Source: an uncultured Opitutaceae bacterium
Lineage (GTDB): Bacteria; Verrucomicrobiota; Verrucomicrobiia; Opitutales; Opitutaceae
DNA length: 64,000 nucleotides
Assembly (NCBI GenBank): GCA_937902925.1
Contig: CALFNN010000038.1
Coordinates: 1-64,000 of the forward strand
Direction: 5' to 3'
Shown here: in pieces, positions 1 through 64,000 of the stretch
Numbering within the stretch: position 1 is the first letter of the stretch
Layout of the letters: every line of letters starts with the position of its first letter
Made by a program: the position numbers and the translations under genes
The notes under the pieces: model-generated
Databases searched by the model: none
The model's input: the letters and a program-made list of their open reading frames with translations, nothing else
What the model was told of the DNA's origin: nothing

Positions 1-1791
1 GTCGAGCAGGCCGGCGCTGATCAGGGCGTTGTCGAGGATCTGCTCGGCGACGAGCCTGGCCTTGTCGGGTGCCGTCGTGTGGGTTTCGAAGAGGCGTTTC
101 ATCACGACCGCGCGCGGGTTGATCTCGAGGTTCACGCGGAGCGGGGTGTCGGTGCCGTCCTTGTTCATGGCCTTCATCATGCGGCGCATGTGGGGTGACA
201 TGAATTTGTCGGCGTTAAGCGCGAGGGCGGGGGAGTCGACGAGACGGTCGCTGGCCTTCACTTCGGTGACGCGGTCGCCGAGGATGTCCTTGAGCCACTT
301 GGTCAGGGTCTTCGTGTCGTCCTCGCTGAGCGCACCCTCGGGCTTGGGGAGATCGGAGAGCTTCACGTCGGCATGGTCGGCGGCGGTGAGCTTCCGGCCA
401 TCGAACTCGCGGACGTTGTTCATCACGTATTCGTCGACGGCGTCGTAGCAGAAAAGCACCTCGAGCGTGCGGGCCTTGAAGCCCTCGAGATACGGGCCGC
501 TCTCGATGGCGGCGCGATTCGGGCCGACGAGATAATAAATCTCCTTCTGCTCGGAACCCATGCGCGTGACATAGTCGGCGAGCGAGGTGGTCTTGCCCTT
601 CTCGGTGAGCGACGACTCGAAGCGCAGCAGTTTCGTGATCTGGTCCTTGTGGGTGAAGTCCATCGCGGCGCCCTCCTTCAGGAAGAGGCCGAACTCCGCA
701 TAAAACTCGTTGTAGGCGTCGGTGCGGTTCTTCGCCTCCTCCTCGAGGAACTTGAGAAAGCGTTTCGTGATGACCTTGTTCAGTTTCTCGACGAGCGCCT
801 TGTCCTGCATCGTCTCGCGCGAGATGTTGAGCGGGAGGTCCTCGCTATCGACGACGCCCTTGAGGAACCGCAGCCACTCGGGAAGGAGGTTCTTCGGCTT
901 GGCGTCGATGAGCACCTTGCGGCAGTAGAGCGCGACGGACGCCTCGGTGCGCGCGAACCCGAGCTTCTCGGTATTTTCCTTCGGGACGAAGAGCAGCGCG
1001 TTGATCGCGAGCGGGGCGTCGGCGGAGAAGTGGAGGCGGAGGCGCGGCTCGTCGAAGGCGTGGGCCTGGAACTTGTAGAACTCCGTGTATTCCTCGTCCT
1101 TGATCTCGTTCTTCGAGCGGAGCCACAGCGCCTGGATGGTGTTGACGCGTTTGCCGTTGAGGTTGATCGGGAACGAGACGAACGCGCTGTAGCGCTCGAG
1201 GATCTCCTTCGCCTTCCAGTCCTGCGAAAACTCGGAGCATTCGTCCTTCAGCGTGATGACGATCTTGGAGCCGCGGCGCTCGCCGTCGCTTTCCTCGATC
1301 TCGTAGCTGCCGGCGCCCTCGCTCGTCCAGACGTGGCCGGGCTCGGAAGCGCGCCACGAGTGCGAATAAACCTTCACGGACTTCGCGACCATGAACGCGG
1401 AATAAAAACCGACGCCAAACTGTCCGATGAGGTTGGTGTTCTTCTGGTCGCCCTCGGTGAGGGATTTGAGAAACGCCTTCGAGCCGGAATGGGCGATGGT
1501 GCCGAGATTCTCGACGAGTTCCGCGCGGGTCATGCCGATGCCAAAGTCCTGGATCGTGATGGTCTTCGCCTTGTCGTCGGTGGTGACGTTGATCTCGAGG
1601 TCGAGCTTGTCGTCGAAGATTTCCTTCTCCGTGAGCTGCGTGTGACGGAGCTTCTCGAGGGCGTCGGACGCGTTCGAGACCAGCTCGCGCACGAAGATTT
1701 CCTTCTCGGTGTAGAGCGAGTGGGTGACGATATCGAGCAGCTGGGCGATCTCGGCCTGGAATTCGAATTTCTGCGGTGTGGCGGTGGACAT
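1..1791 (-). CDS. htpG: Molecular chaperone HtpG (Hsp90), 3' end cut by window edge
   Basis: ATP-dependent cytosolic Hsp90-family chaperone. The minus strand reads from ATG at 1791 through 597 codons with no stop, so the last few dozen residues lie left of the window. Seen in the translation are the N-terminal GHKL ATPase signatures: ELVSNASDALEKLR (nucleotide-binding helix), DFGIGMT (about residue 80) and GQFGVGFYSAFMV. The middle domain follows, with the conserved NISRETMQ stretch. The typical family length of about 600-630 residues fits. The start is well supported because MSTATPQKFEFQAE precedes the conserved core at the usual distance. It is transcribed away from the neighbouring exported-protein gene, with a perfect 8-bp palindrome in the 100-bp gap upstream. 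The identification is firm; only the C-terminal dimerisation end is unseen. Confidence 0.96.
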   Translation of the reverse strand, partial: MSTATPQKFEFQAEIAQLLDIVTHSLYTEKEIFVRELVSNASDALEKLRHTQLTEKEIFDDKLDLEINVTTDDKAKTITIQDFGIGMTRAELVENLGTIAHSGSKAFLKSLTEGDQKNTNLIGQFGVGFYSAFMVAKSVKVYSHSWRASEPGHVWTSEGAGSYEIEESDGERRGSKIVITLKDECSEFSQDWKAKEILERYSAFVSFPINLNGKRVNTIQALWLRSKNEIKDEEYTEFYKFQAHAFDEPRLRLHFSADAPLAINALLFVPKENTEKLGFARTEASVALYCRKVLIDAKPKNLLPEWLRFLKGVVDSEDLPLNISRETMQDKALVEKLNKVITKRFLKFLEEEAKNRTDAYNEFYAEFGLFLKEGAAMDFTHKDQITKLLRFESSLTEKGKTTSLADYVTRMGSEQKEIYYLVGPNRAAIESGPYLEGFKARTLEVLFCYDAVDEYVMNNVREFDGRKLTAADHADVKLSDLPKPEGALSEDDTKTLTKWLKDILGDRVTEVKASDRLVDSPALALNADKFMSPHMRRMMKAMNKDGTDTPLRVNLEINPRAVVMKRLFETHTTAPDKARLVAEQILDNALISAGLLD

Positions 1792-1848
1792 GGGAAGGGT
1801 TGAGAGATGAAAGTTGCGGATGGGTGGCGAGCGTAGAAACGAAACGAG

Positions 1849-1865
1849 CCCGCTAGTCTAGCGGG
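1849..1865. promoter_or_regulatory. Palindrome upstream of htpG
   Basis: A perfect inverted repeat, CCCGCTAG-T-CTAGCGGG, lies 58 bp upstream of the htpG start and 26 bp past the stop of the next gene. It is not a CIRCE element. It could be an operator for htpG or a weak terminator for the upstream gene, because on the minus strand it is followed by a moderately T-rich stretch. The choice is unresolved. Confidence 0.3.
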
Positions 1866-1891
1866 TCCCGGAAAAAATCAAGCGACAGAAT

Positions 1892-2560
1892 TCAGCCTTC
1901 GTCCACCGAGTGGGCGAAGCCGCCGAAGGCGACGGTGTCGACCCTGAGGCTGCCGCCGTCGACGATGTCGAATACGACCTCGAATTTCTCGCTGCGCCAG
2001 ACGTAGTCGCGCTGGGACGCATCCCACTGCGAAAACGACGCGCTGCCGCGGACGCGGATCTTCTGCCAGCCGGGAACCTGCGCCGCCTCGCGCACCTTGC
2101 AGGTGAGGCTCGAGACGCGGTCATAGGCCTTCTGGAGATAGAGCTTCAATTCGCCCGGCGCCTCGGTCGTCGCCTGGCGCGTCAGTTGGTCGACGGTGGT
2201 GGGCGGCGCACCGGTTGTCGGCGGTGCCGTCGGGAGGATAACCTTGTCGGGCGGCGGCGGAGCCGGTGGATAGCTGCGATCGCTGCGGCGGTGAGGTTCG
2301 TCCGGCTTCACCCCGGCCTCGGCGAGAAGCTGCTTTCGCAGCGGCTCCGGCAAACTTTTCAACGGGACCGTGCGGATGCGATTGGGATCGGCGATGGTGG
2401 CGGTGTCTTTCGCCAGCGAGTATTCGATGATCTTCGCCTTCGTGAAGACGGTGCCGTCGGTCAGCCGGATTTCCGGCTGGACCGTGCCCACGACCGGCTT
2501 GGTCTCCACCGCGAGCAGCGGACCGGCGAGCGCAAGGGCGAAGATGAGACGAAAACACAT
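1892..2560 (-). CDS. Exported hypothetical protein, proline-rich centre
   Basis: I do not recognise this family. The 222-residue product begins MCFRLIFALALAGPLLAVET, a short Sec signal peptide; this start is chosen over one 19 codons upstream because it places the hydrophobic core at the N-terminus. The mature N-terminal part (VQPEIRLTDGTVFTKAKIIE) resembles small beta-rich modules that describe substrate or surface contact, but no catalytic motif is visible. A proline-rich linker at about residues 95-125 (YPPAPPPPDK) separates it from a C-terminal region of amphipathic strands and helices (LKLYLQKAYDRVSSL). It probably acts in the periplasm. It lies just upstream of htpG on the same strand, about 100 bp away, and is probably a separate unit. 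Confidence 0.7.
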   Translation of the reverse strand: MCFRLIFALALAGPLLAVETKPVVGTVQPEIRLTDGTVFTKAKIIEYSLAKDTATIADPNRIRTVPLKSLPEPLRKQLLAEAGVKPDEPHRRSDRSYPPAPPPPDKVILPTAPPTTGAPPTTVDQLTRQATTEAPGELKLYLQKAYDRVSSLTCKVREAAQVPGWQKIRVRGSASFSQWDASQRDYVWRSEKFEVVFDIVDGGSLRVDTVAFGGFAHSVDEG

Positions 2561-2662
2561 GCCCGAATCGTAGGCTAAGTCGTCCTGTCCGCAACCCGCC
2601 GGACGGAAACGCGCCAACGCCGGCAGGCCGCGGCGTCAGGCCGGACGACGACGGAAGCCGGG

Positions 2663-5245
2663 CTAGAGCTTCAGCGCCCGCAAGGGAATCAGCCGCACCG
2701 GGCCGAGGAGCCCCGAGGGCTTGAGGTCCCACTTCGAGGCGTCGAACGGCTGGTAATTGATGTTCACGAAATTGATTTCGCGCATGATCTTCCAGTCGAC
2801 CTTGCGCTGGTCCATATCGCGGATGCGGTTCGCGGCGAGGTTCGTGACCTCGAGCTCGAGGACGTTGCGGCCGGGACGGAGGGCGGAGCCGACGCGCAGG
2901 GCAAAAGGCACGCTCCACGCCGTGGCGATCTCGCGGTCGTTGAGCCGGACGCGGGCGCTCTCGCGGACGTCGCCGAGGTCGAGCAGCCAGTCGTCGGCCT
3001 TTTCCGCCGGCGCCTGAAACTCGACGCGATAACGCGCCGTGCCGCCGAAGCGCTTCGCCTCGCTTCCGCCGAGATCGGTCCACGATTTCAGCTCGGTCGT
3101 GCTGAGCGCCGGCGGCAGCTCGGGTCCGCCCTTGACGAATTCGATCTGCCAGTCGCCGGCGAGTGCGGCGGGCTCTCCGGACGGGGCGACGTAAGTCCAG
3201 GCGCGGCCGGTGGCGGCATGATCCGCGAGCGTGCGCACGATCATCGACTCGCCGGGCGCGAGCTGCAGGTAGACCTGGGTGTGGCCCGCCTCGCCGGCAT
3301 GCAGCGCGGCAAGGCCGGTGTTGCCGGAGAGCGGGTCGAGGATCACGGCGGAACGCGCCGCGGCGCCGAGGGTGACCCAGCCGTCGAACTTGTTCGCGGT
3401 GAGATTGGCGAAGAAATAATCGTGACCCGAGGTCGTGGCGCGGCGGACGAAACCGATGCCGCTCTCGGCGATCGCTTCGCGCGGCACGTGGTGCGTCGCG
3501 AGAGCGGCGAGCACGTCGGCCTGCACCGTGGCATGGTTGCCAAGGCGGCCGAGGGCCTGCTTGAACTCGGCGCGGCGCGCCTCGAGTTTGCCGTAGCCCG
3601 GGACATCCTGCGGCAGCGATTCGAAGATGACCGTGGCACCGTCGGCCGCGAGTTGCGCGAGCCGTTGCATGGTCGCGACGGGCATGCGGCGCGTGGTCGG
3701 GACGACGAGGACCTTGTAGCGGGCGCCGGGCGTGGCGAGTTCACCGGCGTCGGCGCGGGTTTCCTGAAGCTGCGTGTCCGAGACATAGTCGAAGGTGTAG
3801 CCGTGGCTCATCAGGTTGCGGGCGAGCGCGCCGACGGGCTGGCCGGTGAGCCATTTCACGTTGTGGACGGCGAGCTGGATCATGAGGCCGTTAGGATCGT
3901 CCCAGACGTCCTCAACGGGCCAGTAGAGCAGCACGTCGTTGTCCGGCTTGCCGCCCTGCACGATCGACTGGACGCGGGTGACGTAACGGTTCAGCGCGCC
4001 AAAATCGTCCCACCACGTGTTGTTCGGGTTGAACTGGGTCGCCGCGTAAAACAGCCAGCCGGGCCAGGGCGCGTCCTGCGGCGAGAACACCATGCCGTGG
4101 TAGAAAATATGGTTGATGCCGTCGGTGAACAGACGGTCGAGCTCGGGCTTCGCGTAGGACAGCGCGACCTTCCAGTGATCGCGCAGCCACGTGCAGCTTT
4201 CGCTCGAGGCATACGGGTGGCCCATCACGTGCGAGGCGGATGACGCCATGCGGATGACGAGGGACTCGGGCAGGTCCTGATCGTGGCGCACCTCGTCGTC
4301 GAGACGGTGCAGGCCGGGAATGGGAAAGGGCGTCGAGCCGAAGATTTCCGTCTCGGCGATGTCCGCGTTGGCGTAGAGATCGAGAAGATTGCCCGGGGCG
4401 CCGTGCGATTGATTGCGCACGAGCCAGCCGCGGTCGTGCGACCACTTGACCCACGTGTGCAGGTAGTCGAGGTGGAGAACCGCGAGAGTGTCACGATAAT
4501 CGCACTTGATGCGGGCGAGGGTGTCCGGATCGGTGGGCTTCGCCCCCATCAGCTCGCCCGCCACATCTTGGATGTCGTAACCGTGCATCTGGCGAAAGAC
4601 GTCGGGCAGGCGGGTCGTCCAGCTCGCGTCGTAATACTCGAACGAGTCGTGAAACTGGCTGCGGATGAGCCCACGCGGGAATGGCCCGAAGGCCTTGTCG
4701 AAGGGCGCGAGGTAGTGCTGCAGGGCGTCGCGCGAATAGGGATCGAGCACGAGGCCCTCGTCGCCGGGGGCGGCGCGCTTGACCATCATCTTGGTCGGCT
4801 CGCCGGCGAGCTTGCCGTCTTTCAGGACGAGCTTGGTGTTCGCAAACTCGGGCGTGATCCACGGCCCGCCAAACGGCCAGCCGGTGCCGGTGGCCATGTC
4901 GACGCCGAGGCCGAGGCGCTGGGCCTCGCGCCCGGTGTGCTCGAGCATCTCCATCCATTTCGGCGAGAGAAAATCGAGGTAGCGGCTCTCGTAGCCCTTC
5001 GCGCCGTAGATGGGCGTGACCTCGACGCCGCCGAGGCCCGCGGCGGCGATTTTTTCGAGTTGCCCGGTCAGGCTGGCCTTGTCGACCGCGCTGCCGGGCC
5101 ACCACCACCGCGTCCACGGCTTGTTCTCGCGCGCGACGTCGGGCCACGCAAGGTCGGCGGATTCGGCCGCCGGCACGACGGTTGCGCCGGCGAGCGCCGC
5201 GAGGACGAGGATCGGCAGGGCGGGGAAGGTGCGGGGGGTGCGCAT
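2663..5245 (-). CDS. Exported GH106 alpha-L-rhamnosidase-like glycoside hydrolase
   Basis: Predicted to release alpha-L-rhamnose from pectic rhamnogalacturonan or rhamnosylated glycosides outside the cytoplasm. The 860-residue protein starts with a Sec signal peptide (about residues 1-27, MRTPRTFPALPILVLAALAG). It then carries the hallmark N-terminal block of family GH106, KPWTRWWWPGSAVD, followed by GGVEVTPIYGAKG and the GTGWPFGGPW motif near residue 125. A beta-sandwich-like C-terminus (VRLNDREIATAW, VTNLAANRIRDMD) matches the sugar-binding domain usual in this family. The length is typical though on the short side. The pectate lyases and SASA esterase further right fit a shared pectin-degrading lifestyle, although they are not in the same operon. 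The family assignment rests on these motifs; the exact substrate is inferred. Confidence 0.85.
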   Translation of the reverse strand: MRTPRTFPALPILVLAALAGATVVPAAESADLAWPDVARENKPWTRWWWPGSAVDKASLTGQLEKIAAAGLGGVEVTPIYGAKGYESRYLDFLSPKWMEMLEHTGREAQRLGLGVDMATGTGWPFGGPWITPEFANTKLVLKDGKLAGEPTKMMVKRAAPGDEGLVLDPYSRDALQHYLAPFDKAFGPFPRGLIRSQFHDSFEYYDASWTTRLPDVFRQMHGYDIQDVAGELMGAKPTDPDTLARIKCDYRDTLAVLHLDYLHTWVKWSHDRGWLVRNQSHGAPGNLLDLYANADIAETEIFGSTPFPIPGLHRLDDEVRHDQDLPESLVIRMASSASHVMGHPYASSESCTWLRDHWKVALSYAKPELDRLFTDGINHIFYHGMVFSPQDAPWPGWLFYAATQFNPNNTWWDDFGALNRYVTRVQSIVQGGKPDNDVLLYWPVEDVWDDPNGLMIQLAVHNVKWLTGQPVGALARNLMSHGYTFDYVSDTQLQETRADAGELATPGARYKVLVVPTTRRMPVATMQRLAQLAADGATVIFESLPQDVPGYGKLEARRAEFKQALGRLGNHATVQADVLAALATHHVPREAIAESGIGFVRRATTSGHDYFFANLTANKFDGWVTLGAAARSAVILDPLSGNTGLAALHAGEAGHTQVYLQLAPGESMIVRTLADHAATGRAWTYVAPSGEPAALAGDWQIEFVKGGPELPPALSTTELKSWTDLGGSEAKRFGGTARYRVEFQAPAEKADDWLLDLGDVRESARVRLNDREIATAWSVPFALRVGSALRPGRNVLELEVTNLAANRIRDMDQRKVDWKIMREINFVNINYQPFDASKWDLKPSGLLGPVRLIPLRALKL

Positions 5246-5329
5246 GAGGTGGGAGGATCGCCGGCGGGAACGTTACTGCAACGACATCGCGCAACGGACA
5301 GTCCAGACGCGGCGCCGCATGGCAGCGAG

Positions 5330-6037
5330 TCAACCGCCGAGATAGGTCGCCTTGAGCTGGGGATCGTGACGGAGTTTTTTGCTCTCGCCCTCCATCGCGA
5401 TGCGGCCGGTCTCGAGGCAGTAGGCGTGGCGCGAGATCTCGAGGGCGAGGTTGGCGTTCTGCTCGACGAGGAGGATCGTGATGCCGTGGACGCGGTTGAT
5501 CTCCACGATCTTTTCAAAAATCGTGCTGATGAGCCGCGGGGCGATGCCGAGGGAGGGCTCGTCGAGCATGAGGAACTTCGGGTTGCCCATGAGCGCGCGG
5601 CCGATCGCGAGCATCTGCTGCTCGCCGCCGGACAGCGTGCCCGCGGTCTGCTTGAGCCGTTCGCGCAGCCGCGGGAAAATACTGAACACGTAGTCGCGGT
5701 TGGCGGCAATCCGGACGGGGTCGTGCTGGAGGTAGGCGCCCATCGCGAGATTTTCGTCGACGGTCAGATTGGAGAAAATCATCCGGCCCTCGGGCACGTG
5801 GCAGAGGCCGCGGGCGACGATCTGGTGCGCGGGCAGGGTGGTGATGTCCTCGCCGAGAAACGAAATCGCCCCGGACTTCGGGCGGAGGAGGCCGGAGACG
5901 GTGCGGAGCGTCGTGGTCTTGCCGGCGCCGTTGCCGCCGATGAGCGTGACGATGGAACCCTGTTCGACCTGGAACGAGATGCCGCTGAGCGCCGCGATGG
6001 CACCGTAGGAAACGTGGAGATCGGTGACGGCGAGCAT
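5330..6037 (-). CDS. livF: Branched-chain amino-acid ABC transporter ATPase LivF
   Basis: Second cytoplasmic ATPase of a Liv/HAAT importer for leucine, isoleucine and valine or related amino acids. The 235-residue product begins MLAVTDLHVSYGAIAALSGI. It shows the Walker A GGNGAGKTTTLR (about residue 36), the Q-loop, the signature LSGGEQQMLAIGRALM, Walker B FLMLDEPSLGIAP and the LivF-typical LLVEQNANLAL. The length equals that of E. coli LivF. It is the last gene of the livJ-(4HB)-H-M-G-F unit, starting 17 bp after livG. The ATG at 6037 is chosen because the conserved N-terminus begins there; codons further upstream in this frame overlap livG. Confidence 0.95.
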   Translation of the reverse strand: MLAVTDLHVSYGAIAALSGISFQVEQGSIVTLIGGNGAGKTTTLRTVSGLLRPKSGAISFLGEDITTLPAHQIVARGLCHVPEGRMIFSNLTVDENLAMGAYLQHDPVRIAANRDYVFSIFPRLRERLKQTAGTLSGGEQQMLAIGRALMGNPKFLMLDEPSLGIAPRLISTIFEKIVEINRVHGITILLVEQNANLALEISRHAYCLETGRIAMEGESKKLRHDPQLKATYLGG

Positions 6038-6054
6038 GGTTCGATCGCGATCGC

Positions 6055-6843
6055 TCAGTGGCCGGCGACGGATTGATGGTCTTCGCCGAGGTAGGCCTCG
6101 ATCACTTTGGGATCGGCCTGAATCCGGGCGGGATCGCCCTCGGCGATCTTGATGCCGTAGTCGAGCACGGCGATCCGCTGGCAGCAGCTCATCACGACCT
6201 TCATCGAATGTTCGACGAGGAGGATCGAAAGGGAGAACTGCCGTTGGATTTGCTGGATGAGCCGGACGAGCTCGACCTTCTCGGTGGGATTCATGCCGGC
6301 GGCGGGCTCGTCGAGGAGGAGGAGCCTTGGCTTCGTGGCGAGGCAGCGGACGATCTCGAGGCGGCGCTGTTCGCCGTAGGGCAGGCTGTCCGCCGGGGCA
6401 TCGCGAAAGCGGCGGAGGTTGAAGAGGTCGAGCAGTTCCTCGGCGCGTCGGGCGATGGCCGCCTCGTCCGCGCGGAAGGCTTCGAGCCGGAGCAGCGAAT
6501 GCACGGGGCTGGTGGCGCGGTGGAGATTGCAGGCGACGCGGACGTTGTCGAAGACCGAGAGCGAGCCGAAGAGGCGGATGTTTTGAAACGTGCGCGCGAT
6601 GCCGAGCGCGACGATCTCGTCGACCCGCAGTCCGGCGAGGGGCCGGCCGCAAAACGACACCGTGCCGCCGGTGGGCTGGTAGACGCCGGTGATGAGATTG
6701 AAGACCGTGGTCTTGCCGGCGCCGTTCGGCCCGATGAGCCCGCAGAGTTCGCCCTCGCCGACCGTGAAATCGACGGCGCTCACGGCAGTGAGTCCACCGA
6801 AGCGGATGGTGGCTTGCTCGAGCTGGAGGAGCGGCGCGGGCAT
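6055..6843 (-). CDS. livG: Branched-chain amino-acid ABC transporter ATPase LivG
   Basis: First ATPase of the Liv importer. The 262 residues start MPAPLLQLEQATIRFGGLTA, with Walker A GPNGAGKTTVFN, the LivG-specific RTFQNIRLFGSLSVFDNVRVA block, the signature LPYGEQRRLEIVRCLA, Walker B LLLLDEPAAGMNP and the switch histidine in ILLVEHSMKVVM. The signature is LPYGEQ rather than LSGGQ, which is normal for LivG. Its start codon shares one base with the stop of livM (TGATG), indicating translational coupling, and livF follows 17 bp later. Confidence 0.95.
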   Translation of the reverse strand: MPAPLLQLEQATIRFGGLTAVSAVDFTVGEGELCGLIGPNGAGKTTVFNLITGVYQPTGGTVSFCGRPLAGLRVDEIVALGIARTFQNIRLFGSLSVFDNVRVACNLHRATSPVHSLLRLEAFRADEAAIARRAEELLDLFNLRRFRDAPADSLPYGEQRRLEIVRCLATKPRLLLLDEPAAGMNPTEKVELVRLIQQIQRQFSLSILLVEHSMKVVMSCCQRIAVLDYGIKIAEGDPARIQADPKVIEAYLGEDHQSVAGH

Positions 6844-7784
6844 CAGGGCTTCGCTTTCCGCCGCTTGAAATTGAAGAGCCCCTGCGGCCGCGCGAGCATC
6901 AGGACGATCAGCAGGAACGAGTAGAGGATCATCCGGTATTCGGCGACCGACCGGAGCACCTCCGGCAGCAGCGTCAGCAAAATCGCGGCGAGGATGACGC
7001 CGAGGGTATTGCCCATGCCGCCGAGGATCACCATGACGACGATCTCGATGCTCTTGGTGAAGTCGAACCCGCTCGGCGTGATCGTCATCTTGAAATGGCC
7101 ATAGAGCCCGCCGGCGATGCCGGCGAAAAACGCGCCGATGACGAAGGCGACAATCTTGTAGCGCGTCGTGTTGAGGCCGACGGCCTCCGCGGCGATCTCG
7201 TCGTCATGGGTCGCCAGAAAACCGCGGCCGTAGGTCGAGTGGACGAGACAGGTGACGACGAAGACGGACAGGGCGACGAAGACGAGGACCCAGAAGATGG
7301 AGGTATAGGCGGGGATGCCGTTGAGCCCGAGGGCGCCGCCGAGTTTTTCCACGTTCTGGAAAATAACGCGGATGATCTCGCCGAAGCCGAGCGTGACGAG
7401 CGCGAGGTAGTCGCCCTTGAGTCGCAGCGACGGCACGCCGACGAGGAGGCCCGCGACCGCGGCGCTCAGGCCGCCGGTGAGGAGCGCGCCGAGAAACAGC
7501 GCGTTCTGCTGGAACGCCGTGCCGCCACCGGGGCCGAGCAGCGTCGGGCCGAGGAAGACCGAGACCGCCGCGGCGAGATAGGCGCCGACGGACATGAAGC
7601 CCGCGTGGCCGAGCGAGAACTGGCCGGTATAGCCGTTGACGAGGTTGAGCGAGACGGCGAGAATGACGTTGATGCCGATGCCCGTCAGGACGTCGAGGTA
7701 GTAGGGGTCGATCAGCCCGGAGAAATGCGAGATGCCAAACGCGAGCAGCAGCGCGGCGAGGAGGGCGAGGTGCGGCTTCGGCAT
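6843..7784 (-). CDS. livM: Branched-chain amino-acid ABC transporter permease LivM
   Basis: Inner-membrane permease of the Liv importer. About 313 residues from ATG 7784 (MPKPHLALLAALLLAFGISH). A longer reading from 7865 adds 27 arginine- and proline-rich residues with no family resemblance, so it was rejected. Multiple hydrophobic helices are visible together with the LivM fingerprint GYTGQFSLGHAGFMSVGAY and the cytoplasmic EAA-like loop (GDYLALVTLGFGEIIRVI). GGMGNTLG, near the C-terminus, is typical of the paired LivH/LivM permeases. It overlaps the start of livG by one base, and livH lies 112 bp upstream. Confidence 0.94.
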   Translation of the reverse strand: MPKPHLALLAALLLAFGISHFSGLIDPYYLDVLTGIGINVILAVSLNLVNGYTGQFSLGHAGFMSVGAYLAAAVSVFLGPTLLGPGGGTAFQQNALFLGALLTGGLSAAVAGLLVGVPSLRLKGDYLALVTLGFGEIIRVIFQNVEKLGGALGLNGIPAYTSIFWVLVFVALSVFVVTCLVHSTYGRGFLATHDDEIAAEAVGLNTTRYKIVAFVIGAFFAGIAGGLYGHFKMTITPSGFDFTKSIEIVVMVILGGMGNTLGVILAAILLTLLPEVLRSVAEYRMILYSFLLIVLMLARPQGLFNFKRRKAKP

Positions 7785-7896
7785 GGGCGGGCGACCTAGC
7801 GGAGAGCGGAGAGTCGGGAGCAGAGTGAACCCGACGGGGCATCGCCGGCGCGGGTCGGGACGCACGGCCCGGGGAGTGGCGTTCGCCGCGGCGTCT

Positions 7897-8793
7897 TCAT
7901 ACCTTTTCCACCGTAAATTTCCCGAGAATGCCGGCGGGACGGAACAGGAGGATGACGATGAGAATCGCGAACGCGATGGCGTCCTTGTAGGTCGACCACT
8001 GGCTGCCGCTCACGAAGGTTTCGACCGTGCCGAGGATGAGGCCGCCGAGGGCGGCGCCGGGGATGTTGCCGATGCCGCCGAGGATCGCAGCGATGAAGGC
8101 CTTGAGCCCGGGAACCACGCCCATCAGCGGCTCGACCGAGGGATAGTTGAGCGCGTAGAGAATCCCGCCGGCGCCGGCGAGCGCGGAGCCGAGGCCGAAG
8201 GTGAACGAGATGACGACGTCGATGTTGACGCCGACGAGTTGGGCGGCCTTCGGGTTGAGCGAGACGGCGCGCATCGCGGTGCCGATCTTCGTGCGGTGCA
8301 CGATGAACTCGAGCGCGACCATCAGCAGGGCGGCGACGCCGATGACGATGAGCTGGTTGCTCGAGATCGAAAGGCCGCCGAGCTGAAAGTTCTTCACCGG
8401 GAAAACCGGCGGAAAAAGCTGCGGCGCGGCGCCGAAGACATGCTGGTTTTGGAAGGTATATTCAAGCAACAGGGAGACGCCGATGGCGGTAATGAGGACG
8501 TTGAGCGTCGGCGCGTTGCGCAGGGGCCGGTAGGCGAAGCGCTCGATCACGATCCCGAGCAGCGCGCAACCGGCCATGGCCGCGGCCAGGACCACGAGCC
8601 CGCTTCCGACGGTGCCCGGCGGCAGGTGATGGCCGGTGTAGTAGCCGATGATCGCGCCGACCATGAACACGTCGGAGTGCGCGAAATTGATGAACCGCAG
8701 CACCCCGTAGACCATCGTGTAACCGAGCGCGATCAGCGCATAGATCGCACCGAGGGAGAGACCGTTGAGGAGCTGCTGCAGGAATTCGGACAC
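7897..8793 (-). CDS. livH: Branched-chain amino-acid ABC transporter permease LivH
   Basis: The second membrane permease of the importer, 298 residues with about eight hydrophobic segments. The N-terminus MSEFLQQLLNGLSLGAIYAL and the motif LRFINFAHSDVFMVGA are diagnostic of LivH (the family usually has NFAHGE). GGIGNIPGAALGGLILG near the C-terminus forms the ATPase-contact region. Its start is separated from the substrate-binding-protein gene by a 0.45-kb inverted-repeat cassette carrying a four-helix-bundle gene, which breaks the usual livJ-livH junction. Confidence 0.94.
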   Translation of the reverse strand: MSEFLQQLLNGLSLGAIYALIALGYTMVYGVLRFINFAHSDVFMVGAIIGYYTGHHLPPGTVGSGLVVLAAAMAGCALLGIVIERFAYRPLRNAPTLNVLITAIGVSLLLEYTFQNQHVFGAAPQLFPPVFPVKNFQLGGLSISSNQLIVIGVAALLMVALEFIVHRTKIGTAMRAVSLNPKAAQLVGVNIDVVISFTFGLGSALAGAGGILYALNYPSVEPLMGVVPGLKAFIAAILGGIGNIPGAALGGLILGTVETFVSGSQWSTYKDAIAFAILIVILLFRPAGILGKFTVEKV

Positions 8794-8811
8794 TGATCGA
8801 AGTTGAAAGGT

Positions 8812-9224
8812 GAAAGTTGAAGGTTGAAAGACTCAACCTTCCAGGGAACCGCTGAGCCCCGCGAGCATTCTCACGATTTCGAGACCCGAGTCCCGAAGTT
8901 CGCGGTGTTGGGTGGGAGAAAGGAATCCCGGGTTGCGCGCGATCTCGGCCGGCGAGACCAGCTCAAACACGGAGCCGACGGCGATTTCGATGAAGCGCCT
9001 AAAATCTGCTTTCGACCTTCGCGAGCAACCCTCCGCAAGGTTAGAAGAGATCGAAACTGCGGCCCGACGCATCTGGTTCGTCAAACCGAAGCGCTCGTCG
9101 GACGGAAAGATTTTGGTGCCGCTGTAAACCAAATCGGCGAACAAAATGCTCTTCCGCCACGCGTCCAGCTTTTCGTGGTTAAACATCGGGCTGGCTTCGT
9201 GACTTTCAACCTTCAACTCTCAAC
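8812..9224. mobile_element. Inverted-repeat cassette carrying the four-helix-bundle gene
   Basis: A segment of about 0.41 kb is bounded by imperfect inverted repeats sharing an exact 16-bp core, AGTTGAAGGTTGAAAG, at 8815-8830 and in reverse complement at 9203-9218. The repeats are built from a GTTGAAAG-like unit, and the left end also folds on itself (AGGTTGA/TCAACCT, about 8821-8839). The only gene inside is the bS23-like ORF. Its position between livH and livJ, normally adjacent, suggests insertion. No transposase is present, so any mobility would have to act in trans. Mobility is an inference; the repeats are directly seen. Confidence 0.5.
8833..9186 (-). CDS. Four-helix-bundle protein of the 23S intervening-sequence (bS23/IVP) family
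   Basis: A 117-residue protein with the fingerprint of the family first found in 23S rRNA intervening sequences and also used as the Avd accessory protein of diversity-generating retroelements. Visible family marks are KLDAWRKSILFADLVY, the central LTNQMRRAAVSISSNLAEG and FRRFIEIAVGSVFELVS. ATG 9186 (MFNHEKLDAW) is the family-typical start; 10 extra upstream codons read into the flanking repeat. The stop codon lies inside the left repeat. No reverse transcriptase or variable repeat is nearby, so a DGR role is unlikely. Its function in this family is generally unknown. Confidence 0.88.
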   Translation of the reverse strand: MFNHEKLDAWRKSILFADLVYSGTKIFPSDERFGLTNQMRRAAVSISSNLAEGCSRRSKADFRRFIEIAVGSVFELVSPAEIARNPGFLSPTQHRELRDSGLEIVRMLAGLSGSLEG

Positions 9225-9241
9225 GCCGCGCAGTGCGCGGC

Positions 9242-10378
9242 TCATGGCGCCACGGTTTCGACAAACTTGAACTGGCCGTCCTTCACCGTGATCACGACGG
9301 CGGACTTCGTCGCGTTGCGCTCGGCATCGATCGTGGTTGCGCCGGTGACGCCCGGATAGTCCTTCGTCGCCGCGATCGCGTCACGGAGTTTCGCGCCGTC
9401 CGTGGAGCCCGCCCGCTTGATCGCGTCGGCGAGCACCATCGCGGAGTCGTAGCCGAGCGCGGCCATGGCGTCGGGCGTCTCGCCGTTCCAGCGCTGCTGG
9501 AATTTCTTCACGAATTCCTGCACCGCGGGCGTCTTGTTCTCGGGCGAATAATGCGTGGAGTAGTAGGTCCCCTCCACCGCGCGGCCGCCGATCTCGGTCA
9601 ACTGCGGCGCCTCCCAGCCGTCGCCGCCGAAGATCGGGAGCGCCAGGCCGAGGTCGCGCGCCTGTTTGCAGATCAGCGCCGCCTCGGTGTAGTAGCCCGG
9701 CACGAAGATGCCGTCGACGCCGGCGGCCTTGATCGCGGTGAGCTGGGCCTTGAAGTCCTTGTCGCCCTCGGAAAATTTCTGCTCCATCACGAGCTCGCCG
9801 CCGTCGGCGACGAAGCGCTCCTTGAAGTATTTCGCGAGGCCGACGCTGTAGGCCGAGGACACGGAGGTCAGCAGCGCGACCTTGCGGACCTTGAGCGTGT
9901 CCCTGGCGAACTTCGCCATCACGACACCCTGGAACGGATCGATGAAGCAGACGCGGAAGATGTAATCGCCCGTTTCCGTCACGGCGGGGTTGGTCGACGA
10001 TGGCGAGATCATCGGAATATGCGACGACTGCGCGATCGGCGCCATCTCGAGCGAGCGGCTGGACGCGACTTCGCCGAGCAGGGCGACGACCTTGTCGCGG
10101 GAGATCAGCTTGCGGGCGATCGTGGCGGACTCGCCGGCCTTCGTCTGGTTGTCCTCGGAGACGAGTTCCAGCTGCTGGCCGAGGATGCCGCCGGCGCGAT
10201 TGAGTTCCTCGATGGCGAGGACGGTGCCCTTGTGCGAGGACTGGCCGAACGCGGCCTCCTTGCCGGTCAGCGAGGCGATTTCGCCGACCTTGATCGCGGT
10301 CGACTGCCTGGCGCAGGAGGCGGCAAAAAGCGTGGCCAACACGACGGTGGCGGCAAGGTGGCGGGGGGCAGGTATCAT
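9242..10378 (-). CDS. livJ: Branched-chain amino-acid ABC transporter substrate-binding lipoprotein (LivJ/LivK-type)
   Basis: Periplasmic binding protein of the importer, 378 residues from ATG 10378 (MIPAPRHLAATVVLATLFAA). The hydrophobic segment ends in AASCARQ, compatible with a lipobox cysteine at about residue 24 and hence a lipoprotein. The peripla_BP_6 domain follows: KVGEIASLTGKEAAFGQSS, the hinge GGILGQQLELVSEDNQ, and MISPSSTNPAVTETGDYIFR. The ligand-site strands are canonical, but amino-acid specificity cannot be read from sequence. It is the first gene of the liv unit, and its promoter presumably lies in the 165-bp gap shared with the divergent lptF/G gene. Confidence 0.93.
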   Translation of the reverse strand: MIPAPRHLAATVVLATLFAASCARQSTAIKVGEIASLTGKEAAFGQSSHKGTVLAIEELNRAGGILGQQLELVSEDNQTKAGESATIARKLISRDKVVALLGEVASSRSLEMAPIAQSSHIPMISPSSTNPAVTETGDYIFRVCFIDPFQGVVMAKFARDTLKVRKVALLTSVSSAYSVGLAKYFKERFVADGGELVMEQKFSEGDKDFKAQLTAIKAAGVDGIFVPGYYTEAALICKQARDLGLALPIFGGDGWEAPQLTEIGGRAVEGTYYSTHYSPENKTPAVQEFVKKFQQRWNGETPDAMAALGYDSAMVLADAIKRAGSTDGAKLRDAIAATKDYPGVTGATTIDAERNATKSAVVITVKDGQFKFVETVAP

Positions 10379-10543
10379 GGGGAGCGTCGGGATGGGAGAG
10401 GCGGCGAGCCAAGGGGAGGCCCAGCAGGTTTTCAACCAATCTGTTTGGCGGCGGGAGGCGGTCGCGGCCGCCGGTTCCCGCGCCGGGAGTTTTTTACGGA
10501 TTGGGCTTTGCGTCAGCGGACGCGCGAGCTTTCATCGCCGGCG

Positions 10544-11656
10544 GTGAACACGTTCGACCGGCATCTCTTGCGCGAGTGGCTGCAGATTCTCGGGCTTGTG
10601 CTGGCCGCGACGTGCGGCCTGCTGGTCGTCCAGATCCTTTACGACGATTTTCCGCGACTGCGGGAGGACGGGGCCCGGGGCGGGGAACTATGGGGCTACG
10701 TCGGCGTGCGGATGCCGAGCTATCTTAGCGTGGTGCTGCCGTTCGCGCTGCTGGTTTCCCTGCTTTACGTGCTGGGGACGTTGCATCGCGCGAACGAGCT
10801 GACCGCGATGCGCGCGGCGGGCGTCGGTTTCCTGCGGCTCACGGCGCCGGTCTGGGTCGTCGGCGCGGTTTGCTGCGGCGTCGCGTGGTGGCTCAACACG
10901 ACGGTGGCGCCGTGGTCGGTGGAAGAGTCGGCGGCGCTGAGCGACCGCCTGGAATTCCGGCACGAGGCGAAGACGCTCACGGAGGACTTTGTCGGCGCCA
11001 CCAAGAGCGTGGCATTCGACAACGCCCGCGCCGGCCGGATGTGGTTTTTCAACCGCTACAGCCGGTTCACGCAGCGTGGCTACGGGGTCTCGGTGTCGGA
11101 ACTCGACACCGCGCGGCGCGAGACGAGGCGGATCGTGGCGGCCGAGGCGTGGCCGGAGCCCGGCAAGCCGGGCTGGACCTTTGCGAACGGCCGGGAACTC
11201 ACGTTCGCCCCCGACACGGGCGAGTTCATCGCCGACACGCCGTTTGCCCGGAAATATGTGGCGAGCTATCACGAGGACCCGCAGCTCATGCTCCTGATCG
11301 ACCGGAAGCCGATCGATCTTTCGCTGCACGAGCTGCGCCGGCTGATCGATTATCTCGAGACCGAACACAGCCCGAAGGCGGTGGATTACGAGGTGCGTTT
11401 TTTCGGGCTGGTGGCGGACACGTTGATGCCGTTGATCGTGATCGCGATCGCGATTCCGTTTGCGGTCAGCGGCGTGCGGGTGAATCCGGCGGTCGGTGCG
11501 TCGAAATCGATCGGGCTGTTCGCGCTTTATTACGTGCTCGCCAACCTGTCCGGCTCGCTCGCGCGGACCGGGGTGGTCGATCCGGCGATCGCAGCCTGGC
11601 TGCCCAATGTCGGGATGGCGCTCCTGGCGGCGGGGCTTTTCGCGCGATTGAGATGA
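10544..11656 (+). CDS. LptF/LptG family permease (lipopolysaccharide export)
   Basis: Inner-membrane half of the LptB2FG complex that extracts LPS from the inner membrane. The 370 residues are read from GTG 10544 (VNTFDRHLLREWLQILGLVL), where the family alignment begins. Three hydrophobic segments lie at about 12-34, 55-80 and 98-120. A periplasmic beta-jellyroll domain spans about 125-260 (FVGATKSVAFDNARAGRMWF). Three C-terminal helices follow, including LMPLIVIAIAIPFAVSG. NELTAMRAAGV is the cytoplasmic coupling helix. Only one such gene is visible, so F and G cannot be told apart. It is divergent from livJ and convergent with the SDR gene. Three GATC sites are packed at about 11432-11453 within the codons for that penultimate helix. 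Confidence 0.88.
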   Translation: MNTFDRHLLREWLQILGLVLAATCGLLVVQILYDDFPRLREDGARGGELWGYVGVRMPSYLSVVLPFALLVSLLYVLGTLHRANELTAMRAAGVGFLRLTAPVWVVGAVCCGVAWWLNTTVAPWSVEESAALSDRLEFRHEAKTLTEDFVGATKSVAFDNARAGRMWFFNRYSRFTQRGYGVSVSELDTARRETRRIVAAEAWPEPGKPGWTFANGRELTFAPDTGEFIADTPFARKYVASYHEDPQLMLLIDRKPIDLSLHELRRLIDYLETEHSPKAVDYEVRFFGLVADTLMPLIVIAIAIPFAVSGVRVNPAVGASKSIGLFALYYVLANLSGSLARTGVVDPAIAAWLPNVGMALLAAGLFARLR

Positions 11657-11668
11657 GAGCGACCCGCG

Positions 11669-12457
11669 TCACGTCCGCAAATAGCTCGCGCCATTCACGT
11701 CGATGATGCTGCCGGTCATCGCGGCGGGAGCGTCCAGCGCGCAAAAGGCGGCCGTGCGCGCGATCTCGTCGGCGGTGGCGACCCGGCCGAGCGGCTGCTC
11801 GGCGAGGATCTCCGCGCCGCGCGGACCGGTCAGGTGCCCGGCGGCCATGTCGGTCTCCACCCAGCCCGGCGCGAGGCAGAAAACATAGACGGCCCGCGGC
11901 GCGAGCGCCTTCGCGAGCGACTGGCCGAGGGCGTTGAGGCCGGCCTTGCTCGCGGCGTAGGCGGGGGCGCGCGGTTCGCCGCGAAAGGCGCCGCGCGAGG
12001 AAATGTTCACGATCCGGCCGCGGCCATGAGCCGGATCGAACGGCCCGGTGCCGGCCGCCATCGCGTGGGCGGCGAGGTGGGAGAGGTTGGCGGGACCAAG
12101 GAGGTTGGTCGCGATGGTGCGCTGCCAGGAGTCGTGCCAGGTGGCGTAGTCGGTCTCGAGCGGCACGTGGTATTCGTAGATCGCCGCGTTGTTCACCACG
12201 ATGTCGATGCGACCGAGCGCCGCGGTCGCGTCGCGCCAGAGGCGCTGCACGCCGGTCGCGTCGGCCATATCGGCGGCAAACGGTGCGTGGCCCGTGCCGG
12301 CGAGTGCGGCCACCACGGTGTCCGCGGCGGCGCGATTCTTCCGGTAGTGCACGGCGACGCGGCAGCCCCGGGCGGCGAGCGTGAGGGCGATGGCGCGGCC
12401 GATGCCGCGGGACGCGCCGGTGACGAGGGCGGTGAGGCGGGCAGGGGGCGTGGGCAC
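11669..12457 (-). CDS. Short-chain dehydrogenase/reductase (FabG-like)
   Basis: NAD(P)H-dependent classical SDR of 262 residues. It carries the Rossmann glycine motif TGASRGIG (residues 13-20), the NNAAIYEYH turn (NNAG-like), the catalytic serine in NISSRGAFRG and the catalytic pair in YAASKAG. PGWVETDM near the C-terminus is the usual FabG-type motif. An arginine after the first strand in VAVHYRKNR suggests NADPH preference. The substrate cannot be deduced; FabG-like 3-oxoacyl reductases and sugar or steroid-type reductases are equally possible. It stands alone, convergent with the lptF/G-type gene 12 bp away. Confidence 0.87.
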   Translation of the reverse strand: MPTPPARLTALVTGASRGIGRAIALTLAARGCRVAVHYRKNRAAADTVVAALAGTGHAPFAADMADATGVQRLWRDATAALGRIDIVVNNAAIYEYHVPLETDYATWHDSWQRTIATNLLGPANLSHLAAHAMAAGTGPFDPAHGRGRIVNISSRGAFRGEPRAPAYAASKAGLNALGQSLAKALAPRAVYVFCLAPGWVETDMAAGHLTGPRGAEILAEQPLGRVATADEIARTAAFCALDAPAAMTGSIIDVNGASYLRT

Positions 12458-12519
12458 GCCCGCACGTTAGCGGCGAGGCGGGCGGCGGAAAGCCGGAAGT
12501 TCCCCCGTGCGGGCGGGAA

Positions 12520-13044
12520 TCAGGCGACGCGGGCCGTGCCGGGATCCCCGCCGAACGCGCCCCGCAGACCGATCACCCCGCACACGAAATCGACCACCGC
12601 ATCGCGATAGCCGATGAACTCCAGCAGGCGGGCGAGGAAGCGGCGCTTCGTGGCCGAGCCGAGGTTCAAGACCGCCCAGTATTGGGTGCCATCGATCTGC
12701 CGCGCGTGGTTGTGCCGGCAGGTTTCCTGAATCTCCGCCTGGCTCAGCCCCAGGAACCGCCCGTGAAACGACTGGCGGCGGATGAATTCGCCAAACTCCT
12801 CGGCGTGCCGCGTCGCGACCCAGGCAAGCAGGCTGAGATACTTGTCGTCCGCGGTCGTGGCCGCCCGGAAATCCGTGCCGACCACGTAGGCCGCGAGCGG
12901 CTCGGCGGACTCGGGGGAGGTGGCAGGCACGCTGAGCAGCGAGAGCAACACCTCGTCGGGCGTGGCGTGCGATTGGGCGGCGAGCCGTTGCAGCGCGGCG
13001 TAGACCTCGTCGCTGACCTCGATGCTTTTCACGAGTTCAACCAT
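12520..13044 (-). CDS. SeqA-like replication sequestration / GATC-binding protein
   Basis: Likely a DNA-binding protein related to SeqA, which in Escherichia coli binds pairs of hemimethylated GATC sites, sequesters oriC and organises new DNA. The 174-residue product aligns along its whole length with the 181-residue E. coli protein. The N-terminal oligomerisation helix-strand reads KSIEVSDEVYAALQRL (E. coli KTIEVDDELYSYIA). The C-terminal domain has FHGR, DGTQYWAVLN (E. coli PGTPYWVITN) and VVDFVCGVIG (E. coli LIEKVCGTI). Arg116 and Asn150 of the E. coli methyl-GATC contacts are conserved; Thr117, Arg118 and Asn152 are replaced by Phe, Leu and Gly. Whether it reads hemimethylated GATC is therefore open. 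It is monocistronic, with no dam gene nearby. The homology is strong; the function is inferred. Confidence 0.8.
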   Translation of the reverse strand: MVELVKSIEVSDEVYAALQRLAAQSHATPDEVLLSLLSVPATSPESAEPLAAYVVGTDFRAATTADDKYLSLLAWVATRHAEEFGEFIRRQSFHGRFLGLSQAEIQETCRHNHARQIDGTQYWAVLNLGSATKRRFLARLLEFIGYRDAVVDFVCGVIGLRGAFGGDPGTARVA

Positions 13045-13228
13045 GCGCGGCCGAGCGCCATTTGGCGAGCCTTCTGCGACGAATGGCGGCCGGGGCGGGT
13101 CGTGCCGCTATCGACGGACGACGGCGCCCACGCGACCAATCGCCGCCCGCGATGTTCCGCTATAAATTTTTCGCGGGTGCGCACATTCGTGTAAACATTC
13201 CGGCGGGTCGCGCGTCTCACCGCACAAG

Positions 13229-13687
13229 ATGAAAACACTCCTGCTTTCCCTCACGCTGGCGGCCGTCGGAGTCAGCACGGTGCACGCCCAGCTTTATCAA
13301 CCGGCGGTCACCAACGGGGCGATCCTCGGCGGCATCGCCGGCGCGATCGTCGGCGGTCACAATCACGACCGGTGGGGCGAGGGGGCGTTGATCGGCGGAG
13401 TGGCCGGGGCGCTGCTGAGCGCGGCGGTCGAGCCGCCGCGTGCCGTGGTTTATCCGCCGGCGCCGGTCGCCGTCGTGCAGCCGGCGGCCACGGTGCCCGT
13501 GGCGCCCGCCGTGCCCGTCGGGCCAGTGGTGGCGCCGGCCCAGGTGATTTATGTGCCGGCCTATCAACCGGCGGAAGTCGTTTACGTGCAGCCAGCGCCG
13601 GTGGTCTACGTGGCCCCGGCATCCTATTATGGCTATAGTGGAGGCGTGCGGTATGTCTACAGCCGCCCCCGCTACCGCCATTGGTAA
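13229..13687 (+). CDS. Exported glycine-zipper protein with Val/Pro/Ala-rich tail
   Basis: A 152-residue protein with a clear Sec signal peptide (MKTLLLSLTLAAVGVSTVHA, cleavage at A-Q). A glycine-zipper hairpin follows (GAILGGIAGAIVGG...ALIGGVAGALLS, about residues 31-66), a motif of proteins that insert into or associate with the outer membrane. The remaining 85 residues are low-complexity V/P/A repeats (YVPAYQPAEVVYVQPAP) ending in an aromatic, basic tail (YVYSRPRYRHW). Its exact role is unknown; envelope stress or surface display proteins have this architecture. It is monocistronic: a divergent promoter gap separates it from the SeqA-like gene and a good intrinsic terminator follows. Confidence 0.8.
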   Translation: MKTLLLSLTLAAVGVSTVHAQLYQPAVTNGAILGGIAGAIVGGHNHDRWGEGALIGGVAGALLSAAVEPPRAVVYPPAPVAVVQPAATVPVAPAVPVGPVVAPAQVIYVPAYQPAEVVYVQPAPVVYVAPASYYGYSGGVRYVYSRPRYRHW

Positions 13688-13714
13688 CAAGCCGGACCCA
13701 AGCCAACCCATCAC

Positions 13715-13748
13715 CCCGCCGTGGTTCTCCGCGGCGGGTTTAATTTTT
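13715..13748 (+). terminator. Intrinsic terminator after the glycine-zipper gene
   Basis: A GC stem CCCGCCG (13715-13721) pairs with CGGCGGG (13732-13738) around a 10-base loop and is followed directly by TTTAATTTTT. It starts 28 bp past the stop codon at 13687. It may also protect the convergent thpR gene from read-through. Confidence 0.75.
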
Positions 13749-13767
13749 CCGCCTTCGCCCGGCGGGA

Positions 13768-14322
13768 TTATTTCTCCAGCAAGAAGTTTTGCCGCAGCGT
13801 GTGCACCGCGCCGCCGGTCTTGAGTTCGCTGGCGAAGAGGGCGAAGGACTCGACGCGAAACGGCGGGGCCGTGAATGCACGATGGATGTGCAGCCAACGC
13901 TGGGCCGTGGCGGCGGTGGCTCCCGGGCAGAGCGCGAGCGTGACGTGCGGGTGAAACGTGCGCAGGTCGACGTCGAGGCCGGCGGCGAGCATCGTGTCGT
14001 CGAGCCGCTGGCGGAGCTGGTGCAGCCGCGGATGGCCCGAGCCCACGCCCGCCCAGAGCACACGGGGCGGACGTTTCGGTGGAAAGGCGCCCAGGCCTTC
14101 GACCGGCAGAAGGAATGGCTCGACGCGCACCGTGGCGAACCGCGCGACCAACGGTTCGATTTGCGGCACGGGCACGTCGCCGAGGAAACGCACGGTGAGG
14201 TGAAGTTGCGCGGGCGGAGTCCACGTGACACCGGGCAGCGATTGCGTCAGCGCGACGAGGGCGGACCGCACGGGATCGGGCAGGGCGAGGGCGACGAAGA
14301 GGCGCTCGGTGGAACGCGGCAC
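13768..14322 (-). CDS. thpR: RNA 2',3'-cyclic phosphodiesterase ThpR (LigT family)
   Basis: Cytosolic 2H-phosphoesterase that opens RNA 2',3'-cyclic phosphates and can show weak 2'-5' RNA ligase activity. The 184 residues carry the N-terminal family block RLFVALALPDPVRSAL and the two catalytic H-x-T motifs: HLTV at residue 41 and HVTL at residue 126. FLGDV after the first motif is typical of this family. The length matches. The gene ends just after the terminator of the neighbouring plus-strand gene and is about 27 bp downstream of the glycine-rich lipoprotein gene on the same strand, so the two could be co-transcribed. Confidence 0.93.
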   Translation of the reverse strand: MPRSTERLFVALALPDPVRSALVALTQSLPGVTWTPPAQLHLTVRFLGDVPVPQIEPLVARFATVRVEPFLLPVEGLGAFPPKRPPRVLWAGVGSGHPRLHQLRQRLDDTMLAAGLDVDLRTFHPHVTLALCPGATAATAQRWLHIHRAFTAPPFRVESFALFASELKTGGAVHTLRQNFLLEK

Positions 14323-14348
14323 GACGAAGGTGACTGCCCGGCCCGTGG

Positions 14349-15110
14349 TCAGGGCTTGGCGGGCGGGGGCGTGGCCCCGGCGGCGCTGGCGGGAGGAGGT
14401 TGCGCCGGTTGCACGACGCGCAGCACGAGCACCTGTTGCTCGAGCTTGCGGTCGGCGCGCAACGCCACGGTGAGCGCGATCTGGTCCGAGCCGACGCCGA
14501 GGCGCGAGATCATGGGATTGGCTTCCACCGGTTGATCGGGAAGCAGGAGGATTTTCTCCGGCTGCACCACAAAATTTCCGAGCACGGAGTTGAAATCGGG
14601 CACCTCGACCTCGATGGGATTCGAGCCGTGATTGGTGAGTCGGAGCTGCAGTCGGACCGGCGGTTGATTGCTCGCGACGATGTGGATGACCGGGGTGCCG
14701 TCATCGCTTTCGCGGGAGCCGCCGCGGGATTCGGCCGACTCGCCGCCACCTCCGCGCGCGCCACCGCCACCGCCCCGGCCACCACCGCCGCGACGTCCGC
14801 CGCCGCCGAAGCCGCCGGTGAAGCCACTGCGGCCGGTGTCGCCGCCACCGCCTGGCGCATCGGCCCGGGCGCCATTACGCGCGGGAAATCCGCCGCGACC
14901 GAGCAGGACCTCGGCCTCGACCTGCCCGGAAAAGAACGTCGCATGCGCCTCCATGTTCGGCGTCGGGGGCTGCGGCTCCGTGCCGGCCTCGGGAACCGGG
15001 GGACCGCGCAGCGGGCCGCGTCCACTCTGGCAGGCCGCGAGTCCGAGCAGCAACGCGAAGGCGGCGATCGCGGGGGCGGCGGAGGGCCGAAGCAGAAGCG
15101 GCGGGTTCAT
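14349..15110 (-). CDS. Glycine-rich putative lipoprotein
   Basis: A 253-residue exported protein not assigned to a known family. ATG 15110 gives MNPPLLLRPSAAPAIAAFAL followed by LLGLAACQSG, a good lipobox with the cysteine near residue 27. About residues 80-135 are almost pure Gly/Arg/Ser (FGGGGRRGGGGRGGGGG), a flexible linker. The C-terminal 120 residues form a compact domain (IHIVASNQPPVRLQLRLTNH, IEVEVPDFNSVLGNFVV) that looks like an immunoglobulin-type beta sandwich. A TTG three codons upstream is an alternative start. It probably faces the periplasm. It lies just upstream of thpR on the same strand. Confidence 0.75.
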   Translation of the reverse strand: MNPPLLLRPSAAPAIAAFALLLGLAACQSGRGPLRGPPVPEAGTEPQPPTPNMEAHATFFSGQVEAEVLLGRGGFPARNGARADAPGGGGDTGRSGFTGGFGGGGRRGGGGRGGGGGARGGGGESAESRGGSRESDDGTPVIHIVASNQPPVRLQLRLTNHGSNPIEVEVPDFNSVLGNFVVQPEKILLLPDQPVEANPMISRLGVGSDQIALTVALRADRKLEQQVLVLRVVQPAQPPPASAAGATPPPAKP

Positions 15111-15174
15111 CGGTGGCAATTCGACGCGTGGGCGATGAGAAAGGTTCCTGTTTTTACCCGCGATGCGGAAGCCG

Positions 15175-15792
15175 CTAGGCCCAGTTGAAATTGAAACTGA
15201 TGCTGATGCGCTCCTCGTCCACCCGGTTGGCGGCGACCTCGTGGCGGAGCCAGCTTTCGAACAGGATCACGTTGCCCGCCTCGGCGGGATAAGTGATGTG
15301 CGGGCGGTTCGCAGGGCGCGCCCCGGGCAGCTTCGGCGGCGCGGCCATGAACTTGCTGAGCCGCGGATCCTCGAATTTCAGGCCGGGGCAGCCGCGTGGC
15401 GTGACGACATAATAGGTGCCGCTGATGAACGACAGCGGATGCAGGTGCAGCGAGTGCGCGGCGGTCGGCGGCATGATGTTCGCCCAGCAGTCGGTCATCC
15501 GGACGGAGCGGCCGCGCAGATCCATGTCGAGCGCGCGGGCGAAGGCGCGGACGTGCCGGAGGAGCTGGCGCTCGAGGCCGGCGAACGTGCTCGAGAAGCG
15601 GTGCAGTTCGTTCATCGAGGCGTAGCTCGTGTAGCCGCCGGGATAATTTTTCGCCGACCAGCGGCGGCCGGCGGCGTCGAACTCGCGGAGCCGCCGGCAC
15701 TCCTCGGCGAGTTCCGCATTGAAACGGACGAGACCGGCGCGCTGCAGCGGCTCACAATGGATCAGGGTCGGAAACCAGGCGCGGACGGGCAT
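15175..15792 (-). CDS. 2OG-Fe(II) oxygenase family protein
   Basis: A 205-residue protein of the putative 2-oxoglutarate/Fe(II) dioxygenase type (TIGR02466-like). The metal ligands are visible as H-L-H-P followed by SFISGTYYV near residues 115-130, with the distal histidine in WLRHEV near residue 190. The family C-terminus RISISFNFNW is present. NYPGGYTSYASMNELH is a family-typical N-terminal block. The substrate is unknown; relatives are often encoded by phages or near peptide and glycan modification genes. It is cytosolic, with no signal peptide. The pectate-lyase gene ends only about 70 bp upstream on the same strand, but a functional link is not evident. Confidence 0.82.
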   Translation of the reverse strand: MPVRAWFPTLIHCEPLQRAGLVRFNAELAEECRRLREFDAAGRRWSAKNYPGGYTSYASMNELHRFSSTFAGLERQLLRHVRAFARALDMDLRGRSVRMTDCWANIMPPTAAHSLHLHPLSFISGTYYVVTPRGCPGLKFEDPRLSKFMAAPPKLPGARPANRPHITYPAEAGNVILFESWLRHEVAANRVDEERISISFNFNWA

Positions 15793-15858
15793 GACGCCGA
15801 AAGTGACGGGTGCCGCGGTGACGGTGGCAAGTGAAACCGCGGCGGCTGCGGTGCGCGG

Positions 15859-17124
15859 TCAGCCGCCGCGCTGCTTGAGCCAGAGATCGTAAGCCGCGAG
15901 GTGGCGGGCGGGCGAGTTGGGATACCAGTTGTAACCGCCGCGGCGCTCGCGGGTGACCTTGTTCACGTCGTAGAGGACGCTGTAGTTCGGGCCGCCGAAG
16001 ATGGGCTTGTCCGTGCCGACCTCGTAGATGCGCGACCACAACGGGCCGGCGCCGGCCTCGGGCACGAGCATCCGGCCGTTGTCGGGGGTATTTTTCCACG
16101 CAAAGTCCCGGACGGCGGTTTTCTTCAGCCACTCGCCGACGCCCTTGACGGCGGCGACGACGGCGGGGCTCGGATTCGGGAGGTCGATGAGGAAGTGCAT
16201 CACGCTCGCGCTCTCCGCACTGCAGATGCCCGCCGGTTCGAAGGCGCGGGCGGCGCAGGGCTTCAGGGTCAGTGCGTCGTGCTGCTGGCACCAGCCGGTG
16301 AGTTTGCCCTCGACGCGGATCTGCGAGGCGAGGACGCAGGCGATGCCGCGTTGGGCGCGCTCGCCGGCCTCGCGGCGCAGGGCGGGCGGGACGAAATCGA
16401 AGTCGGGCCCGCCGGCCGCGACGTCGCGCAGCAGCGTGAGGACATTGGTGACGGCGTCGTCGTTGTAGGGGATCGCGTCGTGGTAGCCGCCCTCGATGGG
16501 ATAGATCTGCGGCCAGCCGCCATTGGGATACTGCGAGATGAAAACATAGTTCAGCCCGCGGAGAAACGAGTCGCGCGCCGCCGCGTTCCCGGTGGCTTGG
16601 AACGCGCGCGCGACGGCGCGCATCTGCGTCGTGGTCGAGTCGTTGTCGAATGTGCCCTCGTAGTGGGCGTTGTGCTCGGAGACGAAGTCGGTGCCGGGCG
16701 CGCGCGGTTCCTTCCCCAGGTCGAGCCGCTTGCTCCAGCCGCCGGTCGGCGTCTGGTAGGAGAGGACGTTGGCGGTGATCCGGCGGCCCTCAGGCGTCGC
16801 GAACCACGCGATGGGCTGGTCGAGGTTGACGCCGAAGACGGTGGCGTAGGGCGCGAGCTTGAGATCGGGGATCCGTGCGGCGCGGGCCTCGTTGGCGCGG
16901 AATTCCTTTTCGATCGCAAAGTTTTTTTCGGAGCGGGCGAGGTATTCCAGCCAGGGCCGCTGCTCGGAGGCCGGCAGCGCAAGGACGCGCTCAAGCGTGA
17001 TTGGTTCGTAGTAAGGCTCGGCGGCAACGGCGGCGGTTGCGACCGCGAAGAGCGCGAGCGCGCCGGCGAAGGCAAACGGGCACGCGGAACGAAACAGGAA
17101 GCGGGGCGGGGTGGAGGAGCGCAT
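15859..17124 (-). CDS. Exported pectate lyase, family PL10
   Basis: Cleaves polygalacturonate by beta-elimination outside the cytoplasm. The 421 residues from ATG 17124 begin with a long signal peptide (MRSSTPPRFLFRSACPFAFA, cleavage near AVAAEP). The PL10 (alpha/alpha)6 toroid signatures are present: SYQTPTGGWSKRLDL, TFDNDSTTTQMRAVAR, GLNYVFISQYPNGGWPQIYP, YHDAIPYNDDAVTNVL, GWCQQHDALTLKP and the C-terminal GGYNWYPNSP. The NDDA and QQHD motifs hold the catalytic and calcium-binding residues. GTG 17145 is an alternative start. It is a paralogue of the lyase at 21851-23173, from which it differs by lacking an acidic linker. Confidence 0.92.
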   Translation of the reverse strand: MRSSTPPRFLFRSACPFAFAGALALFAVATAAVAAEPYYEPITLERVLALPASEQRPWLEYLARSEKNFAIEKEFRANEARAARIPDLKLAPYATVFGVNLDQPIAWFATPEGRRITANVLSYQTPTGGWSKRLDLGKEPRAPGTDFVSEHNAHYEGTFDNDSTTTQMRAVARAFQATGNAAARDSFLRGLNYVFISQYPNGGWPQIYPIEGGYHDAIPYNDDAVTNVLTLLRDVAAGGPDFDFVPPALRREAGERAQRGIACVLASQIRVEGKLTGWCQQHDALTLKPCAARAFEPAGICSAESASVMHFLIDLPNPSPAVVAAVKGVGEWLKKTAVRDFAWKNTPDNGRMLVPEAGAGPLWSRIYEVGTDKPIFGGPNYSVLYDVNKVTRERRGGYNWYPNSPARHLAAYDLWLKQRGG

Positions 17125-17219
17125 GGACGAAGGGGCAAGACGCACCGGTGCCGCATTGGGTGCCGTCTCGTTTTACTTTTTGCGGCTGTGCAGGCCGGCG
17201 CTGCCCGCAGGGGACACGA

Positions 17220-17990
17220 TCACCGGCAGGCGATCAGGAAGAGACGCCGGAAGGGAAAGAGGACGCGGCCGTCGGGGCGGGGGACAAAATACGGCGTGAG
17301 CGCTGCGCGATAATCGGCGAGGAAGCGGCCCCGCGTCGCGTCGTCCGCCAGCGCCTCCAGCCACGGGCGCAGGCCGGTGCCGCGATACCACTCGACGATG
17401 CCGTCGACGCCGGCGAGGACGTGGATGTAGTCGGTGACCCAGAGGTCGACGCGGGCGGCGAGCGGGGCGAGCAGGTCGTGGTAGAATTCCGCAGGGTGGG
17501 AATGCCATTCGCGTGGCGGCGTCGGGAAAAAGCCTTTCCACGCCGCGGAACCGCCGAGCTCGCGCATGAGGCGGTGCGGCGGCGCGTCGAAGTTGGCGGG
17601 CATCTGGACGGCGAGGGCGCCGCCGGGTGCAACCTGCGCGAGGAGGTGCGGGAAAACCTGCGAGTGCGCCGGCACCCACTGGAGGGCGGCGTTGGAGAAG
17701 ACGACATCGAACGGCGCGCCGGCGCGCCACGTGGCGAGGTCGCCCTCGAGCCACGACCATTGGGGGAAATCCTTCCGCGCCGCGGCGAGCATCGCGGCGG
17801 AGTTGTCGAGGCCGGTGAGTGCGGCCGCCGGCCAGCGGCGGGCGACGACGGCGGTGCTGTTACCGGGTCCGCACCCGAGGTCGATGACACGCCGCGGGGC
17901 GTCGAGGGCGATCCGCGCGGCGAGATCGATGGACGGCTGCGTGCGCTCGTTCGCGAATTTCAGGTAGAGATCGCTGTTCCAGGTGGGCAT
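17220..17990 (-). CDS. tam: Trans-aconitate 2-methyltransferase (Tam)
   Basis: SAM-dependent methyltransferase that detoxifies trans-aconitate, a spontaneous isomer of the citric-acid-cycle intermediate cis-aconitate. The 256 residues from ATG 17990 start MPTWNSDLYLKFANERTQP, exactly the Tam-family beginning. The SAM motif VIDLGCGPGNST is near residue 37, with GLDNSAAML and FDVVFSNAALQWVPAH (post-motif II). The Tam-specific HVLAGVDGIVEWYRGTGLRP lies near residue 195. The length equals E. coli Tam (252). A longer reading from 18074 adds 28 unrelated residues and is rejected. It is divergent from the oligopeptidase gene, with a 78-bp gap. Confidence 0.93.
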   Translation of the reverse strand: MPTWNSDLYLKFANERTQPSIDLAARIALDAPRRVIDLGCGPGNSTAVVARRWPAAALTGLDNSAAMLAAARKDFPQWSWLEGDLATWRAGAPFDVVFSNAALQWVPAHSQVFPHLLAQVAPGGALAVQMPANFDAPPHRLMRELGGSAAWKGFFPTPPREWHSHPAEFYHDLLAPLAARVDLWVTDYIHVLAGVDGIVEWYRGTGLRPWLEALADDATRGRFLADYRAALTPYFVPRPDGRVLFPFRRLFLIACR

Positions 17991-18068
17991 TGGCGGCGGA
18001 GAGTGACCGTAATCAGCGACGGGTGGAACGGGTTTGTCAAACGGCGGGCGTTTCCCCTGTGTGACGCC

Positions 18069-19952
18069 ATGCAAAATTCATGTTTCAGGCTAGTGACGGG
18101 AGTGCTTCTGGCAACGGCCGGCGCCGTCGCGCTGCCGGCAATGGCGGCGGATCAGGCGGCCGACAAGCCGGCCGGCGTCTGGGATCTGACCGATCTTTAT
18201 CCGACGCCCGAGGCGTGGACGGCGGCGCGGGATCACGTGGCGGCGGAGGTTCCGAAGATCGACGCTTATCGCGGCAAACTCGGTGAAAGCGCGGCGCAGT
18301 TGCGCGCGGCGATGGACTTCATCACCGGATTGCAGAAGGAAACGGCGCGGCTGGGCGTCTATGCGGGCCTGAAGGCGGACGAGGACATGCGCGATCCGAC
18401 GGCAAGCGAGCGCCGGCAGGTGCAGCAGCAGCTCGGGGTGGAATTGAACCGGGCGACAAGTTTCCTCACACCGGAGATCCTGAGCCTCGGCAATGATCGC
18501 GTGTTGAGTTACCTCGCGAAGGATCCCGGGCTCGGCCAGTATCGCTTCACGATCGAGGAGATGCTGCGGCAGCGGCCGCACACGCTGGGGGCCGAGGCGG
18601 AGAAAGTGCTGTCGACGAGCGGGCTGATCGGCGGGGCGCCGGGCAACATCTACAATGTCCTGACCAACGCCGACATTCCGTGGCCGACGGTGAAGTTGAG
18701 CGACGGGACCGAGGCGAAACTCGATGCGGCAGGCTACACGAAGTATCGCGCGGTGCCGAATCGCGACGACCGCAAGCGCGTGTTCGATGCGTTTTTCGGC
18801 ACCTACAAGACCTACGAGCGGACGCTCGGCGCGAGTCTGGCCGGCAAGGTCAACTCGGACCTTTTCTACGCGCGCTCGCGGAATTATCCGGGCACGCTCG
18901 CCGCGGCGCTCGACCCGAACGGCATTCCGGAGTCGGTCTACCACGAACTGCTGAAGGAAGTGAACGAGACGCTGCCGACCTTGCAGCGCTACTTCAAGCT
19001 GCGCGGCCGGATGCTCGGCGTGGACCAGATGCACTACTACGATATCTACCCGCCGATGGTGAAATTGGAAAAGACGTTCACCGTCGACGAAGGCAAGAGG
19101 CTGACCCTCGAGGCCGTCGCGCCGCTCGGGCCGGACTACGTGGCGAAACTGCGGGAGGGTTTTGCCGCGCGCTGGATGCACGCCTATCCGCAGACGGGCA
19201 AGCGGTCGGGCGCCTACATGAACGGCAGCGCCTACGACGTGCATCCCTACGTGTTGATGAACTTCACGGGCGACTACGAGTCGGTGTCGACGATCGCGCA
19301 CGAGTGGGGTCACGCGATGCATTCGCGGCTCGCCAACGCCGCGCAGCCCTATCCCGACGCGGGCTACACGATCTTCACCGCGGAGATCGCGTCGGTCGTG
19401 AACGAGGTGCTGCTCCTCGAAAACATGCTGAAGGAGGCGAAGACGGACGAGGAGCGGCTCTATTATCTCGGCACGGCGCTCGAGAACATGCGCGCGACGT
19501 ATTACCGCCAGGCGATGTTCGCCGAGTTCGAGCTCGCGATCCATGAGATCGTCGAGAAAGGCGGCGCGCTTTCCGGCGAACGGCTTACGAGACTCTACGG
19601 TGACCTGCTCAAGCGCTACCACGGCGACGCGGAGGGCGTGCTGAAGATCGACGATCTCTACGCGGTCGAGTGGGCCTACATCCCGCATTTTTATCGCGGC
19701 TACTACGTCTACCAGTATGCGACGTCGATGGCGGCGGCGAATCAGTTTGCCGACCGGATCCTCGCGCACGAACCGGGCGCGGTGGACACTTATCTCGGCG
19801 TGTTGAAGGCCGGCGGATCGAAACAACCTTATCAGCTGGTGAAGGACGCGGGGGTCGACCTCGCGAGTCCGGCGCCGTATCTATCGGTCGCGCATCGGAT
19901 GAACTCGATCATGGACCAGATGGAGGCGATTCTGGCGAAGCAGAAGGGGTGA
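18069..19952 (+). CDS. pepF: Exported M3-family oligoendopeptidase F
   Basis: Zinc metallopeptidase that degrades short peptides. The 627-residue product contains the catalytic motif HEWGHAMHS at residue 411 and the downstream glutamate helix EIASVVNEVLLLENM. The PepF N-terminal block is GVWDLTDLYPTPEAW. Unlike ordinary PepF, which is cytosolic, it begins MQNSCFRLVTGVLLATAGAV with a small-residue cleavage region (ALPAMAAD), a convincing Sec signal peptide. It therefore probably works in the periplasm. The convergent neighbour is a POT-family peptide transporter, and peptides released here could feed it. ATG 18069 is chosen because everything upstream in frame overlaps tam. Confidence 0.93.
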   Translation: MQNSCFRLVTGVLLATAGAVALPAMAADQAADKPAGVWDLTDLYPTPEAWTAARDHVAAEVPKIDAYRGKLGESAAQLRAAMDFITGLQKETARLGVYAGLKADEDMRDPTASERRQVQQQLGVELNRATSFLTPEILSLGNDRVLSYLAKDPGLGQYRFTIEEMLRQRPHTLGAEAEKVLSTSGLIGGAPGNIYNVLTNADIPWPTVKLSDGTEAKLDAAGYTKYRAVPNRDDRKRVFDAFFGTYKTYERTLGASLAGKVNSDLFYARSRNYPGTLAAALDPNGIPESVYHELLKEVNETLPTLQRYFKLRGRMLGVDQMHYYDIYPPMVKLEKTFTVDEGKRLTLEAVAPLGPDYVAKLREGFAARWMHAYPQTGKRSGAYMNGSAYDVHPYVLMNFTGDYESVSTIAHEWGHAMHSRLANAAQPYPDAGYTIFTAEIASVVNEVLLLENMLKEAKTDEERLYYLGTALENMRATYYRQAMFAEFELAIHEIVEKGGALSGERLTRLYGDLLKRYHGDAEGVLKIDDLYAVEWAYIPHFYRGYYVYQYATSMAAANQFADRILAHEPGAVDTYLGVLKAGGSKQPYQLVKDAGVDLASPAPYLSVAHRMNSIMDQMEAILAKQKG

Positions 19953-19990
19953 GGGAGATTTTCGGCGCCGTCGAAGGCAGCGGCCGCGCG

Positions 19991-20018
19991 GTAGGGCCCG
20001 ACCTCCGGGCGGGCCCTG
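19991..20018. repeat. REP-like GC hairpin, copy 1
   Basis: The element starts GTAGGGCCCG and ends CGGGCGGGCCCT; arms AGGGCCCG and CGGGCCCT form a hairpin. Its first 24 bases recur exactly, in reverse complement, at 23311-23334. It lies between the convergent pepF and POT-transporter genes, the usual location of REP sequences, and probably acts as a bidirectional transcription stop. Confidence 0.7.
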
Positions 20019-20054
20019 CCCCCGGAGCCGATTTTTGGGGGCGGTGGCGCCGGT

Positions 20055-21746
20055 TCACCGCACGCCACACATCAGCTTCTTCGTCCAGGGCACGAGCGCG
20101 AAAAGGATGAGCGTGGCCACCCCGACCCAGATCGCCTGATGCCAGAAAAAAGTCGCGAGCTCGCCGGCATTGTCGCTCTTGAAATCGCCCGCCATGACGC
20201 CGGCGAGCTTGTTGCCGAGCGCGGCGGCGAGGAACCAGATGCCCATCACGAGTCCGAGGAGCCGTTGTGGGGCGAGTTTGGTCATCGTCGAGAGCCCGAC
20301 GGGGCTCAGGCACATTTCGCCGACGGTCTGGAGGAAGTAGAGGCCGACGAGCCACATCGGGCCGACCTTGCCGGCCGCCGTGAGCTTGGCGGCGGGGACC
20401 ATGAGGACAAACGACAGCGCCACGAACAGCAGGCCGAGCGTGAACTTGAGCGGGCTCGACGGCTGGCGGTGGCCAAGCTTGATCCACAGGTAGGCGAAGA
20501 CGGGCGCGAGCAGGATAACCCAGACCGAGTTGACCGACTGCCACCACGAGGAGGGGAAGGCGTGCGGCATGAAGCGCAGGAAGATGGTAACGAGAACGAC
20601 GATCAATGCCTTGACAAGGATCCAGCCGATTGAGATCCGACGCGGATCGAATTGAATCCAACCCCACGCCGAGACGACAGCAGCGGTCACCAACGCCCAC
20701 CACGGAACGGACCTAATCCATTCAAAGAGGCTCCATAGCGGGGTGTCGTTTTGCGTGAGCCGGTCGGCGAAGAGCGTGATCGACGATCCGGATTGCTCGA
20801 AGATCGACCAGAAAATTTCCGCAGCGAAGAAGAACACCAGGATGGCGGCGAGGCGTTTGTTGTCCTGACCCGGCCGCAGGGCGAAGAACAGAATCGCGAC
20901 GATCTGGAGCGCGAAGAGCGCATAGACGACCGAAGGATGCTCGTCGCTCGCCTTCATCGCGATGATGAGGGCGAACGACGCGAGCGCCACGAGCGCGAGT
21001 TTGCCCCACGGCCGCGGCAGATCGGCGGCAGGCGCGTGGCCGACGGTGGCGAGGCGTTCGCGCTGGAGCACGTAGACCACCAGCCCGAGCGTCATGCCAA
21101 CGCCGGCGGCGGCAAAGCCCCAGTGCCAGCTATGGAGCGGGTTGAGGCCCCACGCGGTCAGGCGCGCCTTCCAATCGTCGCTTTGCGCGAGATAACCGGT
21201 GACGAGCGGCGCGAGAAAGGCGCCGAGGTTGATGCCCATGTAGAAAATCGAAAAGCCGGCGTCGCGGCGTTCGTCGGTCGGCGAGTAGAGGCCGCCGACC
21301 ATCGTGGAGATGTTCGGCTTGAGCAGGCCCGTGCCGAGCGCGATGAGGACGAGGCCGGCGTAGAACGTGGCGACGGAGTCGAGCGCCATCGAAAAATGGC
21401 CGGACGCGATGATGATGCCGCCGATCAACACGGCCCGGCGCGACCCGATGAAGTTGTCGGCGATGAAGCCGCCGAGGATGCAGAGGAGATACACGCTCAT
21501 CGTGTAGGTGCCGTAGATCCCGGCGGCGGTCTTGGTGTCGAAGCCGAGTCCGCCCTCGGCGGCGGTTTTCACCATGAAGAGCGTGAGCAGCGCCCGCATG
21601 CCATAGTAGCTGAAGCGCTCCCACATCTCCGCGAAGAAGAGCGTGGTGAGCCCGCGGGGCTGGCCGCCGATGCCGCGCGCGTCGAGCGGCGACTCGGGCT
21701 CGGTTTCGATCGGGACGGGCGTGAGGGGGCCGGGGGAAGCACTCAT
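20055..21746 (-). CDS. Proton-dependent oligopeptide transporter, POT/PTR family
   Basis: Proton-coupled uptake of di- and tripeptides across the inner membrane. The 563 residues have about 12-14 hydrophobic helices. The POT signature FFAEMWERFSYYGMRALL carries the ExxERFxYY proton-coupling motif near residue 42. The second PTR2 motif, IFYMGINLGAFLAPLVTGYL, and EIFWSIFEQSGSS (TM7 EQxG region) are present. MTKLAPQRLLGLVMGIWFL is the C-terminal family motif. The hydrophilic N-terminal 30 residues are unusual but short. It is convergent with the exported oligopeptidase, with a REP hairpin between them. Pectate-lyase and esterase genes follow upstream on the same strand. Confidence 0.93.
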   Translation of the reverse strand: MSASPGPLTPVPIETEPESPLDARGIGGQPRGLTTLFFAEMWERFSYYGMRALLTLFMVKTAAEGGLGFDTKTAAGIYGTYTMSVYLLCILGGFIADNFIGSRRAVLIGGIIIASGHFSMALDSVATFYAGLVLIALGTGLLKPNISTMVGGLYSPTDERRDAGFSIFYMGINLGAFLAPLVTGYLAQSDDWKARLTAWGLNPLHSWHWGFAAAGVGMTLGLVVYVLQRERLATVGHAPAADLPRPWGKLALVALASFALIIAMKASDEHPSVVYALFALQIVAILFFALRPGQDNKRLAAILVFFFAAEIFWSIFEQSGSSITLFADRLTQNDTPLWSLFEWIRSVPWWALVTAAVVSAWGWIQFDPRRISIGWILVKALIVVLVTIFLRFMPHAFPSSWWQSVNSVWVILLAPVFAYLWIKLGHRQPSSPLKFTLGLLFVALSFVLMVPAAKLTAAGKVGPMWLVGLYFLQTVGEMCLSPVGLSTMTKLAPQRLLGLVMGIWFLAAALGNKLAGVMAGDFKSDNAGELATFFWHQAIWVGVATLILFALVPWTKKLMCGVR

Positions 21747-21850
21747 GATTTTGCCGCGAGCGTGGAGCGCGACGCGGCGCGGGCAACGCCGAAAACCGGG
21801 GCGTGCCCCGAAGCCCTCACTCGTTCATTCGTCCCGGTCGGAGACGGGCG

Positions 21851-23173
21851 TTACCTGGCCGGATGCGCCTTGGCCCATTCCGCATAGCGCTCGAGCGCGC
21901 GTTTGGGGCCGTCGTTGAACCACGAGTAACCGTTGCGGCGTTCCTGCGAGATTTCGTTCACGTCGTCGTGGATCGACTTGTCGCGGTCGCCGAAGATCGG
22001 GCGGTCGGAGCCGATTTCGTAGTAGCGCGCCCAAGTCGGGCCGGCGCCGGGCGAGGGCTGGAGCTTGCGGCCGGTGCCGTCGGCGGCGGGCCGGTAGGCG
22101 ACATCGCGCAGGCCGGTTTTCTCGAACCAGGCGGCGGCGGCGTGCACGGCGGCGACGACCTCCGGGGAGGGGTCGGGCAGCGCCATCAGGTAGAGCATGA
22201 TGTCGTCGCTCTCGCTACCGGACTGCGAGGGCATCTCGTAGTTGCGCGCGGAGGCGGGAGCGAGCGTGAGCGCATCGTGTTGCTGGCACCAGACCGTGCG
22301 GTGGCCGTTGACCGTGATCTGGCAGGCGACGATGCAGGCGATGCCGCGCTGCACGCTGGCGGCGGCGCGGGTGCGGATCTGGGCGGGCACGAGGGCGAAA
22401 TCGCCCTCGCCGTGCGCCACGTCGGTCAGGAACTCCAGGATGTTGGCGAGGGCGTTGTCGTTGTAGGTGATCGCGTCGTGGTAGCCGCCCTCGAGCGGAT
22501 AAACCTGGGGAAAGCCGCCGTTGGGAAACTGCGCGGCGAAAACATAGTCGAGCCCGCGGAGGAGGGCGGTGCGGTAGGGCGCGCGATGGCGCTCGTCGGC
22601 GGCCGTGGCGATGCGGGCGAGGAAGCGGAGTTGCGTGGTCGTGGCGTTGTTGTCGAAGGTGCCGACGTAGTGCCAGCTCGGGTCGCGCGGCGCATCGTTG
22701 TCCTGGGTTTTCGCACTGGCGGTGACTGCGGCCGCGGCGGCGGGCGCGGCGTTGGCCGGGGCGAAGCTTTCCCCCGGGCGGCGCGGATGATCGGCATAGT
22801 TCATGTTCTTGCTCCAACCGCCGGCGGGCGTCTGGAACGACAGCACGTGGTCGGCGAGGGTGCGCGCCTCGTCGCTCGCATACCAGGCGGCGGGGCGGGT
22901 GAGCGAGAGACCGCCGCCCCGGCCCTCGGGCGGGAGAACCGGCTGTGTCATGCGATAAGCCTTCAACTCCGCGGCGAAGAACGCCTTTTCGGCGGTCTGC
23001 TGCGCGATCGAGCGGTCGAGATATTCGCGCCAGGCGGGCTGCTGGTCGGCCGGCAGCGTGGCGATGCGCTCGGCGGTGAGCGGGTCCGCGGGCGGATTGG
23101 TGCCGATGACGGCGGCATCGAGCAGGGCGGGGCCGGCGAGGGCGGCGGCGAGGAGGAGGCGGGAAGAAATCAT
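21851..23173 (-). CDS. Exported pectate lyase, family PL10 (second paralogue)
   Basis: A second PL10 polygalacturonate lyase, 440 residues from ATG 23173 with signal peptide MISSRLLLAAALAGPALLDA. It shows the same toroid motifs as its paralogue: SFQTPAGGWSKNMNY, TFDNNATTTQLRFLAR, QFPNGGFPQVYP, YHDAITYNDNALANIL, VWCQQHDALTLAP and NGYSWFNDGP. It has an insert of about 35 Ala/Pro-rich residues near position 140 (APANAAPAAAAAVTASAKTQ). The two lyases may differ in substrate methylation or chain-length preference; that is inference. It stands between the POT gene and the SASA esterase, the latter separated by a REP hairpin. Confidence 0.92.
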   Translation of the reverse strand: MISSRLLLAAALAGPALLDAAVIGTNPPADPLTAERIATLPADQQPAWREYLDRSIAQQTAEKAFFAAELKAYRMTQPVLPPEGRGGGLSLTRPAAWYASDEARTLADHVLSFQTPAGGWSKNMNYADHPRRPGESFAPANAAPAAAAAVTASAKTQDNDAPRDPSWHYVGTFDNNATTTQLRFLARIATAADERHRAPYRTALLRGLDYVFAAQFPNGGFPQVYPLEGGYHDAITYNDNALANILEFLTDVAHGEGDFALVPAQIRTRAAASVQRGIACIVACQITVNGHRTVWCQQHDALTLAPASARNYEMPSQSGSESDDIMLYLMALPDPSPEVVAAVHAAAAWFEKTGLRDVAYRPAADGTGRKLQPSPGAGPTWARYYEIGSDRPIFGDRDKSIHDDVNEISQERRNGYSWFNDGPKRALERYAEWAKAHPAR

Positions 23174-23308
23174 TGGCAAGGGAGTTGTCGCGCGAGACGT
23201 CCGCCACGGCGGGCCGTTGCGCGAAAAACGGACACGTGTGCAAAAATCCTTACCGGCGGCGGGGGTGGGAGAAACGAAGTGGGCTGTGGGGTTTTGCGCC
23301 CGGAAGGC

Positions 23309-23334
23309 CGCCCGCCCGGAGGTCGGGCCCTACT
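23309..23334. repeat. REP-like GC hairpin, copy 2, reaching into the esterase stop codon
   Basis: Reverse complement of the element at 19991-20014, with 24 identical bases from 23311 to 23334. Read on the minus strand it begins GTAGGGCCCG, and the TAG of this sequence is the stop codon of the SASA esterase gene (AAG TAG). The element thus sits flush with, and contributes to, the end of that gene. Confidence 0.7.
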
Positions 23335-24241
23335 TCGGGGTGAGCGCGGCGTGCATCTTTTCGGCCATCCGGCGGCCGAGTTCGAGCATGCCGGCGGTGC
23401 CGAAGTGGAGGTGATCGTTCGGGTAGCGCGTGCCGGGATCGGTCGCGCGGTGATCGAGGTCGTCCGTCGCGACGACGAATGCACCAGGCGTCGCGAGCGG
23501 GCTCCCGGAATCCTGGTCGACGTCGCGTTCGCCCGCCCGCACGCCGTCGCGACCCGGCTGGTCGTTCGGCGGCGGGAGCACGTAGCCATAGACGAAGACG
23601 AGATCGGGCGCGTGAAACTGTTCGCGGACGCGCGCGATGAAGTGCGCGAGGTTTTTGCCATAGGCAGCGGCGTTCACACCTGCCTTGTCGGCGTCGTTTT
23701 CGCCCTGCTGCCAGAGCATGCCGCGGAGCGCCGGCGCATAACCCGCGGCGCGGAGAGCCGCGAGACCGGCGTCGACGGTCGCGACGAAGATGGCGAACTG
23801 CGGGCCCCAATGGGCGGGAGCGCCGGCGTCGGCGCCGGGCGACCATTGGGCGAAGAGGTTCGTGCCGGAGTGGGCGTGCTTGATGAGTGCGATGCGTCGG
23901 GCGGGTTCGAGTTCCTGGAGGCGGTTGCCGAAGCCGAGCTCGGGGCCGAACCGATCGAGCGACTCGGAGGCCTGACGCAGCGGAATCCACGTGTCGGGTG
24001 CCGCGCCGCTGTCGAGATGCGGCCTGCCCGAGTGAAAAAGCAGGACGCGGGCATCGGGCGCGAAGCCGGCCGGGAGGTTTTTCAGATAACCCTGGCCCGT
24101 GGCGTTCGACTGGCCGCCAATGAGGTAGACGTCGATCGGGGTGGGCGGGGCCGACGCGGCCAGAACCGGGGCATGGGCGGCGAGCGAGACCAGCGCTAGG
24201 AACAGGATGCGGCCGCCGACCAGGGTGAAGCTCCTCGACAT
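23330..24241 (-). CDS. Exported SASA-domain carbohydrate esterase
   Basis: Serine esterase of the sialate-O-acetylesterase/acetylxylan-esterase (SASA, CE6-like) group, expected to remove acetyl groups from plant polysaccharides such as acetylated pectin or xylan. The 303 residues begin with a signal peptide (MSRSFTLVGGRILFLALVSL, cleavage after VLAA). Catalytic blocks are visible: the nucleophile serine in LIGGQSNATGQG near residue 43, the oxyanion block MLWQQGENDAD near residue 176 and the Asp-His pair in NDHLHFGTAG near residue 280. Its stop codon is supplied by a REP-like element. The adjacent PL10 lyase suggests joint pectin deacetylation and cleavage, an inference from context. Confidence 0.88.
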   Translation of the reverse strand: MSRSFTLVGGRILFLALVSLAAHAPVLAASAPPTPIDVYLIGGQSNATGQGYLKNLPAGFAPDARVLLFHSGRPHLDSGAAPDTWIPLRQASESLDRFGPELGFGNRLQELEPARRIALIKHAHSGTNLFAQWSPGADAGAPAHWGPQFAIFVATVDAGLAALRAAGYAPALRGMLWQQGENDADKAGVNAAAYGKNLAHFIARVREQFHAPDLVFVYGYVLPPPNDQPGRDGVRAGERDVDQDSGSPLATPGAFVVATDDLDHRATDPGTRYPNDHLHFGTAGMLELGRRMAEKMHAALTPK

Positions 24242-24313
24242 TCCGCTGCATTACGGCTTCGCCGGCTTTCGCGTCGAGCGCCAAACCGGCGCGGGTGGGC
24301 GGGCCGGCCGCGG

Positions 24314-26602
24314 CTACCCTGCGCTGCGCGGCGAGGTTTGCTGCAACAGGCGGCTGACCGTGGTGAGCAATGTCTCGACGGCGAACGGCTTCGCGAGGAG
24401 CGCGTCGGCGAACTGGGGCGGGGTGGTCGTCGTGGCCCGCTCGACGGGCGAAAAGCCGCTGGCGATCACGATCTTCACCGCCGGGTTGAGCCGGTGGACG
24501 ACGCTCGCGACCGTGGCGCCATCGAGCTTGGGCATGTTGAGGTCGGTGATCACGAGGGAAATTTCCGTGCTGCGGGGGGCAAACAGCGCGAGCCCCTCGG
24601 TGCCGTCGCGGGCGGTGAGGACGCGGTAGCCGTGGTGGGCGAGGGCGGCGGTCGTGGCATCGCGGATGTTGATCTCGTCGTCGACGACCAGGATCAGCTC
24701 GCCGTTGCCGCGGGGAAAAAACGGCTGCGCGGAGCCGCCGGTGGCGCCGTCGCGCGCGTCATCGTCGGCCGGCAGATAAACGTGGAAGGTCGTGCCGCGG
24801 CCGACGGCGGTCTCGAGCGCGATGAAGCCGTGGTGGCTCTCGACGATGCCGCGGACCGTGGAGAGGCCCAGCCCGGTGCCCTTGCCGGATTCCTTCGTCG
24901 TGAAAAACGGGTCCCAGATGTGCGCGAGCGTTTCGGGCGGGATGCCGGTGCCGGTGTCCTCGACGTGGAGCACGAGCCACGGTCCCGGATGGGCGCCCTC
25001 GAGCGCGCGGGCCGCGACCTCGTCGAGCCGGCGGTTTTCGACGCGGAGGCGGAGGGTGCCGCCCTCCGGCATGGCGTCCCGGGCGTTGACACAAAGGTTG
25101 AGCAGAACCTGGTGGATGTGCGTGGGATTGGCGCGGATCGGCCAGAGGTTGGGCGCGAGGCGTTCCTCGTAGTGGATGTTCTTGGGAAAGGTTTCCTTGA
25201 TCACGACCCCGAGGTCGCGGGCGAGGTGTTTCACCTGGACGACCTTGGGCCCGCCGGCGACGCCCTGGGCAAAGCCGAGGATCTGGCGGATGAGGCCGGC
25301 GCCGCGTTCCGTGCTCTTCTCGAGCATGGCGAGCATCTGGAGGTCGGTGGCGTCGGTCATGTGCTCGCGCAGCATCGGGCCGACCATCATGATGGGGGAG
25401 AGGACGTTGTTGAGATCGTGCGCGATGCCGGCGGCGAGCATGCCGATGCTCTCCATGCGCTGGGCGCGGAGCAGGCGTTCCTCGAGTTTCTTCTTCTCGG
25501 TGATGTCGGTGGCGATCGTGAGCCGGGCGGTGGGCCGGCCGTCGTTGTCGAGAATCTGCGTGGCGCCGATCTCCACGACGAACGGATTGCCCAGGCGGTC
25601 GCGGAGATGAAACTCGCCGCGCCACTCGCCGCGGGCGTCGAGCACCTGGCGGGCGGTGGCGATCCGGTCCGCGGCGTCGGGGCCGAACAGTTCCTCGATG
25701 CGCCGGCCCCGGGCGTCGGCCGCGGTCCAGCCGGAGATGCGCTCCGCGCCGCGATTCCAGAAGGTGACGCGGCCGTCGAGTTCGCTCACGACGATGCCGT
25801 CGCGGGCCTTGTCGAGCAACTCGACCAGTTCGCGGACCCGGCGCTCGGCGGCGCGTTGCGCCGTGACGTCGTTGACCTGGACGAGCCGGGTGTCGGCCGC
25901 GCCGGATTCGAGGAGATGGGAAAAGACCTCCACGTCGATGAGCGTGCCGTCGCGCCGGCGGTGCCGCCAGACACCGGACTCGGCGTCGGCGAGGCCGTGG
26001 GCGAGCAAGTCCGCGAGCCGCTGCGCCTCGGCGGGTGGGCGGAGATCCATGATGGTCAGGCGGAGAAACTCCTCGCGGGCATAGCCGTAGTGACGGCAGG
26101 CGGAGTCGTTCACCTCGAGCACGGCCAGGGTGGAGGTGTGATAGACCCACATCGGCAGCGGGCTGCCGGAAAAAATCTTCCGGTAGCGTTCCTCGCTGTG
26201 GCGGAGACTATCCTCGGCCTGCCGGCGCTGGCGGCGCTCGGCGGCCTCGCGGAGCGCGCGGCGGATGGCGGTCACGAGGCGCTTCATCTGGTCCTTCAGG
26301 ACATAGTCGGCGGCCCCGAGATGGACGGCGTCGATGGCGCGTTCCTCGCCGAGCGTGCCGGTGAAGAACACGAAGGGAACGTCGGGCGCCCGCCGGCACG
26401 CGAGGTCCAGCGCCTCGAGCCCGGTGAACGAGACGAGCGTGAAGTCGGAGAGAATCAGGTCGTAGCCGCCGCGATCCAGCTCCGCCTCGAAATCGTCGCG
26501 GGTGGCGACGACCGTGACCGCGCAATCGGACCATTCCTCCACGAGGATTCGGGAGACGAGTTCGGCATCGGCAGGATTGTCCTCGAGATGAAGGATTCTC
26601 AC
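24314..26602 (-). CDS. Hybrid sensor histidine kinase: REC-PAS-PAS-HisKA-HATPase-REC
   Basis: A cytosolic 762-residue hybrid kinase without membrane segments. An N-terminal receiver (about 1-120) has a phosphoacceptor Asp in YDLILSDFTLV. Two PAS domains follow at about 137-250 and 258-375 (FSGSPLPMWVYHTSTLAVLE, DGIVVSELDGRVTFWNRGAE). The H-box GMLAAGIAHDLNNVLSP holds the phosphorylated His near residue 397. N-box LCVNARDAMPEGG and G-boxes DTGTGIPPE and GKGTGLGLST follow. A C-terminal receiver (about 635-755) has VITDLNMPKLDG. This four-part phosphorelay layout is common in Verrucomicrobiota. Its 5' end overlaps the stop of the single-receiver gene at 26599 by 4 bp, so the pair is translationally coupled. 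The signal sensed is unknown. Confidence 0.93.
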   Translation of the reverse strand: MRILHLEDNPADAELVSRILVEEWSDCAVTVVATRDDFEAELDRGGYDLILSDFTLVSFTGLEALDLACRRAPDVPFVFFTGTLGEERAIDAVHLGAADYVLKDQMKRLVTAIRRALREAAERRQRRQAEDSLRHSEERYRKIFSGSPLPMWVYHTSTLAVLEVNDSACRHYGYAREEFLRLTIMDLRPPAEAQRLADLLAHGLADAESGVWRHRRRDGTLIDVEVFSHLLESGAADTRLVQVNDVTAQRAAERRVRELVELLDKARDGIVVSELDGRVTFWNRGAERISGWTAADARGRRIEELFGPDAADRIATARQVLDARGEWRGEFHLRDRLGNPFVVEIGATQILDNDGRPTARLTIATDITEKKKLEERLLRAQRMESIGMLAAGIAHDLNNVLSPIMMVGPMLREHMTDATDLQMLAMLEKSTERGAGLIRQILGFAQGVAGGPKVVQVKHLARDLGVVIKETFPKNIHYEERLAPNLWPIRANPTHIHQVLLNLCVNARDAMPEGGTLRLRVENRRLDEVAARALEGAHPGPWLVLHVEDTGTGIPPETLAHIWDPFFTTKESGKGTGLGLSTVRGIVESHHGFIALETAVGRGTTFHVYLPADDDARDGATGGSAQPFFPRGNGELILVVDDEINIRDATTAALAHHGYRVLTARDGTEGLALFAPRSTEISLVITDLNMPKLDGATVASVVHRLNPAVKIVIASGFSPVERATTTTPPQFADALLAKPFAVETLLTTVSRLLQQTSPRSAG

Positions 26603-26991
26603 AAAGGCTCGGCGGAACCTGCACCCGGTTTCGGGAGCACCTCGGTGATCGCACGGAGGAGCTCGGCGGGGGTGAACGGTTTGGCGAGGGTGCGGTGCGC
26701 ACCAAGTTTGGCGGCCATCCCGAGATACGTGCGGGAATGGCTGGCTCCGCCCGACATCGCGATGATCGGCAGCCGCGGGAATTCTTTCCGCAGCGCCATG
26801 ATGGTCTCGATGCCTTCCTGTCCGGGCATGATGATGTCGGTGATCACCACGTCCGTGGGCGAAACATGAAAAAGTTCGATCCCCTGCCGGCCGTCGGCGG
26901 CCTGGAGCACGGTGTGCCCGGCGTTGGTGAGCGTGGTGGCGAGCACCTCGCGGAGCGGGGTGTCGTCTTCGATCAGGAGAATGCTGGCCAT
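26599..26991 (-). CDS. Single-domain response regulator (CheY-like receiver)
   Basis: A 130-residue stand-alone receiver. It has an acidic pocket in SILLIEDDTPLRE, a phosphoacceptor Asp in VVITDIIMPGQEG near residue 52, a switch Ser in IIAMSGGAS and the conserved Lys in TLAKPFTPAELL. There is no output domain, so it presumably relays phosphate to or from the hybrid kinase whose start overlaps its stop by 4 bp (ATGA). It is first in this two-gene unit and is separated by 60 bp from the next receiver gene. Confidence 0.92.
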   Translation of the reverse strand: MASILLIEDDTPLREVLATTLTNAGHTVLQAADGRQGIELFHVSPTDVVITDIIMPGQEGIETIMALRKEFPRLPIIAMSGGASHSRTYLGMAAKLGAHRTLAKPFTPAELLRAITEVLPKPGAGSAEPL

Positions 26992-27051
26992 GAAGTGGAG
27001 GGTTTAGACCATCAATCGGCTGCTATTGACCAAACTTTTGCCGGCCGGTTC

Positions 27052-27513
27052 TCAGGCGGCGGGCGGGGCGGGGGGCGGCTCGTTGACGAGAGCCCAGAAG
27101 ACGCCGAGCTGGCTGACGGCCGAGATGAATTCGTCGAAGTCGACGGGTTTGACGACGTAGGCGTTGGCGCCGAGCTGGTAGCCCTTGACGAGGTCGTTTT
27201 CCTCGCGCGACGAGGTGAGGATGACGATCGGCAGGGCCCGCAATGCGGGGTCGGCGCGGATCTGGCGGAGGACTTCCAGACCGTCGACCCGCGGCATCTT
27301 GAGGTCGAGCAGCACGACGGCGGGTTGCACGCTGACGCGGCCCGTGAAGGTGCCGCGACGGTGGAGGAAATCGAGCGCCTCGGCGCCATCGTGGACGACG
27401 GTGATGTCGTTGGCGAGGTTGAGGCTGTGGAGCGCGGCGAGGGTGAGTTCGACGTCGTTCGGGTTGTCCTCGGCGAGCAGGATGGGACGGAGGCTGGCGG
27501 GCTTGGGACTCAT
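27052..27513 (-). CDS. Single-domain response regulator, Rcp1-like
   Basis: A 153-residue receiver with the expanded loops typical of the cyanobacterial Rcp1 type, which pairs with HAMP/PAS kinases. It has the acidic cluster [18 protein letters not shown], the phosphoacceptor in [13 protein letters not shown], the switch Ser in [14 protein letters not shown] and Lys in [12 protein letters not shown]. The C-terminus is alanine- and proline-rich. ATG 27513 overlaps the stop of the CHASE8 kinase by 4 bp, making it the last gene of the TonB-receptor/YfiR/kinase/receiver unit. Confidence 0.92.
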
Positions 27514-29885
27514 GGGGATGGTGGCTTGACGGGCAGAGAAAAATAAAAGACCGCCCCCTCGCCGACGCGACCGTCGGCCCAGGTGCGGCCGCCGTGCCGG
27601 GCGATGATGCGGCGGATGTTGGCGAGACCGATGCCGGTGCCCTCGAACTCGGACGGCCCGTGGAGGCGCTGGAACACGCCAAAAAGCTTGCCGGCGTAGG
27701 CCATGTCGAAGCCCACGCCATTGTCGCGCACGAAAAACACCTGCTCGGCCGCCGCGCCGTTGGCGGACTGGCAACCGATGACGATGCGCGGCGCCGGGTT
27801 CTTGCCGGAGTATTTCACGGCGTTCTCGATCAAGTTGACCCAGACCTGCCGCAGCATCGCGGCGTCGGCGTGGACCGGCGGCAGCGGGGCGATCTCCCAC
27901 GCGATCGTGCGGCCGGATTGCTCGTAGTTGCCCTCGCGGACGATGCCGGCGACGAGGGCGTCCTGGTCGACCTCGGCCAGCCGGAGCGTCGTCCGGCTCA
28001 TCCGCGAGAAGCTCAGCAGGTCGTCGATGAGCCGCCCCATCTGCTTGGCGGCGCCGGAGATGGTGGTGAGATAGCGGAGGCTCTGGGTGTCGAGGGTCTT
28101 CTCGGCGCGCTTTGTGAGGAGACTCGCGAAGCCGTCGACGTGGCGCAGCGGCGCGCGCAAGTCGTGGGAGACCGAATAGGAAAACGCCTCGAGCTCCTTG
28201 TTGGCGGCCTCGAGCTGCTGGTTGGCGGCCTGCACGCGCTGCGAACTTTGGAAAATCTCGGCCTCCATCCGCTCCAGCCGCGCCTGCAGCGAACCGTCGC
28301 CGTTGGTCTGCGCGGATTTTCGCCGGACGAAGTCGGTGACGTCCTCGACGCGGTGGATGATGTATTCGAGGGCGCGGTCGGCCCCGAGGACGGGGGAATT
28401 GACCGGGCTCCAGAAGCGCTCCTCGAACACGCCGTCGGGCCGGCGGACGTCGTATTTCTGGATCGCCATCGCATCGGGCGCCAGGTTCTGGATGACGCGG
28501 TTGAGCGAGGCGCGGAGGTTCGAGACGCCGGTGGCGGCGGGATCGTCCGGGTTGTCGGGAAACACCTCGAAGAGCCCGCGGCCGAGGATGCCGTCGCGCG
28601 TCGTCATCGTGGCCTTGAGATAGGCGTCGCTGGCGGCGACGATCCGGAGCTCGGGGTTGAGCACGAGGAACAAGCCGGGCAGCGAGACAAAAAGATTTTC
28701 GAAAACGGCGCGGCTGCGGCGCAGGTCGGCGTTGGCGGACTCGAGCTGCGCGGTGCGCTCGACCACGCGGCGCTCGAGGTCCTCGTTGAGCCGCTTGATC
28801 TCCGTCTCGGAGTTCCTGCGCTCGGTGATGTCGCGGTAGTTGGTCACGATCGCGCTCACGGCGGGGTCGCCGAGCAGGTTGGTCGCCGTGCCCTCGAGCC
28901 AGACCCAGTGGCCGGCCTTGTGCCGGCGCCGCCAGACGACGGGGATCGAACGGCCGGGGCTGGCGAGGAGCTGGGCGATGACTTCCCGCAGCAGCGGCAG
29001 GTCGTCCGGGTGGGTGTTCTCGACGCCGTTGCGCCCGACGAGTTCCTCGGGCGCATAGCCCTCGACGGCGGCGACCGCGGGGCTGAGGTAGAGGATGCAA
29101 TTCTGGGAATTGACCAGGGAGATGCTGTCGGAGCTGTGCTCGATCAGCGCGCGGAAGCGGCGCTCGTTGTGGCGGAGGGCGAGATCCTGTTCCTGGATCT
29201 GCGTGAGCATCTGGTTGAACGCGTCGGTGAGCAGGCCCAGTTCGTCGTGGCCGAGCTTCGTGGCGCGGACCGAATAATCGCGCCGGTCGGACACGGCGCG
29301 GGCGGTGTCGGCGAGGGCGAGGATCGGGCGCGAGATCTGACGCTGCAGCCAGTGCGACAGCAGGTAGGCGAGGACGATCGCGAGCGCCATGACCAGGATC
29401 GCGATGCCGAGGGAACCGCGCAGCCACGCCCCGAGGATCGCGCCGGTGTCGAGCTGGAGGTAGAGGGTGCCGAGGCGCCGGCCGGCCTGGACGACCGGCT
29501 CGAAACCGGCGAGGCGGTCGGGCGAAAACTGGTAGCCGTCCGCGCCGGGAGCGGGCGGAAGCTGCGCGGCGGCGGGCTGGGCGGGATATTGGGCGAAAAG
29601 TTTTCCGGCCGGGTCGTAGAGCGCGGCGGCGACGACGTTCGGTTCGGCGTGAAGGGCCGACAGGGTTTCGCCGGCGTCGGACCGGTTGCCAAAGGCCAGC
29701 GCCGCGGTGCTGTTGTCGGCGGTGATCTTGCCGAGGATCGAGAGCTGCCGCACCGTGGCTTCGCGGAACGTGCGATATTCGTAGACGAAAAACGCGAGGC
29801 GCATGATGACCATCACACCCACGCTCGTGAGCATGAGCAGGAGGGTCAGCTTGCGCTGGATGGGGAGATCCTTGAAGCGCGCCAT
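27510..29885 (-). CDS. Membrane sensor histidine kinase: CHASE8-HAMP-PAS-PAS-HisKA-HATPase
   Basis: A 791-residue inner-membrane sensor. TM1 spans about residues 13-35. A periplasmic CHASE8-type domain follows ([36 protein letters not shown]). TM2 lies at about 155-177 and HAMP to about 230. Two PAS domains are separated by a coiled coil ([18 protein letters not shown]). The H-box [18 protein letters not shown] holds the phosphorylated His near residue 562. The ATPase lobe has N-box [22 protein letters not shown] and [17 protein letters not shown]8 proteins with YfiR partners often end in GGDEF; here the output is phosphotransfer instead. It starts 3 bp after yfiR-like and overlaps the receiver gene by 4 bp. 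Confidence 0.93.
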
Positions 29886-29888
29886 CGG

Positions 29889-30479
29889 TCAGTCTTTGCC
29901 CGGCTCGACGATATCCGCCGGCCGGAGCAGCTTGGAGCTGAGGGTGAGCTGGGCGGCCTTCGCCGCGGCCAGGTTGACGCGCAGCCGGATGCGGTTGTTC
30001 TCCGTGGCGAAGCGGATCATGCCGCCGCGCTGCGCAAACCCGTCCATGTCTCCGACGGTGAGCACGCTCCGGCCTTTCAGGCTGGCGAGAATGTTCTCGA
30101 GCCGTCCCGCCTCGGAGCCGCAGATAAAGAGGATGTGGCACGTGTCGACCTCGGCGACGGCGCGGTAACGCCGGACCACGAGCGGCCGGGCGTTCACCTT
30201 CTCGCCGCGCACGGTCTGGTCCAGAAACGAGCCGAACGGATCGTCCCCGAGCACGCCGATGATCAGCGGCGCCTGCGGATCGGAAAACGCGGCGGGCGGC
30301 CAGTCGACGAATTGCGCGAAATTGAAGAGAAAGACGGCCTTGATTTGATACTCGCGCGTCGCCTCCGGTTGCGCGATGGCCGGGGACACGAGCAGGAGCG
30401 CGCTCCAGGCGATGCCCGCCGCGGCGATCCACCGGGCCGCGCGGCCGCGGACGAAGGCGGTGGCGCTCAGAACCGCCAC
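29889..30479 (-). CDS. YfiR-family periplasmic protein (DUF4154)
   Basis: In Pseudomonas, YfiR is a periplasmic repressor of the membrane diguanylate cyclase YfiN. This 196-residue homologue starts at GTG 30479 with a signal peptide (hydrophobic WIAAAGIAWSALLLVSPAIA). The family core follows: EYQIKAVFLFNFAQFVDWPP, IIGVLGDDPFGSFLDQT, TCHILFICGSEAGRLENILA and the GGMIRFATENNRIRLRVNL block. The start overlaps the TonB-receptor stop by 13 bp, and the CHASE8 kinase begins 3 bp after its stop. It therefore very likely modulates that kinase, replacing the usual YfiN partner. No YfiB-like gene is present. Confidence 0.88.
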   Translation of the reverse strand: MAVLSATAFVRGRAARWIAAAGIAWSALLLVSPAIAQPEATREYQIKAVFLFNFAQFVDWPPAAFSDPQAPLIIGVLGDDPFGSFLDQTVRGEKVNARPLVVRRYRAVAEVDTCHILFICGSEAGRLENILASLKGRSVLTVGDMDGFAQRGGMIRFATENNRIRLRVNLAAAKAAQLTLSSKLLRPADIVEPGKD

Positions 30480-32518
30480 GTGGCCTTTCCGTAGACGCTG
30501 CGCTGGATTTCTTCGCGCGCCGGACCGGGGAAGCCGTATTCCGGATGGTGGTCGTGGAGGAGATTCTGCCCGACGAGGGAGAGCTCGAGGCTCCGGGTGG
30601 GATGCCAGCCGAGGCGGACATCGAGCTCGAAATAACCCGGCACCGTCCCGGGATTCGGCCCGTTGTTGTTGTGCAACGTGTCCACCCAGCGCAGGCCGGA
30701 GTCCAGTTCGACGTTGCGCGGGAGATCGACGGAGGAGCGCAGCGAGAACTGCTGGCCGGGGTCGGCGGTCTCGTTGAGCCCGTGGCTGAAATCCACCTGG
30801 CCCGGCTTCACGTGCAGGTGCTCGCGGAGCAGCGTGTAGCCGCCGTGCAGCCGCCACCCTTCGCGCATTTGATAGGTGAAGCTGAGCTCGGCGCCGTGGG
30901 TCTCGCCCTCGAGATTATTCTGGAACACGAGCGGAAACCCGAATGACGTGGCGGTCAGCGGCGCCGGCGTCGTGCTGCGCACGTGGTCGTAGTCGTTGAA
31001 AAAAAACGAGAGCGACCCGCTAAGCTTGGCGCCGAGCTCGGCGCGGTAGCCGAGTTCGTAGGCGACGACGGTTTCGGAGCGGAAATCCGGCCCGCCGTTC
31101 AGAATGCTGGAAGGGAAGGGCGCGGGCAGCCCCGTCGGTTCCTGCAGGTCGCGATCGATCCGCGACGGCGTCCGCACGGCCCGCGACACGGCGGCCCAGA
31201 GCATCCGCCGGTCGGCGAAATTCCACTGCAGCCGGGTGCCCGGCTCCACCTCGACCCCGGTGTAGTCGTTGTGTTCGAGTTTCGACCCGAGCGTGAGGGT
31301 CAGGCTGGGCGCGAGCGCGATCTCGTCCTGCACGAATCCACTGAACAGCCTCTGATCCAGCCGGGCCGGCAGAAAGACGAGGGAGGGCGCGTTGCCGACG
31401 TCATCGCGCGTGAAGCGGTAGCCGAGACCCCAGATCAGCCGGTGGCTTCTGCCGACGGGAAAGCGGTATTGAAAATCCAGGTCGTAGGTGTCGAGGTCGT
31501 CGGTCAGGGTGCCGGCCGGGACAAATCCGTTCGAGGGCTTGGGGCTGGCGAGATGGGTCCGGTCATAATACAGCTGCAGGCTCAGGTCGGAGTCGGGCGC
31601 CAGCGTGTGGGTCCAGCGACCGAGCAGGTTGCCGCCGCTGACGCGTCCCGTTCCGCCGGTCGTCACATCCTCGTCGCCGCTGTAGAGATCGCCCTGCAGG
31701 GTCAGCGGATTTTGCGGCGACGCCGTGGAATCGATGCGAAACCCGCCGCGGCTCATGTTCCAGCCGTCGGTGGCGTCCTTGCCGCGGGCCGTGCCCTCGT
31801 TGGCGCGGTCGAAATATTTGGCGTAAACCCGGAAATAGACGTCGGGGGCCAGCTTGCCGCCGTAGCGAGCCGCCGCGAAGCCCTGCAGATCCGTGCCGCC
31901 GCCGGTCTCGATCAATCCGCCCTGGGTGTCCTTGGCGTTTTTGGTCGTGATGTTGATCACACCGTTGACGGCGTTGGCGCCCCACAGCGTGCCGCCGGGT
32001 CCGCTGATGACCTCGATGCGGTCGAGGTCCGCGAGCAGATAATCCTGCACGTCCCAGAACACGCCGGAAAAAAGCGGCGTATAAACCGTCCGTCCGTCGA
32101 CCAGCACGAGGAGCTTGTTGGCCAGGTCGGTATTAAATCCGCGGGCGCTGATGTTCCAGTCGTGGGAGTTTTGCCGGGCGACGTCCAGGTTGTCCGCCAG
32201 CCGCAGCGCCTCGGGAATGCTCGAGGCGCCGGAGCGGAGAATGTCCTCGTTCGTGATCACCTGGATGGCCGAGGCCGCATCGAGCAGTTTTTCCGGCTGC
32301 TTGGAGACGGAGGTCACCTCGATGTCCATCAGTTCCTCGACGCTGAGTTTCTTCAGCTCGCTGACCGTGGGATCGGGGGTTGCGGCGACCTGGGCGATTC
32401 CGGGGCGGGCGAGCGCCAGCGCGGCGCAGGCCAGCACGGTCGTCCGCAGCGACCGGGCACGCCAAGCGGGCAGACCATCGCGCGCGACGGCGGCGGAGCG
32501 GAGAAGCGGGAGAATCAT
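30467..32518 (-). CDS. TonB-dependent receptor heading a signalling operon
   Basis: Outer-membrane 22-strand receptor for an unknown ligand. The 683 residues from ATG 32518 contain a twin-arginine-free signal region ending near RPGIAQ. The plug domain follows (LSVEELMDIEVTSVSK, VITNEDILRSGASSIPEALR, ARGFNTDLANKLLVLVDGRT, GPGGTLWGANAVNGVINI). A long beta-barrel ends ARE...VYGKATWRF, with the C-terminal aromatic needed for BAM. The LSVEELMDIEVTSVSK opening is characteristic of receptors linked to two-component systems in Verrucomicrobiota and some Proteobacteria. It overlaps the yfiR-like gene by 13 bp. GTG 32566 is an alternative start. Confidence 0.92.
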   Translation of the reverse strand: MILPLLRSAAVARDGLPAWRARSLRTTVLACAALALARPGIAQVAATPDPTVSELKKLSVEELMDIEVTSVSKQPEKLLDAASAIQVITNEDILRSGASSIPEALRLADNLDVARQNSHDWNISARGFNTDLANKLLVLVDGRTVYTPLFSGVFWDVQDYLLADLDRIEVISGPGGTLWGANAVNGVINITTKNAKDTQGGLIETGGGTDLQGFAAARYGGKLAPDVYFRVYAKYFDRANEGTARGKDATDGWNMSRGGFRIDSTASPQNPLTLQGDLYSGDEDVTTGGTGRVSGGNLLGRWTHTLAPDSDLSLQLYYDRTHLASPKPSNGFVPAGTLTDDLDTYDLDFQYRFPVGRSHRLIWGLGYRFTRDDVGNAPSLVFLPARLDQRLFSGFVQDEIALAPSLTLTLGSKLEHNDYTGVEVEPGTRLQWNFADRRMLWAAVSRAVRTPSRIDRDLQEPTGLPAPFPSSILNGGPDFRSETVVAYELGYRAELGAKLSGSLSFFFNDYDHVRSTTPAPLTATSFGFPLVFQNNLEGETHGAELSFTYQMREGWRLHGGYTLLREHLHVKPGQVDFSHGLNETADPGQQFSLRSSVDLPRNVELDSGLRWVDTLHNNNGPNPGTVPGYFELDVRLGWHPTRSLELSLVGQNLLHDHHPEYGFPGPAREEIQRSVYGKATWRF

Positions 32519-32700
32519 TGGGTCGGGGAAGACGAAGCCGGGGATCAACAGGGAATGACGCACCACCCGCGGCCGGGGATGCGCGGCGGAGCGGCGGAAA
32601 CGGGCCGGCGGCGGCTTTGCGCGGCGAAGAGTTTCATGAAATTACCGCTGGTGCGTCGAGGTTGGCGCGACCGGCGAAAAAAAGCTGTAAGGTTTGCCGC

Positions 32701-32758
32701 CCTACGCCAGCGCTTTTTCCTGCGGGAAATTACCTACGCCGCATGGTAGTGCGCTACC
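32701..32758. promoter_or_regulatory. Direct repeats and palindrome upstream of the TonB-receptor operon
   Basis: Two copies of CCTACGCC, at 32701-32708 and 32733-32740, are spaced 32 bp start to start (about three helical turns). A perfect palindrome GGTAG-TGCG-CTACC at 32745-32758 begins 4 bp beyond the stop of the LuxR-type gene. They lie in the 243-bp gap ahead of the TonB receptor. They could be binding sites for the neighbouring LuxR-type regulator, or in the case of the palindrome a terminator hairpin without a T-run. Confidence 0.35.
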
Positions 32759-32761
32759 GTC

Positions 32762-33403
32762 CTAAGGGGAAATTAAGTTCTTGCGTATCGCGAAACGCAC
32801 CAGGTCGGTCTGCGTTTGCAGGCCGAGTTTGCGGAGCAGGTTCGTGCGGTGCGACTCGGCGGTGCGCGGGCTGATGAAAAGTTTCTCGGCGATCTCCGGG
32901 TTGCTGTGGCCCTCGGCGGCGAGCTGGAGCACGGTGCGCTCGCGCGGCGTCAGCGCCGCGAGCGGGTCGTCGTCGGCGACCGGCTTGGCGGCGAGCGCGT
33001 TGATCGCCCATTCGGAAAGCGGGGCGCTGAGGAAACGCCGGCCGGCGAGCACCTCGGTCAGCGCCTGGGCGATCTCGCGCGACTCCGCCCCTTTCAGGAT
33101 GTAGGCCATCGCGCCGCCGCGCAGCGCCGCGATGACGTAGGGTTCGTCGGGATGCATCGAAAGCACGATGACCCGCGTGTTCGGGCTGCTGGTCCGCGTC
33201 TGCCGCAACACCTCGATGCCGTGGAGTCGCGGGAGATTGAGATCGAGCAGCAGCACGGCGGGCTTGTGCCGCTCCACCAGTTGCACCGCAGCCAGGCCGT
33301 CGCCGGCCTCGGCCACAACCTGGCAGACGCCGTCGTGCTCGAGGATCCCGCGCAGCCCCCGGCGGACAATCTCATGATCGTCGGCGATGATCGCGGTGGT
33401 CAT
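32762..33403 (-). CDS. LuxR/NarL-type response regulator
   Basis: Transcription regulator of 213 residues. The receiver has TAIIADDHEIVRRGLRGIL, the phosphoacceptor in VLLLDLNLPRLHG near residue 54, VIVLSMHPDE and Lys in AYILKGAESRE. The helix-turn-helix is LTPRERTVLQLAAEGHSNPE followed by LFISPRTAESHRTNLLRKLG near residues 150-200. ATG 33403 overlaps the stop of the upstream NarX-type kinase by 4 bp, which identifies the cognate sensor. The TonB-receptor operon lies directly downstream on the same strand and is a plausible target. Confidence 0.93.
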   Translation of the reverse strand: MTTAIIADDHEIVRRGLRGILEHDGVCQVVAEAGDGLAAVQLVERHKPAVLLLDLNLPRLHGIEVLRQTRTSSPNTRVIVLSMHPDEPYVIAALRGGAMAYILKGAESREIAQALTEVLAGRRFLSAPLSEWAINALAAKPVADDDPLAALTPRERTVLQLAAEGHSNPEIAEKLFISPRTAESHRTNLLRKLGLQTQTDLVRFAIRKNLISP

Positions 33404-34989
33404 GGCGCGACCCCCGGGCGGGGATGGGCGGCGACGGCGGACGACGGGAGGCTGAAGCCGGCGTGGAGGCGCGTGCCGCGGCCGGGCTGGGAAAAAAAAT
33501 CGAACTGGCCGCCGGCGAGTTTCACGCGCTCCGCCAGGCCCGCGAGCCCAAGGGAATCGCGCCGGGCGAGGGCGGCGGTGGCGTCGCACCCGCGGCCGCG
33601 GTCCGCGACCTCGACCTGCAGTGCGTTGTCGTCGGCAGTGACGGTGACGACGGCTGCGCTCGCACCGGAGTGCCGGGCGACGTTGGTCAGCGCCTCCTGC
33701 ACGAGGCGAAAGACAGTCGTTTCCAACTCCGGGGCGAGACGCTCCGCCGGGAGCGAGAGCTCGAGCTCGACGGCGATACCCGTCTGCCGGTGAAAATTTT
33801 TGGCCTGCCACTCGAGGGCGGGGGCGAGGCCGAGGTCGTCGAGCACGCGGGGTCGGAGTTGCAGCGTGAGCGCACGGACGCTCTCGAGCAGTTCGTCGGT
33901 GAGCGCGAGCGCCCCGGTGAGGGGCCGGCCGGTGTCGCCGCAGGCCTCGAGCTGGAACCTCAGCCCGGTGAGCAGCTGGCCGATCTCGTCGTGAAGCTCG
34001 CGCGCAAGCGCGCGGCGCTCGTCCTCCTGCACGCGGAGGAGTCGCGTGGAGAGCGCGTGGAGCCGGGCGGCGTGGTCCTCGGCGCGTTGCTCCGCCTCGC
34101 GGCGGATGGCGACCTCGTTTTCGAGATCGCGGGTGCGCGCGGCGACCTGGTCGGCAAGCGAACGATTGAGCGCAGCTAGTTCTCGCGCGAGGGTGGCGTT
34201 GAGCCGCTCGGTGTCGGCGCGCCGGAGGGCGTGGTGGAGCGAGAAAACCAGCTCCGTGAGGCAGTCGGGGCCCTGCAGCAGGTAGTCGTGGGCGCCGAGC
34301 TTGAACGCGGCGACCGTCGTCTCGCCATCGCCAGCGGCGGCAAGGACGAGCACGGGGAGTTCCTCGTCGCAGGCGCGGAGGCGGCGGAGCGCGTCGAGCA
34401 TGGCGCCGGGCTCGAGGTTCGGGCCGAGGACGACGGCGTCGATGGCGCGGCCGGGGCGTTTTTCGAGTCTCTCCGGGGGCTCGACGTCAAGGCGGAGCCG
34501 CGGTGCGTGGGTGGCGAAGAATGCCGCCGTGGCGTCGCGCTCGCCGGCGCCCGGGTCGACGAAGAGGATGCGGTGCTCCCGGCGGCGTGGGGCGACCGGC
34601 GTCGCCGGCTGGCGTCGGAGGTGGCGGGCGTGGACCCGCCGGACAATCTCGGGGATGCGGCGGAAGTCGGGGGTGTTCTTGTCGACGCAATCCACCGCGC
34701 CGGCCCGCAGCGCGCGGACGGCGAGTTCGTGCTGGCCGTGGCCGCTCACCATGATGACCGGCGTCGGGTCGCGGCGGGAGGTGAGTTCACCGAGCACGTG
34801 CAGGCCGTCGAGGTCGGGCATCATGAGATCGAGCAGGAGCACGTCGCAGTCATCCCGTTCCATGGCCGCGAGGCAGCCGTGGCCGGAGTCGACGACGTCC
34901 AGCACGCAGTCCGCCGCCTGCTCGGAAAAGAACAGCCGGACCATGTCCGCGACCTGCGGATCGTCCTCGGCGTAGAGCACGCGCATCAT
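33400..34989 (-). CDS. NarX-type (HisKA_3) histidine kinase with receiver and pseudo-receiver
   Basis: A 529-residue cytosolic kinase. A complete receiver (about 1-120) has VLYAEDDPQVADMV and CDVLLLDLMMPDLDG. A second receiver-like domain (about 140-255) follows, whose acceptor position reads DAVVLGPNLEPG, so the phosphorylatable Asp is missing. After a coiled coil (QVAARTRDLENEVAIRREAE), the HisKA_3 dimerisation helix has ERRALARELHDEIGQLLTGL with the phosphorylated His near residue 333. The ATPase lobe has EALTNVARHSGAS, VADRGRGCD and SLGLAGLAERVKLAGG. It overlaps its LuxR-type partner by 4 bp. MMRVLY allows the start at 34989 or 34986. Confidence 0.92.
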   Translation of the reverse strand: MMRVLYAEDDPQVADMVRLFFSEQAADCVLDVVDSGHGCLAAMERDDCDVLLLDLMMPDLDGLHVLGELTSRRDPTPVIMVSGHGQHELAVRALRAGAVDCVDKNTPDFRRIPEIVRRVHARHLRRQPATPVAPRRREHRILFVDPGAGERDATAAFFATHAPRLRLDVEPPERLEKRPGRAIDAVVLGPNLEPGAMLDALRRLRACDEELPVLVLAAAGDGETTVAAFKLGAHDYLLQGPDCLTELVFSLHHALRRADTERLNATLARELAALNRSLADQVAARTRDLENEVAIRREAEQRAEDHAARLHALSTRLLRVQEDERRALARELHDEIGQLLTGLRFQLEACGDTGRPLTGALALTDELLESVRALTLQLRPRVLDDLGLAPALEWQAKNFHRQTGIAVELELSLPAERLAPELETTVFRLVQEALTNVARHSGASAAVVTVTADDNALQVEVADRGRGCDATAALARRDSLGLAGLAERVKLAGGQFDFFSQPGRGTRLHAGFSLPSSAVAAHPRPGVAP

Positions 34990-35147
34990 GTCGGGAAGGG
35001 ATTGGCCAACGTTTCATTCGGCGCGATTGCCGCCGGACTGAGGAATTTCCGCCGGCGGGGGAGGAAATCCACGCAGCGCATTTCCGGAGGCCGGATTGCG
35101 GGGTTGCCCGGGTAGCGCCGCCGCCCCGAATCCGCTACGCTGCGGCC

Positions 35148-35225
35148 ATGAACTCAAGCGCCGCCACCGTGCCCGGGACCGATCCGGGCTACTGCGACGG
35201 CCGCAGACGATTTTTGCCGCGCTGA
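35148..35225 (+). CDS. Possible leader peptide upstream of a terminator
   Basis: A 25-codon reading frame, MNSSAATVPGTDPGYCDGRR then RFLPR, precedes an intrinsic terminator that itself lies just upstream of the HDOD gene. There is no homology I recognise, and the Shine-Dalgarno context is weak. It is offered as a possible leader peptide or small protein in the otherwise gene-free stretch 34990-35351. A second short hairpin (CCGCGGC/GCCGCGG, about 35233-35251) lies between it and the terminator. Confidence 0.25.
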   Translation: MNSSAATVPGTDPGYCDGRRRFLPR

Positions 35226-35267
35226 CATGGCGCCGCGGCCTTTTCGCCGCGGTGTGGCAGTGGCAAT

Positions 35268-35313
35268 CCAGCGCGTCCGGGCCGAGTTCTCCCGGACGCG
35301 CTGGAGATTTTTT
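35268..35313 (+). terminator. Strong intrinsic terminator 38 bp before the HDOD gene
   Basis: A perfect 13-bp stem, CCAGCGCGTCCGG (35268-35280) with CCGGACGCGCTGG (35292-35304), has an 11-base loop and is followed by AGATTTTTT. It points along the plus strand, yet no recognisable plus-strand gene precedes it; upstream are only the minus-strand kinase and a 25-codon ORF. It may therefore end a small RNA, or act as an attenuator in the leader of the HDOD gene. Confidence 0.8.
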
Positions 35314-35351
35314 CCGAAAGTCGGTGCATTTCTTGCCGATAGGTTAGGGTC

Positions 35352-36290
35352 GTGCCCCCAGCTCTCATCGACGCGCCCAACCTGCCGGCCCGGGATCGGC
35401 TGACGCCCGAGGACATCGTCCGCGAGGTCAAGCAACTGCCCTCGGCGCCGAAAGTCCTGCCGCGGCTCAAGCAGCTCCTGGGCGACGGCAACTCGTCGAT
35501 GATCGAGATCGTCGCCTACATCCGGCTCGATCCGGGGATCGCGGCGCGGGTGCTCCGGATGGCCAACAGTGCGTATTTCAGCAAGGGCGTGCGCTGCGTC
35601 ACGGTCGACGAGGCGGTGAACCGGGTCGGCTACAACAGCGTTTACGAACTCGTCTCCTACGCCGTCGCCTCGCAGGTGCTGGTGCGGCCGCTCGCGGCCT
35701 ACGGGGTCGAGGCCGACGAATTGTGGCTCATGTCGGTCGCGTGCGCACTCGCGGCCGAGGCGCTGGCGGAACGCACGGGCCAGGACTGCAGCATCGCCTA
35801 TACGATCGGCCTGCTGCATTGCGTGGGCATGGTGGCGATCGACGAGTGGGCGCTGCGCCATGCGCGGGGCCTCGTGCTGAGGCGCAGCGGCTTCCCGCGC
35901 GAGGCGGTCGAGAGCGAGCGGGCGGTGCTGGGATTTTCGCAGGCGGAGACGGGCGAGGCGTTGCTGCAACACTGGGAATTCCCGTCCAACATCACCGATC
36001 CGGTGCGCTGGCAGTATGCGCCGCGGGCCTCGTCCCACGAGGTGCGGATGTCGTGCCTGCTCCACGCGGCGAAATGGCTGCGCTCGGCGGTGTGCGCCGC
36101 ACCGGGGGCGCCCCGGCCGCCGCTCCCGGATGCCTCGCAGCTCCTTGCGCTGGGCATGGAACCGGAAAAGCTGGCGAAGATGACGGACCTGGTCGCCGGA
36201 CGGCTGGCGACGGTCAGCTCGCTGCTGGATGCGCCGGAGCCGGCGGCCCCGGACCGCACGGCGTTCCCGGCGCAGAGCTGGCGCGGATGA
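35352..36290 (+). CDS. HDOD-domain protein
   Basis: A 312-residue protein built around an HDOD domain, a degenerate HD-phosphohydrolase fold used as a signalling scaffold. Visible family marks are VREVKQLPSAPKVLPRLKQL, IRLDPGIAARVLRMANSAYF and VDEAVNRVGYNSVYELV. YTIGLLHCVGMVAID matches the HD-like helix, where the metal-binding His-Asp pair is HC rather than HD. A variable C-terminal helical region follows. GTG 35352 is the start, with AGGTTAGGG upstream. A strong terminator precedes it. HDOD proteins elsewhere act in c-di-GMP, motility or stress signalling; the role here is unknown. Confidence 0.87.
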   Translation: MPPALIDAPNLPARDRLTPEDIVREVKQLPSAPKVLPRLKQLLGDGNSSMIEIVAYIRLDPGIAARVLRMANSAYFSKGVRCVTVDEAVNRVGYNSVYELVSYAVASQVLVRPLAAYGVEADELWLMSVACALAAEALAERTGQDCSIAYTIGLLHCVGMVAIDEWALRHARGLVLRRSGFPREAVESERAVLGFSQAETGEALLQHWEFPSNITDPVRWQYAPRASSHEVRMSCLLHAAKWLRSAVCAAPGAPRPPLPDASQLLALGMEPEKLAKMTDLVAGRLATVSSLLDAPEPAAPDRTAFPAQSWRG

Positions 36291-36353
36291 ATCGAGTGAG
36301 ACGGACGACGGGTGACGAGCGATCAGCGCGGTTCGCGTCGGCGTCGTGTCTTC

Positions 36354-36509
36354 CTATGGAATTGGCGCGGGGGAGGGCTTGGACGCGGTCACCGGCTTCG
36401 CGGGCGGTGGGGCGGTGGGTTTGATGAACTTGGATTGGACGTGCTGCTTTTGCTGAAAACGTCGGCCCGCTTTCAGGTCTTTGGTCGTCGGCAGGTATTT
36501 GGCTCCCAT
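36354..36509 (-). CDS. Small basic protein, possible
   Basis: A 51-residue reading frame in the gap between the HDOD gene and the nuclease gene (36291-36683). It reads MGAKYLPTTKDLKAGRRFQQ then KQHVQSKFIKPTAPPPAKPV and ends in a Pro/Ala/Ser/Lys tail. About a quarter of the residues are Lys or Arg. Codon third positions are mostly G or C, as in real genes here, while the plus-strand frame across the same bases is not protein-like. I know no homologue. The GGCGGG just before the ATG is only a weak ribosome-binding site. The rest of the gap shows an AT-rich patch (about 36622-36648) that could hold its promoter. Confidence 0.4.
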   Translation of the reverse strand: MGAKYLPTTKDLKAGRRFQQKQHVQSKFIKPTAPPPAKPVTASKPSPAPIP

Positions 36510-36683
36510 CCCGCCAGCCCGGCGCGCTTTCGCGTCGCGGGCAATCTGAATTTAGATCGCGCCCGCGAACGGCGCGTGGGCCATGATCCCAATCGGTCCA
36601 GCCGCCCGACGTTTGTTCAGAGCAAAATATTAAGAATTAGACGCCCGTTCGGACTTTGACCCTTGCTCGGCTTCGCCCGCCCT

Positions 36684-37709
36684 TCACTCTTCTTTTGCGC
36701 CACCGTCGTAGTGCACCGCGTAGCCTGCTTCGAGCAGGGTGTTGTTGAGGAAAGTTTCCGGATCGGATCCGACAAAAATGTCCGCCAGATACCGATCGTA
36801 TTTGTCGGGCTTGGTGGTGCTCAGCACGACCGCGGTGCCGGGCGGGAGCAAGTCGTTGACGAAGCGCTTCGCCGCCCGGCCGGGCGCGGTGGAAATCTCC
36901 GGGCAGTCGAGACCGCGCAGTCTCAGCTTCAGCTCGTGCGTCACCCCCGGCGACACCTCGAGCTCCACCACGATTGTGTCGCCATCGATCACGCGGACGA
37001 GAGTGGCGTCGTAGGTGAAGAGGTCGGCCTTCGTCGCATCCTCGACCTTGCGCAGAGAGTCGTCGCTCGCGATGCGGACGATGTCGCCCTTGGAAAATCG
37101 TTTCGCCTGGTCCGGTGTCAGCGGCCAGTAAAGCTTGAACCCGAGATCGACCGCGAGCCCGCTGGCCCGTTCGACGATCAGATGCAGCCCCGGCGTGCCG
37201 CGGATGGGTTTGAGCAGGTCCGGGGCTTCGACGGACGAGAGAGCGGCCGAATTCGCGTCGCTCGCCGGGCCGACCGTCGGGGCGGCGTTCCACGCCCGAA
37301 CTTCGGCGATGATTTGGTCGGTCGTCCACGCGTGCTGGATGGCCGCAGCCACGAGGGCCAGGCGCTTGGAGTCGTCCTCGACCTGACAAAGCACGCGGTA
37401 TTGCGCCCAGTTGAATTGTCCGCCGCGGCGGACAATCGGGAAATAGCGGGCAAACTGCGTGCACTGATAGAGGGTCGTGCGGGCGAGATCGAGATCGCGC
37501 GCGAGGCGGGAGACAACCTGCGAGCCATAGTCGGCGCGGGCGCCATTCACGAAGACGTGCTCATTGATGAGCCGGCCGGTCTCGTGATAGGTCAACAGTT
37601 TGGCATGCTCGATGGCGCGCTGGCCCTTGAGCAGCGTTTCCTCCACCCCACGTCGCAATTGGGCGTAAGTTTGCGGGACGCCCGCCGGGGTAATCGCGCG
37701 TTCGGCCAT
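36684..37709 (-). CDS. DUF1016-N / staphylococcal-nuclease fusion protein
   Basis: A 341-residue protein with two recognisable parts. The N-terminal about 170 residues match DUF1016_N, the DNA-contacting part of YhcG-like nucleases (TYAQLRRGVEETLLKGQRAI, YHETGRLINEHV, YGSQVVSRLARDLDLARTTL). The C-terminus, from about residue 235, is an SNase-like OB-fold nuclease: VRVIDGDTIVVELEV, LRLRGLDCPEIST, AAKRFVNDLL, KYDRYLADIFV and LLEAGYAVHYDG. The catalytic Arg and Asp/Glu residues of SNase appear present (LRGLDCPE, YDRYLADIF). ATG 37709 begins the conserved region; 50 upstream codons are rejected. It is the first gene of the lower-GC island and adjoins a Dnd-like cluster, so a DNA-targeting defence role is plausible but inferred. 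Confidence 0.85.
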   Translation of the reverse strand: MAERAITPAGVPQTYAQLRRGVEETLLKGQRAIEHAKLLTYHETGRLINEHVFVNGARADYGSQVVSRLARDLDLARTTLYQCTQFARYFPIVRRGGQFNWAQYRVLCQVEDDSKRLALVAAAIQHAWTTDQIIAEVRAWNAAPTVGPASDANSAALSSVEAPDLLKPIRGTPGLHLIVERASGLAVDLGFKLYWPLTPDQAKRFSKGDIVRIASDDSLRKVEDATKADLFTYDATLVRVIDGDTIVVELEVSPGVTHELKLRLRGLDCPEISTAPGRAAKRFVNDLLPPGTAVVLSTTKPDKYDRYLADIFVGSDPETFLNNTLLEAGYAVHYDGGAKEE

Positions 37710-37878
37710 GGGAAAGGGGCGGAGTAGAGAGCTGGAGTTGAGAGCTGAAAGACCGGAGCAAGACTTTCGAACCGACGGCGAGCAGCGTGACCGGTGCGCA
37801 TGCGGGTGTCGCGGAAAAACGCGGAGGACTTGACCGACCGGCGTTGACTGGCTCCACAACGAGATTGAAATTGGCCTC

Positions 37879-39009
37879 GTGATTTACCTCGACCACAACG
37901 CCACCACGTCGGTGCGGCCGGAAGTGTTTGAGGCGATGAAGCCATTTCTCACCGAACGCTGGGGCAACCCGAGCAGCAGCTATGCCTTCGGTTCCTCGCT
38001 CAAGGGAGTGATCGAGGAAGCCCGCGGCTTGGTTGCCACCTTGCTCGGCGCGTCTGCGCGCGAAATCGTCTTCACCGGCAGCGCCACCGAGAGCAACAAT
38101 ACCGCGCTCAACGCCGCCCTCTCCGCCGATCCGGCCAAACGCCACATCGTCACTTCGGCAGTGGAGCACTCCGCCGTGCTCAATCACGCAATCTTCCTCG
38201 AAAAACACGGCTACAGCGTCACCCGCCTGCCGGTGGACCGCGACGGCCTGTTGTCCCTCGCCGGGCTTGACGCCGCGATCACCTCCGCAACCGCCGTGGT
38301 GTCGCTCATGTGGGCCAACAACGAGACCGGCGTGCTCTTTCCCGTGGCCGACATCGCCGCGCTCTGCGAACGGCGTGGCGTGCGTTTCCATTGCGACGCC
38401 GTGCAGGCTGTCGGCAAGCTGCCCATTAACCTAAAGAATCTGCCGGTCGATTACCTTTCTCTCAGTGCGCACAAGATCGGCGGTCCCAAGGGCGTCGGGG
38501 CGCTCTTTGTCGGCAAATCCGCGCCGTTCGTTCCGCATCTTCACGGGGGACATCAGGAGCGCGGTCGTCGCGGCGGCACGGAAAACGTCGCCGGGATCGC
38601 CGGCCTCGGCCGCGCGGTCGAGCTCGCCAGCGCCGACCTGCCAACCTACGCCGCCACTGTTCTGCCGCTCCGCGATCGCCTCGAAACCGAACTCCTCGCC
38701 CGCATCCCATCCGCCGAACGCAACGGCCACGCCACGCAGCGCCTGCCCAACACCACCAACCTCACCTTCGCCGGCATCGAGTCAGAGGCGCTGTTGCTTT
38801 TGCTCGCCCAAGCCGGCGTCTGCGCGTCGGCCGGCTCGGCCTGTCTCGCCGACTCCGACGAGCCCTCCCATGTCGTTCGGGCCATGAAGCCCGACAGCGC
38901 GGCTTCGCGACAGATGGTGCGATTTTCGCTGGCGGCAGAGACGACGGCGGCCGAGGTGGAGGCCGCCGTTTCCGCCGTCGTCGGTGCCGTCGGCCGTTTG
39001 AGCCGCTAA
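37879..39009 (+). CDS. Cysteine desulfurase, DndA/IscS/NifS type
   Basis: PLP enzyme that removes sulfur from cysteine to form an enzyme persulfide. The 376 residues from GTG 37879 begin IYLDHNATTSVRPEVFEAMK. The PLP lysine lies in SAHKIGGPKGVGALF near residue 201, and HGGHQERGRRGGTENV is the substrate-binding block. The active-site cysteine is in CASAGSACLADSDEPSHV near residue 321. In Dnd systems DndA or a housekeeping IscS supplies sulfur to DndC. The neighbouring dndC and dndD-like genes make a DndA role likely, although no diagnostic residue separates it from other desulfurases. It is divergent from the DUF1016-SNase gene. Confidence 0.9.
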   Translation: MIYLDHNATTSVRPEVFEAMKPFLTERWGNPSSSYAFGSSLKGVIEEARGLVATLLGASAREIVFTGSATESNNTALNAALSADPAKRHIVTSAVEHSAVLNHAIFLEKHGYSVTRLPVDRDGLLSLAGLDAAITSATAVVSLMWANNETGVLFPVADIAALCERRGVRFHCDAVQAVGKLPINLKNLPVDYLSLSAHKIGGPKGVGALFVGKSAPFVPHLHGGHQERGRRGGTENVAGIAGLGRAVELASADLPTYAATVLPLRDRLETELLARIPSAERNGHATQRLPNTTNLTFAGIESEALLLLLAQAGVCASAGSACLADSDEPSHVVRAMKPDSAASRQMVRFSLAAETTAAEVEAAVSAVVGAVGRLSR

Positions 39010-39085
39010 AGCGAATCGGTCGGTGCAACCTGACTTCGCCTTTTGTCGGCTTGTCACGACGGCAAGGACGCGCACTGTTTCCAGC

Positions 39086-39289
39086 ATGCCAACCGCGACC
39101 AAGACCCTCCCACGGCAACCCGTTCGCCGCCGCACGACGAAGCACGTTTCGGCGCACGGAATCAAAGCAGTGTCGGGTAGCCCCCTTGCCGGACTGGAAC
39201 ACTTGATTGGCTGCGTCTCCCTGCCGCGCGATCCGCGTCCGCGTCGCGAAATTCTCCGTGCCCGCTACCTCGCCGATCATAATACTTGA
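39086..39289 (+). CDS. Putative antitoxin of the PIN toxin
   Basis: A 67-residue basic protein (MPTATKTLPRQPVRRRTTKH then VSAHGIKAVSGSPLAGLEHL) ending GCVSLPRDPRPRREILRARYLADHNT-like. It overlaps the PIN gene start by 32 bp, the layout usual for antitoxin-toxin pairs. The basic N-terminus could bind operator DNA, and the C-terminal helix could cap the toxin. No named antitoxin family is clearly recognisable, so the assignment is mainly by position. ATG 39086 is preferred over an earlier codon at 39023. Confidence 0.55.
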   Translation: MPTATKTLPRQPVRRRTTKHVSAHGIKAVSGSPLAGLEHLIGCVSLPRDPRPRREILRARYLADHNT

Positions 39290-41465
39290 TGCGGGGCCGT
39301 TGGTGGCGCTGGCCGACGCGACCGATAAGAATAACGGCTGGGCAGCAGCGCTGATCGCAGGAACCGCTCGTCCGTTCATTGTCACGAGCGCGGCCGTCGC
39401 GGAAGCCACTCACATTCTGAACAACGGGCCACGCGCCTTGGAGTTTTTGGAAAGACTCGTGGCGCAAATGCACGTGGAGGACCCGGCGCCGGTCTCGGTC
39501 TTGGCGGAAATGCGCCGGTGGGATAAATCCATGGACTACGCCGACGCGTGCGCAGTGTTGCTGGCCCGCCGGCACAAGGGCGCGGTGGTGCTGACGACCG
39601 ACCACCGGGATTTCTCCGTTTACCGGGTGCCGTTCGTTTCCCCCAAGGGGGAGTTTCACGGTTAATCTAGAGTCGTGTGGCGCTGGCGGGCGATCGCGCG
39701 GCGGAGGGGATTCGCCGTAACGACGTCGCGACGATGGTTGAGCACCATGCTGCACCGGCGCTAGCGGTTGAGCCGGGACATTCGGCCGAAGTTTTTTTGC
39801 GCGGTTGGTGACGCGCTCGCCGTCGTGACGCTGCCGGAGTCGCATTTGGAAGTGCTCTGCCGGGACGAAGTATTGAGCGTGCGAAACTTCACTTCGCACG
39901 CGGCATAGGGCCTCCGCTCTCTTCGCTTCGGCCTCGCGCCACTTCTTTTCTTCGCCGCGAAATTCGACCAACTGCGCTTCCAGTTGGACGATGGCGGCCT
40001 CATGGTCGGCAATCTGCCGGTCAAATTGGGCGAGCTTTTGCAGCAATTCCCCACGCTGCGTATGCAGTGCATCGCCGGCGGCACGGGCGGCCGTGTCCTG
40101 AGTCTGCCGCCGGATTTCATAGTCCAAGTCGCGCAGATCGGCTTCAAGTCGCTCCAGGCGGTCGTTCATCTCGACCAATTCGGCGAGTCCGGCGTCGGAA
40201 GCACCGAGTTGGTGCCGGATCGCCACACTTATCTCGGAGCGGGCGGTAACGAACACCTCGACGTTTTCGATGCCTTCCGGTGGCGGATGAAACAAACCGC
40301 GCAGCGCATCTTCAAATCGTCCGCTATAGAACGCGCAGGTTTCCTCGCTGAGCACGAATTTTTCGGGCGGACCGTCGAAGACTTGGGATTTGAGAGCGGG
40401 AATCTTCGGCTCAACCGATGCTTTTCGGTCTTCCCACGTCCTGCGTCTTTCCTCGTTCAGCAACTGTGTATGGAGTTCCTGTCTCCTGTCGCCAAGCAGT
40501 GCGACGGGCAAGGCGCGCTCCCAAGCCTCTTCCAGTTTGGACTCGATGGAGAGCTTGGCCTTGGCGATCTCGTCCCGCCGGTTCTGATCGTCTGACAACT
40601 TTTCGGGATTCACCGCCCCAAACGACCGCAATCTTTCCTCGACTTCCGCCAGCTCCGAACCCGCTTCGGCTTTTTCCAATTTCAACGTCTCGATGTGGTT
40701 CTGGTGTCCGCGAACCTGTGCTTCGAAATCGATAATCTTGCCGGAGTATTCGCCGGCTTTGCTGGCGGCATCGGTGCCGGACGAAAGTTCATACTGTTTC
40801 GGAATGTAGATCGCGGTGAGTTGCCGTAAATCCTGCTCCAGCTCCTCGTAGGCAGTTAGCCCGAGAATCTTTGAAACACCGTCGACGATGTCCTTTTCGC
40901 CGAGTTGAACGCTCTGGCTGCGTTCGGCGTCGAAAAAGAAGAACCGAGCCAGATCGCGAGGCAAAAAAGCGTCCCGCCATTTCGAGATCGTCGCATCGTC
41001 TTCCTCACGGGCGTTTCGTGCCTCCAACTCCGCACTTGATTGTTTGGCGCCGGTTGATCTTGAGGCGTAGGTCGTCCAAACCGGTTTCGAATTTGGACGA
41101 TGGCGAATTTCGCGAACCAACGTGAGCGTTCGCTCGTTGCCGCCGTTGAGGTCACGTTGTCGTAGCACGACGGATAGCTTGGCCGTGTCCTGGCCTTCGC
41201 GCTCGGCTTTGCGGTTGAGCGATCGCTCAAAACTGAACCGCGTGGCATCCGAGCCGGCTTCGACCTTCTTCAGATCGCCGACACCTGGCTCACCAACGAC
41301 CCCGAGATAAAGGGCCCTCAATAGGTGGGTTTTCCCGGCGCCGTTCTTGCCGCCGACAAGAATGAATGGATCGCGCTCATCTTCGACGACGAAATCGAGT
41401 TCATGGACTCCGTAAAACGGCCCGAAATTTTCCAGCGTGAGGGAATCGATACTGACGTGAAACAT
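39162..41465 (-). pseudogene. 3'-truncated DndD-like SMC ATPase
   Basis: DndD is the SMC/Rad50-like ATPase of DNA phosphorothioation. The N-terminal lobe is intact (MFHVSIDSLTLENFGPFYGV, Walker A VGGKNGAGKTHLLRAL, and FFFFDAERSQSVQLGEKDIV), followed by long coiled-coil arms (VEMNDRLERLEADLRDLDYE). Homology stops near 39770-39900. The expected second arm end, ABC signature (LSAGEKQ-like) and Walker B (IDTPL-like) are absent. The frame stays open to 39162, but the last 170-odd residues are simply the antisense of the PIN and antitoxin genes. An ATPase without its C-lobe should not dimerise on ATP, so I call it a truncated, probably inactive gene. Codon use is less GC-rich than in flanking DNA. 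It starts 17 bp after dndC. Confidence 0.75.
39258..39665 (+). CDS. PIN-domain ribonuclease toxin (VapC-like)
   Basis: A 135-residue PIN-fold RNase of a type II toxin-antitoxin system. The acidic metal-binding residues are in place: first Asp in IIILDAGPLVALAD, Glu in AAVAEATHIL, and Asp residues in MDYADACAVLLARRH and VLTTDHRDFSVY. GTG 39258 is chosen as start because the PIN strand begins eight residues later and this gives the typical toxin length. It overlaps the antitoxin by 32 bp. It ends about 100 bp from the point where the opposing DndD-like reading frame loses homology, so it sits at the apparent deletion junction. Confidence 0.85.
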   Translation: MPATSPIIILDAGPLVALADATDKNNGWAAALIAGTARPFIVTSAAVAEATHILNNGPRALEFLERLVAQMHVEDPAPVSVLAEMRRWDKSMDYADACAVLLARRHKGAVVLTTDHRDFSVYRVPFVSPKGEFHG

Positions 41466-41482
41466 GAACGTGCCGGGACAGA

Positions 41483-42769
41483 CTAGATCTTGATCGGCTC
41501 CCGCACATCGTCCTTCAGAATGCGCATGAGTTCACCCGGCAGGCCGGTGGCATGGTGGCTCTCGCTGTAATTTTCGACCGTCTCGACCAAGCGTTGAAGC
41601 GTGGCGGCGGATAGTTTCTTTTCGCTGGTCACTTCTTCCTCCAACTCGCGCAGCCGAGCGGTTTCACGCACGTCGTTCATGGGGATGCCTCGGAGGTCGT
41701 TGATGATGCGAGCCACGCCGCGTCCGTCGTCGGGATCGCGGGCGGTTTTCCAATGCTTCTGAATCAACAGCAATTCCTCGTCAGCAATGAGCTGAAGTCC
41801 AGTCTCTTGTTGCAACCGCAGGAGGCGGCGAAGGAGTTCGCGACGGCCTTTCATGAGAAGCGGACCGTCGCCCTCGACACCGTTCATCCGTCGGGTGTCG
41901 CGCTGGCCGTTGTCGGGATCCTGAAATTCGAGGAGGGTCTCGCGGAAGGCGAGCAGGTGCTCCATGCGCTCGTCGCCGCTGGCGAGCAGGCCCTCGCTGG
42001 CCTTGTCGCGCTCGACGACGGTGCATGTCCAGCAGCCGAAGCGGGAGCTGCCGCAACTGGGGGTGCTGGTGTCGATCTGGATGGGGCACTCACCGCCGCC
42101 GGCATTGGCGTAGAGTTTGTAGAGTTCGCGATGGGTGCCGCCCCACGGAGGCGGGTTCTGCAGGAGGCCGGCCCAGACTTCCTCGGTGGTGAGATGCTCG
42201 ATGGGGTTGCTCACGACAACACGCGGCAGGTCGGGATGCTTGCGGAGGCCGTTGCGCAGTTCGTGGCCGGCCAGCGTCTGCGCCCGGGTGGCGCTTTCGG
42301 CCCGACGGGCACCGAGGTGCAGGATGGCCTCGCCGGTGCGCCCGAGCTGGCGTGCGACGAACACGTTGACCGGGTCGATCTTCATCCGCTGGGTGCACCA
42401 GCGGAAAAAACGGTTGGGCGGCGGATAGCCGCGGCCGATAATGTTGACCCAGAAACTCTGCTCCGGCGGCGGGCGGAGGAGGTGGACGTGGAGATCGAGC
42501 TTGTGCTCATCGGCACAGCGCTGCATCCGGGCGAGCGTGCCCTCGATGGTCTCGACGATGGCGGGAATCTCGACGCGGGTGTCGGTGCAGAGCACGTCGA
42601 CGCGCTTGTTTCGCTGCTCCACGGGAAGCGAAAGGACGGCCTCAAAAATCAACTGCGCCACGAGGGTGCTGTCCTTGCCACCGCTGAAGCCAACAAGCCA
42701 TGGGCGCGAGTCGGAGAGGTAGAGTTCGTGAAGCGTGCGGGTAATGTCGGGAAACATGCGACGGAACAT
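41483..42769 (-). CDS. dndC: DndC-like sulfurtransferase (PAPS reductase/ATP-sulfurylase fold)
   Basis: In the Dnd system DndC activates DNA with ATP and carries sulfur to the backbone on an Fe-S cluster. The 428 residues from ATG 42769 begin MFRRMFPDITRTLHELYLSD. They contain the PP-loop WLVGFSGGKDSTLVAQL near residue 30 and VDVLCTDTRVEIPAIVETIE. The cysteine cluster is visible as RWCTQRMK and CGSSRFGCWTCTVVERDKA. The C-terminus (RARIIND-like, LRELEEEVTSEKKLS) matches the family. The length is slightly below the usual 450-500. An upstream extension to 42967 lacks family resemblance. It precedes the dndD-like gene by 17 bp, the standard order, but dndE and dndB are not present. Confidence 0.9.
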   Translation of the reverse strand: MFRRMFPDITRTLHELYLSDSRPWLVGFSGGKDSTLVAQLIFEAVLSLPVEQRNKRVDVLCTDTRVEIPAIVETIEGTLARMQRCADEHKLDLHVHLLRPPPEQSFWVNIIGRGYPPPNRFFRWCTQRMKIDPVNVFVARQLGRTGEAILHLGARRAESATRAQTLAGHELRNGLRKHPDLPRVVVSNPIEHLTTEEVWAGLLQNPPPWGGTHRELYKLYANAGGGECPIQIDTSTPSCGSSRFGCWTCTVVERDKASEGLLASGDERMEHLLAFRETLLEFQDPDNGQRDTRRMNGVEGDGPLLMKGRRELLRRLLRLQQETGLQLIADEELLLIQKHWKTARDPDDGRGVARIINDLRGIPMNDVRETARLRELEEEVTSEKKLSAATLQRLVETVENYSESHHATGLPGELMRILKDDVREPIKI

Positions 42770-43278
42770 GAAAAAGTCGCGGGGCGGAGAGACGAATGCA
42801 AGCCCGTCAGTGGCTGCAGCCTGATGCTGACCGAAAATTTCGGCGAGTCCGAATCCACGCGGCAGCACGAGACAATTCTTCACGTGGTCAATCCGACTGG
42901 CGAACGGGAGCGTGCCTCGGCACGCTGTGACGTGTGACAAGTGGCATGTGACGAGTTGAACGGCCAACGGCGGGGCTGGAAGTGGGGAAACTACCGGGAA
43001 TCAGGTAGGGCGCGTCGTGACGGTGACGACGCGTAGGACGCGATGCTCCAAATTTCATCGTCCAAGTTCCACGGAAACTTCCAGCCGAAGCTCCAGCAGG
43101 TGCGGAGCGGACAGTTTCGAGCTCAGGCCTGGAGCCGGGAAGCCGAGAGTCGAGGGCTTGGACCGAGAGCAAAGCGATGGGACGATGAGTTCGGTTCGGG
43201 GTCAGCGACCCCGGCTACATCTCGACCCGGCGTTCGACGCCGGACTCTCGCCTCAACCCGCCCGGCTTTTCCGCTGCG
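42770..43278. other. Gene-free interval between dndC and the FlgN-like gene
   Basis: About 0.5 kb with no convincing reading frame on either strand. It contains near-repeated CGTGTGACAAGTGGCATGTG-type sequence at about 42930-42955, upstream of dndC, and two adjacent short hairpins at 43197-43243 (listed separately). The promoter of dndC should lie here, but I see no clear -10/-35 pair. Confidence 0.5.
43197..43243. repeat. Twin GC hairpins, REP-like
   Basis: CGGGGTC-AGC-GACCCCG at 43197-43213 and CCGGCGT-TCG-ACGCCGG at 43227-43243, each with a perfect 7-bp stem and triloop, separated by 13 bases (GCTACATCTCGAC). Paired GC hairpins with small loops after a gene end are typical of REP/BIME elements. 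They lie 36 bp beyond the stop of the FlgN-like gene and may stabilise or end its transcript. Confidence 0.5.
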
Positions 43279-43659
43279 TCACGAACAACGGGCGTAGATT
43301 TTCTGCAGCATCGAGACGGACGCGGTGGGGGCGGCGGCCGGGGTGGCACGGCCTCCGGTCAGGCTGCAGCGGAGCAGCAGTTGCTCGTTTTCCTTGTCGA
43401 GCTGGAGAATCTGCAGGATCCGCGCGCGCGTTTTCTCGAGCTGCTCGCGCGTCGCGGGATCGCGGACCGATGCGGCGGGCAGGGCACGGAGCGCGGCGAG
43501 CGAGCGGTCGAGTTTTTCGAGGAGGCCGTGCTTGCGCTCGACGAGCGCACGGTCGGGTGCGCGCTGGTGCTGGCGGAGGAAACGGTTCTCGTCGAGGACG
43601 CCCTGGTGGATTTCGTCGCAGAGCGCGTGGTGCTCCTGGATGGTTTCGAGCTGGGTCAT
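43279..43659 (-). CDS. FlgN-like coiled-coil protein
   Basis: A 126-residue, mostly helical protein: DENRFLRQHQRAPDRALVER, KHGLLEKLDRSLAALRALP, LEKTRARILQILQLDKENEQ. The spacing of Leu/Lys positions (KxxLLxxLDxxLxxL followed by LxxLDxENxxLLLR) matches FlgN, the chaperone for the flagellar hook-junction proteins FlgK and FlgL. The C-terminus ends in a short low-complexity tail. FlgN is weakly conserved, so this is a moderate assignment; an unrelated coiled-coil protein is possible. Its start overlaps the TPR gene stop by 4 bp. No flgK, flgL or flgM lies in the window. Confidence 0.55.
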   Translation of the reverse strand: MTQLETIQEHHALCDEIHQGVLDENRFLRQHQRAPDRALVERKHGLLEKLDRSLAALRALPAASVRDPATREQLEKTRARILQILQLDKENEQLLLRCSLTGGRATPAAAPTASVSMLQKIYARCS

Positions 43660-45053
43660 GGGGTGGAGGCGGTGGTGGCGGGGGTGGTGTCGGCGGCGCC
43701 GAGTTGGGGGGAGGCCGGTTCGCCGTCGCCGGGTTTCGGCGCGGCGGGGGCGGCGGCGAGGGCCGTCTTGCGGCCGGTGGTGGTGTCGAAAATTTTCGTG
43801 ATCTGCCGGCCGATCTGGTCGCGCCATTCGAGGTGTTCGATGCGCCACGCGGCCATCTTCGCGAGTTCGGCGAGCTCGCCGGCCGGGTTTTTCCCGGCGC
43901 CGTCGACGACGGCCTGGTAGGAGCTGCGCGCGCGGTCGGTGATGCCGAGGCGTTCGTAGCAGAGGGCGATCTGGTAGGTGATCGGCAGGCGCCAGGCGGG
44001 GTCGGGCGAGAGTTCGACGAGGCCGGAGTAGATGGCGTGGGCGTTGAGCGTGTCGCCGGTCTCGAAGAAATCGTTGGCGAGCTGGTTGCCGGTGCGCCGC
44101 TGCCAGTAGGCCCAGAGCCTGGGGTCGGCGGCGGAGCGGGCCTTCTCCGCGTGGAGGAGGTCGAGCGTGGCCTGGAACGCCTCCTGCGGGCGCTTGAGGT
44201 CGCGGAGCGTGACCGCGAGGAGATAGCGCGCCTCGGGGACGTTTTCGTCGCTGGCCCACTGTTCGATGAAGGAGCGGAAGGTGGTGACGGCGCCCTCGAG
44301 GTCGCCCTCAAGCCGGTGGGCGCAACCGGTCTTGAACTGGGCGCGGGCGCGGTCGGCGGGCGCGAGATCGAGCAGGCTCAGGCGGGAGAAAAACTTGGCG
44401 GCGTCGGCGAACTCGCCGGCCTGGTAGTGCGTCTCGGCGATCTCGAACTGCGCGGTCTTGGCGAGCGCCTGGTAACGGGCGAAGCCCTCGCTCGTCGGGA
44501 GCTTGAGGGTCGAGTTGATGACGTTGTAGAAGCGGGCGATCGCGAGCTTGAAGACGCCCATCGAGCGGTAGGTGCGGCCGAGGTCGAGGAGGGCGTCGGG
44601 CGTGCGGTCGTCGCCGGGATAATCCTTGAGGAAGCGTTCGTAGATGGCGGCGGCCTTCGTGAGCGCGCCCTGCTTCCGGTGCATGTGGGCGAGGCCGAGC
44701 AACGCGGTCTTGATCTCGGAGTCGGCGGTGTGGCGGCCGTTGAGGACCTGGCGGTAGGCGATCTCGGCGGCGTCGTAGTCGCCGCGTTCGGTGAGGCTCT
44801 CGCCGAGGTTGAGCAGGCCGTGGACCTCGTCGGTCGCGGGGACGTGCGCGGAATCGGCCTTCGCGGCCGTCGTCGGCGGGCGGGCGAGGGGCTGGCCGGC
44901 GGCGCCGTTTTCGCTGCGCCGGGCGGCGGCGAGGGCGGGCGAAACGATCGCGGGCGATTCCTCCGCGCCAAACCCGGCGCACGGCGGCAACGCGAGCAGG
45001 AGGCTCGCGACGGCGGGTGCGAGGGGCAGGAACGGGGAACTGCGGCGGATCAT
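43656..45053 (-). CDS. Exported tetratricopeptide-repeat protein
   Basis: A 465-residue protein with signal peptide (MIRRSSPFLPLAPAVASLLL, cleavage near GFGAEE), an Ala-rich linker and about eight TPR units between residues 70 and 400. Representative units are LLNLGESLTERGDYDAAEIA, AAIYERFLKDYPGDDRTPDA, FEIAETHYQAGEFADAAKFF and ITYQIALCYERLGITDRARS. YbgF/BamD-like TPR proteins with this look organise envelope complexes. The C-terminal 60 residues are Ala/Pro/Thr-rich. It is the middle gene of a coupled trio, overlapping both neighbours by 4 bp, so its role probably ties to the FlgN-like and proline-rich proteins. The partner is unknown. Confidence 0.82.
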   Translation of the reverse strand: MIRRSSPFLPLAPAVASLLLALPPCAGFGAEESPAIVSPALAAARRSENGAAGQPLARPPTTAAKADSAHVPATDEVHGLLNLGESLTERGDYDAAEIAYRQVLNGRHTADSEIKTALLGLAHMHRKQGALTKAAAIYERFLKDYPGDDRTPDALLDLGRTYRSMGVFKLAIARFYNVINSTLKLPTSEGFARYQALAKTAQFEIAETHYQAGEFADAAKFFSRLSLLDLAPADRARAQFKTGCAHRLEGDLEGAVTTFRSFIEQWASDENVPEARYLLAVTLRDLKRPQEAFQATLDLLHAEKARSAADPRLWAYWQRRTGNQLANDFFETGDTLNAHAIYSGLVELSPDPAWRLPITYQIALCYERLGITDRARSSYQAVVDGAGKNPAGELAELAKMAAWRIEHLEWRDQIGRQITKIFDTTTGRKTALAAAPAAPKPGDGEPASPQLGAADTTPATTASTP

Positions 45054-45667
45054 TTGGACTGGATGTAAGTGGCGGAACTGGGCGGCAGCGGGGCGGGAGC
45101 GGGTGCGGCGCGGGGCGCCGGCACGAGGACGTTCACATCGCCGGGCTGCGTGGCCGAGCCGGGGATCTGAAAATAGGGAAGGAAATCTTCGGGCCGCACG
45201 GTGGGACGGGCGTCATCGGGCAGAATCGCCGGAGGCGTTTCCGGCGCCGGTGCGACGGGTGGAAGGAGCGAGGGGGTGGATTTTGGCGCCGGCCTGGCGG
45301 CGGCGGCCGGAACTTCGACCGGCGGACGCGAGTTGGTCGAGGCGGACTGGGCGGCTGCGGCGTTGGCGAGGGCGACCGACGATTCGGTCGGCGTGAGCGC
45401 GGGCGTGGGCGGCGCACCGGCGGCGGGGTGCGTCACAAGATCGGGCGGAGGAAGCTCCTCCTGGAAACGCAACGGCGGCGGCCCAACGAGCGGGAGGTAA
45501 GGAGCCAGCTCCAACTCCTGCAAGTCGGCCGGTTGCCCCGAGAGGGGGCGGGGGCGCGACAGAGGGAACATCGTCTTCGGCGCCATTGCCGGTAACAGCA
45601 ACAGCGAGAGACAACGCAACACCCGGCGCGCGCCAACCGGCAATTGCGGTGGTTCGCGGTGATTCAT
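45050..45667 (-). CDS. Proline-rich exported hypothetical protein
   Basis: A 205-residue protein of unknown family. It starts MNHREPPQLPVGARRVLRCL with a hydrophobic stretch (CLSLLLLPAMA) compatible with a signal peptide. Proline/alanine-rich sequence fills most of the rest (PPVEVPAAAARPAPKSTPSL, PAPRAAPAPAPLPPSSATYI). One small hydrophobic block (VRPEDFLPYFQIPG) may be its only ordered interaction site; a similar PxDFLPFFxxP motif occurs in envelope proteins near pilus or secretion genes. It is first in the unit with the TPR and FlgN-like genes. The 280-bp gap upstream (45668-45947) holds no gene I can see. Confidence 0.65.
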   Translation of the reverse strand: MNHREPPQLPVGARRVLRCLSLLLLPAMAPKTMFPLSRPRPLSGQPADLQELELAPYLPLVGPPPLRFQEELPPPDLVTHPAAGAPPTPALTPTESSVALANAAAAQSASTNSRPPVEVPAAAARPAPKSTPSLLPPVAPAPETPPAILPDDARPTVRPEDFLPYFQIPGSATQPGDVNVLVPAPRAAPAPAPLPPSSATYIQSK

Positions 45668-45947
45668 TTCGTGAGAGACGGTCCATGTTAATGGATTGTC
45701 ATGATTGTGCCCGGGTAGTTTATCGGCCCGACCCGCGCCGTCCTGAAACAAATTTGCGGGGGCAGTATTACCCAGCGGCATCGGGGTAAAGCGAAGGCCC
45801 GACCGGGGAGTTGCCGATGGTGGACGGGACGGGCGGGCGGGATGCGCGAAAGGGTGTCGGTGGAGGAGGCTCAAATCGCCGCCGGACCCAGGCCAATCCA
45901 CGCCAATCCCGCGGTGCATGCGGCGGACGGCGCGGGTGGGATTCGTG

Positions 45948-47870
<1,923 letters not shown>

Positions 47871-47926
47871 GGCGGGAAAGGGAAACCGGAGTGGCGGCGG
47901 AGGAGGCGGCGGGCGGGGGGTGCCGT

Positions 47927-48856
47927 TTACAGGAGGCCCTGCAGCATCGCGGGGAGTCGTTGGAGCGAGTTGGCGATGGAGGCGCGGGCGAGCATCGATT
48001 CCGGGCCCGCGTCGCCATAGAGGATGTTCCAGCCCGGCAGCTCGAGCCAGGCGTCGGCGGCGACCGGGGTGACGTTTTCGAAGCCGCCCGTGATGCCGGT
48101 GTGCCGCGCGAGGACGTCGGCCACCTGGATGGCGGCGGCGAACAACTGGTGCCGCGGCGCGCGGTCGGGCGCATGGTGATAGTGGACCGCGACGGAGATT
48201 TCGTCGGACAACTGGTGGCGCTCGAGGTAGCGGGCGCCGATCTGACCGTGGTCCCAGCCGATGACCTCGCGCTCGAGTTCGCAGAATTCCGCGGGCGTCG
48301 AAACGGGCGTGCCCATCAACGACCGCAGCTCGTCGGGAAACGCGTAGGCCATGACGATCTTGCCGACGTTGTGCAGCAGGCCGACGAGATAGTCGGTGTC
48401 GTCGTCGATGTGGAGGGAAGTGGAGGCGAGGATTTCGCGGGTGAGGATCGCGGTGCTGATGCTGTGGCTCCAGAGCTCCTTCCACGGCAGCGAGGCCGAT
48501 GTGTTTTGCTGGAGCTGCTCGAGTTCCTCGATGACGGGCGTGGCCATCGACAGCTCGCGGATCTGGCGGAGGCCGAGGAAGAACACGGCCTCCTCGATGT
48601 TGTTCACGCGCGTGGAGAGGCCGAAGTAAACGGAGTTAACCATGCGGAGGAGCCGCGCGGAGAGAGAAGGGTCGCGGCGGATGACCTCGGCGATTTGCGA
48701 ATTGAGGCTCTGGTCCGAGCGCACGAGGGCGCTCAACGCCTGGTTGATGCTTTGCAACGAGGCGAGCTTCGGGCATGCGTCGATGCGACGCTTGATCTCG
48801 GATTCGCGGTAGGGTGCGCGGCGCGCCGGCACGGGTGGACAGGGCTCGGTAAGCAT
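47927..48856 (-). CDS. HDOD-domain protein
   Basis: A 309-residue HDOD signalling protein: IDACPKLASLQSINQALSAL, IRRDPSLSARLLRMVNSVYF, RVNNIEEAVFFLGLRQIREL and LVGLLHNVGKIVMAYAFPDE. In this copy the HD pair reads HN, so it is predicted to be catalytically silent. IGWDHGQIGARYLERHQLS and AVHYHHAPDRAPRHQL follow the usual second-half pattern. It is upstream of the hybrid kinase at 45948-47870 on the same strand and divergent from the GT41 pair. It is one of three HDOD genes in the window and is not a close copy of the others. Confidence 0.88.
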   Translation of the reverse strand: MLTEPCPPVPARRAPYRESEIKRRIDACPKLASLQSINQALSALVRSDQSLNSQIAEVIRRDPSLSARLLRMVNSVYFGLSTRVNNIEEAVFFLGLRQIRELSMATPVIEELEQLQQNTSASLPWKELWSHSISTAILTREILASTSLHIDDDTDYLVGLLHNVGKIVMAYAFPDELRSLMGTPVSTPAEFCELEREVIGWDHGQIGARYLERHQLSDEISVAVHYHHAPDRAPRHQLFAAAIQVADVLARHTGITGGFENVTPVAADAWLELPGWNILYGDAGPESMLARASIANSLQRLPAMLQGLL

Positions 48857-48954
48857 GTGGCCTCCAAGTCATCGGCGCGCGTGCGTCCCGCTTGAGCGAT
48901 TCCCCTCAAGAAACCCGCGGAGCGCGCCGAAATTTCCTGCACACACCCATTCGC

Positions 48955-50847
48955 GTGCAGCCAGCGAAACTTCAGCGCCTCCTCCAGGAGGCCGCGGTTC
49001 ACCTCCAGGCCGGAAGGCCGGACGCCGCGGCGCGCCTCTGCGCCCAGGCCCGGGCCGCGGCGCCACGGGACTTCCGGGTGCTGTTTCTTTCGGGCGCCGT
49101 CGCGTTGAAGCAGGAGGGTTTTGCGCCCGCCGCCGACTGGCTGGGCCGCGCCCACCGGCTCGATCCGCGCTCGGCGCCGTGCGCCCTGCGGCTGGGCTTT
49201 GCGCTCGCGAAGCTCGGGCGGGTGGACGAGGCGGAGAAGGCGTTGCGCGCGGCGGTGCAGCTCGCTGCGGGCGACGCCGAGGCGTGGGACACGCTGGGCT
49301 ACGTCTTGAAGAACAACGGCCGGCTCGCGGAGGCGATTGCGGCGCACCGGCGGGCGGTCGAGCTGCAGCCGGGTCGCGCCCTGAGCTGGTATAACCTCGG
49401 GCAGGCGCTCCTGATCTCGGCGCAGCCCGCGGAAGCACTCGCCTGCCAGGCGCGGGCGCGGGCGGCGGAACCGGCGTTTGCGAAGGCGGCGTTCGGGCAG
49501 GCGCTGGCGTTGCAGGCGTGCCACCGCATCCCGGAGGCGCGCGCCGCCTACGGGGAGGCGCTCGCCCGCGAGCCGCAGAATCACGCGGCGCGCAGCTACC
49601 GGTTGATGGCGCTCAACTATCTCGACGACGTGGCACGCGAGGCGGGCTTCGCCGAGCATGCGGACTTTGGCGCGGCGGTCGGGGAGACGCCGGTGCGCGT
49701 GTTCGCCAACGCGCCGGATCCGGCGCGGCGGCTGCGGGTGGCGTTTCTATCGCCGGACCTGCGGACGCACTCGATCGCATATTTTCTCGAGCCGCTGCTC
49801 GCGCACCTGGACCGTGCGCAATTCGAGGTGGTGCTCTACCACGATCACTTCGTGGTCGACGCGATGTCGGAACGGCTCCGGGCGCGCGCGGCGGTGTGGC
49901 GGAATTTCGTCGGCCAGCCGGACGACACGGTCGAGGCGGCGATTCGCGCGGATGCGCCCGACATCCTCGTCGACCTGGCCGGGCACACCGGGTTGAACCG
50001 GCTGGCATTGCTGGCGCGACGGCTCGCGCCGGTGCAGATCAGCTACCTCGGCTATCCCAACACGACCGGACTGCGCGCGATGGATTACCGGTTGGTCGAC
50101 GCGATCACCGATCCCGTCGGGGAAGCGGAGAAATATCACACGGAAAAGCTGATCCGCTTCGCGGCGACAGCCTGGAGCTACGCGCCGCCGGCGGAAGCGC
50201 CGGAACCGGCGGGCCGGAGCCGGGCGACGGGGGCGCCCGCGATTTTCGGTTGTTTCAATAATTTCGCGAAGGTCACCGATGCAGCGCTTGAGGCGTGGGG
50301 CCGGTTGCTCGCTGCGGTGCCGGACTCGCGGCTCCGGCTCAAGGCGGCCGGACTGGGAGAACCCTCGGTCGCGGCTCACATCAACGCCCGGCTGGAGCGG
50401 GCCGGCGTCGACCAGACCCGCGTCGAGCTCATCGAGCGCACGCCGGATCTTGCGGCGCATCTTGCGCTCTACCGCGAGATCGACGTCGCGCTCGACACGT
50501 TTCCGTATCACGGCACGACGACAACCTGCGAGGCGCTCTGGATGGGCGTGCCGGTGGTGACGCTCGCGGGCGACCGGCATGCGGCGCGGGTCGGCGCCAG
50601 CCTGCTGACGGCGGCCGGTCATCCCGAATGGATCGCACGCGATTGGGGCGACTATGTGCGCATCGCTGCGGGTCTCGCAAAGGAGGCCGCCGGACGCCCC
50701 GGAAAGTGTCACGTATTACGTGACACCTTGCGGGGATCGCCGCTGCTCGACCACGCGGGGCAGGCGGCGCGGTTTGGCGCGGCGTTGCGCGAATGCTGGG
50801 CCGCGTGGTGCGGGCGCGCGGGCAATCGCGTGGCGACGGCGGCGTGA
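48955..50847 (+). CDS. TPR / SPINDLY-type glycosyltransferase (GT41), copy 1
   Basis: Putative cytosolic protein O-glycosyltransferase. The 630 residues start at GTG 48955 (VQPAKLQRLLQEAAVHLQAG), chosen because it aligns with MNPAKIKILLQDAV of the downstream paralogue. About six TPR units fill residues 1-220. The GT41 catalytic half begins near residue 258 (RVAFLSPDLRTHSIAYFLEP) with LVDLAGHTGLNRLALLARRL and the sugar-donor motif DTFPYHGTTTTCEALWMGVP near residue 513. In bacteria such enzymes modify flagellins, adhesins or polysaccharides. It is followed after 4 bp by a close paralogue. A perfect palindrome lies within its codons near 50706. Confidence 0.9.
   Translation: MQPAKLQRLLQEAAVHLQAGRPDAAARLCAQARAAAPRDFRVLFLSGAVALKQEGFAPAADWLGRAHRLDPRSAPCALRLGFALAKLGRVDEAEKALRAAVQLAAGDAEAWDTLGYVLKNNGRLAEAIAAHRRAVELQPGRALSWYNLGQALLISAQPAEALACQARARAAEPAFAKAAFGQALALQACHRIPEARAAYGEALAREPQNHAARSYRLMALNYLDDVAREAGFAEHADFGAAVGETPVRVFANAPDPARRLRVAFLSPDLRTHSIAYFLEPLLAHLDRAQFEVVLYHDHFVVDAMSERLRARAAVWRNFVGQPDDTVEAAIRADAPDILVDLAGHTGLNRLALLARRLAPVQISYLGYPNTTGLRAMDYRLVDAITDPVGEAEKYHTEKLIRFAATAWSYAPPAEAPEPAGRSRATGAPAIFGCFNNFAKVTDAALEAWGRLLAAVPDSRLRLKAAGLGEPSVAAHINARLERAGVDQTRVELIERTPDLAAHLALYREIDVALDTFPYHGTTTTCEALWMGVPVVTLAGDRHAARVGASLLTAAGHPEWIARDWGDYVRIAAGLAKEAAGRPGKCHVLRDTLRGSPLLDHAGQAARFGAALRECWAAWCGRAGNRVATAA
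50706..50726. repeat. Intragenic perfect palindrome
   Basis: Ten-base arms GTGTCACGTA and TACGTGACAC flank a single T, inside the GT41 gene and coding for part of KCHVLRDTLR. The tandem paralogue carries a degenerate version at 52705-52731 (arms AAAGTGTC and GACACTTT). Palindromes this long are not expected from coding constraint alone. Confidence 0.5.
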
Positions 50848-50851
50848 AACC

Positions 50852-52840
50852 ATGAACCCTGCGAAGATCAAGATCCTCTTGCAGGACGCGGTGACGCATC
50901 ACCGCGCGGGGCGGCTGGCGGAAGCGGAGAAACTTTACGCCCGGGTGCGCGCGGTGGCCCCGGCGAGTTTCGATGCGTGGCATCTTTCCGGCACCGTGGC
51001 GCAGCAGTTGGGCAGGTCGCGCGAGGCGGTGGAGCTGCTCCGGCGCGCACTGCGGCTGAATCCCGCGTCGGCGATTTGCGAGATGCGACTTGGCGCGGCG
51101 TGTCTCTCCGCGGGCGACCTCGCCGCGGCGGAAAAACATCTGCGCGGCGCGGTGGCGTGCGCCCCGGAGATACCGGAGGCGTGGTGTCAGCTCGGCGCGT
51201 TGCTCAAGGTGCTGAACCGGCCGGCGGACGCGCGCGCGGCCTACGAGCGTGCGCTGGCGCTCCGGCCCGGGTTCGACGAGGCCCACGACCGGCTGGCCGC
51301 GCTCATCGCGGAGACGGAAGGTTTCGTCGCCGCCGTGCCGCTGTTCCGGCGCGCGGTGGAGCGGCGGCCCAGGGACCCGGCGGCGCTGGCCAGCCTCGGC
51401 GTGGCGCTGGCGCAGTCGGCGAGCGCAGCGGAGGCGTTGAGCGTGCTCGAGCGGGCGCTGGCCGTCGACCCGGCGAACGAACTCGCGCTCACCGGGCGCG
51501 CGCTGGCGCTGCAGGAGACGTATCGAATTCCCGAGGCCGTCGCGGCCTATGGCGACGTGATTGCGCGGAACCCGCGGAGTCACGATGCGCGCAGTGGCCG
51601 GCTGCTGGCGCAGCACTACCTCGACGACGTGACGCACGAGGAGCTTTTCGCGGAGCACGCCGCGTTCGGCGCGGCGGTGGGCGAGCCCGCGGCGACACGA
51701 ACGCTGCCGAATCCGCCCGAGCCCGGGCGGCGGCTGCGGGTGGGATTTCTTTCGCCGGACCTGCGCGCGCACTCGGTGGCGTATTTTCTCGAGCCGCTGC
51801 TCGCGCATCTCGACCGGACACAGTTCGAGATTTTTCTCTATCACGATCACCCGCGGGTCGACGCGATGTCGGCGCGGCTGCGGGCGCACGCGGCGGCGTG
51901 GCGGCACGTCGCGGGGTGGACGCCCGACGCCGTCGAGGCGGGGATCCGCGCGGACGCGCCCGACGTGCTCATTGACCTCGCGGGACACACGGGGCTGAAC
52001 CGGCTGCCGCTCTTCGCGCGCCGCCTCGCGCCCGTGCAGGCGACCTACCTCGGCTATCCCGACACGACCGGGTTGCGCGCGATGGATTTTCGCTTTGTGG
52101 ATGCCGTCACGGATCCGGCGGGCGATGCGGAGGCGTTTCACACGGAGCGCCTCGTGCGGTTCGCACCGACGGCCTGGAGTTACGCACCGCCGGCCGACGC
52201 GCCGGCCGTCGCACCGGGGCCGGGTGCGGCGGGCGGGCCCGTGACGTTCGGGTGTTTCAATAATTTCGCCAAGGTCTCCGATGCGACGCTGCGCGGCTGG
52301 GCGCAGGTGCTCCAAGCGGTGCCGGAGGCGCGGCTGCTGCTGAAGGGCCTCGGTCTCACCGAGGCGGCGGTCGCGACGCGGGTCTACGAACGTTTCGCGC
52401 AGCTCGGGGTCGCGGCCGGGCGGGTCGAGTTGCTGGGACGCACGCCGGGCCTGGCGGCGCACCTGGCGCTTTATGCGCGGGTCGACGTGGCGCTCGACAC
52501 GTTTCCCTACCACGGCACCACGACGACGTGCGAGGCGCTGTGGATGGGCCGGCCGGTGGTGACGCTGCGCGGCGACCGGCACGCGTCGCGGGTGGGGGCG
52601 AGTCTCCTGACGGCCGCGGGTCATCCCGAATGGATCGCGCGCGACTGGGACGAGTATGCGCGCCTCGCCGGCGGTCTCGCGAAAGACGCCGCGGAACACC
52701 CGGAAAAGTGTCGCGGATTACGTGACACTTTGCGGGCCTCGCCGCTGCTCGACCACGCGGGACAGGCGGCACGGTTCGGAGCGGCGTTGCGCGAATGCTG
52801 GGCGGGGTGGTGCGCCGGGTGGCGCCGCTCGGCGGCCTAG
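50852..52840 (+). CDS. TPR / SPINDLY-type glycosyltransferase (GT41), copy 2
   Basis: Tandem paralogue of the preceding gene, 662 residues from ATG 50852 (MNPAKIKILLQDAVTHHRAG), 4 bp after its stop. About seven TPR units span residues 1-250 (LYARVRAVAPASFDAWHLSG, LLRRALRLNPASAICEMRLG). The catalytic part has RVGFLSPDLRAHSVAYFLEP, DVLIDLAGHTGLNRLPLFAR, ATYLGYPDTTGLRAMDFRFV and DTFPYHGTTTTCEALWMGRP. The two catalytic halves are nearly superimposable, while the TPR halves diverge, suggesting duplication followed by a change of acceptor recognition. It is followed about 54 bp later by an HDOD gene on the same strand. Confidence 0.9.
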   Translation: MNPAKIKILLQDAVTHHRAGRLAEAEKLYARVRAVAPASFDAWHLSGTVAQQLGRSREAVELLRRALRLNPASAICEMRLGAACLSAGDLAAAEKHLRGAVACAPEIPEAWCQLGALLKVLNRPADARAAYERALALRPGFDEAHDRLAALIAETEGFVAAVPLFRRAVERRPRDPAALASLGVALAQSASAAEALSVLERALAVDPANELALTGRALALQETYRIPEAVAAYGDVIARNPRSHDARSGRLLAQHYLDDVTHEELFAEHAAFGAAVGEPAATRTLPNPPEPGRRLRVGFLSPDLRAHSVAYFLEPLLAHLDRTQFEIFLYHDHPRVDAMSARLRAHAAAWRHVAGWTPDAVEAGIRADAPDVLIDLAGHTGLNRLPLFARRLAPVQATYLGYPDTTGLRAMDFRFVDAVTDPAGDAEAFHTERLVRFAPTAWSYAPPADAPAVAPGPGAAGGPVTFGCFNNFAKVSDATLRGWAQVLQAVPEARLLLKGLGLTEAAVATRVYERFAQLGVAAGRVELLGRTPGLAAHLALYARVDVALDTFPYHGTTTTCEALWMGRPVVTLRGDRHASRVGASLLTAAGHPEWIARDWDEYARLAGGLAKDAAEHPEKCRGLRDTLRASPLLDHAGQAARFGAALRECWAGWCAGWRRSAA

Positions 52841-52894
52841 AGGCGGCGGTTTACCTAATTTTTTCGACGGACGGACCGATAGGACGGAAACGCC

Positions 52895-53737
52895 ATGATC
52901 GCCTCGTCGTTCCCGCGCGAAACCCTGTTGCACGTCGTCAAGACGCTGCCGGCGGCCCCGCAAATCCTCGCCCGGCTCGGTCACCTGCTGCTCGACGCCG
53001 ACTCGGACTTGGAGGACATCACGGCGCTGCTGCGCTGCGACGCGGCGCTGACGGTGCGGGTCCTGCGGATCGCGAACAGCATCGTCTACAACACCGGCAC
53101 GTCGTTCGCCTCGCTTGAGCAGGCGCTGGCGCGGGTGGGTTTCAGCGAGGTTTACCGGCTGACCGGTTTTGCCGCGGCCGGCCAGCTCGCGGACCGGCAT
53201 CTGGCGCTCTACGGCATCGGGGCGGCCCGGCTGCGGGAAAACTCGCTGCTGACCGCGCTCGTGATGGAAGGGCTGGCGGAGGCGACGGAGACCGACCCGC
53301 GGAGCGCCTACACGGCGGGTCTCCTGCGCTCGACGGGCAAGATCGCCCTCGACCGGCTGACGCGCGATCCCGCCTATAGCGGCAGCTACGAGGGCTCGGG
53401 CGGAGCGCCGCTCGCGGAGTGGGAAACGACTTTCACGGGCGTGAGCAATTGCGAGGCGGCGGCGTTCATCCTCGGCGAGTGGCGGTTTCCCAACTGCACG
53501 ACCGAGGCGATCCGTCATCACTATCTCCCCGGCACGGGCGCCCCGGCCATGGCGCACCTGCTCAACCTCGCCGCGGGCGGAGCGGACCGTTGCGCGCACG
53601 GTCTGCCCGGGGAAATGTCCTACTGGGAGCTGACGCCCGCGAAATTCGCCGCGGCCGGCGTGACCGAGGAGCAGCTCGATGCCGCCACCCGCCGCGCCCT
53701 GGAGCACTTTGGTCCGTTGCGCGCGGCACTCGCCTGA
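52895..53737 (+). CDS. HDOD-domain protein
   Basis: A 280-residue HDOD protein in the middle of the glycosylation genes: VVKTLPAAPQILARLGHLLL, LLRCDAALTVRVLRIANSIV, LEQALARVGFSEVYRLTGFA and YTAGLLRSTGKIALDRL. Here the HD pair is replaced by RS, so any catalysis is lost. It resembles the HDOD protein at 35352-36290 more than that at 47927-48856 (shared AAPQILARL/SAPKVLPRL and RIANS/RMANS blocks). It presumably links some cellular signal to expression or activity of the surrounding glycosyltransferases; that is inference. ATG 52895 lies 54 bp after the GT41 gene. Confidence 0.87.
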   Translation: MIASSFPRETLLHVVKTLPAAPQILARLGHLLLDADSDLEDITALLRCDAALTVRVLRIANSIVYNTGTSFASLEQALARVGFSEVYRLTGFAAAGQLADRHLALYGIGAARLRENSLLTALVMEGLAEATETDPRSAYTAGLLRSTGKIALDRLTRDPAYSGSYEGSGGAPLAEWETTFTGVSNCEAAAFILGEWRFPNCTTEAIRHHYLPGTGAPAMAHLLNLAAGGADRCAHGLPGEMSYWELTPAKFAAAGVTEEQLDAATRRALEHFGPLRAALA

Positions 53738-53786
53738 GCCGGCGGACAAGATTTCTTTCGCCCAGCCCCAAAATCACGAGGACGTC

Positions 53787-55187
53787 ATGCGCGTATTATT
53801 TTCCACGGTCAGCCCCGCGAGCCACCAGCTGCCGCCGCAGTTCGGCGATGACCAGGTCAACTGCGGCCCGGACTGGACCGACGGGCGGGACGCCAGCGGC
53901 CGCGTGCGCTCGCTCGCGACACCCGTGGGCGACTACGATCTCGCGGCGGTGGCGGCGCGGCTGCCGTCGGATCAGCAGCCCGACGTCGTCGTCTGCCTCG
54001 TGGACGCGAGCTGGCGCAACACGCCAAGCAATCTCGCCGCGTTCAAGTGCCCCCGCGTGCTCCTGATCGGCGGCACGCACGGGGGGCAGTCGCCGCTCCT
54101 CACGACGATGCGCTACGCGACCAGCGAGCCGTTCGACCGGACGGTGTTCGTGCACGACCGGCATCACGCGATGTTTTTCCATGCGGCGGGGCTGCGGAAT
54201 CTATTCTGGTTTCCCGGGCTCACGTTTCCCCACGGCGACGCGGCGGTGCGGGCGGCACGGCTGTGCCAGCGCGACCCGCAGCTCGCGTTCGTGGGTCGCT
54301 CGGGCGGGGCGCATCCGCGGCGCACCCGCCTGCTCGAGACGCTCGCCGCCACGCGGCTGCCGCTCGTGCAACGCGTCCTCCCGCAGCGCCAGGCGCTCGA
54401 TTTTTACGGGGCCTCGCTGCTCGGGTTCAACGCGAGCCTCAACGGCGATCTCAACCTGCGCGTGTTCGAGATTCTGGCGTCGGGCGCGGCGCTGATCACC
54501 GACCGGCTGGCGCCGGAATCGGGGCTGGAGGATTTGTTCACCGACGGGAAGGAACTGGCCACCTACGCCGACGACGTGGAACTCGCGCTACTTACCACCG
54601 AATACCTGCAACGGCCCGATGAGGCCCGCGCGATGGGCGAAGCGGGGGCGGAGTGGTTCGACACCCACCTCGGCGAAACCCGCCGCCGCGAGGCGTTTCG
54701 CCGCCTGGCGTGCGACGGGATCGGGCCGGCGGAGTTTGCCTTCAAGGAGCGCGAGAAGGCGCGGGTGTTCTTCGGCGGTGACACCGACCGGTTGCTGGAG
54801 AGCGTGCAGGTTTACGAAGGCGTGCAGGAGCTGCATCGCACCCGCGAAACCGTGCGCGTGGCGGTCGACAAGATCGCGCCCGACGATCTTATCGCGATTT
54901 ATTCGACGCTGCCGCGCGTGGACCTGAGCCGCCCCGATGACGGCAACCACGCCGACCTCGCGATCTTCACGCGCGACCGCGCCGCGGCCGTGCCGCCCGG
55001 CAAGGCGGACCACTTGTGGTGCTGCGATGCGGGCGAGGCCGACTTCGATCCCCTGGCCACACGCTTCGAGTCCGCGGGTTTCAGGGCCGTGGCCGGCAAA
55101 GCCGCGGTGTTCATCCGCGCGGCGGAGCCGCCGTTACCCGAGCCCGAGACCACGCTGGTGGAGGTCACCGCGTCGAGCGCGGCGTGA
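53787..55187 (+). CDS. Glycosyltransferase, CgeB / GT1-like C-terminal domain
   Basis: A 466-residue predicted GT-B transferase from ATG 53787 (MRVLFSTVSPASHQLPPQFG). The N-terminal half is variable (LIGGTHGGQSPLLTTMRYAT, WFPGLTFPHGD). The second half has the CgeB-like Glyco_trans_1_2 block: LAFVGRSGGAHPRRTRLLET, SLLGFNASLNGDLNLRVFEI and LASGAALITDRLAPESGLED. The final about 120 residues form an extra domain (VQVYEGVQELHRTRETVRVA) of unknown role. No signal peptide or membrane segment is seen. Sugar and acceptor cannot be read from the sequence. It sits between the HDOD gene and the multi-domain transferase. Confidence 0.78.
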   Translation: MRVLFSTVSPASHQLPPQFGDDQVNCGPDWTDGRDASGRVRSLATPVGDYDLAAVAARLPSDQQPDVVVCLVDASWRNTPSNLAAFKCPRVLLIGGTHGGQSPLLTTMRYATSEPFDRTVFVHDRHHAMFFHAAGLRNLFWFPGLTFPHGDAAVRAARLCQRDPQLAFVGRSGGAHPRRTRLLETLAATRLPLVQRVLPQRQALDFYGASLLGFNASLNGDLNLRVFEILASGAALITDRLAPESGLEDLFTDGKELATYADDVELALLTTEYLQRPDEARAMGEAGAEWFDTHLGETRRREAFRRLACDGIGPAEFAFKEREKARVFFGGDTDRLLESVQVYEGVQELHRTRETVRVAVDKIAPDDLIAIYSTLPRVDLSRPDDGNHADLAIFTRDRAAAVPPGKADHLWCCDAGEADFDPLATRFESAGFRAVAGKAAVFIRAAEPPLPEPETTLVEVTASSAA

Positions 55188-55353
55188 CTCGGCCGGGCGT
55201 GATTCGCGACAAGCCGTCGGTGCCGCCCGGCAATTTTTTCCGCGTTTTCCGCGGTTCGGGTCACCTTGGGATCATTTGCCGTTCGGCGTGAAATTATTTT
55301 TTCCTTCGCATGACGCATCAAGGGTTTGCGGTCTCGATGCGCGTAGCGGCTCA

Positions 55354-55371
55354 AATCTTGCAAACAAGATT
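55354..55371 (+). promoter_or_regulatory. Hairpin over the ribosome-binding region of the multi-domain transferase
   Basis: AATCTTG-CAAA-CAAGATT, a perfect 7-bp stem with a 4-base loop, ends 5 bases before the ATG at 55377. No Shine-Dalgarno sequence is visible outside it. In the mRNA it would occupy the ribosome-binding region and could restrain translation. The preceding 189-bp gap also has a possible weak terminator (TGCCG-CC-CGGCA then a T-run at about 55221-55239). Confidence 0.35.
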
Positions 55372-55376
55372 GCTCC

Positions 55377-58300
55377 ATGTCGACCGCCACCCTCCTTCCG
55401 TCGCCGGCCACCGCCTCTCCCGTGTCAGCCGAAGCCGTGGAACCGACGGGAGGAGCGGGTGGCACCGCCGCGTTCGACCGGGTGAGAGCGGCACTGGCGG
55501 TGTATGTCGCAAAACCGGCGGACGGCGAGGGCTGGGCGGAATTACTCGATGCGATGCGTGCGGCCAGTGCGGTGATAGCTGCGTTTCGACGGCAACAGAT
55601 CAACGCGCCGGACGTCGCGGCCGCTCGCGCGCTGATTGTGGAAGTTTCGCGGTCGGGAGTGCATGACGCCGCCGTGACCGAGCGGGATCTTGCCGCGGCG
55701 CGCGGGTTCGGAGGCCAAAACTGGCCCGGCTTGCTCGCGGCGATGCTGCTCACACCGGCGTGGCAGTGGCGCGAAGCGCCGCCGCTCACGGCGGCGCCCG
55801 ACTGGTTGTGGGGCGACTATGCGGCCTGGTTGTTCGCGACGCCGCAGCGATTTTCCGCGCCCGGCCAGACGGCGGCGTATGCCGGGCACTATTTGCGCCG
55901 GGCGGAGGAACTTGTCGGCTGGCTGAAGCGCAATCGCGGCGCCGCGAGCGTGCGCGCCGCGCTCGCCGCCTATGCGCAGCATGCCTCGGACATTCCGCTC
56001 TACTTTTACGAGGGCAGCCTGCGCCGCCACGCGGAGCTGCGCGCCCAGCTTTATGCGGCGGTTTGCCGCCGGCAGCAGGATAATTTCGAAGCCATCGCGC
56101 GGCCGCGCGCGGGGCGTCGCCTGCGGATCGGTTTCATCAACCGTCATTTCGGCCCGCAGACAGAAACGTTCACGACGCTGCCGTCCTTCGAGCTGCTCGA
56201 CCCCGAGCGTTTCGAAGTCGTGCTGTTTACCCACGGCAAGAAGGAAACCCCCGTGCAAAGCTACTGCCGGGAACGGTGCAGCGTCTATCGCGTCCTGCCG
56301 GCCGATCTCGGCCAGCAGCTTGCGATGTTGCGGGCGGCGGCGCTCGACGTCGCGGTGTTCGGCACGAATCTGACAGGGGTGATGAACCAGGTGGGGCTCA
56401 TCGCGCTGCACCGGGTCGCGCCGCTGCAGGTAGTGAACAACTCATCGTGCATCACGTCGGGATTCCCCGAGATCGATCTCTACGTATCGGGCACGCTGAC
56501 GGAGACGGCGGAGTCGCCGGCACAATTCAGCGAGCGGCTCGGGCTGCTGCCGGGGCCGGCCCACGCGTTCAACTACGAGGCCGGCCGCGAGGCGCCGACG
56601 GGTTCCTGGACGCGCGCGATGCTCGGGTTGCCGGACGACGCCGCCGTGTTCGTCTCGGCGGCGAACTATTTCAAGATCATCCCCGAGATGCAGCACGAGT
56701 GGGCGCGGCTGCTGGCGGCGGTGCCCGGCTCGTATCTACTGGTGCATCCGTTCAACCCGAACTGGTCGTCGACGTTTCCCCTCGAGCGATTTTGCGCCGA
56801 GTTCGACGCCGTGCTCGCGGAACACGGGGTCGACCGGCAACGCCTCGTGGTGTCGACCGTGCGTTTCCCTTCGCGGTCCGACGTGAAGGAATTGCTCCGG
56901 GTCGGCGACGTCTACCTCGACACTTTTCCGTTTGGCGGTGTCAACTCGCTGATCGATCCGCTGGAGATCGGCATTCCCGTCGTGGCCTGGGAGGGCGACA
57001 GCTTCCGCTCGCGAATGGGCGCGGCACTGCTGCGGGTGATCGGGCTGGATGAACTCGTGGCTCGCGACGCGGAAAGTTACCGCGCACTGGGCCGGCGGCT
57101 CGCGACCTCCGGGGAGGAGCGCCAGGCGCTGCGAACCCGGATCGAGGACAGGATGAGCCGCACCCCGATCTTTTTGGACACGCTGGCGGCCAGCGATGCG
57201 TTTGGCGCGCTGATGGAGATGGCGTTCGATGAGCTCGAACGCGAAGGCCGCGAGGCGTTTCGTCGCAATCGCGAGCCGCTCCGCGCGAGCACGGCGGCCG
57301 ACGCGTCGGCGCTGCTGGTCGATGGGGAGGCGAACCTCAAGGCCGGCCGGTTCGCCGAGGCGGACGAACGGGCGTGGCGACTGCTCGCGGCGGACCCGGC
57401 GTCGCCACCGGCGCGACAGCTCATGGGCCGGGTGCGGCTCGCACAGGGCAGGGCGGCGCGGGCGGTTTCGTATTTTCTCGCCGCGGTGCAGCACGTCGAC
57501 GGCAACGCGCCGTTGTGGCATGATCTCGCGGTTGCGTTCGGCGAGTGCCAGCAGATTCCCCAGGCGCTCCAGGCGCTTGAGGCGTGCCTGCGGATCAACG
57601 CGCGCTATCTCGACGGCTGGCTGATGCTCGCCCGCCTCGCGCGCGATGCGGGCAACGGCGAACTATGGCAGGACGCCCTCAATGCCGCGCGCGAACTCGC
57701 GCCGGACGACGAGCGGATTGCGGCGCTCGCCGTCGCAGTTCCCGCGGACCGTCAGGGCGAGACGGCGAATGCCGCAGCCACCCGTCACATTCTCGTTTAC
57801 ACCGACGATCCCCAGCATGGCGGAGTGGCGCACTACAACCATGCGCTCCTGCTCGCGCTCGCGCGGGCGGGGCATCGTGTGTCGTGCGTGCAATCCACCA
57901 GCGCCAGCCCTCTCGTGCAGGAGCAACGCGAGGCAGGAGTGCGGCATCTCTGGCTCGACTACGCCACCGACCGCGAGTTCGGCCGCACCGTCCAGGACAA
58001 GTCGCACGCCGAGTGGATTTTCCGGGTCGAACGGCCCGACCTGATCGTCTTCAGCGATTGCAGTCCGGTCTCGAACCTGGCGGCGCGCGACGTCGCGCTC
58101 GCGCTCGGCATTCCGTATGTCGCAGTCGTCGGATTCGTCGGCGAATACCTCGCGAAGAACTTTGCCGGCCAGCTCGCGCGGCTGGCGGGGCAGTATGCCC
58201 AGGCCACCGACGTTGTCGCGGTCTCGCAGGAAAATCTGGACTTGTTGCGGACGCGCTTCGGCCTCGCGGCCGACCGCGGCCGCGTGATCCACTACGGGCG

Positions 58301-60674
58301 GCCGGCGCGTTTTTTTTCGCCGCGCGACGAGACGGTGCGGGCGCGTTTGCGGGCGGAGGCGAAGATTCCCGCCGATGCCGTCGTTTGTTTCACGGCGGCC
58401 CGGCTCGCGACGGTGAAGGGTTTCGACAGCCAGTTGAAGGCGGCGAAGCGGTTGCACGGAAGCGCGGCCGGCGAGCGGGTGCATTTTGTCTGGGCCGGCG
58501 ACGGCGATCAGCGGGCCGCACTGGAGCGCGAGATTGCGCAGCAGGGGCTCGGCGGGGTCGTGCATTTGCTCGGTCAGCGCTGGGACGTGGCGGACTGGTA
58601 TGACGCCGCGGATATTTTCGTGCTGCCGTCACGGATGGAAGGCATGCCGCTCGCCATCATGGAGGCGATGGCGAAGGGCCTGGCGGTCGTCACGACCGCG
58701 GTCAGCGGGATTCCCGAGGAACTGGGCGACACGGGGCGACTGCTGCCCGACCCTGCGACTGATGCCGTCGGCGTCGTCACAGGGTTGGTCGAAACCGTCG
58801 CGGCGTGGGCGGCGAATCCCGCGGAGTGCCGCGCCCAAGGCGAACGCTGCCGGGAGCGCGCCATGCGGATGTTCCGCGAGGAATTGATGATCGAGCGCAC
58901 GCTCGACGTGATCGATCATGCACTCGAGGCGCCGCGCGTTCCCGTGCCCGCACCCGAGCCTTCGGCGAAGGACGACGCGGCGGCGGCCCGGAGCGCGTTC
59001 GAGCGCGGCGACTACCGCGAGGCGTTGCGGCTGGCGCAGGCGGCGCTCAAAGCCGATCACCGGTCGATCGCGGCGCTCGCCGTGCTCGGCGACGTCGCGT
59101 TGCTCAAGGACGCGACCATGGCGGAAAACATTTTCCGGCAGGCGCTGCAGATCGCGCCGCACGACGCCACGCTCTCGGCCGGGTTGGGCGAGGCGTTGCT
59201 CGGGCAGAACAAGTCGCGCGAGGCGGGCAAGGTCCTGCGCGCCGCCGCGGCCGGCGATCCGCGAAACCTGCGCGTGCTCACCGCGACGGCACGCTGGCAC
59301 GAACGCGAGGGCCGGTTCGACGAGGCGGCGGTCGCGCTGCGGCTCGCCGTGCCGCTCGCGCCGGCCACCGCGGCGGCGTGTCTGGGCCTGGGTCACGCAT
59401 TCAAGCGTTGCGGCTGCCTCCCCGAGGCGCTCGGCCGCTACCGCCGCGCAGTTGGGGTCGAGACACCGATCGCCGCGGTCGATCCGGCGGCCAAGCCGGT
59501 GCGGATTGCGCTGCTGGTGCAATACCCGCAGGGCTGGACGAGCATCCGCAGCGTGTGGGAGGCGTTTCGCGACGATCCACAATTCGCCACGACGATCATC
59601 GCCTGCCCGAATCGCCCGCCGAACCAGGTCGAGGGCGGCAGTAACGCGATCTATGGATTTCTCGAACAGCAGGGCGTGCTCTTCACGCGGTGGACCGACT
59701 TCCGGTTCGAGCCGGGATTCGCCGATGTGTTGTTCATCCAGCTGCCCTATGACATCACGCGCCCGACGCCGCTGCACGGATCCGAATTGCTGAAGCTGGT
59801 GCCACGCCTCGCATATGTGCCGTATGCACTCGAGATCGGCGGCGGAGCGGAAAACATCAACCTCCTCACGAATCTCCCGCTGCACCAGTTTGCGTGGGCG
59901 GTATTCGCGCGCAGTGCGCGGCACAAGGCAGCCTTCGCCCGCTCGTGCGCCAGTGGCGACGCGCATGTCGTCGTCACCGGCCATCCGAAGATGGATGCGT
60001 TGCGCGGGCTCGCCGCCGCGCGCGACGCGGAGCTGGAGCGCTTCATCGCGGGGCGAAAGATGGTGATCTGGAATCCGCACTACGATGCGCGTCCCGATGG
60101 TTCGGAGTGGGGCACGGGCTATTCGACTTTCCTGCGCTGGTGGCGCTTCCTGCCAGGGGAATTCGGCCGGCGGCAGGACCTGGCCTTCGTCATCCGCCCG
60201 CACCCGCTCTTTTTCGACACGCTCAAGCAGCGGCAGTTGATGACGGCGGAGCAGGTGGATGAATTCCTGGCGCGCTGCTCGGCGGCGGGCAACGTGCAGA
60301 TCGACCGGCGGTCCTCGTATCTGCCGGTGTTTGCCGCGTCCGCCGCGATGATGTCCGACGCCTCGTCGTTCGTCCTCGAGTATGCGGCCACGGGCCATCC
60401 GCTGCTTTACCTCCACAATCCGCACGGTCCGGGCCTCAACGCAGACGGGGCGTTTGTCCGCGACCATTGCGCGACGGCACAGACCGAGGCGGAGATCGCG
60501 GCGTTCCTCGACGACCTTGCCGCCGGGCGGGACGAACACGGCGACGAGCGGCGTGCCGCGTATCGCAGCGAGTTCATGCATCTGCCGGCGGAAGGCGCGG
60601 GTGAGGCGATCAAGCAGGCCGTGCTGGCACGTTTGCGCACCGAAGCCTCAGAATTGAACGCCGCGAGCCGATAG
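55377..60674 (+). CDS. Multi-domain glycosyltransferase: GT41-like, TPR, GT4, TPR, CDP-polyol transferase
   Basis: A 1765-residue cytosolic protein with three transferase modules. Module 1 (about 246-620) is SPINDLY/GT41-like: RLRIGFINRHFGPQTETFTT and VYLDTFPFGGVNSLIDPLEI. A TPR stretch spans about 640-780. Module 2 (about 804-1180) is GT4: ILVYTDDPQHGGVAHYNHAL, HYGRPARFFSPRD, FTAARLATVKGFD and EGMPLAIMEAMAKGLAVVTT. More TPRs lie at about 1200-1365. Module 3 (about 1375-1765) resembles CDP-glycerol/ribitol glycerophosphotransferases of the TagB/TagF type: VIWNPHYDARPDG, FVIRPHPLFF and MSDASSFVLEYAATGHPLLY. The next gene is expected to make CDP-ribitol, a natural donor for module 3. Start at ATG 55377. 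Confidence 0.85.
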   Translation: MSTATLLPSPATASPVSAEAVEPTGGAGGTAAFDRVRAALAVYVAKPADGEGWAELLDAMRAASAVIAAFRRQQINAPDVAAARALIVEVSRSGVHDAAVTERDLAAARGFGGQNWPGLLAAMLLTPAWQWREAPPLTAAPDWLWGDYAAWLFATPQRFSAPGQTAAYAGHYLRRAEELVGWLKRNRGAASVRAALAAYAQHASDIPLYFYEGSLRRHAELRAQLYAAVCRRQQDNFEAIARPRAGRRLRIGFINRHFGPQTETFTTLPSFELLDPERFEVVLFTHGKKETPVQSYCRERCSVYRVLPADLGQQLAMLRAAALDVAVFGTNLTGVMNQVGLIALHRVAPLQVVNNSSCITSGFPEIDLYVSGTLTETAESPAQFSERLGLLPGPAHAFNYEAGREAPTGSWTRAMLGLPDDAAVFVSAANYFKIIPEMQHEWARLLAAVPGSYLLVHPFNPNWSSTFPLERFCAEFDAVLAEHGVDRQRLVVSTVRFPSRSDVKELLRVGDVYLDTFPFGGVNSLIDPLEIGIPVVAWEGDSFRSRMGAALLRVIGLDELVARDAESYRALGRRLATSGEERQALRTRIEDRMSRTPIFLDTLAASDAFGALMEMAFDELEREGREAFRRNREPLRASTAADASALLVDGEANLKAGRFAEADERAWRLLAADPASPPARQLMGRVRLAQGRAARAVSYFLAAVQHVDGNAPLWHDLAVAFGECQQIPQALQALEACLRINARYLDGWLMLARLARDAGNGELWQDALNAARELAPDDERIAALAVAVPADRQGETANAAATRHILVYTDDPQHGGVAHYNHALLLALARAGHRVSCVQSTSASPLVQEQREAGVRHLWLDYATDREFGRTVQDKSHAEWIFRVERPDLIVFSDCSPVSNLAARDVALALGIPYVAVVGFVGEYLAKNFAGQLARLAGQYAQATDVVAVSQENLDLLRTRFGLAADRGRVIHYGRPARFFSPRDETVRARLRAEAKIPADAVVCFTAARLATVKGFDSQLKAAKRLHGSAAGERVHFVWAGDGDQRAALEREIAQQGLGGVVHLLGQRWDVADWYDAADIFVLPSRMEGMPLAIMEAMAKGLAVVTTAVSGIPEELGDTGRLLPDPATDAVGVVTGLVETVAAWAANPAECRAQGERCRERAMRMFREELMIERTLDVIDHALEAPRVPVPAPEPSAKDDAAAARSAFERGDYREALRLAQAALKADHRSIAALAVLGDVALLKDATMAENIFRQALQIAPHDATLSAGLGEALLGQNKSREAGKVLRAAAAGDPRNLRVLTATARWHEREGRFDEAAVALRLAVPLAPATAAACLGLGHAFKRCGCLPEALGRYRRAVGVETPIAAVDPAAKPVRIALLVQYPQGWTSIRSVWEAFRDDPQFATTIIACPNRPPNQVEGGSNAIYGFLEQQGVLFTRWTDFRFEPGFADVLFIQLPYDITRPTPLHGSELLKLVPRLAYVPYALEIGGGAENINLLTNLPLHQFAWAVFARSARHKAAFARSCASGDAHVVVTGHPKMDALRGLAAARDAELERFIAGRKMVIWNPHYDARPDGSEWGTGYSTFLRWWRFLPGEFGRRQDLAFVIRPHPLFFDTLKQRQLMTAEQVDEFLARCSAAGNVQIDRRSSYLPVFAASAAMMSDASSFVLEYAATGHPLLYLHNPHGPGLNADGAFVRDHCATAQTEAEIAAFLDDLAAGRDEHGDERRAAYRSEFMHLPAEGAGEAIKQAVLARLRTEASELNAASR

Positions 60675-60687
60675 AAGGAGGATTCCC

Positions 60688-62010
60688 ATGACCAAGATCG
60701 TCGGCATCATTCTCGCGGGCGGATCCGGCAACCGGTTCGAAGCCGACATCCCGAAGCAATTCTGCCTCCTCAACGGCCGGATGGTGATCGAGCACAGCGT
60801 GGCGACGTTTCGCGAGTCGGGGCTCTTTTCGAAAATCATCGTGGCGCTGCCGCCGGAGTGGATCGACAACCCGCGGGCGGCCCTCGGCGACGTGAACATC
60901 CTCGGCGGGCGGACGCGCAACGAGACGACCTGGGCGGCATTGCGGGCGTGCGATCCCGACACCGACCTCGTGCTCACGCACGATGCCGCGCGACCGTTCG
61001 TGACGACGCAGATTCTCCACGATTGCATCGAGGCGCTGCGCACCCACGAGGCGGTCGATGTCTGCATCCCGGCCGACGACACCATCGTGCAGGTCGGCAC
61101 CGACGGGTTCATCGAGAACATTCCCGACCGCCGCCGGCTGATGCGCGGGCAGACGCCGCAGGGATTTCGATTTGCCGCCCTGCGCGCCGCCTACGAGGCG
61201 AACGCCGGCAACCTCAACGCGACGGACGACGTGGGTATTTACCTGCGACTCGGCGGCCGGTGCAAAATCGTGCCGGGCTCCGCGTTCAACCTCAAGCTGA
61301 CCTATCCCCACGACCTGTTTGTCGCGGAGCGGATCCTGCAATATCGCCCGGCCAATCCCCCGAGCGGGCTCGACCTGAGTGGCAAGCGCGTGCTTCTGCT
61401 CGGCGCCACCGGCGGCATGGGATCCGTCGTGCATGGCGTGCTGCTGGCGCGCGGGGCCGAGGTCACCGCGCCGTCTCACGCCGAACTCGATCTCGCCATC
61501 ACGCCGATTCCAGAGCGGTTCGCCCGACCGTGGGACGCGATCATCCATGCGGCGGGGATCCTGAACGGCGCGAGCGACGCGGCCGGGGTCGATGAAATGC
61601 TGGCCGTGAATTTTCGCTCCGTCGTCGCCCTGACCGACCTGGCGCGCCGCTGCATGAAGGGCGGGGCGATCGTCGTCATCGGTTCCAGCTCGGCCATGAA
61701 GGGCCGCGAGGGCTTTCCGCTGTATTCTGCGTCGAAGGCGGCGGTGAACAATTTCGTCGAGGGCATCGCTCCGGTGTTGTGGCGCGAGGCCGGCGTGCGG
61801 ATCAACTGCATCAATCCCGGTTGCGTGAACACGCGCATGATCAGCGGCGCGCCGGTCACCAACAAGGATCCGCTCGAGCCGGACGACGTCGCCGAGCTGA
61901 TCGCCGCCTACACGCAGCCGGCGGACACCGGCCAGATCGTCAACATCCGTAAATATGTGCCGGTGGCTTCCGCGGCTCCGGTGTCGGTCGCGCTGCAGCA
62001 TGTGGCGTGA
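60688..62010 (+). CDS. Bifunctional cytidylyltransferase / SDR reductase (Bcs1/Acs1-like, CDP-ribitol synthesis)
   Basis: A 440-residue fusion. The N-terminal half (about 1-228) is IspD/TarI-like: GIILAGGSGNRFEADIPKQF, LTHDAARPFVTTQILHD and RGQTPQGFRF. The C-terminal half is an SDR: VLLLGATGGMGSVVHG, IIHAAGILNGASD, VIGSSSAMKG and the catalytic FPLYSASKAAVNNF. This order matches Haemophilus influenzae Bcs1/Acs1, which reduces ribulose-5-phosphate and forms CDP-ribitol. The SDR half is shorter than in Bcs1. A strong Shine-Dalgarno, AAGGAGGA at 60675-60682, precedes ATG 60688, 13 bp after the giant transferase gene. The substrate is inferred from family. Confidence 0.86.
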   Translation: MTKIVGIILAGGSGNRFEADIPKQFCLLNGRMVIEHSVATFRESGLFSKIIVALPPEWIDNPRAALGDVNILGGRTRNETTWAALRACDPDTDLVLTHDAARPFVTTQILHDCIEALRTHEAVDVCIPADDTIVQVGTDGFIENIPDRRRLMRGQTPQGFRFAALRAAYEANAGNLNATDDVGIYLRLGGRCKIVPGSAFNLKLTYPHDLFVAERILQYRPANPPSGLDLSGKRVLLLGATGGMGSVVHGVLLARGAEVTAPSHAELDLAITPIPERFARPWDAIIHAAGILNGASDAAGVDEMLAVNFRSVVALTDLARRCMKGGAIVVIGSSSAMKGREGFPLYSASKAAVNNFVEGIAPVLWREAGVRINCINPGCVNTRMISGAPVTNKDPLEPDDVAELIAAYTQPADTGQIVNIRKYVPVASAAPVSVALQHVA

Positions 62011-62064
62011 GGGCCCGAAGCTTTCCCTTTGTCGTGGCGGGAAACTGACCTCGATTCGCAGCCG

Positions 62065-63174
62065 ATGAATCCCGTTGTCATCGGCTCTGGCCCCGGCGCG
62101 GCGCCCGAAGACTTGGCCGCCGTGCGATCGCGTCGCATCCGGGTCTGTTACTTGAATGCCTGGGCGGGTGCGCTCGAGGAGGCCGCCGGCTACATCGCGC
62201 GCGCACCGACGATCGACCTCGCTCTCCTCGTGACGAATCCGCACGACGCCGCGCTGATGCGCAAGGCGCGGCTCGACTGCGACTGGTATGCGGAGAACGC
62301 GCGCTGCTTCGCTACGCTGCGGCACGATGAAATCGAGTTCCTGCCGGCGTGGGTCTGCGCTCCCGCCGCGGTGCTCGACCTGGCGAAAGCGCCGCGCGAA
62401 CCCGGCGAGGAACGCTGGCTCGTGACGATGGGGCACCAGCCGCAGGCGCTCGGCGCGATGGCGGGCAAAGTGTTCTCGCTCCTCTCGCGGATGGGCGTGC
62501 GGCATCTGTTCTACGCGTTCGACGAGGCGAGCCGGTTCATGCCGTGCTTCGGCGAGATCGCCCCGCACCTCGACGTGTTGATCCACGACGAGTTTCCGCT
62601 GGCGGCCGCGGGCGCGGCGCGGCTGAAGCCGTCGTGCCGCGTGCAACACCGGAGCTGGGTGGCGAACGTTGTCCCGTTTGCCGTGCCGTTCAACGACACG
62701 CCGGAGGAGAAGATCTTGTTTCTCGGCTCGCAGCTCGGGCTGACGCCGCACCGTGAGCGGCAGATTGCGTTTCTCCAAAAACGATTTGGCGACCGGTTCG
62801 TGCCGAGCCACGACCACTCGGTGGCGGTCGCGGACCGCGACGCGCTCAACCGCTTCAAGGCCGGCTTCTGCCCGGAAGGAAGAAAGTTCGCGACGCCGGC
62901 GATGGCCCGCACGCACACCGACCGGCCGTTCTGGTCGGGCTGCCTCGGCCTCGTGCCGGTCAGCGAGGATTCGCGCGGCGGCGGGCGGCTGGAGGAGCTG
63001 CACCGCGGCGGTCTGATCGTGCGCTATCCGCACGGCGACCTCGAGGCGCTGGCGACGGCGTGCGAACGTGCGCTGGCGACGAGCGACGCGGAGCGCAGGA
63101 AAATTTACGATCACTTCAACACGCACGAAACCGTCGGCGCGGTCGTGGCGTCGGCGCTGGCCGCGGCGAGCTAG
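62065..63174 (+). CDS. Putative glycosyltransferase of the GT-B fold
   Basis: A 369-residue cytosolic protein from ATG 62065 (MNPVVIGSGPGAAPEDLAAV). The first part is a Rossmann-like domain (IRVCYLNAWAGALEEAAGYI, WLVTMGHQPQALGAMAGKVF). The second part carries Glyco_trans_1_2-like features (ILFLGSQLGLTPHRERQIAF, FKAGFCPEGRKFATPAMART, FWSGCLGLVPVSEDSRGGGR). The CgeB-type acidic GE motif is not clearly preserved, so this is a distant member. A TTG at 62029 is an alternative start. It is the third gene after the giant transferase on the plus strand, and it converges with the DUF115 gene, with which it shares its stop at a CTAG. Confidence 0.6.
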   Translation: MNPVVIGSGPGAAPEDLAAVRSRRIRVCYLNAWAGALEEAAGYIARAPTIDLALLVTNPHDAALMRKARLDCDWYAENARCFATLRHDEIEFLPAWVCAPAAVLDLAKAPREPGEERWLVTMGHQPQALGAMAGKVFSLLSRMGVRHLFYAFDEASRFMPCFGEIAPHLDVLIHDEFPLAAAGAARLKPSCRVQHRSWVANVVPFAVPFNDTPEEKILFLGSQLGLTPHRERQIAFLQKRFGDRFVPSHDHSVAVADRDALNRFKAGFCPEGRKFATPAMARTHTDRPFWSGCLGLVPVSEDSRGGGRLEELHRGGLIVRYPHGDLEALATACERALATSDAERRKIYDHFNTHETVGAVVASALAAAS

Positions 63175-64000
63175 GCGTTGGCTGCGAGCTCGACGAGCTC
63201 GGCGAATTCGTCGAGGAAACCCCGCCACCGGTCGCGGCCGCCTTCGATCGGCGGCACGAGATGCGGCATGATTTTCAGCGAGAAGGCGCCGAGGACCCGG
63301 CCGATGTCCGACTGGGTGAACATGTCCCGCCAGGCGCCGGCGAGCGCGTCCGGGCCTCCGTCGAGCAGCGCCGCCTGCAAGGCCGGCAGCCGATTCACGC
63401 CGGCGCGGCCAGCCGCGCGCACCCCGGCGAGCGCCCGGTGCCGGACGTCTTCGCCCGGTGGCTGGGCTGGCGCGAGCGAAGCGAGGGCGGCGTCCTTGTT
63501 CGACGCGCCGGCGCCGAGGGAAAATCGGGCGGGGTGGACCAGCGTGGTGTTGCGCAGGCGGGCGCCGCGATCGTTGACGTTGACCACGAGTCCGGACGGC
63601 CAACTGGCGAGGCGGGCGTCGAGCGTCTGCCAGTCGCCATAGGCGAAAGTGGGGACCGTGGCAGCATAGTTGCCGGGCACCGATGGCTGAGACTGCGCAG
63701 GATTGTAGCCGGAATTCGCATAGAGGGTGGCGTCGGCCTCTGCATGGTGACGGCGGGAGGGATTCGCGGCGTCGGTGGCGAGGTCGAGACCGAACAGATA
63801 GATCGGCGCGCAGCCAAGGTGGCGGGCGAGTTCGAGAGCGGTGCTGCCGCAGTTCTCTGTGATCGGAATCGCCGTGCGCGCCAGGCCGAGGGAGGCCAGC
63901 CAGTCGATGGTGATCTGGGTGCTCGAGAGAAAATACTGGCGGTCCAGCGGCAGTGCGTCCGCCCAAGCCGGCGGACTGGTCGGGGCCAGCACCACGCGGG
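63171..64000 (-). CDS. DUF115 / Maf-type motility accessory protein, 5' end beyond window
   Basis: Maf proteins transfer pseudaminic or legionaminic acid to flagellin in Campylobacter and Aeromonas. The window holds the C-terminal 276 codons of a minus-strand gene still open at 64000. It reads STQITIDWLASLGLARTAIP, then ENCGSTALELARHLGCAPIY, and the DUF115 hallmark LFGLDLATDAANPSRRHHAE (GxDLAxxxxxxH pattern). A helical C-terminus (WRDMFTQSDIGRVLGAFSLK) follows. The catalytic N-terminal part is mostly unseen. It converges with the transferase gene at 62065-63174, their stop codons sharing the palindrome CTAG. Confidence 0.75.
   Translation of the reverse strand, partial: RVVLAPTSPPAWADALPLDRQYFLSSTQITIDWLASLGLARTAIPITENCGSTALELARHLGCAPIYLFGLDLATDAANPSRRHHAEADATLYANSGYNPAQSQPSVPGNYAATVPTFAYGDWQTLDARLASWPSGLVVNVNDRGARLRNTTLVHPARFSLGAGASNKDAALASLAPAQPPGEDVRHRALAGVRAAGRAGVNRLPALQAALLDGGPDALAGAWRDMFTQSDIGRVLGAFSLKIMPHLVPPIEGGRDRWRGFLDEFAELVELAANA

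Follow-up and report, generated by a model that had tools for sequence, protein, structure and literature searches.

The closest described counterparts of the protein reported here come from flagellin glycosylation and from capsule synthesis. It has been proposed that CD0244 of C. difficile and part of PA1091 of P. aeruginosa transfer a CDP-activated (methylated) phosphothreonine onto the sugar of flagellin (PMC10714395, PMC11833859). Flagellin glycosylation is described as cytoplasmic, taking place before secretion, and the TPR domain of FlmG of Caulobacter is reported to bind flagellins (PMC7591256). TagF-like capsule polymerases have been defined by a TagF-like domain with a GT-A glycosyltransferase (GT) in front of it or a GT-B behind it (PMC5974469). 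For Cps3D and Cps7D, the TPR is reported to be required for linker elongation; the published GT4 residues of Cps3D are R982/K987 and E1059/E1067, the catalytic histidines of TagF are given as H444 (WHG) and H584, and in Cps7A, a glycerol-3-phosphate transferase, a tyrosine superimposes on H444 (PMC11666461). Bcs1 of H. influenzae b is described as supplying the TagF-like Bcs3 with CDP-ribitol, which it forms through a reduction and a cytidylyl transfer (PMC10299916). LicD-like phosphotransferases have been described near phosphonate genes, in a report whose available part mentions neither flagella nor TagF (PMC6697681).

Here we describe a gene for a protein with three transferase modules, which sits in what, from its neighbours, looks like a flagellin-glycosylation island of a bacterium that probably belongs to the Opitutaceae or stands close to them. 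The window, that is, the whole 64,000-nucleotide stretch of DNA that was analysed, ends within this island, and its features are as follows.

48892..50847, plus strand: TPR-GT41 (OGT-type) protein (ORF listing and Pfam)
50654..52840, plus strand: TPR-GT41 (OGT-type) protein (ORF listing and Pfam)
52895..53737, plus strand: HDOD protein of the island (Pfam)
53679..55187, plus strand: GT-B glycosyltransferase, matching the front half of relatives' GT-TPR-M3 fusions (Pfam and alignment)
55377..60674, plus strand: 1765-residue multi-transferase fusion (ORF listing and codon-position composition)
55377..56081, plus strand: N-terminal region of the fusion, residues 1-235, predicted helical at low confidence, with no Pfam match
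56082..57296, plus strand: GT41 module (GT-B) (Pfam; OGT and SPY match it, as do HMW1C-type enzymes in its last third)
57297..57761, plus strand: first TPR block (Pfam)
57762..58961, plus strand: GT4 module, with R1009, K1014 and E-x7-E at 1088/1096 (Pfam and residues)
58929..58964, plus strand: probable fusion joint, residues ~1185-1196 (change of homology)
58962..59492, plus strand: second TPR block (Pfam)
59493..60671, plus strand: M3, putative TagF/TarL-like module transferring a CDP-activated phospho-group, with Y1483, H1609 and SDASS at 1660 (profile comparisons)
60688..62010, plus strand: IspD-type cytidylyltransferase fused to an SDR reductase, CDP-ribitol-synthase (Bcs1)-like, the predicted donor maker (Pfam, NCBIfam and PDB)
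62029..63174, plus strand: island-conserved protein of no assigned family, 59-75% identical in the loci of seven relatives
63171..64000, minus strand, continuing on contig C38 to ~64787: Maf-like (MptE-like) protein
~64938-65771, past the window end on the same contig: flagellin gene, about 4 kb from the fusion gene

The listed frame at 50654..52840 overlaps the preceding gene, and its true start probably lies further downstream.

The fusion gene is a single frame of 1765 residues on the plus strand without an internal stop. Codon-position composition is coding-like in all 17 of its full 100-codon windows, with a GC content of 0.71-0.94 at third and 0.42-0.63 at second positions, and a chance ORF was rejected on this composition. 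The modules follow one another as GT41-TPR-GT4-TPR-TagF-like (M3). A first-pass annotation of this DNA had proposed one frame joining three transferase modules in this order, and both points hold: the frame is uninterrupted and coding throughout, Pfam identifies GT41, GT4 and the TPRs, and M3 is placed by its relatives and a PDB profile match. Likewise, both TPR blocks lie where that annotation had put them, since residues 641-795 and residues 1196-1372, each scanned alone, were recognised as TPR over the curated cut-offs. The expected key residues are found in all three modules, except for a tyrosine at the place of the presumed first TagF histidine, so that the loss of catalytic residues from two modules, which had been considered, is not the case.

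The N-terminal region (residues 1-235) accompanies the GT41 module in relatives, and residues 1-240 scanned alone gave no Pfam family at E<=0.1. The GT41 module itself is matched by PF13844 at residues 412-599 (E 3.1e-22; 79 bits against a cut-off of 25). In phmmer alignments K433 falls on a lysine of OGT and SPY, the OGT lysine being what we take to be the donor-site residue of GT41. Local GT41 motifs are retained in close relatives of the fusion protein, and the OGT/SPY lysine is absent from divergent separate GT41 copies in G003, G340 and L056, the last being an Opitutaceae MAG and the one relative returned by a scan of genome contigs. The last third of the module matches HMW1C-type N-glucosyltransferases weakly, and the OGT/SPINDLY trait of TPRs before the catalytic core is absent, as the block at residues 641-795 lies behind the core. 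An identity as a SPINDLY-type O-GlcNAc/fucose transferase was rejected on the lack of TPRs in front and the weakly HMW1C-like last third. A structure model of residues 1-640, built from four sequences, is weak (mean pLDDT 53.3); Foldseek against the PDB placed OGT/SPY on top (E 4.3e-16; TM-score ~0.35 by query length), and the model supports the GT41 fold family and nothing finer. In the GT4 module, PF13439 matches at residues 815-974 and PF13692 at 1004-1127 (E 1.5e-29), and the spacing of R1009/K1014 and E1088/E1096 equals that published for the GT4 residues of Cps3D.

On profile evidence M3 belongs with TagF/TarL, the link being made through its relatives. The whole-protein scan gave no Pfam match at E<=0.01 in M3, the last 393 residues. 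PF04464 is the CDP-glycerol glycerophosphotransferase family (Glyphos_transf), and a search of the genomes with it returned no match in the window genome (G000); the window M3 scores 13.5 bits against the curated cut-off of 22.1, which is passed by M3 of G137 (25.1) and G255 (23.3) and just missed by that of G340 (22.0). All 15 members of our M3 alignment, which comprises the window M3 and 14 relatives and leaves out three more distant ones, match PF04464 at E<=1 (best 1.8e-6). The M3 family profile found a sole match in the PDB at E<=1, the ribitol-phosphate polymerase TarL (E 0.0072), with RPHP (H1609) on the HP of TarL and SDASS on SDYSS, and hhalign against five strong PF04464 proteins gave a probability of 96.7 over 227 columns. 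Y1483 and H1609 are invariant in the alignment. From its motif position we tentatively read Y1483 as standing where TagF has H444, its first catalytic histidine; the hhalign match begins behind Y1483 and does not cover this correspondence. Of the two histidines that mark TagF-like capsule polymerases, M3 thus has H1609, with the invariant tyrosine at the presumed H444 place. A single-sequence structure model of M3 was unusable (mean pLDDT 38.5). No relatives of M3 were found in viral contigs, and PHROGs gave no match for it.

An M3-only survey, whose grouping of genomes is what we call the family, found the module in 13 of 252 family genomes, the window genome included, in seven genera. Loci were compared in 14 genomes, these 13 and an order-level relative (G137). 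Outside this set stand seven weaker order-level matches (G058, G115, G121, G142, G154, G171 and G180; E 1.5e-9 to ~3.4e-18) and four phylum-level relatives (G474, G488, G519 and G697), the latter also examined. In 12 of the 14 genomes, which share descent and are not 14 independent cases, the contig with M3 carries a flagellin gene no more than 14 kb away; this count, like that of the cassettes below, comes mostly from BLAST with proteins from other loci, supplemented by Pfam scans of ten ORFs, six in G255 and four in G340. In the other two (G268 and G137), the flagellin genes are on contigs other than that of M3. M3 genomes carry 2-6 flagellin-domain matches each, and a rough calculation with four separate 28-kb neighbourhoods in a 4-Mb genome gives an expectation of ~3%. 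The stretches fetched from the four phylum-level relatives yielded no flagellin. On plasmids, M3 relatives occur in three organisms, Vibrio, Entomospira and Rahnella; those of Vibrio and Entomospira lie among glycosyltransferases, with no flagellin annotated there, and that of Rahnella adjoins phage-tail genes. A capsule-synthesis protein (PF05159) is encoded near M3 in G340.

A cytidylyltransferase cassette adjoins M3 in 9 of the 14 genomes. It consists of IspD and SDR in two (the window genome and G003), of a methyltransferase, a HAD protein and a LicC-like nucleotidyltransferase in six (G023, G277, G234, G243, G241 and G137), and of a PEP mutase-nucleotidyltransferase fusion with a TPP enzyme in one (G268). 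No cytidylyltransferase adjoining M3 was found in G254, G255, G262, G340 and G215; for G254, G262 and G215 this comes from BLAST alone, which a cytidylyltransferase of another family could escape, and the contig of G215 is 6.2 kb long. Among the phylum-level relatives, homologues of the PEP-mutase/nucleotidyltransferase and the TPP enzyme adjoin M3 in G474 (by BLAST only), and G488, G519 and G697 gave no BLAST match to any cassette query. An annotated cytidylyltransferase also adjoins the M3 relative in two of the three plasmid organisms (Vibrio and Entomospira). The IspD domain encoded at 60688..62010 passes the NCBIfam ispD model (190.2; cut-off 181.3) and fails the ribitol model (153.9; cut-off 166), and in the PDB its cytidylyltransferase half comes closest to a ribitol-5-phosphate cytidylyltransferase (E 6.1e-37), followed narrowly by proteins that bear the name IspD. 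Because NCBIfam prefers ispD over the ribitol model, ribitol is not established as the polyol. The protein has the Bcs1-like make-up of a cytidylyltransferase-reductase fusion, the Bcs1 reductase presumably being an SDR. It matched 32 records in the plasmid collection, two of them with at least 80% coverage, one of which is annotated as a bifunctional cytidylyltransferase/SDR. A further strong IspD is encoded in the window genome as its own 274-residue frame on contig C103. The IspD-SDR fusion next to M3 probably produces the donor used in this genome, which would be a CDP-polyol and perhaps CDP-ribitol.

The fusion protein changes its homology near residue 1187. Residues 7-1185 and 11-1187 are co-linear (61%) with complete GT41-TPR-GT4 proteins of G331 (1183 residues) and G015 (1184 residues), respectively, and in the fetched loci GT41 and GT4 share a frame in six other genomes (G015, G331, G333, G408, G290 and G292; some frames run off the stretch). 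Homology to GT-TPR-M3 proteins starts at residue 1188 (G023) or 1196 (G277) in the two clearest cases and anywhere from 1088 (G243) to 1329 (G137) across eight relatives; because of this variation, the joint is sharp from the GT4 side only. In all eight GT-TPR-M3 proteins, the front half corresponds to the product of the stand-alone gene at 53679-55187, upstream of the fusion gene: the alignment runs to the last or last-but-one residue of this product for G023 and G268, and to residues 478-489 of 502 for the remaining six. M3 stands behind such an upstream-type GT in nine of the 13 family genomes (the frames of G340 and G215 include part of this GT, that of G215 being cut by the contig start) and behind another kind of GT4 in G255, which G254 and G262 closely match in length and in the position of M3. 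The window genome alone has it behind GT41-GT4. That the layout is unusual, as the first-pass annotation had suggested, is therefore borne out by its presence in one of 13 M3-bearing genomes among 252. As to the refuting case that it named, separate genes with frameshifts, the window frame is intact, and in relatives the modules are found both on their own and fused in other ways.

To judge from these alignments, the most likely origin of the gene is the insertion of a GT41-TPR-GT4 fusion gene into a GT-TPR-M3 fusion gene belonging to the same island. What is now the gene at 53679-55187 would be the front GT of the interrupted gene, whose TPR-M3 half would have been joined in frame behind GT4. 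Because the GT41-GT4 gene directly follows the HDOD gene in G015 and G331 too, insertion within the same kind of island is the simplest reading. Alternatively, a TPR-M3 gene may have fused later to its neighbour, with no insertion.

Our preferred interpretation, to which we give a somewhat better than even chance, is that the protein is a cytoplasmic builder of a flagellin glycan, in which GT41 and GT4 add sugars and M3 caps the product from a CDP donor, and whose gene derives from the two combined fusion genes. Flagellin is most likely the acceptor, which had been left unnamed before. Initiation of the glycan would probably fall to the TPR-GT41 or Maf-like proteins encoded nearby; sugars would then be added by the GT41 and GT4 modules, and M3 would finish the glycan with a phosphodiester cap by moving a phospho-alcohol from the CDP donor. 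The cassettes beside M3 in relatives would supply other CMP/CDP-activated groups. Because of the flagellin proximity and the cytidylyltransferase cassettes, M3 most likely caps flagellin glycans by transferring a phospho-group from a CDP-activated donor; in this genome the group may be a polyol phosphate. By analogy with FlmG and Cps3D/Cps7D, the TPR blocks most likely serve to hold flagellin, the lengthening glycan or both; given the binding of flagellin by the FlmG TPRs and the role of those of Cps3D/Cps7D, we propose TPR-guided docking followed by sugar addition and the phosphodiester cap. Of the earlier idea that one scaffold starts, extends and caps a glycan, extension and capping are plausible; starting is weak, as the two TPR-GT41 proteins and the Maf-like protein next door are better initiators.

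We consider it rather unlikely that the protein is instead a TagF-like capsule or exopolysaccharide polymerase, as Cps3D/Cps7D or Bcs3 are, which would make an exported poly(glycosyl-polyol phosphate) and lie near flagellin incidentally. GT4, TagF-like and TPR parts on one chain are the make-up of known TagF-like capsule polymerases as described, and the pair of IspD-SDR and M3 resembles Bcs1/Bcs3. However, the domain order is unlike that of Cps7D, and the island holds Maf-like and TPR-GT41 proteins. The PF05159 protein near M3 in G340 and the Vibrio and Entomospira plasmid relatives among glycosyltransferases would fit capsule synthesis, whereas no capsule-export family was found among the 18 window proteins scanned, with most of window 1-27 kb outside the scan. 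This reading is also opposed by the flagellin genes that 12 of the 14 genomes have within 14 kb on the contig of M3, and favoured by the phylum-level relatives without flagellin in their fetched stretches; because of the latter we have given it slightly more weight. Flagellin is likewise missing from the stretches fetched around several GT41 loci (e.g. L059, L060, L061, L063, L067 and L074), as would be expected if the TPR-GT41 proteins of the island were general O-glycosylation enzymes and the fusion protein modified another surface protein or a glycolipid. We regard this as distinctly unlikely in view of the strong flagellin link of the M3-bearing loci and of the Maf-like gene, which lies three genes downstream of the fusion gene.

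A misassembly, or a decaying fusion, of two neighbouring genes seems very unlikely to us. The fusion is found in one of 13 M3 genomes, the genome is a draft of 105 contigs, and such islands do see decay, as the lysine lost from the separate GT41 proteins of G003 and G340 indicates. Against this, the joint is in frame and near a domain boundary, the 341-base joint region matches a single place in the genome, coding composition extends along the whole frame with the key residues present, and the order of the island is preserved on both sides.

A bolder version of the flagellin-glycan interpretation would have one polypeptide build a teichoic-acid-like chain of repeating sugar and polyol phosphate on flagellin, with GT41 priming and GT4 and M3 alternating as in Cps7D; more broadly, islands might swap cap chemistry (polyol phosphate, phospho-amino acid or phosphonate) by exchanging the cassette beside a common M3. 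As a whole we think this improbable. If the preferred interpretation as a flagellin-glycan builder is true, phosphate-linked flagellin glycans, as described for C. difficile and P. aeruginosa, would extend to a family of environmental genomes near Opitutaceae. The cap would then be predicted to vary with the cassette beside one transferase family, from polyol phosphate to methylated phospho-amino acid and phosphonate. Moreover, a longer assembly enzyme formed from two shorter fusion genes would be an example of how such proteins arise. Open-licence literature, judged by titles and the beginnings of abstracts or by term occurrence, yielded no verrucomicrobial flagellin glycosylation, no GT/TagF/TPR flagellin fusion and no flagellin with CDP-ribitol or phosphonate.

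By their published descriptions, FgtA (PA1091) of the b-type flagellin system of P. aeruginosa and CD0240/CD0244 of type A C. difficile also combine a GT with a TagF-like phosphotransferase for a flagellin glycan, PA1091 has both on one chain as in our fusion protein, and a nucleotidyltransferase in the cluster is common to these systems and to the island in the window (PMC10714395, PMC11833859). The methyltransferase, HAD and LicC-like cassette of six genomes resembles, by description, CD0241-CD0244 and PA1088-PA1091. In contrast, the window has IspD and SDR in place of the HAD protein, nucleotidyltransferase and methyltransferase described for the type A and b-type cassettes, and the fusion protein carries GT41 and GT4 modules and two TPR blocks, while FgtA is called a GT2. 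FlmG is likewise described as a TPR and GT-B protein of cytoplasmic flagellin O-glycosylation; however, it is a single transferase for pseudaminic acid with its TPRs in front and without a GT4 or TagF-like module (PMC7591256).

Among capsule enzymes, Cps3D, Cps7D and Cps1B also unite GT, TagF-like and TPR parts in one protein, the GT of Cps3D and Cps7D being a GT-B/GT4 (PMC5974469, PMC11666461). Cps7D is described in the order TPR-TagF-GT, in contrast to GT41-TPR-GT4-TPR-TagF-like here, and with its GT-B modules preceding the TagF-like module our protein falls outside the published definition of TagF-like capsule polymerases. It further differs from them in the extra GT41, in the tyrosine at the presumed first catalytic histidine and in its flagellin rather than capsule surroundings. 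In the Bcs1/Bcs3 pair, too, a cytidylyltransferase-reductase adjoins a protein of several enzymes, one part of which is TagF-like (PMC10299916), but Bcs3 adds a phosphatase and a ribosyltransferase region and is described as making capsule, and Pfam found no phosphatase family in the fusion protein. Overall, GT and TagF-like fusions are already known for flagellin (PA1091) and for capsules, as is a TPR-GT for flagellin, whereas three transferases in this order, a flagellin island with a cassette of the polyol type and a probable origin from two fusion genes are new to us.

Transferase modules look to have been shuffled widely across this family of genomes. The following frames lie in stretches (L-numbers) fetched from relatives.

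L067:6193-13848 (+), 2552-aa frame, genome G372
L068:9023-14299 (-), GT2-GT2-GT41 protein, 1759 aa
L069:5768-11059 (+), GT2-GT2-GT41 protein, 1764 aa
L060:5927-10267, GT2-GT4-GT41 protein
L075:6017-10612, GT2-GT4 protein

The G372 frame is a four-transferase fusion, in which two GT4 stretches are combined with a window-like GT41 module and a TPR-GT41 (OGT-type) end. Flagellin genes lie near both GT2-GT2-GT41 genes.

The TagF/TarL-like module, M3, was also found in other company.

L071:7678-11463 (-), M3 then polysaccharide pyruvyl transferase domain (PF04230), one 1262-aa frame, genome G340
L070:10120-13255 (+), PEP mutase-nucleotidyltransferase fusion and TPP enzyme, genome G268

Since the GT-TPR-M3 gene of G268 lies directly 5′ of this cassette, the arrangement suggests a phosphonate-capped glycan; homologues of the cassette proteins adjoin M3 in the distant G474 (L118), and flagellin was not found on the G268 contig carrying M3 and the cassette.

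Two separate GT41 proteins without the donor-site lysine are possibly inactive remnants.

L058:13952-16384 (-), separate GT41 protein, lysine lost, genome G003
L071:12245-14659 (-), separate GT41 protein, lysine lost, genome G340

The G003 protein has lost the DTFPFGG motif as well as the lysine.

Two further window features were noted.

62029-63174 (+), island-conserved protein
37879-42967, DndA (+), DndD/PbeC-like and DndC (-) genes

The former had no Pfam, NCBIfam, PHROG or PADLOC match and shares 59-75% identity with counterparts in loci of seven relatives, several of them flagellin islands. The latter, adjoined by a DUF1016_N/SNase protein, look like a DNA phosphorothioation system.
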